Assembly (NCBI GenBank): GCA_022824315.1
Contig: JAJEAC010000017.1
Span: forward strand, 1-33,588
Reading direction: 5' to 3'
Length of the DNA: 33,588 nucleotides
From: Silicimonas sp.
GTDB lineage: Bacteria > Pseudomonadota > Alphaproteobacteria > Rhodobacterales > Rhodobacteraceae
Shown one piece after another: positions 1-33,588 of this stretch (positions are counted from its first letter, which is position 1; every line of letters starts with the position of its first letter). The position numbers and the translations under genes were made by a program. The notes below the pieces were generated by a model. The model ran no database searches. It saw only the letters and a list, made by a program, of their open reading frames with translations, and was not told the origin of the DNA.

Positions 1-698
1 TGTGCCGATCCCGGCGCGTCGTGCAGAAGGCCCATCGTCTGCACCAGTTCCTCGTATATGCAAGCCCTTTCCTCCTCTCCGGAAAGATCGTCCCTGATGA
101 ATATGTGGGCGATCCTCATCTCGTTCCTCAGGGACATCGCGTTGAAGAAGCAGGGCGTTTCTCCTTCAACGAACTGACGTGACAGACTCCATGACCCCTT
201 GGCAGTTCGGCTCAGGACCAGGAACAGCGAACTTGAGGCAATGTCGAGCTTGTAGACGAATATGCTGGCTGACATCGTCTCGCCATCCGGGAACAGGACT
301 CTTGCAATTGCCGACTTGTCGCCTCGGGATCTTCGATACTCCAGCCGTGTCTCCCCGAACAGACTTCCTTCCATCGAGCTCAAGTTCCTCTGCCTTGCGT
401 TCGTGTCGATCCCGAGACCGGTATGTGAGTTTATGAACTCAATTGTCTTCCTCAGGTGGGCAAAGTCGAACTCGCCGGTGTGCAGCACGGCGACTTCAGG
501 CGGGTACCGCCATCTTTTGACCACTCCCGCCTCTCCAGCGAGAATCCTCCTGGCGTCGTCCAGTTCGCCGTCCTGGGACAGAGCCGGTGACGGAAACTGG
601 CTTGAAAGGCAGACAAGGATGCAACAAAGGAAAATGCGCAATCTGGATCTGATGCCTTTCCGTTCGCGTGAGCGCGAGCATGCCTGGCAGGCCGCCAT
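1..698 (-). CDS. DUF2927-like secreted protein (C-terminus cut by window edge)
   Basis: This minus-strand reading frame is open from an ATG at 698 to the left edge, about 232 codons. It begins with basic residues (about 1-20) followed by a hydrophobic segment and a likely signal-peptidase site near ALSQD, so export to the periplasm is probable. The mature part has the layout of the DUF2927 family: a strand region, then a helix with CIYEELVQTMGLLHD near the cut end, matching the family pattern in which an EEL(A/V)Q helix is followed by a short acidic segment. DUF2927 proteins are common in Rhodobacteraceae and have no proven function; a metallopeptidase-like role has been suggested. The gene lies 35 nt downstream of the M15-type peptidase gene on the same strand, so the two may be cotranscribed and both act on the cell envelope. 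Family assignment is from memory of the C-terminal motif and is moderate. Confidence 0.6.
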   Translation of the reverse strand, partial: MAACQACSRSRERKGIRSRLRIFLCCILVCLSSQFPSPALSQDGELDDARRILAGEAGVVKRWRYPPEVAVLHTGEFDFAHLRKTIEFINSHTGLGIDTNARQRNLSSMEGSLFGETRLEYRRSRGDKSAIARVLFPDGETMSASIFVYKLDIASSSLFLVLSRTAKGSWSLSRQFVEGETPCFFNAMSLRNEMRIAHIFIRDDLSGEEERACIYEELVQTMGLLHDAPGSA

Positions 699-733
699 GA
701 TCAAGAGGTGAAGCAGCACGCGAACTGACGCGG

Positions 734-1279
734 TCACCCGGTCCAGTGGCGCGGGCGGCCGGTGTCGACATGCACGAAGCCGGGATAGAGACCGACGCCG
801 CCCAGTCCCGTCCGCCGTGCCGCCCTGGCCAAGCGAGAAGGCCGCAGGCCCGGCAGAGAGATGTCCGCCGCCTTCGCGCGCAGGTGCAGCGAGTTCGCGG
901 CCGCCCCCTTGCCCGCGCGGCGCAGCATCTCGTTGGTCTTTCGTGTCCGGAACCCGGAATGCAGAAGGATCTCGCCTTCGTGCCCCTCCAGGACCGCCGC
1001 GTGGCGAATACGGGCCAGGAACCGCAGCAAGTCGGGGTCGACGGGCATCGACTGGCCTTCGCGCCAATCGCGCATGAACCATTCCAGGCGGCGCGCCTCG
1101 TCCGGATCCAGACGGCCCCGCCGCTCGAACAGGGATGACAGGACCTCCCCTGTCTGCGCGTGACGCAGCAGGAGGAAGGGCTCCGGATCTGGATCCGGCG
1201 GCCTGGCGGCCCTTGCGCCGGCCGCGAGGCCAGACAGGAGCCCGGCGACCGCGCCAAGCACCACGGCGCGGCGTCTCAT
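734..1279 (-). CDS. YcbK/MepK-like M15 murein endopeptidase (DUF882)
   Basis: The product is 181 residues from the ATG at 1279. The frame stays open further upstream, but this start is preferred because it gives a basic MRRRA followed by a hydrophobic stretch (about 5-24), a clean signal sequence. The C-terminal half has the M15A/DUF882 zinc peptidase pattern: SGFRTRKTNEML at about 108-119, NSLHL with His132, AADI with Asp139, and FVHVD with His170. These are the expected zinc ligands. In E. coli the relative MepK (YcbK) cuts peptide cross-links in peptidoglycan, and this protein probably acts on the wall in the periplasm. It is about the usual length for the family. The DUF2927-like gene follows it on the same strand. 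Confidence 0.85.
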   Translation of the reverse strand: MRRRAVVLGAVAGLLSGLAAGARAARPPDPDPEPFLLLRHAQTGEVLSSLFERRGRLDPDEARRLEWFMRDWREGQSMPVDPDLLRFLARIRHAAVLEGHEGEILLHSGFRTRKTNEMLRRAGKGAAANSLHLRAKAADISLPGLRPSRLARAARRTGLGGVGLYPGFVHVDTGRPRHWTG

Positions 1280-2890
1280 TGACCGTGCCTGGCCCGCACG
1301 GCCATGGTGTCGGCCGACACCGTCCTGCGTTCGCTCATCCTGCATCTGCTCGCTTGCCTGTGCCGCCGTTCCGGCGGTCGCTGGGGCGAAGAGGTGGCAG
1401 CGGCCTGCCCGAAGCGCAAGCCAATTACGCATTCGATGCGAATTTCGTGACCAATGCGAGCCGGAGCGGATTCCCGAAGGAAACAGACTGCGGCCCGCAT
1501 GCATGAGCATCATCGATCCGCCCCCAATGTGCCGATCATTGCCGCCCGGTCCGACCTGTGTCAAGCCAGCCATCGCGGGCGCTTCGCTCACTCTTGTCGG
1601 GACGGACCCGAGGTTGCCATTCGATCGAGATGGAAAGGGGGCCGGTCGCCATCCGACAGAAAATCCCGGCCCCGCCGCTTTGCGAAAGCGGCTCCCGGCG
1701 AAGTCACATGGAGAGACCCTCGCCAGGAGCGAACGCAGCAAGCTAGCGCGTGTTGCCGATGTCAAGACGACCCCGGACATGCGAAGCTGTTCGCCACGGG
1801 AAAGGTCGGCGGGCATCCGGTCCTTTCACGACCGGAGGACGCCGGGCGGATGCCGATGACGACAACGACGATCAAGCACCCTGACGCCGCCGCGTGGATC
1901 TCACGGGCCATCACCGAGAACGGAATGGCCTTGCGGCAAGGCGTCAGGTCGTCGAGGGCAGACGGCGAGGACAACGCGCCGGCGGCCAGGTACGCGCTGA
2001 GGCCGTCCGCCGACAGCCGCGAGGATTGGCAGGCTTCGCCAGCCGATCGCTGTTTCCGGTTCCCGGCCCCAGACTCGCCGATTCCGTCCCGATCCTGTGC
2101 CGGACCGTCTTGAAGACGGCGTTTCTCGTGCCGCTCAGAGCCGTGTCCGTGCCTGATCGGTCGCAAGCGCAACGCGATAGCCGCCTCGGGTCCGCGAACG
2201 CCGGGATCCTGCCGTGAGGAACGGCTGGCGAGTTGACACGGTCGGGTGCGTACGGCTTTCCAGCCCGGGCCAGCCGGTCCGGCAGCGTCGCATGCTCCAC
2301 ATCCTCCGTTGCTGGTGCAGGCCAACCACCGGCCGCCCGCACCGGGGCACAAGCGGGCGCTTTCCCGAAGGAACGGGATTCCGGCCAATGCCGTGACGAT
2401 ATCCACGAGCGGCTGGTCCAGCTCGACATCTCCTTCGAGAGGCGCAGGCTGCCTGCATCGCTGCGGCCGAGCCTCCTTTCGCGCACCGAGGTGTCGCGCG
2501 GCGACGGACCTCATGACGGTTCGAGCCGCATGGAACAGGATGCTCGGAGCGCTGGTCCACGACATCCGGTCCGGGTGGTCACGGAAGACGGCAGATGCCG
2601 AAAGCTGCACGATGCAGCACAACGACGACAAAGTGGGGCTTTCGAAACACCCTCCGCCGGATGAAAGACAGTCGACGAGCTCTAACGAACCGTTTCAGTT
2701 CAACCCGTTACAGAAAGCGCAAGCGGCTCAACATCGCTAAGGACTCGAAGAATTTTTGGTTCCCGGAAACGTGGGCGTTACGAAGTTCATTTTCATCGCG
2801 GAAGGTTGAAAAACCGCAAGATTCGGGTCGCTCGCCCAACTTACGGGTGACAAACGGAGGCCTCACTTTCATCCCAAGGAGTAGCAGGCA
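1280..2890. other. 1.6-kb stretch without a recognisable gene
   Basis: Several open frames of 60-290 codons occur on both strands, but they overlap one another, are rich in Arg, Ser and Pro, and carry no domain or motif I recognise. They look like chance open frames in GC-rich DNA. The left part must hold the promoter of the peptidase gene and the right part (about 2700-2880, visibly more AT-rich) the promoter of the szn-like operon. I could not pick a convincing -35/-10 pair in either. Degenerate remnants of older genes cannot be excluded. Confidence 0.5.
2876..2881 (+). promoter_or_regulatory. ribosome binding site of the szn-like methyltransferase gene
   Basis: AAGGAG lies nine bases before the GTG at 2891. 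No ATG at a suitable distance competes with it, so the site fixes the GTG as the start. Confidence 0.75.
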
Positions 2891-3829
2891 GTGAACGTTG
2901 ATTTAGGACTTCGGTACGACCAAAGCACCAGCCGCCGTGTCGCGCCGTTGAACGACGGTCTCTTGGCCAAGCGGTCATTTCCCACATGGCATTTTGCCAT
3001 GATGAATGACGTTAGCCGTACCCAAGCAATCGAGCATTCGATCCGTGATGCTGGCGTGACCGACAAGACGGTTTTTGAGATCGGCACCGGGGCGGGACTG
3101 ACCGCGATGCTCTTTGCAAGGCACGGTGCACGACACATTTATACCTGCGAGGTAGACAGGCAGCTCTACGACGTCGCGCGCGAGGCGATCCGCACTAACG
3201 GCCTGGAGAAACGCATCACGATTTTTCCTGCGTCAAGTACCGAAATTGTCGAAGGCGGGGGGATCGATGTTGTCCCCGATGTGGTGTTCACCGAAACGCT
3301 GGATTGCGGCGTTGTCGGAGAGGGATTCTTCTCGATAGCCAACGACATCCACCGTATCGCCGGGCCGGACACGATCATTCTGCCGAGCTTGGTTGTGCAG
3401 TATGGGTATCTGGTCAACTCCGATGACATACGTGGGCTCAATGTCGCACACAACCATTCCGACCTGGACCTGTCGCCAATCAACGGCCACTCAACATCAT
3501 CATACTATCCGGTACGGCTGCCGGCTCATGCTTCGCGTTCGCTTTCTTCGCCATGCCAGATTCGAAACTACTCCTATGGTGAACCGCAGCACGCGACAGC
3601 GACCTTCAGAATCACTGCCTACCGTGACGGGATGTGCCACGGGCTGCTGAGCTACTTCCACGCCTTCTACGGAAATCATGTCATTTCCAACGACATTCGC
3701 GACGGCGGCCATTGGCACCAGGCGTTTCATCCGCTCGCAACGCCATTTCTGGTGAAGGCTGGGCACGTCTACGGGTTCAACCTCGGTGATGACGGTAGCC
3801 TTTCCGTTGCCGAAATCAAGGAGTCTTGA
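2891..3829 (+). CDS. PRMT-like (SznE-like) arginine N-methyltransferase
   Basis: The 312-residue product starts at a GTG. It has the order of motifs of class I protein-arginine-methyltransferase-like enzymes. WHFAMMNDVSRT (about 33-44) corresponds to the N-terminal helix motif, VFEIGTGAG (61-69) is the glycine-rich SAM-binding motif I, and Glu87 in CEVD is the ribose-binding acid. A double-glutamate loop, TETLDCGVVGEG with Glu135 and Glu144, resembles that of PRMT7, and GGHWHQ (272-277) sits where the THW loop belongs. The double-Glu loop is the part that holds a guanidinium group. Because the next gene encodes an SznF-like protein one base downstream, the best analogue is SznE of streptozotocin biosynthesis, which methylates free L-arginine to N-omega-methyl-L-arginine. 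Activity on a protein or another guanidine cannot be excluded. Base composition looks lower in GC than the neighbouring operons. Confidence 0.82.
   Translation: MNVDLGLRYDQSTSRRVAPLNDGLLAKRSFPTWHFAMMNDVSRTQAIEHSIRDAGVTDKTVFEIGTGAGLTAMLFARHGARHIYTCEVDRQLYDVAREAIRTNGLEKRITIFPASSTEIVEGGGIDVVPDVVFTETLDCGVVGEGFFSIANDIHRIAGPDTIILPSLVVQYGYLVNSDDIRGLNVAHNHSDLDLSPINGHSTSSYYPVRLPAHASRSLSSPCQIRNYSYGEPQHATATFRITAYRDGMCHGLLSYFHAFYGNHVISNDIRDGGHWHQAFHPLATPFLVKAGHVYGFNLGDDGSLSVAEIKES
3818..3823 (+). promoter_or_regulatory. ribosome binding site fixing the GTG start of the SznF-like gene
   Basis: AAGGAG, inside the last codons of the methyltransferase gene, lies seven bases before the GTG at 3831. It supports this start over an upstream ATG at 3786 in the same frame, which would overlap the methyltransferase gene by 44 bases. 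Confidence 0.75.
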
Positions 3830-3830
3830 C

Positions 3831-5264
3831 GTGTCCAAAAGCGAAATCCTGGATCCCCGCGTCACACGCGACTTCTCGACCTCCAATCACGATTTGTGCC
3901 GGGACGCGGTCCTGGCATTCTGCGACAGCCCGCTCTACCACGACAACGAGCACCGTTACGAAGAAAATTACTATGGCCGGAGGTTGCGGCCGCATGTTGC
4001 AAAGCATCTCGACTTTTCCCAGCCTTTGACGACAGAGCGCCTGGCGAGCTACGAGGCACTTTCGGCAAACCGCATTTTGTTTGCGATGAACGAGGTAGAT
4101 TTCCTCATGCTCCCCGGCGAAGCGCCTTGGGAGGAAGCCGAATTTCAGGCCGCCTATGCCGAGAGCCACGCTGCGGCTGCTCATGTAGGCATGCCGTATC
4201 TTGAGCGGTTCCTGTTCTCATTGCTGGAAAAGGAGATCCGCCTGTCGGACAACTGGTCGCTGCCCGCAGTGGAGGAATATTTCCGCAGCTATGCAACGGA
4301 GAGCCGTGAAGTTTCCTCCTTGCCATCAGCCGAAGCAATCCGTTCGTCCGGCAGTCCAGCAACGGCAGCCCGTGATTGGCTGGTGCAACTCGCTCCGGAC
4401 TTCCTGATCGAGTCCAGTCCCATGGCACGATATGCAAGCGGGAACTACGGCAGGCTTTCATCATCATTGTTCAAGATCATCATCGACGAGCTTGGGTACG
4501 GCGATTTCGAGCGCAAGCACTCGACCCTCTTCGAAAACACGATGCGATCCGCAGAGCTGAATTCGGTTCCGCATCGCTACTGGCAATATTACCTCAACGG
4601 CAGCCTGATGCTGGCGAACTACTACAACCGGATCACCCGCAACCGGAAATACGTTTTCCGGTACATTGGGGCGATCTACCTCGCTGAGACCGGATTCATA
4701 ACGAGCTGCCGGATATGGCGGGACGTCCTGAAAGAGGCATTGCCCGATCTTGACACGCGCTATTTCGACGAACACTGCCACATTGACATCGATCACAGCC
4801 GCATGGCCTTTGACGGGCTGGTCCGGCCCGCAATTGAAACCTATGGCATCTTTGCTGCCAACGAGATTGTGCGCGGATTCGAGGAAGCGTGCTGGATCGG
4901 CGAGTTTGCAGAGCAAGACTTCGTCCGGCAAACCTGCTGGAAGGATTCTGCCGAACGCAACCAGGATCGTTACCGACAGATCTTCGACAAGGTTCATCGG
5001 GCCTGGGAGACGGGAGAGATCACCAGGGACTGCCTGGATGAGCCAAAAGGAGAGTTGTCGATTACCCATACCCATGACGGGGACGAGCTCTGCCATGTAG
5101 TGAGCGGTGAAATGGAGTTCCTGAACGGATTTGAATGTTCCACAACGCTGCGCGGCGACCAAGGGATCATCATCGAGCACAACCGGCTTCACGGCGCCCT
5201 GATCCACTCGGAGCGCTGCATGTACGAGATATACAATATCGGCGACCTGAACAGATGGCTCTGA
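3831..5264 (+). CDS. SznF-like N-nitrosourea-forming metalloenzyme (diiron haem-oxygenase-like domain plus cupin)
   Basis: The product is 477 residues (SznF is 471). It has an N-terminal helical region (about 1-130), a haem-oxygenase-like diiron oxidase core (about 135-350) and a C-terminal cupin (about 400-477). Candidate diiron ligands are Glu194, Glu220, His230, Glu286, His315, Asp319 and His322. They lie at constant offsets (+5, then +4) from the SznF ligands as I recall them: E189, E215, H225, E281, H311, D315 and H318. Cupin candidates His413, His415 and His454 match H407, H409 and H448 at +6. In SznF the diiron domain hydroxylates two nitrogens of N-omega-methyl-L-arginine and the cupin iron rearranges the product to an N-nitrosourea. 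The same chemistry is inferred here. The gene follows the methyltransferase gene by one base and overlaps the Rieske gene by ten. SznF numbering is from memory. Confidence 0.88.
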   Translation: MSKSEILDPRVTRDFSTSNHDLCRDAVLAFCDSPLYHDNEHRYEENYYGRRLRPHVAKHLDFSQPLTTERLASYEALSANRILFAMNEVDFLMLPGEAPWEEAEFQAAYAESHAAAAHVGMPYLERFLFSLLEKEIRLSDNWSLPAVEEYFRSYATESREVSSLPSAEAIRSSGSPATAARDWLVQLAPDFLIESSPMARYASGNYGRLSSSLFKIIIDELGYGDFERKHSTLFENTMRSAELNSVPHRYWQYYLNGSLMLANYYNRITRNRKYVFRYIGAIYLAETGFITSCRIWRDVLKEALPDLDTRYFDEHCHIDIDHSRMAFDGLVRPAIETYGIFAANEIVRGFEEACWIGEFAEQDFVRQTCWKDSAERNQDRYRQIFDKVHRAWETGEITRDCLDEPKGELSITHTHDGDELCHVVSGEMEFLNGFECSTTLRGDQGIIIEHNRLHGALIHSERCMYEIYNIGDLNRWL

Positions 5265-5578
5265 AAACACTGCGCATGGAAGAGGGTGCGCGCATTCTGG
5301 TTGAGCTTCCGCATGAAAAGTCGCGGCTGCTGGTGCATGTTCGAGAAAATTCCTTGAGCGTGACAAGCGACATGTGCCGACATCGAAGTGGGCCAATCCA
5401 TTTGTGCTACACCGACGCGGCAGGTCACCGGCGTTGTCCGTGGCACGATCGTCGCATCACGGCGGAGGAGCGCCGCGACGATGTCTGCGCCGTTTATTGG
5501 TCGCAGCGCCAGATGCTGCTGCTGGTTCGCCGCGACGGCGATGCCACGCCTTGGCCGGTGCGAAAGTTAACGCCATGA
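5255..5578 (+). CDS. small Rieske [2Fe-2S] ferredoxin
   Basis: The 107-residue product starts at an ATG inside the end of the SznF-like gene (10-base overlap), which suggests translational coupling; I see no strong ribosome binding site. It has one complete Rieske cluster motif: Cys41-x-His43 and Cys61-x-x-His64, with PWHD around the second pair. There is no signal peptide or membrane helix, and no catalytic domain, so it is a soluble electron carrier of the Rieske ferredoxin type and not an oxygenase. Position suggests that it supplies electrons to the diiron domain of the SznF-like enzyme, which needs reduction to reactivate after each turnover. No dedicated ferredoxin reductase is encoded nearby, so a housekeeping reductase would be needed. 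The electron-donor role is inference from gene order. Confidence 0.85.
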   Translation: MALKTLRMEEGARILVELPHEKSRLLVHVRENSLSVTSDMCRHRSGPIHLCYTDAAGHRRCPWHDRRITAEERRDDVCAVYWSQRQMLLLVRRDGDATPWPVRKLTP

Positions 5579-6201
5579 TCGAAACCCTGATACCGTTCCT
5601 GCTCGCCGTTTTGGCACTGCTGCTCATTCCAGGTCCCGACATGGCTTTTGTCATGGCAAATGGCATCGCCTATGGCAGGCGCGGTGCGTTTTTTTCTGCG
5701 CTCGGAATCAGTGCCGGGGGGCTGGTCCTGGCAGTCGCCACCGCACTCCTCGTGGCAGCCACGTTCGCGATAAGTCCATCAGTCCTTCTCGCGCTGCAGC
5801 TTGCTGGCTGTCTCTATTTGCTCTACGTCGCTGCAATTACGATCATCCCTCGGACCGAGCCCGCAGACACTTTTGCGCTAGCGCCCACGTCCGGAAACAT
5901 GTTTCTGCGCGGAGTGGTTACCAATGTCTCCAACCCCAAGGCACTGATATTCTTCTCCGCGTTCATCCCGCAGTTCGTTCCTGACGATGCGACGGGGCCG
6001 GCACTCCATGCATTCCTGCTTGGTGCCTTGCTGTGTTTTGTCGGCGGTGCAGTGAATTTCGCAATCGGTGCATCAGGAGTCCTGTTTTCCGGTTTGAATC
6101 GGCTTGGCTTTCTAGGCCGTAGTTGGAGCCAGTGGATTGTCTTCACGGTCTTTGTCTCGATCAGCGTAGCCTTCACGGCACAGGCCGTAGTACGCGGATG
6201 A
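5575..6201 (+). CDS. LysE/RhtB-family amino-acid exporter
   Basis: The 208-residue product starts at an ATG that overlaps the Rieske stop codon (ATGA), so it is the fourth gene of the operon. It has about six hydrophobic segments and the LysE/RhtB signature near the N-terminus: LLLIPGPDMAFVMANGIAYG (about residues 15-34), followed by GRRGAFFSALGISAGG. A second family motif, NVSNPKALIFFSAFIPQF, lies at about 116-133. The length is normal for the family. LysE-type proteins export basic or neutral amino acids and derivatives across the inner membrane. In this operon the likely substrate is the arginine- or citrulline-derived end product, which would give both secretion and self-protection. Substrate choice is inference; the family is clear. 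Confidence 0.9.
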   Translation: MIETLIPFLLAVLALLLIPGPDMAFVMANGIAYGRRGAFFSALGISAGGLVLAVATALLVAATFAISPSVLLALQLAGCLYLLYVAAITIIPRTEPADTFALAPTSGNMFLRGVVTNVSNPKALIFFSAFIPQFVPDDATGPALHAFLLGALLCFVGGAVNFAIGASGVLFSGLNRLGFLGRSWSQWIVFTVFVSISVAFTAQAVVRG

Positions 6202-7233
6202 CGTATCGCCAGTCCCGGTCGCTCTCGGATGACTATGCGAACTTAACGGCCGGGCAGGAGTGGTCGTTACCGCGGTGAACGTTCCACCAAGACTTGATGG
6301 CACGGGCTGCCCGGACCGGCAAATGGTTCGAAACCCAAGAATACTGGCTTCCTGCGAATCGATGGACCTGAAATGCGGCTCATTTCCTTGGCCAGACGGA
6401 ATGTTTATAGCTGCCGCCGAGGCACCGTGTTGCGATAGTGTTGACAAAACGCAAGGACGGATCGAGGGTCGAAAAATATTATAATGATTACAAACAGTTA
6501 AGATATGTACAGTCGTCTCTTTTGAACGTCCGCAACGAGCGCAACTTCCGCACCCGCCTCCTGAAAACGGCCCAAGTTGCCGTGAATCGTGCATGGCGCG
6601 AAGCCCAACACGCAAACGTCAATCAACGCGATGATCTGACTTGGATTTCGTCCTTTCCCGCATCGCAAAATGCATACCTGGATCACTGGAACAAAGCAAG
6701 AAAAAGTCGGCCTGCGTGGTCCGTACGCGTGAAATGTTGCGTTTGTTGCTTGAACATGAAGCAGTCGGACTGATTCTGAGTTGATCAGGGTGGACCAACG
6801 CCATTTCGTCCGCTTGCAGACTTGGTTGGAGTTCACCTTGAGGGCTTGCAACGCCCTTGGCGATGCATTTGGGATCGCGCAGAACCTGAGGACATTGGTG
6901 TCCATGATCTGCACTGAGCTACGCCTCGCGAACGTCGGCACATGGCAAGATTCGACGATGACAAGAATGCTGCTCGACCACGTGCCGACACAGGCCGACG
7001 TACGGTGCCCCCATATTGCTCAGGATTCGATACGGAACGTCGCCTCGCCGATCACCGATTTCATTGGAAGCGATCTCTTGGCCGATCATGCCGCGATCTG
7101 CGTGGCTGCCAACAGGGTCGTGCAGGTTGCGGCGAGCTTTGCCCATGAAGTCGCGACAGATTTCTTGGGTCCTTTCAATTCCGAATTCGGAGCACGGTCA
7201 TGTCTCTGGCCAATTCTGTCGGCGGCACCATCC
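6202..7233. other. about 1 kb without a recognisable gene
   Basis: The stretch holds overlapping open frames on both strands (longest 174 codons on plus, 6781-7305, and 147 codons on minus, 6498-6941). None shows a family motif. Composition drops to notably AT-rich around 6470-6520. Together with the relic genes to its right, it looks like decayed DNA flanking the szn-like operon. I see no clear intrinsic terminator directly after the exporter gene. Confidence 0.45.
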
Positions 7234-7581
7234 TCAGAGCGTTCCCCGCTGGATCGCCGCCGGGCGTTCCTCCATCTCCGGAAGGTCGCGGTGGCGCACG
7301 GTTAGCGTCCTGCACTGGTCGAAATAGGTCACGCTCCTGACGACATTGACGCCCCGGTCCCGGGCGAATCGTTCAAGGCTCTCCGTGAACCGCCGGGTCA
7401 TGGACGCCATCAGGGCCGACGAGGGCATTGGGTTGCCGGGGACCTCCGGGAAGAAGCGGGCGGCGCCACCGCCGATCTGCAGAAGAGGAACATAGGCGTT
7501 GAGATTGAGCCTGTTGGAACATTCAAGCTCCAGCGCAACGTGATTCCTGAGCGCTTCCCCGGCGGAACGTGCCATGGTCAT
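7234..7581 (-). pseudogene. truncated relic of a widespread uncharacterised family
   Basis: Read on the minus strand, NHVALELECSNRLNLNAYVP, followed by a Gly-rich step, an FFPEV region, and SSALMASMTRRFTESLERFA, matches the first ~70 residues of a large (about 400-500 residue) uncharacterised family. I remember that family by its N-terminal DHVALEIECVDRMYLN and its ERFAR helix. The match ends after about residue 75. The expected KGQRKDD segment is missing, unrelated sequence follows, and a stop comes at 7234. The gene is therefore a 3'-truncated relic. The family is often found on accessory DNA, and its function is unknown to me. The assignment rests on recalled sequence, not a search. Confidence 0.5.
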
Positions 7582-8121
7582 GTCCTGGACTCCGGTCGAA
7601 GGGTTCCCTACGCGGCGCCTTGCAGCACCGACCAAGCTTCATGGCTTCATCAGACGGGTCGGACCGCAGGGCGGAACAGCGGCCGGAGTCCTTCAACACC
7701 ATGAAGGCTCGCTATGCGATCTCTCGGCGCAAGTCTTGCCGATCTGCCGCTCCGGATCCGTGACGGTCATGGCGATCATGTGTATCTTCAGTTATTCAAC
7801 CGTCTGCCGAGCCATCTGACGGGCGTCCTGGCACGTCGCGACTGCGCTTGTACCGGCACCTATTGATAACGGGGATCAGGGGAACCGGCGCACGGCCGCG
7901 AAGGACGTGTTTCAGGCGATCCGGTAGGGTCGCGGGACAGAAAATCCTGACTTGGTGCGACTCAATTTCTCGGCACTGATGATTGAGGAAGGGGCGGCCT
8001 GCATCTTCCAGGCGGTGGACAATCTCGCCACGATGACCCCAGATTGTCGGGAAATCTACAAGGTGGACACAGTCACCGTTAGGTTCACGGCTAGATATAA
8101 CCAGTGAGGCACTGCGACTAC
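7582..8121. other. intergenic stretch, no recognisable gene
   Basis: No supported gene is visible. A plus-strand frame of about 50 codons just before 8107 reads like protein (SALMIEEGAACIFQAVDN) but has no start, no family match and ends at a stop at the edge of the next relic. It may be another remnant. Confidence 0.35.
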
Positions 8122-9450
8122 ATGACTGGTCCTTTCTCGAACCTTGCCTTTGGCACGTCCTTTGTCGCACAGGCCGCGTTCTTGACGGCGGTCGGGCTGC
8201 TGATAGTGCCGTCGACGCTTGTGGCTTACCGGATCGGCGGCGTTTCGTCGTGCAAGGTTCCGGATCCCTTGCCGGTGCTGAAGATGGTGGCCTATGTAGT
8301 CCTTGCCTGGCGCGCCGAAGCGTTGTTGGGCGGCATGCCGCGAAAGCCGGTGATGGTCGGCCTGGATCTGGGGCGCATGTTGCGCCTGGTGCCGATGGCC
8401 TTCGCCGCGACCACGTTGCAGATCGCGATGCTGACATCCGCATTTTTCGTCTTTGCTGCAGCGTTTACGCCGCTCCACCAGTCAGTCATTCCAGACCTGT
8501 TGCCCGAGAAAGAGAGCTTAACCAGTACTCTGGTTTGGCCGCGGATCGCCCATGCGCTGGAAACGGTTCTGAGGGCGGCGATTGCCGCTGCCTTGCCGGG
8601 CGTGATATGGGCTGCGCAATTGTTCCTTGCCGTCGTGCTTGCGGTCGTCGGGTTGATCCTTGCACTCTTGGCCACCCGATTCCCTGCCAGAGCCTTCGGT
8701 GACGGCACGAAACCATTCCTGGAGCGCGCGGTCATCGGTTTGAGGATTTACTGCTACACACCCAGGCTTCGCGGCCTCAATTCTCCTGAACCTCGCGCTG
8801 TCGCTGGCAATGGTCTGGGTGCTGGTGAACTCGATGATTTTCGCCGGACTGTGTCAGGGCGATGCGGAGAAGCACTTTCTGATCCTGATGGCGATTTGCG
8901 GGCTGGGCGCTGCGTCGGGGCGGGCTTGGCGCCAACCATGGTCATACGAATGGGTGAGCGCATGACGATGATGTTGGGTGCATTCCGCTTTGCCGCGCTC
9001 GGACCCGTCATCCTCTTTCCTTTGACTTTCGCCAGCTTGCTGGCGTTCAAGGCAAGCTTCGGGCGGACCTCTTCACTGGTGTCGACCCCGGGCGGTCTTG
9101 CGGTCACGCACTCAGCGCCTCAACAGGATTGCCCGGCGGCATTCGCCGTGCGGTTGTCGCCCAGCCACGCCGGTTGGCTGTGGGCCTATCCGCTGGCGGG
9201 TTGGCTGGGCACCGTCGCCGGACTGGAACCAGCGCTGATTTTCTTCTCCGGGCTGGCAGCTGCGGCGGCCTTCGCGGCACCCAAGGCTTTGCCAGCCGAT
9301 GATCCGATGCAACGCACGCACGGGCACCCGGTTCCGGCGAAGGATCACCTGCATCAGCGCCACATTCCCGCGTGCGGTCCGGGCTACGCACACCGCCACG
9401 ACATCCACATCGGTGACCTGCATCGGAGGTGGGTCGGGTCAACAGCCTGA
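8122..9450 (+). pseudogene. frameshifted MFS transporter
   Basis: From the ATG at 8122 the frame reads as an MFS transporter related to those with the pattern LPRKxxLVGxDLxR: KMVAYVVLA, MPRKPVMVGLDLGRMLRLVP, FTPLHQSVIPDLLPE and GLRIYCYTPRLRGL are easily aligned with it. At about 8770 the homology moves to the +1 frame, which reads LNLALSLAMVWVLVNSMIF and continues to GLGAASG at about 8920. It then returns to the first frame (LAPTMVIRMGERMTMMLG), so two compensating shifts scramble about 50 residues. The first 30 residues are also diverged. The C-terminal half still shows SHAGWLWAYPLAGWLGTVAG and a His-rich tail (HGHPVPAKDHLH, HRHDIHIGDLHRRW) typical of this subgroup, which hints at a metal-linked substrate. 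A functional altered transporter is unlikely. Assembly error is the main alternative. Confidence 0.72.
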
Positions 9451-9484
9451 CGGGGCGGCCAGGATGCAGACGACAGGACAAGAC

Positions 9485-10951
9485 ATGCCAGACACCGAGC
9501 CTTCTCCGATCGACGCCTGCGGACTTCCGGTGCTTGAGGCGCGCCTCAATGAGGACCTTCGCTTTCTTTGCTATCCTGGAAAGGACTGGGTGCCGCGCCG
9601 GGAGGGAGTGACCGACGTGACAATCATCGGTGCGGGCATGTGCGGGATGCTGGCATGGTTTGCGCTCAGTATGGGCGGAGTGCTGAACACCCGTATGCTT
9701 GATCGCAGCCCGAAAGGGCTAGAGGGCCCTTGGTTGACCTATGCGCGGATGGAAACGCTTCGTTCGCCCAAGGAACTGACCGGCCCATGCTATCGGCAGG
9801 GCACATTGACGTTCCAGGCTTGGTTCCGCGCGCAATTCGGGGCGGCGGCCTGGGGCGCGCTGGACAAAATTCCGCGCCCGATGTGGATGGAGTATCTTCG
9901 CTGGTACCGAAGAGCCCTGGAAGTGCCGGTCGAGAACGACGTTTCGGTCGATCTGGTGGAGCCCGAGGGTGATCTGCTGCGACTGCATCTTTCTGGGGCG
10001 GACGGCGACACGATCCTGACCCGGAAACTGGTCTTCGCCACCGGCCGCGACGGCATCGGCGAAAAGAACATCCCCGGCTTCGTCGACGGCCTGCCCCCCA
10101 AGTACTGGGCACACAGCGCCGACGAGATCGACTTCGCGGCTCTCGAAGGCAAGCGGGTCGCGGTAGTCGGTGTTGGCGCTTCGGCCGTCGACAATGCCGC
10201 GGAGGCGCTGGAGCACGGCGCCGCCGAAGTCCGCCACCTGATCCGTCGGCAAGAGATGCCGACGGTCAACAAGATGATGGGGATCGGCAGCTTTGGCTTC
10301 ACGGCCGGCTTCGCGGAATTGTCCAACGAGTGGCGCTGGCGATTCATGCAGTATTCCTTCGCCACGCAGACGCCTGCGCCACATGGCTCGACGCTGCGGG
10401 TCAGCCGACACGACAATGCGTCTTTCCATTTCGGCAAGGCGGTGACATCGACGCAGGACGAGGGGGATGCCGCGCGTGTGAACTTCGCCGATGGCACGTC
10501 TTATCTTGCAGATTTCCTCATCCTCGGCACCGGGTTCACGGTCGATCCGTTGTCGCGAGTCGAGTTTGGCAAAGCGGCGAGCGAAATCCAGCTTTGGGAG
10601 GATGTCTATACCCCGCCCGAGGATGAGCTATCCGCCGATCTCGGGCGGTTCCCCTATCTCAACCCTGATTTCAGCTTTCGGGAAAAAGTACCGGGCAGGG
10701 CACCCTGGCTGGAAAATGTCTATTGCTTCAACTACGGCGCTTCGGCGAGCCTTGGCAAGGTGAGCGGCGACATTCCTGGTGTATCCGAAGGGGCCGAATG
10801 GCTGGCCCGCGCGCTGGCGGCAACGCTTTACACCGAGGACATCGAAACCCATTGGCAGGGCATGCTTGACTACGCCAAGCCTGAATTGGACGGCAGCGAA
10901 TGGACAGCCACCGAGTTGGAACCGACGGAACGGGAAGGGCAAGTGGCATGA
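9485..10951 (+). CDS. FAD-dependent monooxygenase-like oxidoreductase
   Basis: The product is 488 residues from the ATG at 9485; an in-frame ATG at 9464 is an equal alternative because neither has a strong ribosome binding site. Two Rossmann motifs are visible: VTIIGAGMCGM (FAD, about 45-55) and RVAVVGVGASAVD (NAD(P)H, about 224-236). The order and spacing are those of flavin monooxygenases and Baeyer-Villiger-like enzymes. LVFATGRDG (about 182-190) and LILGTGF near residue 345 are the ATG-type motifs that close the dinucleotide domains. A cytosolic enzyme oxidising a nitrogen- or sulfur-containing small molecule is likely, but the substrate cannot be read from sequence. It is the first gene of an eight-gene operon and overlaps the next gene by four bases. 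Confidence 0.82.
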   Translation: MPDTEPSPIDACGLPVLEARLNEDLRFLCYPGKDWVPRREGVTDVTIIGAGMCGMLAWFALSMGGVLNTRMLDRSPKGLEGPWLTYARMETLRSPKELTGPCYRQGTLTFQAWFRAQFGAAAWGALDKIPRPMWMEYLRWYRRALEVPVENDVSVDLVEPEGDLLRLHLSGADGDTILTRKLVFATGRDGIGEKNIPGFVDGLPPKYWAHSADEIDFAALEGKRVAVVGVGASAVDNAAEALEHGAAEVRHLIRRQEMPTVNKMMGIGSFGFTAGFAELSNEWRWRFMQYSFATQTPAPHGSTLRVSRHDNASFHFGKAVTSTQDEGDAARVNFADGTSYLADFLILGTGFTVDPLSRVEFGKAASEIQLWEDVYTPPEDELSADLGRFPYLNPDFSFREKVPGRAPWLENVYCFNYGASASLGKVSGDIPGVSEGAEWLARALAATLYTEDIETHWQGMLDYAKPELDGSEWTATELEPTEREGQVA

Positions 10952-11427
10952 GTGCGAATGAGACCACGCTGGCGACGGCCGGCATCGGCGAAACGGGATC
11001 TGCGGCCGATGCGGTGGCGCTGCGGTCGAACATCTTCGAAATGACCTCGGTGGCAGAACAAGCGGTTCTGCGGCCAAGGGAGACGGGGCGTTGGCCGCAT
11101 TCGCTGCGAGCTGCACTAGCCGCGCGGATCGCGACGCTGAATGGGGCCGGGGACCTTGCAGTCCGCTACGCGGCGGAGGCAGGCGATTTTGCCGGACTGG
11201 CCAACCCGGCCCATGATGGCGCGGCGGAGGGGTTTGGCCCGGTGCTTGCCTTCATGGACAAGGTCGCAGTCGAAACGCGTAACGTGGTGGCACCCGACAT
11301 TTCCGCACTTCAGGACGTCGGCGTCGCCGACGCCGACATCGTGCGGCTGTCCGAGTTGAACGCATTCCTCGCCTATCAGATCAGGGTTGTCGCCGGGCTG
11401 CGGCTGATGATGGATGGCAAGCCATGA
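10948..11427 (+). CDS. CMD-domain protein, Avi_7170-like, without catalytic cysteines
   Basis: This 159-residue protein belongs by sequence and context to the carboxymuconolactone decarboxylase/AhpD-like group named after Agrobacterium Avi_7170. The family pattern is visible in LRAALAARIATLNGAGDLAV (about 51-70) and in the C-terminal ELNAFLAYQIRVVAGLRLM. It has no cysteine at all, so it cannot do the CxxC peroxidase chemistry of AhpD and is probably a partner or scaffold for the next protein. Start and stop overlap both neighbours by four bases (ATGA), which implies translational coupling. The exact role of these paired proteins is not known to me. Confidence 0.75.
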   Translation: MSANETTLATAGIGETGSAADAVALRSNIFEMTSVAEQAVLRPRETGRWPHSLRAALAARIATLNGAGDLAVRYAAEAGDFAGLANPAHDGAAEGFGPVLAFMDKVAVETRNVVAPDISALQDVGVADADIVRLSELNAFLAYQIRVVAGLRLMMDGKP

Positions 11428-12014
11428 GTCGGGTGGTCAGGAAATTCACCCGCAGCGTGCCGGAATGGCGTCCGCGCGTGGACCCGGTGAAGCTTGAGGA
11501 GGCGAGCGAGGCGCAGCTTGATGCGCTGAGCGTGACGCCGTCCAACACCAAGGTTTCGGATTATGTCCTGACGTTGGCGCACGATGTGGAATCGCTCAAG
11601 GTCCGTTCGCCCCTGTTCAACGCGATCATGTACGACAAGGGGGGCATGGGCCGGGCCGAGCGCGAGATCGGCGCGATTGGTGCCTCGATGGTCAATCGCT
11701 GCATCTATTGCGCCGCCGTTCACGCCGCGCGCCATGCGCAACTTGAGGACAGCACCGAGATCACCGACCGGTTGTTCCTTGATGGTCGCGCGGCGACGCT
11801 GCCAGATCGCGACCAGGCGATCTTTGATTTCTCCGTAGCGCTCTCCGAGGCCCCGCCCGAGGCCGGACCGGAGCAGATGCAGGCTCTGCGCGAAGCGGGC
11901 CTCGATGAAGCCGAGATCCTCGACCTGATCCTGTCCACGGCCCTGTTCGGTTGGGCCAACCGGCTGATGCATGTGCTCGGCGACCCGGTGCGGTCTGAGG
12001 GTGGGGAGGCATGA
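11424..12014 (+). CDS. AhpD-like peroxidase-related protein, Avi_7169-like
   Basis: The 196-residue product carries the AhpD/CMD active-site motif CIYCAAVH (Cys93, Cys96, His100) inside the usual helical core, and a C-terminal FGWANRLMHVLGDP typical of peroxidase-related alkylhydroperoxidase proteins. The redox-active Cys pair suggests thiol-dependent peroxide reduction. It follows the Cys-free CMD protein with a four-base overlap; the two types also occur side by side in the Agrobacterium Avi_7169/7170 locus. In this operon it may remove peroxide formed by an uncoupled flavin monooxygenase, or act on an oxidised intermediate. The family is clear, the substrate is not. Confidence 0.8.
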   Translation: MSRVVRKFTRSVPEWRPRVDPVKLEEASEAQLDALSVTPSNTKVSDYVLTLAHDVESLKVRSPLFNAIMYDKGGMGRAEREIGAIGASMVNRCIYCAAVHAARHAQLEDSTEITDRLFLDGRAATLPDRDQAIFDFSVALSEAPPEAGPEQMQALREAGLDEAEILDLILSTALFGWANRLMHVLGDPVRSEGGEA

Positions 12015-12070
12015 CTTGACGACACCAACGATGTGGCGCTTTATGGATTGCGGGGGGGGCACGGCGTCTG

Positions 12071-13192
12071 ATGGGAGACGAGATCCGGATCGGCATTGCG
12101 GGTGCAGGCTCGATCGCCTTCGGAACAGCGGCGCTGGTTGCCGGGAACGGGCATGACCCGATGCTCTGGTCACCTTCTGGCACTGGAACAACGGCGCTGG
12201 CGGACGGAATTCCGTTGACCGCAGAGGGAGCGCTCAACACTGTTCTGACGCCGCGCATCGCCGCGACAGCCGGGCAACTGGCCGCGGAGAACGATTGCCT
12301 CATGATCGCTCTTCCCGCCTATGGCCATAAACCAGTGATGGACGCGCTTGCGCCAAAGGTCCGGGACGGTCAGCACGTGATCGTCTCGTCTCACGCCTCG
12401 CTTGGCGCGATCTTTCTGAGTCAGCAACTGACGGCGCGAGGCATTCGAGCCCCTGTGACCGCCTGGGGCACGACCGCGGCAACCGGGCGACGGCAGTCGC
12501 CGTCGCGGGTGCGGATCAACACGATTCGCGAACTGATCGACTTCTGCACCTTGCCAGAAGATCTTTCGGGTGAGGCTCTGACGCTTTGCCAGCAACTGTT
12601 CGGGGATCGATTCCAGTCGCGAGACGGGTTGCTGGCGATATCGCTCTCGAACCTGAACCCGCAGAATCACATGGGTATCGCACTGGGCAACATGACCCGG
12701 ATGGAACGCGGCGAGGACTGGAGCCAGGGCCAGAACGTCACCCCCAACATCGGTCGCCTGCTTGAAGCGCTGGATGCCGAGCGGTTGGCAATCGCGGAGG
12801 CACTGGGGGTGAAAGTGCGCACGATATTTGAGCATTTCCACTTGTCCTTCCATGTGCCTGTGGCCTCGATCTCGGAGATGAACCAAGAGATGCACGCCGT
12901 GGGAAACGGAGGTACCGGACCCGCGACGGCAGACAGCCGTTACGTCACCGAAGATGTGCCTTACGGGCTGGTGCTGACCGCCGCGCTTGGCCGAATGGCG
13001 GGTCGACCGGCGCTGCTGCACGAAGCAGGCATTCGCATATTCTCGGCCATGTATGGCCGGGACTTCATCGCCGAGAACGCGCTTCTCGATGCTATCGACT
13101 TGTCGAGCCATACGCTCGACGACCTGAAGGAGGCTGCGAAGACCGGCCTTCTGAACCACCCGGATGCCGCCATGGCGTCCGCTGTTCAATAG
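12071..13192 (+). CDS. opine (octopine/nopaline) dehydrogenase family protein
   Basis: The 373-residue product starts at the ATG at 12071, 56 bases after the previous gene. It begins with a Rossmann dinucleotide motif, IRIGIAGAGSIAFGTA (about 5-20), and contains LSNLNPQNHMGIALGN (about 193-208). The NPxxH histidine there is the catalytic residue of the octopine/nopaline dehydrogenase family (PF02317). Length and layout are normal for that family. These enzymes reversibly condense an amino acid with a 2-oxo acid using NAD(P)H. In an operon with an importer and oxidising enzymes, oxidative cleavage of an imported opine-like secondary amine is more plausible than synthesis. Direction and substrate are inference. 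Confidence 0.83.
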   Translation: MGDEIRIGIAGAGSIAFGTAALVAGNGHDPMLWSPSGTGTTALADGIPLTAEGALNTVLTPRIAATAGQLAAENDCLMIALPAYGHKPVMDALAPKVRDGQHVIVSSHASLGAIFLSQQLTARGIRAPVTAWGTTAATGRRQSPSRVRINTIRELIDFCTLPEDLSGEALTLCQQLFGDRFQSRDGLLAISLSNLNPQNHMGIALGNMTRMERGEDWSQGQNVTPNIGRLLEALDAERLAIAEALGVKVRTIFEHFHLSFHVPVASISEMNQEMHAVGNGGTGPATADSRYVTEDVPYGLVLTAALGRMAGRPALLHEAGIRIFSAMYGRDFIAENALLDAIDLSSHTLDDLKEAAKTGLLNHPDAAMASAVQ

Positions 13193-13219
13193 CCAACCAA
13201 ACAGAAAATGGAGAAAGAA

Positions 13220-14329
13220 ATGACCAATCCGGCTATCGACCGTCGCCGTTTCCTCGGCACCACTATCGTTGGGGCGGCCATGCTGGCAAGCCCGGCCTAT
13301 CTGCGCCGCTCCTATGCCCAGGGCAGCGGCGAGGTGAACGTCTGGACTTACAACCAGTTCGTTCCCGACGCCTTCAAGGAGCAGTTCGAGGCCGATACCG
13401 GCATCAAGGTGAACGTCCGTCTAGTCGACGATCAAGGCAAGCAATTCAACCTCCTGGCCGCCGAAGCACCGAATCCGACTGTAGATGTCGTTACCGTCGC
13501 CGGTCATCGGTTCCTTCAGTTCATCGACAGCGAGTTGTTGGCACCGATGGACACCAGCCGACTGTCGAACTGGGGAAATATCAATCCGACCTTCTCCGAA
13601 AGCGACTGGGCCACGATCAACGGCAACAAATGGGGGGCACCGATCCTCTCAGGCATGGAGGTGTTGTCCTACAATACCGAATTCGTTTCCGAAGACGAGG
13701 CCCAGACCTGGGACACGCTGTTCAGCGAGAAATACAAGGGCCAGACCGCCTACATCATCCAGGACATGATGTCGATCGTAATGCTGATGATGGGTTATGA
13801 CGGCAATATGGTCGCCTACTTGGACGATCCGGACGAGGCCGCGCGAATCGTCGAGGAAGCGAAGAACTTCCTGATCGAGAAAAAGCCGCTTGTTCGCAAG
13901 TACTATGACGGCGGTGCGGAGGTGCAGCAGATGTTCATCAATCAGGACATCGTTCTGGGGCATTCGTGGAACGGTCCGGCTGCCGCATTGATCAATGATG
14001 GCTTCCCGTTGGGCATGTCTATCCCGAAGGAAGGTTCGTATGGCTTCGTGTACACGCTGAACATTGCCAATAACGGTCCGAATCCGGACAACGCCTATAC
14101 GCTTCTGAACGCGCTCTTGGCGTCCCCCGAAATCGGTGCCTCCATGACCAAGGCGTCGGGCTTCATCTCGACATACAAGGATGCCTCGCAATACCTGACC
14201 GAGGCCGAGAGGCGGTCCACCTCGTTCCCGGAAGAGCAACTGGCCAACCTGCAGTTTTTCCGCGCCGAGGCGAATGAGATGAAATACGGCCTCGTCGACC
14301 CTGCTGTGGAGGCCGTCAAGGCGGCCTGA
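13220..14329 (+). CDS. periplasmic polyamine-type substrate-binding protein, Tat-exported
   Basis: The product is 369 residues. The ATG at 13220 is chosen because GGAG at 13210-13213 lies six bases before it; an in-frame ATG at 13208 would contain that site. The N-terminus has a twin-arginine signal (RRRFLG, then a hydrophobic stretch ending near SYAQG), so the protein is exported folded. The rest matches the PotD/spermidine-putrescine binding class: VNVWTYNQFVPDAFKEQFEA followed by a long two-lobed domain. It is the specificity component of the ABC importer encoded by the next three genes. Substrate is unknown; the neighbouring opine dehydrogenase points to an opine, a polyamine or a related amine. 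Confidence 0.87.
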   Translation: MTNPAIDRRRFLGTTIVGAAMLASPAYLRRSYAQGSGEVNVWTYNQFVPDAFKEQFEADTGIKVNVRLVDDQGKQFNLLAAEAPNPTVDVVTVAGHRFLQFIDSELLAPMDTSRLSNWGNINPTFSESDWATINGNKWGAPILSGMEVLSYNTEFVSEDEAQTWDTLFSEKYKGQTAYIIQDMMSIVMLMMGYDGNMVAYLDDPDEAARIVEEAKNFLIEKKPLVRKYYDGGAEVQQMFINQDIVLGHSWNGPAAALINDGFPLGMSIPKEGSYGFVYTLNIANNGPNPDNAYTLLNALLASPEIGASMTKASGFISTYKDASQYLTEAERRSTSFPEEQLANLQFFRAEANEMKYGLVDPAVEAVKAA

Positions 14330-14341
14330 GGTCCTGACACG

Positions 14342-14368
14342 CCGCACGCCCCTCACCGGGGCGTGCGG
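14342..14368 (+). other. strong intercistronic hairpin after the binding-protein gene
   Basis: An uninterrupted 11-bp stem (CCGCACGCCCC paired with GGGGCGTGCGG) closes a five-base loop (TCACC). No T-run follows, so it is not a classical terminator. Its place between binding-protein and permease genes suggests mRNA stabilisation or partial attenuation, which would raise binding-protein output over the membrane parts. Confidence 0.75.
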
Positions 14369-14456
14369 GCCGAAACTGATACCTCCGTTTCCACCCATTG
14401 GAACCCACCCTTTCACCGAGGGCGCGCGGGCCGACCCGACCTGCTAGGGGAGCGTC

Positions 14457-15440
14457 ATGAATTCAGAAGTCGCATCTGCGTCTGAACCACGGGGCGCACC
14501 GGGGGAGGGCCCTGCGGCGTTTTGGGGCCGAGCGACCCGTTGGGGCCCCTACAAGGCCTTGTTGACGTTCGTTTACGCGTCTCCGCGGCGTCAGTTCTTC
14601 ATTCTCGCCGCGCTGCCGGTCCTCTGGGTCCTGACGCAGCATCTCGGACCAATGCTTCAGATGCTCCGTGTCAGCCTGACCGATGCCTATCCGGTTGCCC
14701 AGGATGTCCAGACCCAATTCACGCTGGAACATTACGGGCGGTTCTTCGGGGACAGGCTGTTCTGGATGCCGTTCTTCCGGACGCTCGTCTTCGCGAGCAC
14801 CTTCACCCTGGCGACGCTCATCATCACATACCCCGTCGCGTATTTCCTTGCCCGGCATGTCAGCCGAAAGAACCAGCTCCTGTTCCTTCTATTGCTTCTC
14901 GTTCCCTTCTGGGTCGGCGAGATCGTGCGGACCTACGCCATCATGATCCTGTTGGGCAATACCGGAGCGGTTAACCTCGCACTGAAATGGATTGGGCTGG
15001 TCGATCGGCCGATCCCGTTCATGTATACGAGTTTCTCGATGGGAGTGGGCATCGTCTATCTGACGGCGCTTTACATGCTGCTTCCGCTCTATTCGGCACT
15101 GGAAAAGCTTCCGCAAAGCTACTGGGAAGCGGCGGCCGATCTCGGCGCAGGCGCCTGGACCAGGTTCCGGCGCGTGACGTTGCCCTTGACGATCGAGGGT
15201 ATTTCTTCGGGGTGTACGCTGGTCTTCCTTATCTCGACGGGATTCTACGCGACGCCGGTGCTTCTTGGCGGCCCCTCGACCACGGTCTTTGCCGAGACCA
15301 TCGCGGGTTTTTTCCACGTCGCAGGAGACGAATGGCCCACTGGCGCGGCCTTTGCGACGATCATGTTCCTTGCGGCACTGGCGATTTCAGCCGTCTTTCA
15401 GCGGTTGATGTACATGCTCAGAAAAGGCGACACCAAGTGA
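14457..15440 (+). CDS. ABC transporter permease, PotB-like
   Basis: This 327-residue membrane protein has about six hydrophobic segments and the EAA-type coupling loop, SYWEAAADLGAGAWTRFRRV at about 221-240, which docks on the ATPase. That loop places it in the polyamine/2-aminoethylphosphonate class of permeases. The N-terminal 40 residues are an extra cytoplasmic segment rich in Gly and Pro. GGGGAG shortly before the ATG at 14457 is a good ribosome binding site. It overlaps the second permease gene by four bases (GTGA) and forms the transmembrane channel with it. Confidence 0.9.
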   Translation: MNSEVASASEPRGAPGEGPAAFWGRATRWGPYKALLTFVYASPRRQFFILAALPVLWVLTQHLGPMLQMLRVSLTDAYPVAQDVQTQFTLEHYGRFFGDRLFWMPFFRTLVFASTFTLATLIITYPVAYFLARHVSRKNQLLFLLLLLVPFWVGEIVRTYAIMILLGNTGAVNLALKWIGLVDRPIPFMYTSFSMGVGIVYLTALYMLLPLYSALEKLPQSYWEAAADLGAGAWTRFRRVTLPLTIEGISSGCTLVFLISTGFYATPVLLGGPSTTVFAETIAGFFHVAGDEWPTGAAFATIMFLAALAISAVFQRLMYMLRKGDTK

Positions 15441-16228
15441 CCCGCAATTCGCGAATCTTCCTCTCCTGCGTCTACTGGGCCTTCGTCCTCTATGTGTTTG
15501 TACCACTGATCCTGATGATTCTCATGGGATTCAAGGATTCGAAGTTCATTGGGTTTCCGATCAAGTCCTGGACGCTCGACTGGTACCTTGGTGTGTTCGA
15601 GGATTCCGAGGTGATCTCGGTCTTTGGCTATTCGATCGCGATCGCAGTGTTCGCATCCGTCATTTCAATCGCAATTGGGCTTTGGATCGCGGTGTTGCTG
15701 GAGGGCCGGAAGTTCTGGGGCCGTGCGACGGTGTTCGGTCTAGCCATCCTGCCAGCACTTGTGCCCGGCATCATCTCGGCAATCGCGTTCCGAATCTATG
15801 CCCGACTTCTTGGCATCGAACCGGGGATGTTCGCGATAATCTGGGCCCACGCGGTCCACAATGTACCCTTTGTGGTGCTGGTTGTCATGGCGCGTCTTTC
15901 CACCCTGCCGAAGAGCCAGATCGAGGCGGCGCGCGACCTGGGCGCCGACCCGCTGGTCGCCTTTCTCAGGATCACTTTGCCCTATCTTACCCCCGCCATC
16001 ATGGGCGCCAGCATCTTCTGCCTGCTGCTCAGCTTCGACGACTTTGTCCGCTCGTTCTTCCTAGGCAGTTACGAGCCGACCCTGCCGGTTCTGATCTTCG
16101 CCAAGCTGCGCTCGGGCATGTCGCCGGAAATCAACGCAATCGCCACTGTCGCGTTGGTCCTGACTGCCGTCCTCGGCATCTGGGCCGAGCGCTATGTGCG
16201 CCGTACGAACAAGGATTCCGGAAGATGA
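15437..16228 (+). CDS. ABC transporter permease, PotC-like
   Basis: The 263-residue product starts at a GTG overlapping the stop of the first permease gene. It has about six membrane segments and the coupling loop QIEAARDLGADPLVAFLRIT (about residues 158-177). Second permeases of spermidine/putrescine-type importers have this length and pattern. A much longer upstream extension in the same frame runs inside the previous gene and is rejected. It overlaps the ATPase gene by four bases (ATGA). Confidence 0.9.
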   Translation: MTRNSRIFLSCVYWAFVLYVFVPLILMILMGFKDSKFIGFPIKSWTLDWYLGVFEDSEVISVFGYSIAIAVFASVISIAIGLWIAVLLEGRKFWGRATVFGLAILPALVPGIISAIAFRIYARLLGIEPGMFAIIWAHAVHNVPFVVLVVMARLSTLPKSQIEAARDLGADPLVAFLRITLPYLTPAIMGASIFCLLLSFDDFVRSFFLGSYEPTLPVLIFAKLRSGMSPEINAIATVALVLTAVLGIWAERYVRRTNKDSGR

Positions 16229-17310
16229 CCTCGCAGCCTCCCGTCGTCAGCATCGAAGGGGTCTCGAAAACCTTCGGAAATGCGGTCGCGCTTGAGCGGA
16301 TGGAACTGGATATCGCGGAGGGCGAGTTCGTCACCTTCCTGGGACCCTCGGGGTGCGGCAAGTCGACGACGTTGCGTCTTCTCGGCGGGTTCGAGCGTCC
16401 GGACACCGGACGCATAATGCTCGAGGGCAAGGACGTGACCCGGCTTCCGCCAGACCGGCGCAACGTGAACATGGTGTTCCAGGACTATGCGCTGTTTCCG
16501 CACATGACGGTTCTGCAAAACATGGCCTTCGGACTGGAGCTGACGGGCATGAGCCGAAGTGCCATCAAGGCCCGACTGAAAGAACTGATGGCGTTCCTCG
16601 AGCTTGCCGACTATGGCGACCGATATCCTGGCCAGCTTTCCGGCGGCCAGCGCCAGCGCGTCGCCTTGGCACGTGCACTTGCGCTTGATCCCGCGCTTCT
16701 CCTGCTCGACGAACCGCTTGGCGCGCTGGACGCGAAGCTTCGGGGACAGGTCCAGCAAGAGCTAAAGTCGATCCAGAGGCGGACCGACAAGACCTTCGTT
16801 TTCGTCACCCACGATCAGGAAGAGGCGCTGACCATGTCCGACCGCATCGTGGTGATGAATGCCGGGCGCGTCGAACAGGACGGCACTCCTGAAGATCTCT
16901 ACATTCACCCCGCCAACCGCTTCGTTGCGGAATTCATCGGCGAAACAAATCTGATCTCGGGCGAAGTCCGCAGTCAGGAGGGTGAAGAGGTGGTGATCGA
17001 ATGGCACGGATCGACCTTGCGCGGTCACAGGCGGCCAGAAGACCCGCATCCCGAAGGACATGTCACCGCCTCGGTCCGGCTGGAACGACTGGAGTTGCAC
17101 TGTGAGAAGCCCGCAAGGGTCAACGCGGTTCAGGGCCGGGTGGTCGGCAAGACCTTTCTTGGCAGCCGGATGATGGTGGACCTGCTCGTCGAACAGGCCG
17201 CGGGTGCAACTCTGAAGGCCTATGTCAATATGGAAACGGGTCAGGCGGTGGGCGACGCGCCGGTGTGGATCTGTTGGGACGCCGACAACATGGCCGTCTT
17301 GAGCGACTGA
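16225..17310 (+). CDS. ABC transporter ATP-binding protein, PotA-like
   Basis: The 361-residue ATPase has Walker A GPSGCGKST (40-48), a Q-loop in VFQDYALFPH, signature LSGGQRQR (about 138-145), Walker B LLLLDEP (158-164), and the switch His in FVTHDQEEA. A C-terminal TOBE-type regulatory domain follows (about 240-361), as in PotA/FbpC-type ATPases. It powers the importer made with the two preceding permeases and the Tat-exported binding protein, and is the last gene of the eight-gene operon. Confidence 0.93.
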   Translation: MTSQPPVVSIEGVSKTFGNAVALERMELDIAEGEFVTFLGPSGCGKSTTLRLLGGFERPDTGRIMLEGKDVTRLPPDRRNVNMVFQDYALFPHMTVLQNMAFGLELTGMSRSAIKARLKELMAFLELADYGDRYPGQLSGGQRQRVALARALALDPALLLLDEPLGALDAKLRGQVQQELKSIQRRTDKTFVFVTHDQEEALTMSDRIVVMNAGRVEQDGTPEDLYIHPANRFVAEFIGETNLISGEVRSQEGEEVVIEWHGSTLRGHRRPEDPHPEGHVTASVRLERLELHCEKPARVNAVQGRVVGKTFLGSRMMVDLLVEQAAGATLKAYVNMETGQAVGDAPVWICWDADNMAVLSD

Positions 17311-17459
17311 CCTTGACGCTGCGTCGGGCGTGCCGGGGCACAGATGACAATAGACAACCTAGCCGAAAGCACGCGCATGCCACGCCAATAGGAAATTCCA
17401 CGCTTCATTGACAGTTTAGATCGGGGGTCGTCCGAGGGTATCGCGAGGAGGTGTACAGC

Positions 17460-17476
17460 TGACTGATGGTCAGTCA
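17460..17476. promoter_or_regulatory. perfect palindrome resembling a TetR-family operator
   Basis: TGACTGA-TGG-TCAGTCA is a perfect inverted repeat with seven-base arms and a three-base centre, embedded in a longer imperfect one flanked by TGTACA on both sides. This shape is typical of TetR-type operators. It lies between two convergent gene ends (17310 and 17499), where no promoter is needed. GAGGAGG at about 17443-17449 lies close by, so it may be left from a lost regulator gene. Confidence 0.5.
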
Positions 17477-17498
17477 TGTACATGAGTCCCATACCGAT

Positions 17499-17987
17499 CT
17501 ATTTGCGCAATTCGTCGGGCCTGACGCCCCAGATCTGGTCTTTGCTGACCCAACCATGAAAGCCGTTCGCGCTGATCTTGCACCAGTCCGGCGCGCATGC
17601 GCCAAGCCGTGCGACAACGCCGGTCTCGGCGTAGGCCTTGACCGCGGCCTTGGTCGACGGCTTGGCGTGAAGCGGTGTCAGGTCGTCCTCGACGATCACG
17701 TGGCGCGCGCCCGACAGCAGCGAGTAGTGCATCCACCCACCTTGTCCGTCCCGATCCTGAACGCGGCGCCAATGGCCGTATTCCGCTGTGACTTCCAACG
17801 GCATGTTGCGCCTTCGGAACACCCAATCGATCCGATGGCTGAGCGACGGTCCGCGCCGGACGTTGCCTTTCTCGGCCTTCAAGGAAACAAATCGCGGAAT
17901 CGGCAGGTTCGTGACCTTGCCCCGCTCGGTGGCGAGAGTCGGGCCCGCCAATGCCAGAGAGAGCAAGACTGCAAGATTCAGTCGCAT
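17499..17987 (-). CDS. secreted SH3-domain protein
   Basis: The 162-residue product starts at the ATG at 17987; an earlier in-frame start would add a basic leader ahead of an obvious signal peptide (LNLAVLLSLALAGPTLA, about 3-19). The mature part contains two bacterial SH3-type (SH3_4) modules: FVSLKAEKGNVRRGPS (about 34-49) with WRRVQDRDGQGGWMH, and a second half with DWCKISANGFHGWVSKDQIW. The 'R-x-GPS' and 'GWVxxxxIWG' patterns are typical of small alphaproteobacterial periplasmic SH3 proteins that probably bind peptidoglycan or partner proteins. It is divergent from the dehydrogenase gene that begins at 18108. Confidence 0.85.
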   Translation of the reverse strand: MRLNLAVLLSLALAGPTLATERGKVTNLPIPRFVSLKAEKGNVRRGPSLSHRIDWVFRRRNMPLEVTAEYGHWRRVQDRDGQGGWMHYSLLSGARHVIVEDDLTPLHAKPSTKAAVKAYAETGVVARLGACAPDWCKISANGFHGWVSKDQIWGVRPDELRK

Positions 17988-18107
17988 CAACGCCGTGGTC
18001 CGTTCCCTAGGCACCATGTACTGGCGCCTTGTGCCCTTGTGTCCGCCTCGGTTCCTTGCCACTTTGCCAGCAATCGAAGGCGAGGGAAAGACGGGAGCGC
18101 AACTCGC

Positions 18108-19094
18108 ATGCCAGACAAGTGCCTGACCGTTGTTGTCACGCGACGCTTGCCCGAACCTGTCGAGCGCCGCATGTCCGAACTGTTCGACGTTGCGCTGAAT
18201 GCCGACGATGCGCCAATGTCGCGCGATGCACTGGCAGTGGCGATGAAGTCTGCCGACGTACTGGTGCCAACGCTGACGGACCGGATTGATGCGACATTGC
18301 TTGCTCAGGCTGGCGGGCGGCTGAAATTAATCGCGAATTTCGGGGCTGGCGTGGATCACATCGACGTCGCGACCGCGCGGCAGCGCGGAATCCATGTCTC
18401 AAACACGCCGGGCGTGGTCACGGAGGACACGGCCGACATGACCGTGGCGCTGATCCTTGCCGTTACGCGGCGCATCCCGGAAGGGCTTTCCGTAATGCAG
18501 AAGGGCGATTGGCATGGCTGGGCGCCGACCGCGCATCTTGGCGGGCGGCTTGCCGGCCGCAGGCTCGGCATCCTTGGCATGGGTCGAATCGGCCAGGCTG
18601 TTGCACGCCGTGCCGCGGTCTTCGGCATGCCGGTCGAATACCATAACAGGCGTCGCCTGCGGCGGGAGACAGAGGCGGATCTGAATGCGACCTATCGGGA
18701 GAGTCTCGACCAAATGGTAAGCCGGGTGGACATTCTGTCGATCAACTGCCCTCACACGCCTTCCACGTTTCACTTGATGAACGCGCGTCGGCTGAAGCTC
18801 ATGAAACACAACGCTGTCATCGTGAACACGTCGCGCGGCGAGGTCATCGACGAAAACGCGCTGACGCGGATGCTGCGGTCCGGCGAGATCGGCGGCGCGG
18901 GGCTGGACGTCTTCGAGCACCGGCACGAGATCAACCCGCGGCTTCGCGCACTGCCCAATGTCGTGCTTCTTCCCCACATGGGATCGGCGACGATCGAGGG
19001 ACGCGTCGAGATGGGCGAAGCGGTGATCGTCAACATCAAGACGTTTGCCGACGGTCATCGCCCACCTGACCTAGTCGTGCCAGCCATGCTCTGA
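18108..19094 (+). CDS. D-2-hydroxyacid dehydrogenase (glyoxylate/hydroxypyruvate reductase type)
   Basis: The 328-residue protein starts at the ATG at 18108, preceded by GGGAG. It has the family layout: an N-terminal substrate domain, LIANFGAGVDHIDV (about 74-87), the NAD(P)-binding motif LGILGMGRIGQAVA (153-166) and VNTSRGEVID with Arg243. A glutamate at about 274 and His290 in LLPHMGS complete the expected catalytic Arg-Glu-His set. These enzymes reduce glyoxylate or hydroxypyruvate to glycolate or D-glycerate. The gene stands divergent from the SH3 gene with a shared upstream region of about 120 bases. Confidence 0.92.
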   Translation: MPDKCLTVVVTRRLPEPVERRMSELFDVALNADDAPMSRDALAVAMKSADVLVPTLTDRIDATLLAQAGGRLKLIANFGAGVDHIDVATARQRGIHVSNTPGVVTEDTADMTVALILAVTRRIPEGLSVMQKGDWHGWAPTAHLGGRLAGRRLGILGMGRIGQAVARRAAVFGMPVEYHNRRRLRRETEADLNATYRESLDQMVSRVDILSINCPHTPSTFHLMNARRLKLMKHNAVIVNTSRGEVIDENALTRMLRSGEIGGAGLDVFEHRHEINPRLRALPNVVLLPHMGSATIEGRVEMGEAVIVNIKTFADGHRPPDLVVPAML

Positions 19095-19188
19095 TGCGTA
19101 CCGCGCTCCAGCCGCTCGAGACTTGCCCGAGACCTTTGGCAGATGGGGGGTGGGTCGACGGAAGCGAATTCGGAGGGCAGGTCGGCTG

Positions 19189-20397
19189 ATGAGAGGCGCC
19201 GCACGGAACATTGCGCTCTACCCATGGTTCAAGTTCTTCCAGAACCTGCTTTTCTGGCAGGCGATCTGGTTCCTGTTCCTGCAGTCTGAGCTTTCCGCGG
19301 CGCAGGCAATACTGTTTTACGCGATCTATGACGTCACGACGACTGTGCTGGAGGTGCCCTCGGGGTATTTCTCGGATCGGTGGGGCAGGCGGAAAACGTT
19401 GATTGCGAGCGCCTGCGCCGGGTTTCTGTCCTGTGCCCTCTTTGCGCTTGGTGAAGGCTTCTGGGTGTTCGCGCTCGCGCAAATTGCCGTGGGCGCCCAC
19501 ATTGCGCTGGCCTCGGGAACGGACAGTGCTCTTCTTTACGAGTCGCTGGCTGCAGAGGGTCGAGCTGAGGACGTCGAGAGGGAAGAGGTTCGTGCATGGC
19601 GTTACAGTTTCCTTGCGCTTGCGATTTCGGCGGTTGTCGGAGGCCTCTTGGCGCTCTCTGGCCTGCGCCTGCCATTTGCTGCCAGCGCTGTGGCGTTCGG
19701 AGCGCTGGTCCTGATCGCCATTCAATTTTCCGAGCTAGACCGCACTGGTCGCGTTCGCGGCGAGGCAGAGCGTTTCGAAGCGTTTCGCAGGGCCTTGTTC
19801 CATCCGGTTCTGGCATGGCTCCTTGCACTCTCAATACTGATCTACGGCTTCGGTCATCTGCCATTCGTGTTCGGGCAACCGTTCATTCTGGAAGTTCTTG
19901 GCGGCTCGGGCGCCATCGCCGAGGCTGCGGTTGTGAGCGGTGTCGTGACCACGCTCATGATGCTGGTGTCGGTCGCGGTGTCTTGGGTGGCTCCGGGGGT
20001 TAGGCGCCAGCTCGGATTGAAGAGCATCCTGTTGCTGGCATTCTGCATCCAGATCATGCTCGCTGCCGGGCTGGCAGTGTTCGGCAACCTCTCGGCAGTG
20101 CTGCTGCTGCTCCTGCGAAAGGTGCCCGACAGCTTGGCGCAGCCGTTCATTGCCGCGGAAATTCAGCCCATTCTGGCGGACGAAATGCGCGCGACCTACA
20201 TCTCGCTCAGGAATCTCGTGGCGCGGCTCTGCTTTGCTGCGAGCCTGCTGCTGGTTTCGGTGAACGCGTCCGAGGTCGGTGCAATGGCTATCGAGGAGAT
20301 TCAGGCAATTCTGGCAGTTTACGCGGCGTTCGGGGTGGTCTGCCTTGCGGGCCTGGCCATGACCGGTCGCAGTCTCGCGTCTCGCGGTCGCGACTGA
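19189..20397 (+). CDS. MFS transporter
   Basis: The product is 402 residues from the ATG at 19189, chosen because GGAGGG lies upstream at 19172-19177; a start at 19123 adds an unlikely Arg-rich leader. About 12 hydrophobic segments are present. The loop GYFSDRWGRRKTLIASACA (between segments 2 and 3) is the MFS signature. Substrate is unknown; the subgroup is often annotated only as MFS transporter. It follows the hydroxyacid dehydrogenase gene by 94 bases and may be read through from it. Confidence 0.85.
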   Translation: MRGAARNIALYPWFKFFQNLLFWQAIWFLFLQSELSAAQAILFYAIYDVTTTVLEVPSGYFSDRWGRRKTLIASACAGFLSCALFALGEGFWVFALAQIAVGAHIALASGTDSALLYESLAAEGRAEDVEREEVRAWRYSFLALAISAVVGGLLALSGLRLPFAASAVAFGALVLIAIQFSELDRTGRVRGEAERFEAFRRALFHPVLAWLLALSILIYGFGHLPFVFGQPFILEVLGGSGAIAEAAVVSGVVTTLMMLVSVAVSWVAPGVRRQLGLKSILLLAFCIQIMLAAGLAVFGNLSAVLLLLLRKVPDSLAQPFIAAEIQPILADEMRATYISLRNLVARLCFAASLLLVSVNASEVGAMAIEEIQAILAVYAAFGVVCLAGLAMTGRSLASRGRD

Positions 20398-20634
20398 GGC
20401 AGCCTCTGGGCTTCGGTTGCAGCAAGCCGGGGAAAGAAGCCGACGCCTCTGCAACTGTTCACGATCAGCGATCGATTGCGTCGTGCATGTGGACTTGAAT
20501 CGTGGAATTGGACCACAATGCCGCAGCGCATTGCCCCTCGGATTCGAACGTTGTCTGACAATGAAGGCGGCAAGAGTGTTGGCAATGTGAGGCCAGGCCG
20601 TTAGGACGCACAGGTTCAGAAAGGAGACCGACCC

Positions 20635-21948
20635 GTGTCCGCACCGAGGAAACTGTTCATCAAGTCCTTTGGCTGTCAGATGAACGTCTATGACAGCGAG
20701 CGCATGAGCGAGGCGTTGGCCGCCGAAGGCTACGTTGCCGCAGATGGCGCCGATGACGCAGACATGATCCTTCTGAACACGTGCCATATCCGGGAAAAGG
20801 CCACCGAAAAGATCTACTCCGAGCTTGGTCGGTTCCGCCCGCTCAAGGACGCAAGGCCAGACCTGAAGATCGGAGTGACGGGATGCGTCGCCCAAGCCGA
20901 GGGGGCTGAGATATTTGCGCGCCAGCCCATGGTCGACATGGTCATCGGCCCCCAGAGCTATCACAGGCTTCCGGAACTCGAGCGGAAAATCCGAACCGGA
21001 GAAAGGGCCCTGGACACCGACTTTCCACAGGAAGACAAGTTCGACCATCTTCCCAAGCGATCAAAGGCGGCGCGAGGGCCGACCGCGTTCCTGACCGTTC
21101 AGGAAGGTTGCGATAAGTTCTGCACCTTCTGTGTCGTGCCCTACACGCGCGGTGCCGAAGCCAGTCGCCCGGCCGGACGCGTCATGGTGGAAGCGCGGGA
21201 ACTCGTTGCGCGGGGCGTGCGCGAAATCACGCTTCTGGGGCAGAACGTGAACGCTTATCACGGGCATGAGGACGGCTTGGCCGGGCTGATCCGTGAACTG
21301 TCCGGAATTGACGAGCTGGCCCGCATTCGCTTCACGACGAGCCATCCATCAGATATGAGCGACTCCCTGATTGCGGCATTCGGAGAGGTTGCGAAGCTGA
21401 TGCCGTATCTGCATTTGCCCGTGCAATCGGGCTCGGACAAGGTGCTCAGGGCGATGAACCGCAGGCACACCGCAGAACAGTACACGAGGGTGATCGAGCG
21501 AATTCGTGCGGCGCGACCGGACATTCTCCTGTCGGGCGATTTCATCGTCGGCTTCCCGGGCGAAACCGAGGCGGACTTCGAGGATACGTTGGCGTTGGTG
21601 GAAGAAGTCACGTACGGGCAGGCCTACAGCTTCAAGTATTCGCCGCGTGCCGGCACGCCCGCCGCGGAACTCGAGGGTGTTGACGATGCGGTCAAGGACG
21701 AACGCCTGCAGCGGTTGCAGGCGATTCTGACCCGTCAGCAGCGCGCCGCGCAAGAATCGATGGTCGGCCGTACAGTCAGCGTCCTGTTCGAAAGGCCGGG
21801 TCGCCTTCCTGGGCAGGTCGTGGGCAAGTCGGAATACCTGCACGCGGTTCACGTGGCCGATGGCCAGGCCGCTGTCGGCGAGATCCGGCCGGTGCGGATC
21901 AATGCGTCGGGCAGCAACTCGCTTTCGGGCGAGGTTTCGCAAGGCTAG
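20635..21948 (+). CDS. miaB: MiaB, tRNA-2-methylthio-N6-dimethylallyladenosine synthase
   Basis: The 437-residue product starts at a GTG after AGAAAGGAG. It has the three methylthiotransferase domains in order. The N-terminal UPF0004 domain has cluster cysteines Cys14 (GCQMN), Cys50 (NTCHIREKA) and Cys84 (GCVAQ). The radical-SAM domain has Cys159-x3-Cys163-x2-Cys166 (CDKFCTFC). A C-terminal TRAM domain lies at about 370-435. It adds a methylthio group to i6A37 of tRNAs reading codons that begin with U. Length is normal. phoH follows 281 bases downstream, the usual alphaproteobacterial neighbour. Confidence 0.97.
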
Positions 21949-22229
21949 GCATTGCCATCTCGGTTGCATGACCGATTCATCCCTGCCGGGGCGAGCATGC
22001 AAGTTTGGCGGCCGCGGCTTCCCGACCCTGGCAGGTTTGGGGGTCGGCGCGCCGCTTCCGGTTTCATTTCGCTCCGTGCAATTCGACGTGGAGGCGAAGC
22101 TGTCGGCGCACCGAATCCGGATCGCTGCGGAATTCCCGGGGACCGGGGAAGACGAGGCCCCCTTGCGTTGCCGCCAATCCCTTGGCAGCATCAGGTCAAT
22201 CAGGCCCTTCATGCCCGGAGTGACAGCAT

Positions 22230-23240
22230 TTGACCGTTCGTGCGTTGAACGACCCAAAGCAGCAAGATGGAGCTTTTCAAACGCAACTGGAGTTTCCCGA
22301 CAACCGCCTGCTCATCGACCTGTTCGGAGAGTTCAACCGCAATCTCGTCCAAGTCGAGGAGGCGCTTTCCGTTCAAGTCATGCATCAAGGCAACAGGCTG
22401 ACGGTCTTCGGCGAATGCGCGGATGTTGGCCGTGCGGTCGAAGTTCTGGAGGCGCTTCACCGGCGGCTGGAGACAGGGCGCGAGATCACGCCCGGCGACA
22501 TCGACGCGGAAATCCGCATGGGCGAGGATATGGACGTCGTCGCGTCTTCCGATCAGATGGAACTCTTTCCGCGCGGCAAGATCGAGATCAAGACGCGAAA
22601 GAAACTGGTTGAGCCGAGGAGCGGGGCGCAGAAGGCCTATGTCCGTTCCCTGGTCTCGAACGAGCTTGTGTTCGGCATCGGTCCGGCTGGTACCGGCAAG
22701 ACGTATCTCGCCGTTGCCGTGGGCGTGAACATGTTTGTCAACGGCCATGTCGACAGGATCATTCTCAGCCGACCTGCCGTCGAGGCCGGCGAGAGACTGG
22801 GTTTCCTTCCGGGCGACATGAAGGACAAGGTCGATCCGTACATGCAGCCGCTTTACGATGCCCTCCACGACTTTCTTCCGGAAAAGCAGCTGACCAGGTT
22901 GATCGAGGACAAGAGGATCGAGATCGCGCCACTTGCCTTCATGCGAGGGCGGACTCTCTCAAATGCCTTCGTGGTGCTGGACGAGGCACAGAACGCCACC
23001 ACCATGCAGATGAAGATGTTCCTGACTCGCCTGGGTGAAGGCAGCCGAATGGCGATCACCGGCGACAGGACCCAAGCGGACCTCCCTCACGGGGTCGCTT
23101 CCGGTCTCATGGACGCCGAAAGGCTTCTGGCCGACATTGACAGGATTGCATTCTGTCACTTCACCTCCAGGGATGTTGTCCGTCATTCGCTGGTTGCCAA
23201 GATAATTGATGCCTATGGCGCTCGCAGCGAGCGCTCGTAG
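22230..23240 (+). CDS. PhoH-family P-loop ATPase
   Basis: The 336-residue protein begins at a TTG preceded by GGAG; no ATG lies before the conserved LEFPDNRLL region (about 20-28), so the rare start is favoured. It has a KH-like N-terminus, then the PhoH ATPase core: Walker A GIGPAGTGKTY (149-159), ILSRPAVEAGE and VVLDEAQNAT (Walker B). The C-terminal ITGDRTQADLP is also typical. PhoH/YbeZ acts with YbeY in rRNA maturation in other bacteria, and ybeY normally comes next, but it is absent here. The 281-base gap after miaB holds no recognisable gene. Confidence 0.92.
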   Translation: MTVRALNDPKQQDGAFQTQLEFPDNRLLIDLFGEFNRNLVQVEEALSVQVMHQGNRLTVFGECADVGRAVEVLEALHRRLETGREITPGDIDAEIRMGEDMDVVASSDQMELFPRGKIEIKTRKKLVEPRSGAQKAYVRSLVSNELVFGIGPAGTGKTYLAVAVGVNMFVNGHVDRIILSRPAVEAGERLGFLPGDMKDKVDPYMQPLYDALHDFLPEKQLTRLIEDKRIEIAPLAFMRGRTLSNAFVVLDEAQNATTMQMKMFLTRLGEGSRMAITGDRTQADLPHGVASGLMDAERLLADIDRIAFCHFTSRDVVRHSLVAKIIDAYGARSERS

Positions 23241-23425
23241 AATTCGAGGACTTCGGAGTTTGAGGCGTTCTGGAGGCGCGGACGCCCGTGCGCACCATGG
23301 TGCCCGGGAAGCGCACAGAATTCGCAGCAGGTCCTTCCGTGGGTATCTATGCGATATTCCCGGTCAAGGCTTTCCAGATCCGGCGGCATGGGCCCGTTCC
23401 GATGCGCGCTGTTGTCTTGAATGGG

Positions 23426-23445
23426 TCGGGTCTATCCAGACCCGA
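23426..23445. terminator. hairpin at the convergent ends of phoH and mbfA
   Basis: TCGGGTC and GACCCGA form a seven-base stem around TATCCA, overlapping the mbfA stop codon. No clear T-run follows on either strand, so a role as terminator is tentative; it may stabilise the mbfA mRNA end. Confidence 0.4.
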
Positions 23446-24409
23446 TCAGGATTCCGGCCGCCAACACGAGCGCGCCGCCCAGCACCACCTGCAGCGTGGC
23501 CCGAAAGAACGGTGTTTCCATGAAGCGGTTCTGGATCCAGACAATTGCCCATAGCTCGATGAGCACCACGAAGAACGCGATCGTGGTCGCAGTCCAGAAA
23601 TCCGGAAGCAGGTAAGGAAGCGCGTGTCCGAGCCCGCCTATGGTGGTCATCACGCCTGAAGCCAAGCCACGCTTGACGGGTGAGCCGCGCCCGGAAATCT
23701 GCCCGTCATCCGATGCCGCCTCGGCGAATCCCATCGAGATTCCGGCACCCACCGAAGCGGCGATTCCAATCAGGAACGTGCTCCATGTGTCGCCGGTGGC
23801 AAAGGCCGCGGCGAAGATCGGCGCGAGTGTCGACACCGACCCGTCCATGAGCCCGGCCAGGCCAGGCTGAGCCCATGTCAGCACGAATTGCCTGTGCGCG
23901 GCCCGGCTCTCGCTTTCCCGGGTTTCTTGGTCAAGATGAGTGTCGGACAGGTTTTGGGCAACAGTTTCGTGTCCGGCCTCGATCGCGGCAAGGTCACCCA
24001 GAAGCTTGCGGGTCTCTGCATCACCGGCCCTTCCGGCCGCGGCTTCGTAGAACCGGGCGGCGGCGTGCTCCATGGCGAGTGCTTCCTCGCGCATGCGCTC
24101 CAGCCCGAGATTCTCGATCAGCCATACTGGCGGGCGGGAAAAATAGCCGGATACATGTTCGCGACGAATGAACGGGATCGTGTCGCCGAATCGCTTTCGG
24201 TGAAGGTCAATCAGGGCGTCGCGATGGGCATCCTCCTCAATCGCCATTTCGTCAAACACGGTGGCGGAACCGGGGAACTCCTTCCGGAGCTTGCTGGCGT
24301 AGGTCCGGTAGATTCGGGCGTCGTCCTCCTCCGAGGAAATCGCAAGGGCAAGGATTTCCTGTTCTGACAGGTCGGAGAACTTGCGACGTCGATCTAGGCC
24401 GGGGATCAT
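23432..24409 (-). CDS. mbfA: MbfA, membrane-bound ferritin-like iron exporter
   Basis: This 325-residue protein fuses an N-terminal ferritin-like domain to a CCC1/VIT1-type membrane domain. The ferritin-like part (about 1-170) has the metal-binding glutamates and histidines in SSEEDDARIY, AIEEDAHRD, EEALAMEHAAARFYE and IEAGHE. The membrane part (about 180-325) begins with GLAGLMDGSVSTLAPIFAAA and has about five hydrophobic segments. MbfA of Bradyrhizobium and Agrobacterium exports iron and protects against iron and peroxide stress, and is controlled by Irr. I looked for an Irr box upstream (24410-24620) and did not see a convincing one. Confidence 0.93.
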   Translation of the reverse strand: MIPGLDRRRKFSDLSEQEILALAISSEEDDARIYRTYASKLRKEFPGSATVFDEMAIEEDAHRDALIDLHRKRFGDTIPFIRREHVSGYFSRPPVWLIENLGLERMREEALAMEHAAARFYEAAAGRAGDAETRKLLGDLAAIEAGHETVAQNLSDTHLDQETRESESRAAHRQFVLTWAQPGLAGLMDGSVSTLAPIFAAAFATGDTWSTFLIGIAASVGAGISMGFAEAASDDGQISGRGSPVKRGLASGVMTTIGGLGHALPYLLPDFWTATTIAFFVVLIELWAIVWIQNRFMETPFFRATLQVVLGGALVLAAGILIGSG

Positions 24410-24620
24410 TCATTTCTCCTGCGGAACTGTCCACATTTGTGGCCTGCGCCTCGAACCTGCAAGACCGGCCCGCAATCCGTGAACGGACGTGCTTTTGGGA
24501 AAGCCCGATGAGCGCGGTGTCACGTTCGCCACGCAGGTCATCCCGCAACAGTGCCGGAACCGGTCGAATTGTCTTCACGATCTCGCTTCGGCCGATGAAC
24601 GCGCGGGGAACGACCCGGAC

Positions 24621-25211
24621 CTACTCCAATTCCCTGGCGCTGGATATCACCTTGCCAAGCAGCCCGTACTTGATGGCCTGGTCGGTGTTGAGCCAGAAGT
24701 CGCGCGCGGTGTCGCCTGCGATCCTCTTTGTGGTTTGTCCCGTCGCTTCCGAAAAGATGCGGTGGAACCGCTCACGCATGATGCGGATTTGCTCGGCCTG
24801 TATCTGTATGTCCGAAACAGATCCGCCGACCCCGCCACGGGGTTCGTGCAGGAGAAAGCGCGTGTTCGGAAGGCAGAAGCGGTTGTTCTTCTTTGCGGCG
24901 ACGAAGATCAGTGCGCCTGCGGACGCAACCCAGCCGGAACCGATCGTCCGAACCGTGGGCCCGATGAACTTGATCATGTCATGGACCATGTCGCCCGATT
25001 CCACGTGTCCGCCGGGTGACGATATGAAAACGTTGATCGGGTCGTCACCATCCTCGGCGAGGGCGATGAGCCGGGTGGCGACCCGGTTCGCCAACCCGTC
25101 GTTGATCTCACCGGTGATCAGGACATTGCGCGATTTGAAGAAGAGTTCTGAAACCCTGTCGCGCATGGTGTCGTCACGATCCTTGCGGTCGCCTTTGTCG
25201 CCGGACATCAT
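24621..25211 (-). CDS. ClpP-like serine protease subunit (divergent paralogue)
   Basis: The product is 196 residues from the ATG at 25211, preceded by GAGGGAG. The catalytic triad is kept at the same numbers as mature E. coli ClpP: Ser97 in GWVASAGA, His122 in FLLHEP, and Asp171 in DTARDFW. ISSPGGHVESGDMVHD (about 63-78) is the substrate-strand motif. The sequence around Ser97 (VASAGALIFVAAKKNN) differs from housekeeping ClpP (SMGAxLLAAG), and the acidic N-terminus lacks the usual propeptide. It is therefore a ClpP paralogue of the ClpP2 kind, which may pair with another ClpP or a specific unfoldase. No Clp ATPase gene is next to it. Confidence 0.85.
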   Translation of the reverse strand: MMSGDKGDRKDRDDTMRDRVSELFFKSRNVLITGEINDGLANRVATRLIALAEDGDDPINVFISSPGGHVESGDMVHDMIKFIGPTVRTIGSGWVASAGALIFVAAKKNNRFCLPNTRFLLHEPRGGVGGSVSDIQIQAEQIRIMRERFHRIFSEATGQTTKRIAGDTARDFWLNTDQAIKYGLLGKVISSARELE

Positions 25212-25331
25212 GGTCGCTCCCTCAAGTGCATTTGCGGAATGTCGTTTCTGGTGCGGCGAATGACAAGGCGAATTGCAGTGCGCGGCACTGCGTCGTCCTT
25301 CAGCATGCAACTTGGCTCTGTCGCAGTCCGG

Positions 25332-26444
<1,113 letters not shown>

Positions 26445-26689
26445 CCCTTGGCTCTCCCTGTTCGTTTCGGAGCCGACCTTGCGCGACGAGCGAGGCGAAA
26501 TCAATGCAATTTCGGGCTCTTGATGCCAATCTCGGCACAGAGGTCTGCGGCCCGAAAATGCTCGACCGCGCGAAGTGGTGCATCATTGCGCCTGGATGCA
26601 AGGACTCGACATCAGGCAGGGTTTGGCATAGCCTGAAACAAAACAGGAACGAACGGTTCTGCCCGTGATGCTGTCCGATCAGTCAGCGG

Positions 26690-26709
26690 CCCCTCCCTGA
26701 AGGGAGGGG
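26690..26709 (+). repeat. left hairpin of the IscB element
   Basis: CCCCTCCC and GGGAGGGG form a perfect eight-base stem with a TGAA loop, directly before the first IscB-like codons. A second small hairpin (GGGGC/GCCCC) follows at 26714-26727. This may be the left end or the 3' part of the omega RNA scaffold, which in intact loci is encoded just upstream of iscB. Confidence 0.6.
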
Positions 26710-26714
26710 CTTGA

Positions 26715-27743
26715 GGGGCGGACGCCCCGAAGGCCCATGCTGACCAGCACGAGAAAGGAGACGACCATCCGATCTATTTTGCACCATACGTTTCCGGGAC
26801 AGGACCGGACGGGGGACGCAGCCCCTGGACCTGAAGATCGATCCGGGGTCGAGGAGGACGGGCATGGCGCTCGTCCGGAATGACGGCGAGGTCCTGTCCC
26901 TTGCCGAGATCGAGCACAGGGGAGAGAGGGTTCGGAAGTCGATGCAGCAACGGGCCGGCTATCGGCGGCGGCGGCGAACCTGAGATACAGGAAGGAGAGG
27001 TTCCTGAACCGGCGTTCCGGGAGACGGCTCCCGCCCTCGCTGCAGTCACGGGTCGACAACGTGCTGTCCTGGACGGAACGGTTCAGGAGGCTTGCGCCGG
27101 TGACCGGGATCCGGTGCGAGACGGTGCGCTTCGACACGCAGGCGCTGGAGAGCCCCGGCATCGGGGGCGCGGAGTAACAGCAGGGGACCCTGGCGGGATA
27201 CGAGGTCCGGGAGCATCTGCTCGAGAAATGGGGACGCAAATGCGCCTACTGCGGCGCCACGGGGACGCCCCTCCAGATCGACCACGTCTCCGACCGAAGG
27301 CCCGGGGCGGGTCCGACCGTGTCTCCAACCTGACGCTCGCCTGCCCCTCCTGCAACCGGGCCAAGGGATCGCCGACGGTGGAGAGCTTCCTGGCCAGGCG
27401 GCCCGGACGTCTCCGGAGGGTTCTCGCCGAGGCCGGGACGCCGCTTCGCGACGCCGCGGCGGTCAACGCCACCCGCCGCGTCCTGTTCGAGGAGCTGAAG
27501 CGGACCGGCCTTCCCGTCTCCGGCTTCCCGGTCGGGCACCTGATGGCGGGGACGTCCGTCCGGGGCTTCCGTACGGGGGACATCGTGCGCGCGGTCGTGC
27601 CGTCGGGAAAGAGGCGGGGCGTCCATTCGGGCCGCGTCGCGGTTCGGGCCTCGGGATCGTTCAACGTCCAGACGGCCGGCGGCACCGTCCAGGGCGTTTC
27701 CCACCGGCACTGCCGCATCGTCCAGCGCGGCGACGGGTACTGA
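26715..27743 (+). pseudogene. degenerate IscB (RRXRR/HNH) nuclease of an OMEGA-type element
   Basis: IscB homology runs across all three plus-strand frames. A PLMP-like start (GRPEGPC) carries an in-frame stop. RuvC-I follows as LKIDPGSRRTGMALV (from about 26831), ending with RRRRR at about 26976. The frame then shifts to NLRYRKERFLNRR and the bridge-like RLPPSLQSRVDNVLSW, and reads to a TAA at 27175 where relatives have Tyr in GVEYQQG. It continues as TLAGYEVREHLLEKWGRKCA and the HNH part (CAYCG, PLQIDH), shifts once more near 27290, and ends with NLTLACPSCNRAKG, AAVNATRRVLFEELKRTGLP and the C-terminal GFRTGDIVRAVVP, SGSFNVQTAGGTVQGVSHRH. The RuvC-III catalytic region between the last two blocks is missing. 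The gene is inactive. IscB proteins are omega-RNA-guided nucleases ancestral to Cas9. Confidence 0.88.
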
Positions 27744-27811
27744 TACCGCCTCGGCACGACACGGAAGAAGGAGACGGCGACGATGCACGGAACACGAGAC
27801 CCCGCATTCCT

Positions 27812-27831
27812 CCCCGACCTGAAGGACGGGG
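27812..27831 (+). repeat. right hairpin of the IscB element
   Basis: CCCCGACC-TGAA-GGACGGGG forms a stem with one A-A mismatch and the same TGAA loop as the left hairpin. It is followed by GTTTCCTGCG and, 19 bases on, by the imuB start. Its resemblance to the left hairpin suggests that both mark the ends of an IS200/IS605-like unit. Confidence 0.55.
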
Positions 27832-27850
27832 TTTCCTGCGGGGTGGACAG

Positions 27851-29509
27851 ATGAAGCCGCGACGGATCATGTCGCTCTGGTTTCCCCGTCTCGCTGCCGA
27901 ACATTCAGTGCGGCAAGGTCTTGGCATGCCTGGCATGCCGTTTGCGGTCGTGGGGCAGGAGGGTCAGAAGCAGGTGCTGGTTTCCCTTTCGACCGAGGCT
28001 GAGGCGGCGGGGTTGAGACGAGGCCAGCCGTTGAGCGATGCCTACGCCATGTGTTCCGCGCTCCAGACGCGGCTCATGGACCCGCACGCCGATCATGACG
28101 TTCTGACTGCGCTGTGTCGCTGGGCGGGAAAGTTCAGCCCTTGGGTTTCCGAGGAGCCGCCCGAGACGCTTGTGGTCGACATCACGGGCTGCGCACATCT
28201 CTTTGGAGGCGAAGCGGCCCTGCTGGACCAGGTGAAGACCGAATGTGCGGGGCTGGGGCTGACATTGCGGGCGAGCATTGCGGATTCGGTGGGTGCGGCC
28301 TGGGCCCTTGCGCGGTTCTCGGGCAAGGAGGTGGCGGGCACGCGTTCAGGGGATGACATCGCTCAGGAGGCCCGGGCGACGCGCTCGCGGGCTGTCAGGC
28401 GGGGGCATTGGGAACGGGGTGGTTCGAAGCCCGAGGCGATGGTGCCATCTTCATGCGGGGCACGCATTGTCTCACCCGGACAGGTCTGGGCGGCATTGGC
28501 CGACCTGCCGGTTGCGGCACTGCGTATCGAGGAAGACATCGTTGTGAAGCTGAATCGGCTGGGATTGCGCCGGATCGGTGATCTGGCGGGTCAGCCGAGG
28601 GCGGGACTCAGGCGTCGTTTCGGGCATTCCCTGCTGCAGAGGCTGGATCAGGCGCTCGGAACGGAGCCCGAGCCCGTGAACCCCGCGCGTCCGCGCCATC
28701 ATTTCGGGGTGCGCCTTACCTTTCCTGAGCCGATCGGGTCGAAGGAGGACATTGAAGCGGCGATCAGGCGGCTTCTTCCAACACTGGAGGAAAGGCTTCG
28801 GACGACGGGCCGGGGCATGCGGCAGGTTTGCCTCGAATGTCACCGAAGCGACCACAAGGCGAGCCGGGTCGAGGTCAGGCTGGCGCATGCCGTGACTGCA
28901 CTTGATCGGGTCTGCGCGCTCTTGATGATGAAGGCAGACGGTATCGATGCAGGCTGCGGGATTGACATGATCCGGCTTGTCGCCACGGTTGCCGAACCGG
29001 TGACGTCCCGTGCACATGCGACCCTTGCGGCAGCGGCGCACGATGGCACGATGCAATCCACGCGCGAGAGGCAGACGGAGTGCCTGCTGAACCGGATCGG
29101 TGCGCGCATCGGGCTCGAAACGATAATCCGGCTGCATCCGGCTGAAAGCCACATCCCCGAAAAGACGTTCAATGTGCTTCACGCCGCATGGTCGGAGCCG
29201 GCCAAGGCATGGCCGCAGCCGCGTACGCTCCGGCCGCTGGAACTCTGGCGACCGGAAATCGTGACCATGCCCCAAGAGGGGCCGGAACTGCCCGCGACCT
29301 TCCATTGGCGGGGGCGGGCATTCGAGACCCGTGCCGCTCTGGGACCCGAGCGGATCGCGCCTGAATGGTGGCTGGACGAGCCTGAGTGGCGTACCGGCGT
29401 GAGAGATTACTGGCGGGTGACAACACGTACGGGGGAGAGGTTGTGGCTCTATTTTGCACATGGCGCCGCCAAGTCCCCGGGCTGGTTTTGCCAGGGCAGC
29501 TTTTGTTGA
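27851..29509 (+). CDS. imuB: ImuB, non-catalytic Y-family polymerase
   Basis: The 552-residue product starts at the ATG at 27851, 19 bases after the right hairpin of the IscB element. It shows the ImuB form of the Y-family fold: MSLWFPRLAAEHSV in place of the catalytic DxDxFF segment, RRGQPLSDAYAMCS, VVDITGCAHLFGGE, a helix-hairpin-helix region (LNRLGLRRIGDLAG), and the typical C-terminus ending in WFCQGSFC. ImuB lacks polymerase activity and works as a hub that links ImuA, DnaE2 and the beta clamp in SOS mutagenesis. The length is normal and the reading frame intact. imuA is missing upstream and dnaE2 is missing downstream, which is unusual; the partners may be elsewhere. The IscB relic occupies the place where imuA is expected. 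Confidence 0.93.
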   Translation: MKPRRIMSLWFPRLAAEHSVRQGLGMPGMPFAVVGQEGQKQVLVSLSTEAEAAGLRRGQPLSDAYAMCSALQTRLMDPHADHDVLTALCRWAGKFSPWVSEEPPETLVVDITGCAHLFGGEAALLDQVKTECAGLGLTLRASIADSVGAAWALARFSGKEVAGTRSGDDIAQEARATRSRAVRRGHWERGGSKPEAMVPSSCGARIVSPGQVWAALADLPVAALRIEEDIVVKLNRLGLRRIGDLAGQPRAGLRRRFGHSLLQRLDQALGTEPEPVNPARPRHHFGVRLTFPEPIGSKEDIEAAIRRLLPTLEERLRTTGRGMRQVCLECHRSDHKASRVEVRLAHAVTALDRVCALLMMKADGIDAGCGIDMIRLVATVAEPVTSRAHATLAAAAHDGTMQSTRERQTECLLNRIGARIGLETIIRLHPAESHIPEKTFNVLHAAWSEPAKAWPQPRTLRPLELWRPEIVTMPQEGPELPATFHWRGRAFETRAALGPERIAPEWWLDEPEWRTGVRDYWRVTTRTGERLWLYFAHGAAKSPGWFCQGSFC

Positions 29510-29733
29510 GCCGGCATTTCCCTGCAGCAACGGGCGGGTCAGGGGTCCATGGCGGTGAATGGACGATCAGGAGGCATGGAACCTCCCACACGCCTTCGCT
29601 GTGCGCCGGTCAGCGGTTCGACGCATCATGACGGGATTGAAAGAAACCACGCGGCGAATGACGAATCCGTGAAGCCGATTGCCCAAATGCCGATCAGCCG
29701 CCATTTTCTGAAACACCCGCAACGGAGGACAGC

Positions 29734-30663
29734 ATGGCAGGACGATACAAGAGCGACTTGAACTGGTCAGACGTGACACCCAAGGACGTGTGGCTGAACC
29801 GGCGGAAACTCATGGCGGGCGCTGGTGCAATGGCCCTCGGTTCGATTGCCGGGCCTGCGGCAGCGAGCCTCAATGCTCGCAAGACCGCGTATGGCGAAGG
29901 GCTTGAGTCGAACACCTGGGACGAGATTACCAGCTACAACAACTTCTACGAGTTCGGTACCGGAAAGGACGATCCGTCACGCTATGCCGGAGAGCTGACG
30001 ACCGATCCTTGGGCGATCGAGATCGGCGGCCTGGTTGACCGGCCCGGCTCCTACGGGCTGGACGACATCCTGAAGGACGTCACGCTCGAAGAGCGCATCT
30101 ATCGCCTGCGCTGTGTCGAGCGCTGGGCCATGGTCGTCCCTTGGGTCGGATTCGAGCTCGCAGACCTTCTCGACCGTGTCGGAGTTCAGCCTTCGGCCAA
30201 ATACGTGGCTTTCGAGACCGCACTTCGCCCCGAGGAAATGCGCGGGGTCCGCTTTCCGGTCATTGAGTGGCCGTACAAGGAGGGTCTGCGCCTGGACGAG
30301 GCGATGCACCCACTTACCATACTGGCCACCGGACTGTACGACGAGCCGATGCCCAACCAGAACGGAGCGCCGATCCGGGTCGTCGTGCCGTGGAAATACG
30401 GCTACAAGTCGATCAAGTCCATTGTGAAGATCACGCTCGTCGAGGAACAGCCGCCTACCGCGTGGAACGAGTACAGCGCACACGAGTACGGCTTCTATTC
30501 GAACGTGAATCCGGACCGTGACCACCCGAGATGGAGCCAGAAATACGAGCGTCGCGTAGGCGGCGGTCTCTTCGCCAAGCAGACCCCGACGGCCAAGTTC
30601 AACGGCTACGGGGAAGAGGTTGCGCATCTCTATGCCGGCATGGACCTGATCGTGAATCACTGA
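29734..30663 (+). CDS. msrP: MsrP, periplasmic methionine sulfoxide reductase catalytic subunit
   Basis: The 309-residue product starts at the ATG at 29734, preceded by GGAGG. It has a twin-arginine signal (NRRKLMAG, residues 22-29, then a hydrophobic stretch), as expected for a molybdopterin protein exported folded. RLRCVERWAMVVPWVG holds Cys127, the molybdenum ligand of the YedY/MsrP family. MsrP repairs oxidised methionines in periplasmic proteins with electrons passed from the quinone pool by MsrQ, whose gene follows. The 224 bases before the gene hold no recognisable feature. Confidence 0.96.
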   Translation: MAGRYKSDLNWSDVTPKDVWLNRRKLMAGAGAMALGSIAGPAAASLNARKTAYGEGLESNTWDEITSYNNFYEFGTGKDDPSRYAGELTTDPWAIEIGGLVDRPGSYGLDDILKDVTLEERIYRLRCVERWAMVVPWVGFELADLLDRVGVQPSAKYVAFETALRPEEMRGVRFPVIEWPYKEGLRLDEAMHPLTILATGLYDEPMPNQNGAPIRVVVPWKYGYKSIKSIVKITLVEEQPPTAWNEYSAHEYGFYSNVNPDRDHPRWSQKYERRVGGGLFAKQTPTAKFNGYGEEVAHLYAGMDLIVNH

Positions 30664-30721
30664 TGACGTCCGGATTTCCAGATTGCCGGACCGGCCGTTG
30701 CCGGGCCAGGGGCTTGCGCAA

Positions 30722-31327
30722 GTGAGCGTGGTCAGGCGTGTCAACCGGGCCATAGGTCTTGTACCGCCCCTGGCCATCTACGTGCTGGCGGTGCTTCCAC
30801 CGGTCTTGTTCCTGTGGCAGGCCCAAACGGGCCGCCTGGGGGTCGAGCCGATCAAGGCCCTGGAGCACGAACTGGGCGAGCTTGCGCTCCAGGTGTTGAT
30901 CGCGACGCTTGCCGTGCGCCCGGTCAACAAGTGGACCGGGATAAATTTCCTGAAGCTGAGACGCGCCTTCGGCGTGGTGACGTTCTTCTATGTGCTCTTG
31001 CATCTGCTCGTCTGGCTGGTTCTTGACGTCCAGTTCCTCGACCAAATCTGGGCCGACATCGTGAAGCGCCCATACATCACGGTGGGCATGGGCGCCTTTG
31101 CGCTGATGATCCCGCTTGCGTTGACCTCGAACAACCTCTCGCTGAGGAAGCTCGGACCGATCAGATGGCGGCGACTGCACAGGCTGATGTATCCGGTCGT
31201 GCTGCTTGGGGCGATCCATTTCGTGATGCTCTCGAAGGGTTTCCAGTTGGAGCCCTATGTCTATCTCGGTGTCATTCTCGCCTTGCTTGCGACGCGGGTC
31301 AGGTGGGCCGAGTGGCGGGTGGCCTGA
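30722..31327 (+). CDS. msrQ: MsrQ, haem-binding membrane subunit of the MsrPQ system
   Basis: The product is 201 residues from a GTG at 30722 with CAGGGG upstream; a longer frame from a TTG at 30683 is possible. Six hydrophobic segments carry conserved histidines: LEHELGELAL (about 42-51), VLLHLLVW and RLHRLMYPVVLLGAIHFVM. These are the haem b ligands expected for the YedZ/MsrQ family. It takes electrons from quinone and gives them to MsrP in the periplasm. Gene order msrP-msrQ with a 58-base gap is standard. Confidence 0.93.
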   Translation: MSVVRRVNRAIGLVPPLAIYVLAVLPPVLFLWQAQTGRLGVEPIKALEHELGELALQVLIATLAVRPVNKWTGINFLKLRRAFGVVTFFYVLLHLLVWLVLDVQFLDQIWADIVKRPYITVGMGAFALMIPLALTSNNLSLRKLGPIRWRRLHRLMYPVVLLGAIHFVMLSKGFQLEPYVYLGVILALLATRVRWAEWRVA

Positions 31328-31390
31328 GCCGGGTCCGCTTCCCGAACGCTGGAAGCCCTGCTTCAGACCGGGCTTGACGAGACCCGGCCC

Positions 31391-32578
31391 ATGGACGAGC
31401 TATCGGCCATGCGCGCCACGTTCCTGATCATGGCCATGTTCTTTCTGCAGCCGCTGGTGATCGGCGGGTGGCTCGCGATCATTCCGCTCGTGCAGGAAGA
31501 TCTTGGCCTTTCGAAGGCGGAATTGGCGCTGGCCTTGATGGGCACGCCGATCGCGTTGATTCCGTTCCTGCAGGTCGCAGGCAGGATTATCGCGAGATTC
31601 GGTCCGCGGCGCATCTTCGTAGCGGTCTTTCCACTGCAGTCTGTTGCGGGACTCATGCCCCTCTTCGCTTGGTCGGGCCCGTCCCTCTTCGTCGCGCTCT
31701 TCCTGCTTGGCGCGGCCATCGCGTTTCTGGAAGTCGGCATCAATGTCTATGCCGGACGGCTCGAGAAGCGGGCGCACCTCGCAATCATGAACCGGTGTCA
31801 CGGCTTTTGGGCGCTCGGCCTGGCCTGCGGGTCGGCCGTAGTGACGTTCCTGGTGGCGAGCCCCTGGCACGCATTGGCGTTGCTGGCACTCATTTCCACT
31901 TTGGCCGGCGTTTCCGGAGCACGCGCGATGCCGGCGTTGGGGGACGGGGATGTCGTCGCATCTCCACCCCGGCGCAGGATTGCCGATGTCCCGGTCGCTC
32001 TCGTGCCGGTTGCCGCATTCATGTTCTTCGCAACGCTTGCCGAAGGCTCGTTGGCGGACTGGGCAGCGGTTTATCTCGCCGAACGAACGGGCAGCGTGGG
32101 GGCGAGTGCAGGGATCGCGGTCACGATCTTTTCCGCCTTCATGGCTGGCGGGCGATTCGCCGGTGACTGGCTGAAGCTGAGACTCGGGGCGGTTCGGCTG
32201 GCGCGAATCACCACTGGCTCGGCAATTCTGGGATTGTTGCTGCTGGTGCTTCCCTTGCCGCTTGCACTGGCCTTTCCAGGGTTCGCTCTTGTCGGGTTCG
32301 GCATCTCGACCGCCTATCCGTTGGGTGTTTCCGCGGTCGCCGCGCTTGACGACCGATACGAAGCATCGAACATCGCCATCATGGCGACGGTGGCACTGGG
32401 CGGATTCCTGGTTGGGCCTCCGTTGATCGGCTTTCTTGCGGAGGCTTTCTCGCTTCCGGTTGCCCTTGGTGCGCTGGGTCCCGGGCTGGTGTTGGGGCTC
32501 TTCCTGACCCGCTGGCTTGGGGTCGGATGCTCCGGCACGGCGGTGCGGAAATCCGGACCCAACTTCGCGTCGCGATGA
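31391..32578 (+). CDS. MFS transporter
   Basis: This 395-residue membrane protein has about 12 hydrophobic segments and AGRIIARFGPRRIFVAVFPL (about 59-78) as the MFS loop motif. The pattern GINVYAGRLEKR and MNRCHGFWALG (about residues 118-146) places it with the MFS group annotated as sugar or drug transporters in Rhodobacteraceae. No strong ribosome binding site precedes the ATG at 31391, and an in-frame ATG at 31409 is an alternative. Substrate unknown. It stands alone between msrQ and the rRNA operon. Confidence 0.85.
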   Translation: MDELSAMRATFLIMAMFFLQPLVIGGWLAIIPLVQEDLGLSKAELALALMGTPIALIPFLQVAGRIIARFGPRRIFVAVFPLQSVAGLMPLFAWSGPSLFVALFLLGAAIAFLEVGINVYAGRLEKRAHLAIMNRCHGFWALGLACGSAVVTFLVASPWHALALLALISTLAGVSGARAMPALGDGDVVASPPRRRIADVPVALVPVAAFMFFATLAEGSLADWAAVYLAERTGSVGASAGIAVTIFSAFMAGGRFAGDWLKLRLGAVRLARITTGSAILGLLLLVLPLPLALAFPGFALVGFGISTAYPLGVSAVAALDDRYEASNIAIMATVALGGFLVGPPLIGFLAEAFSLPVALGALGPGLVLGLFLTRWLGVGCSGTAVRKSGPNFASR

Positions 32579-32685
32579 CTTCAGACAAGTCGGTCTGCGC
32601 CCTGGCAGCCAGGAACGTCCGTTGACAAGATGATTCGGCATGCACCGGTTCCAGGGAAAAAATTCTGTTCCGCAAGAAAAAGGTC

Positions 32686-32714
32686 TTGCAGGTTCCGTCC
32701 GGGCTGCGTAAACA
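32686..32714 (+). promoter_or_regulatory. likely rRNA operon promoter
   Basis: TTGCAG (32686-32691) and TAAACA (32709-32714) are separated by 17 bases, a good sigma-70-type spacing, about 380 bases before 16S. An AT-rich stretch (GGGAAAAAATTC, AAGAAAAAGG) just upstream could act as an UP-like element. TTGACA at 32622 has no matching -10. Confidence 0.55.
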
Positions 32715-32850
32715 GTGCCTTACCGATGGCACTGCGATGTGTCGGCGGGGCGCCAGACGGGCCGGTCGGCTACGAGGCGCAAATGCAAACAGGAACGAGC
32801 GAGGCGGGTCGCGCCACAAGAACGTGGCGCATCCGGTAGGTTTGTCTCTG

Positions 32851-32863
32851 TGGCTCTTTGAAA
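32851..32863 (+). promoter_or_regulatory. boxA-like antitermination site in the rrn leader
   Basis: TGGCTCTTTGAAA resembles the rrn boxA core (TGCTCTTTGA) bound by NusB-NusE. It sits about 230 bases before 16S, as in other alphaproteobacterial leaders. The rest of 32720-33090 is leader RNA with no gene. Confidence 0.6.
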
Positions 32864-33090
32864 TCGTTGGTCACTGAAGAGATATGTGGGCGGTCTGGTC
32901 CATGCGATGACTGGACATCTGCATATCGGCTCCGCAGGGGTTCGCCCCGATGACCGGAGTGTCAGCTTCACTGTTTGCGGAAACTTCCCTTCGGGAGGTG
33001 GCCGCAGACGGAGACGGTTCCTGCGCCGACTGGGTGCAGGAACGATGTGCAGGGGTTCGGACGTCAAGGATACGCCGGTAACGGCGTTTC

Positions 33091-33588
<498 letters not shown>

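What the first reader, a model, noticed from the sequence alone, without database searches (positions are those of the whole stretch)
2891..6201. Compact szn-like operon: SznE-like, SznF-like, Rieske ferredoxin and LysE exporter
Seen directly: four plus-strand genes with a 1-base gap, a 10-base overlap and a 4-base overlap. Established: SznE methylates L-arginine and SznF turns the product into an N-nitrosourea in streptozotocin biosynthesis. Inferred: this alphaproteobacterium makes an arginine-derived N-nitroso or other N-N bonded compound. None of the tailoring genes expected for streptozotocin itself (sugar transfer, ATP-grasp ligases) is present, so the product is probably a simpler amino-acid-like molecule.
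Basis: partly seen in the sequence, partly recalled or inferred. Interest (0 to 1): 0.95.

Follow-up and report, generated by a model that had tools for sequence, protein, structure and literature searches.

The report
Minimal nitrosourea operon with its exporter
Four tightly packed genes in an alphaproteobacterium encode relatives of the two enzymes that build the DNA-damaging nitrosourea core of the drug streptozotocin, plus an electron-carrier-like and an exporter-like protein, and together they likely make and export a small nitroso amino acid; the ligase that goes with these enzymes in most of the other bacteria examined was not found in its genome, so this would be a stripped-down form of the pathway.

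Summary
The SznF-like protein matches crystallised SznF over nearly its whole length (381 bits), keeps all 11 catalytic residues checked, and falls on SznF's side of a branch (SH-aLRT 99) that shuts out homologues without an MT neighbour. All four genes are under purifying selection against a 95%-identical copy with unrelated flanks: a mobile, maintained 3.86-kb cassette. Two new points. (1) Outside the window type, 7 of 7 MT+SznF loci carry an O6-methylguanine-repair gene (Ada/AGT) within 10 kb, against 0 of 10 genomes or records whose SznF-like gene has no MT beside it; 4 of the 7 add a PF09859 DNA-damage oxygenase. This points to a DNA-methylating N-methyl-N-nitrosourea. (2) The window type has no linked AGT as far as its contigs reach, no match to the ATP-grasp ligase in 4 of 4 assemblies, and a LysE-family exporter instead. 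Best reading: arginine is methylated, turned into N-hydroxy-N-methyl-N-nitroso-citrulline and exported unassembled. Chemistry, product and exporter substrate are untested; the MT lineage differs from the Pantoea/Streptomyces type. New variant of a known kind.

The parts
2395..6252 (+). Mobile cassette: the stretch shared with L001 (title Rhodobacter sp.) at 93.3% identity while the flanks on both sides are unrelated; G+C 57% against 62-65% outside
   Evidence: blastn; composition (in L001 the right flank has 56% G+C, like the cassette; the left 67%); shared with L005 from 2749 on
2891..3829 (+). SAM-dependent arginine methyltransferase-like protein (PRMT family), predicted to make N-omega-methyl-L-arginine
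   Evidence: PDB best match PRMT7 (4m36) E 2.7e-21; E135 and E144 (double-E loop) and H274-W275-x-Q277 invariant in 10 of 10 aligned sequences, window included; dN/dS 0.15-0.18
3831..5264 (+). SznF-like protein: N-terminal domain, HDO diiron domain, C-terminal cupin; predicted N-hydroxylase and N-N bond-forming enzyme
   Evidence: SznF structures 6m9r, 6m9s, 6vzy matched over residues 18-475 with 381 bits; 11 of 11 catalytic residues kept; clade with SznF; dN/dS 0.12-0.16
5255..5578 (+). Small Rieske [2Fe-2S] ferredoxin-like protein, predicted to reduce the diiron centre of the SznF-like enzyme
   Evidence: PF00355; C41, H43, C61 and H64 invariant in 13 of 13 aligned sequences, window included; next to SznF-like genes with and without the methyltransferase
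5575..6201 (+). LysE/RhtB-family exporter, predicted to export the amino-acid product
   Evidence: PF01810 71.6 bits; present in the 3 window-type loci that reach this far (window, L001, L031 in pieces), no match in the 7 other MT+ loci; dN/dS 0.20-0.32

Best explanation
The four genes form a mobile, selectively maintained szn-type operon that likely converts L-arginine into the free amino acid N-delta-hydroxy-N-omega-methyl-N-omega-nitroso-L-citrulline and likely exports it. Inferred steps: the PRMT-like enzyme methylates the guanidine of arginine; the HDO domain of the SznF-like enzyme hydroxylates two guanidine nitrogens with O2 and electrons from the Rieske protein; the cupin domain rearranges the result into an N-methyl-N-nitrosourea; the LysE-family protein pumps it out. 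Shown: gene order, homology, intact catalytic residues, shared clade with SznF, purifying selection, no match to the ATP-grasp ligase in the assembly. In relatives outside this type the same enzyme pair stands beside O6-methylguanine repair genes, which fits a product that methylates DNA; here export would take over part of the self-protection.
For: SznF match 381 bits over residues 18-475; 11 of 11 HDO and cupin residues kept (ten of them named in PMC11705231, E189 recalled); on SznF's side of a branch with SH-aLRT 99; 26 of 54 close SznF-like clusters share a contig length with an MT cluster, and 32 pairs in all lists stand against 0-2 at each of 40 shifted lengths; Ada/AGT within 10 kb in 7 of 7 MT+ loci of other types and in 0 of 10 MT-less genomes or records; PF09859 beside 4 of those 7; ATP-grasp homologue in 0 of 4 window-type assemblies but linked in 6 of 7 others; dN/dS 0.10-0.32.
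Against: No AGT, AlkA or PF09859 gene is linked in the window type as far as its contigs reach (2.9 kb left and 27 kb right in the window; 1.5 and 6 kb in L001); the two AGT genes of the assembly lie on other contigs and it has no PF09859. The MT is of another lineage than the Pantoea/Streptomyces-type partners, so arginine as its substrate is a family inference. The SznF product is described as breaking down without enzymes to nitric oxide and other products (PMC11705231), so the exported form could differ. LysE specificity cannot be read from sequence; NCBIfam subfamily cut-offs are not reached. The assembly is 94.6% complete, so a missed ligase gene is not excluded.
Confidence: 0.62

Rival explanations
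1. A nitric-oxide-donor operon: the nitroso product is made to break down and release NO as signal or defence, and the LysE protein exports the residue or the methylarginine, so DNA methylation plays no part.
For: The SznF product degrades non-enzymatically to NO (PMC11705231 passages); no AGT, AlkA or PF09859 gene is linked in the window type.
Against: MT+ loci of other types are linked to O6-methylguanine repair in 7 of 7 cases, which fits methylation; no NO-handling or NO-sensing family appears among the Pfam matches of the 24 window ORFs scanned.
Confidence: 0.15
2. The product is a building block that is finished by genes elsewhere in the genome or to the left of the contig end, giving a larger nitrosourea natural product.
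For: The contig ends 2.9 kb to the left of the operon; six of seven other MT+ loci carry an ATP-grasp ligase, and streptozotocin itself needs further steps (PMC11705231).
Against: No match (E up to 0.001) to that ligase in any of four window-type assemblies; L001 holds the cassette between flanks unrelated to those of the window, so no neighbouring gene is shared.
Confidence: 0.15
3. A diazeniumdiolate (graminine-type) metallophore precursor pathway as in gramibactin or chalkophomycin.
For: Those pathways use SznF homologues (PMC10849742).
Against: The window protein keeps all HDO ligands checked, unlike L022 (Tistrella) and L056; a methyltransferase is present, and no NRPS family appears among the 24 window ORFs scanned.
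Confidence: 0.03
4. A decaying, non-functional remnant brought in by transfer.
For: Patchy distribution: 1 of 7 genomes in the genus of G1366; among 248 genomes drawn from the window's family only the window's own has a full match, the one other match being partial at 35%. L031 shows a rearranged copy.
Against: Four intact frames and dN/dS 0.10-0.32.
Confidence: 0.03

Closest known systems
Streptozotocin (szn/stz) gene cluster of Streptomyces achromogenes, enzymes SznE and SznF
   Same: SznF-type HDO-cupin enzyme with all 11 catalytic residues checked, on SznF's side of a branch with SH-aLRT 99; partner gene for an arginine methyltransferase-family enzyme.
   Different: No match to the ATP-grasp ligase of other MT+ loci and no sugar-transfer gene recognised; no AGT/AlkB-type repair gene in view (PMC9040887 credits streptozotocin self-resistance to AlkB and AGT homologues); a LysE exporter instead; MT of another lineage than the Pantoea/Streptomyces type.
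MT-SznF-Rieske clusters of other proteobacteria (Methylobacterium indicum plasmid pVL1_1, Vreelandella neptunia, Xenorhabdus mauleonii, Pantoea dispersa plasmid)
   Same: MT, SznF-like and Rieske genes together; SznF-like 61-70% identical to the window's, Pantoea 35%.
   Different: They carry Ada/AGT (4 of 4), ATP-grasp (3 of 4, not Xenorhabdus), PF09859 (3 of 4, not Pantoea) and no LysE-type match.
SznF homologues of diazeniumdiolate metallophores (GrbD, ChmM)
   Same: SznF homologues; the chalkophomycin-type cluster keeps the three cupin histidines (PMC10849742 section 6).
   Different: That chalkophomycin-type cluster lacks many HDO ligands (all but one of 48) and sits with NRPS/PKS genes; the window has intact HDO ligands and an MT, and no NRPS gene was recognised.
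Azospirillum-type SznF-Rieske-amino acid permease loci (L020, L032, L053-L055)
   Same: SznF-like enzyme with intact ligands in the three checked (L020, L032, L053), Rieske partner, amino-acid transporter.
   Different: No methyltransferase match in the stretch; SznF-like protein outside the SznF/MT+ clade.

Membership tests
SznF (N-nitrosourea-forming HDO-cupin enzyme) | Architecture aligned over nearly the full length with SznF | tested here: met
   381 bits, residues 18-475
SznF (N-nitrosourea-forming HDO-cupin enzyme) | HDO ligands E189, E215, H225, E281, H311, D315, H318 | tested here: met
   7 of 7 kept, (E189 as ligand position recalled, the others)
SznF (N-nitrosourea-forming HDO-cupin enzyme) | Cupin H407, H409, H448 and Y459 | tested here: met
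   4 of 4 kept
SznF (N-nitrosourea-forming HDO-cupin enzyme) | Same clade as authentic SznF, apart from MT-less homologues | tested here: met
   SH-aLRT 99, quick tree of 43 rows; inside the clade the window lies in a 19-row group next to, not within, the SznF subgroup
SznF (N-nitrosourea-forming HDO-cupin enzyme) | Converts N-omega-methyl-L-arginine to the N-nitrosourea | not testable with these tools
   needs purified enzyme
SznE (arginine methyltransferase partner) | PRMT-family methyltransferase with double-E and HW loops | tested here: met
   motif names recalled
SznE (arginine methyltransferase partner) | Gene partner of an SznF-type gene | tested here: met
SznE (arginine methyltransferase partner) | Same sequence lineage as the Pantoea/Streptomyces-type methyltransferases | tested here: not met
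   separated by a branch of 1.36, support 100; SznE itself was not available, so its own place is untested
SznE (arginine methyltransferase partner) | Methylates free L-arginine once | not testable with these tools
   needs purified enzyme
Full streptozotocin-type cluster | ATP-grasp ligase as in other MT+SznF loci | tested here: not met
   0 of 4 window-type assemblies; the window's assembly is 94.6% complete
Full streptozotocin-type cluster | Linked alkylation repair (AGT, AlkB-type) | tested here: not met
   none within the contig; the left side is cut at 2.9 kb
Diazeniumdiolate (GrbD/ChmM-type) pathway | NRPS/PKS context; in the chalkophomycin type a degenerate HDO domain | tested here: not met
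   (24 ORFs)

The most novel reading that the evidence does not exclude
A four-gene mobile cassette is a complete, self-contained genotoxin pathway: it makes a naked N-methyl-N-nitrosourea amino acid from arginine and relies on an amino-acid exporter, not on a linked DNA-repair gene, for self-protection, so that DNA-methylating nitrosoureas would be a transferable, minimal trait of alphaproteobacteria.
Probability: 0.35. Interest if true: 0.8.

Novelty: new variant of a known kind. Interest (0 to 1): 0.6.

Why it matters
SznF homologues are known to be widespread, but very few N-nitroso products have been isolated (PMC10849742). This cassette narrows a predicted nitrosourea pathway to four genes with one obvious substrate and one obvious exporter, so product, electron donor and self-protection can be tested directly. 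The link between the methyltransferase and O6-methylguanine repair (7 of 7 loci outside the window type against 0 of 10 MT-less genomes or records) would give a simple genomic marker for which SznF-type clusters make DNA-methylating compounds.

Tried and rejected
The MT found no relative in viral contigs and the SznF-like protein none in phage records. A sigma-70 scan found no promoter-like site and no terminator excess. The frames left of the operon inside the cassette have no Pfam match (window 2595-2891 and L001 618-1211). Weak Ada matches in L033, L036 and L067 read as AraC-type regulators (judged by eye), and PF01035 finds no AGT in those stretches of G165 and G340 (G1506, the genome of L067, was not in that search). 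The diazeniumdiolate reading was dropped on residues and context. The third protein search, with the Pantoea methyltransferase, was meant to reach SznE; it reached Streptomyces relatives but none labelled SznE. Ng et al. 2019 and two McBride et al. papers are not held. Print searches: (30 of 402 papers listed); judged from titles and abstract starts and from the passages named below, none shows an MT-SznF-Rieske-LysE operon or the Ada link outside streptozotocin.

Limits of the counts. The seven MT+ loci are not seven independent cases (L002 and L003 are both Halomonadaceae), nor are the ten MT-less ones (several share a genus code). 'MT-less' means no MT match in the stretch fetched. No actinobacterial context was read. 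Not followed: plasmid hits H6-H8 (partial) and H11-H16 (MT only), and the weak or partial matches in genomes that are not named in this report. In one search, 26 loci were examined: 9 with an MT in the MT+ groups other than L031 and L005 counted with them as window type, and 15 MT-less ones. Rows left out of the tree: P0013 (the same protein as L018) and most of the 120 listed proteins (24 used). Rows left out: most MT proteins without a contig match (33 used).
Full report
What is there. They encode a PRMT-family methyltransferase (MT; 55 of 56 PDB matches are named arginine methyltransferases, best PRMT7, E 2.7e-21), an SznF-like protein (the three SznF sequences in the PDB at 381 bits over residues 18-475), a Rieske protein (PF00355) and a LysE-family exporter (PF01810).

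The SznF-like protein. Residues whose mutation abolishes or arrests SznF, or that are named in its mechanism (ten in PMC11705231 passages; E189 as the extra ligand is recalled), are kept in 11 of 11 cases: seven in the diiron HDO domain, four in the cupin. In a quick maximum-likelihood tree of 43 rows the window protein, all nine MT-linked loci and authentic SznF lie on one side of a branch with SH-aLRT 99, and the nine homologues without an MT neighbour on the other; 24 rows have no label. Inside that clade the window lies in a 19-row group (support 100) of proteobacterial and Bacillus proteins, next to the SznF subgroup of actinobacteria, so it is a cousin, not SznF's nearest neighbour. Long branches meet at the outgroup, so the deep rooting is unsure.

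The methyltransferase. Motifs of arginine methyltransferases (E135, E144, H274-W275-x-Q277) are invariant in 10 of 10 aligned sequences, window included (motif names recalled). A match of contig lengths pairs 26 of 54 close SznF-like clusters (within P0001-P0055) and 6 of 65 more distant ones with an MT cluster: 32 pairs in all, against 0 to 2 at each of 40 shifted lengths. The lists were capped at 120 rows each, so these are lower bounds, and one or so of the pairs may be chance. In the MT tree 31 of the 32 rows of the window-type group are SznF-linked (support 88), and this group with 18 others is separated from the Pantoea and Streptomyces-type MTs by a branch of 1.36 with support 100; the label 'SznF-linked' needs nine changes on the tree. 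SznE itself was not available, so orthology to SznE is not shown, and a separate recruitment is possible.

A maintained, mobile cassette. Window 2395-6252 matches L001 (record title Rhodobacter sp.) at 93.3% while both flanks are unrelated. A third copy lies in L005 (Boseongicola sp., cut by the contig end), and a partial, rearranged one, without the MT in view, at the end of a contig of G288, which belongs to another family of the same class. G+C is 57% in the cassette and 62-65% outside it in the window; in L001 it is 57% against 67% on the left but 56% on the right, so composition alone proves little. dN/dS between window and L001 is 0.15-0.18 (MT), 0.12-0.16 (SznF-like), 0.10-0.15 (Rieske) and 0.20-0.32 (LysE). 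The cassette is rare: of 248 genomes drawn from the window's family only its own has a full match, the one other match being partial at 35%. The window's class is Alphaproteobacteria, since the Tistrella plasmid record has the length of a contig of G260, listed as same class.

The DNA-repair link. Around MT+SznF loci of other types a pattern appears. The tblastn tally finds an Ada/AGT protein within 10 kb in 7 of 7: Vreelandella neptunia L002, Halomonas L003, Xenorhabdus mauleonii L004, Methylobacterium indicum plasmid L018, Pantoea dispersa plasmid L019, L030 (G204; SznF-like identical to the Candidatus Hepatincola protein) and L066 (G1453). For six of these the genome-wide PF01035 search confirms it; G1453 was not in that search. 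The four whole genomes among them (G204, G1363, G1364, G1365) hold 1 to 4 such genes each, so closeness by chance is unlikely. Of the ten MT-less genomes or records (G051, G165, G340, G983, G984, G1035, G643, G665 and the plasmids of L020 and L021), none has one within 10 kb of the SznF-like gene. PF09859, which Pfam describes as acting on damaged DNA, is linked in 4 of the 7 (five copies), while the two copies in MT-less genomes lie on other contigs. The Methylobacterium plasmid adds AlkA. Since N-nitroso groups are precursors of DNA alkylating agents (PMC10849742) and streptozotocin self-resistance is credited to AlkB and AGT homologues (PMC9040887 passages), the MT+SznF pair most likely makes DNA-methylating compounds.

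What is different here. The window type has no AGT as far as its contigs reach: window 2.9 kb left and 27 kb right, L001 1.5 and 6 kb; L005 and L031 are cut. Its assembly has two AGT genes on other contigs and no PF09859. A translesion-polymerase-like gene (PF00817, PF11799) lies at 27851-29509, far outside the cassette; it is a DNA-damage gene, but not of alkylation repair. The ATP-grasp protein linked in 6 of 7 other MT+ loci has no match (E up to 0.001) in 4 of 4 window-type assemblies; Xenorhabdus mauleonii has only a weak, unlinked one. Instead, a LysE-family gene overlaps the Rieske gene in window and L001 and is present in pieces in L031; no LysE-type match occurs in the 7 other MT+ loci.

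Mechanism. From published SznF chemistry (PMC11705231, PMC13108848, PMC10849742), the likely path is arginine to N-omega-methyl-arginine (MT), two N-hydroxylations at the diiron site, then rearrangement at the cupin iron to N-delta-hydroxy-N-omega-methyl-N-omega-nitroso-L-citrulline. The diiron site needs electrons; the Rieske gene overlaps or adjoins SznF-like genes with and without the MT, which fits an electron donor to SznF, not a tailoring enzyme. An amino-acid exporter fits an amino-acid product. Every chemical step here is inferred.

Literature. Crooke et al. (PMC10849742; outline, abstract, passages, sections 4 and 6 read) found 426 SznF homologues, with one network cluster of SznF plus 135 proteins in szn-type clusters; whether the window type is among them cannot be seen. 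PMC13108848, PMC11705231, PMC9040887 and PMC9570651 were read in passages only. Ng et al. 2019 is known here only through these papers.

Verdict. The finding is sound and its reading is supported. It is a new variant of the szn-type pathway: smaller, mobile, with an exporter and without the ligase. The repair link is the stronger general result; the free nitroso amino acid is the bolder prediction.

Noticed in passing
L018 (Methylobacterium indicum plasmid pVL1_1) 736-3586: An alkylation-repair island (PF09859 oxygenase, Ada, AlkA) on a plasmid typed as conjugative, near MT-SznF-Rieske-ATP-grasp genes.
   Followed up: yes
L020, L032, L053, L054, L055: SznF-like, Rieske and amino acid permease without a methyltransferase match; metal ligands intact in the three checked (L020, L032, L053). 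A different, uncharacterised N-N product is likely.
   Followed up: partly
L021, L034, L035: SznF-like, Rieske, a gene of unknown family and an ATP-grasp gene, without methyltransferase match and without linked AGT.
   Followed up: partly
L030 (G204): The full MT-SznF-Rieske-MFS-ATP-grasp-AGT set in a 1.3-Mb genome whose SznF-like protein is identical to that of Candidatus Hepatincola sp. Av.
   Followed up: partly
window 12071-17310: Octopine/nopaline dehydrogenase-family gene followed by solute-binding protein, permease and ATPase genes (Pfam matches): perhaps an opine-related uptake set, outside the cassette.
   Followed up: no
window 27851-29509: Y-family (impB/mucB/samB) translesion-polymerase-like gene with a DUF6504 domain, next to an HNH-domain frame at 26880-27743.
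   Followed up: no
window 8104-9450: MFS-like frame with only a partial MFS match under the Pfam cut-off; perhaps a decayed gene right of the cassette.
   Followed up: no
L003 9986-11428: SznF-like frame of a Halomonas MAG is interrupted by one internal stop.
   Followed up: no
L031 1-1534: Rearranged, partly inverted copy of the SznF-Rieske-LysE end of the cassette at a contig end; perhaps an assembly artefact.
   Followed up: no
P0158, P0211, P0213, P0215: Relatives of the methyltransferase carry the NCBI name 'ribonucleotide-diphosphate reductase subunit beta', apparently a misnaming.
   Followed up: no
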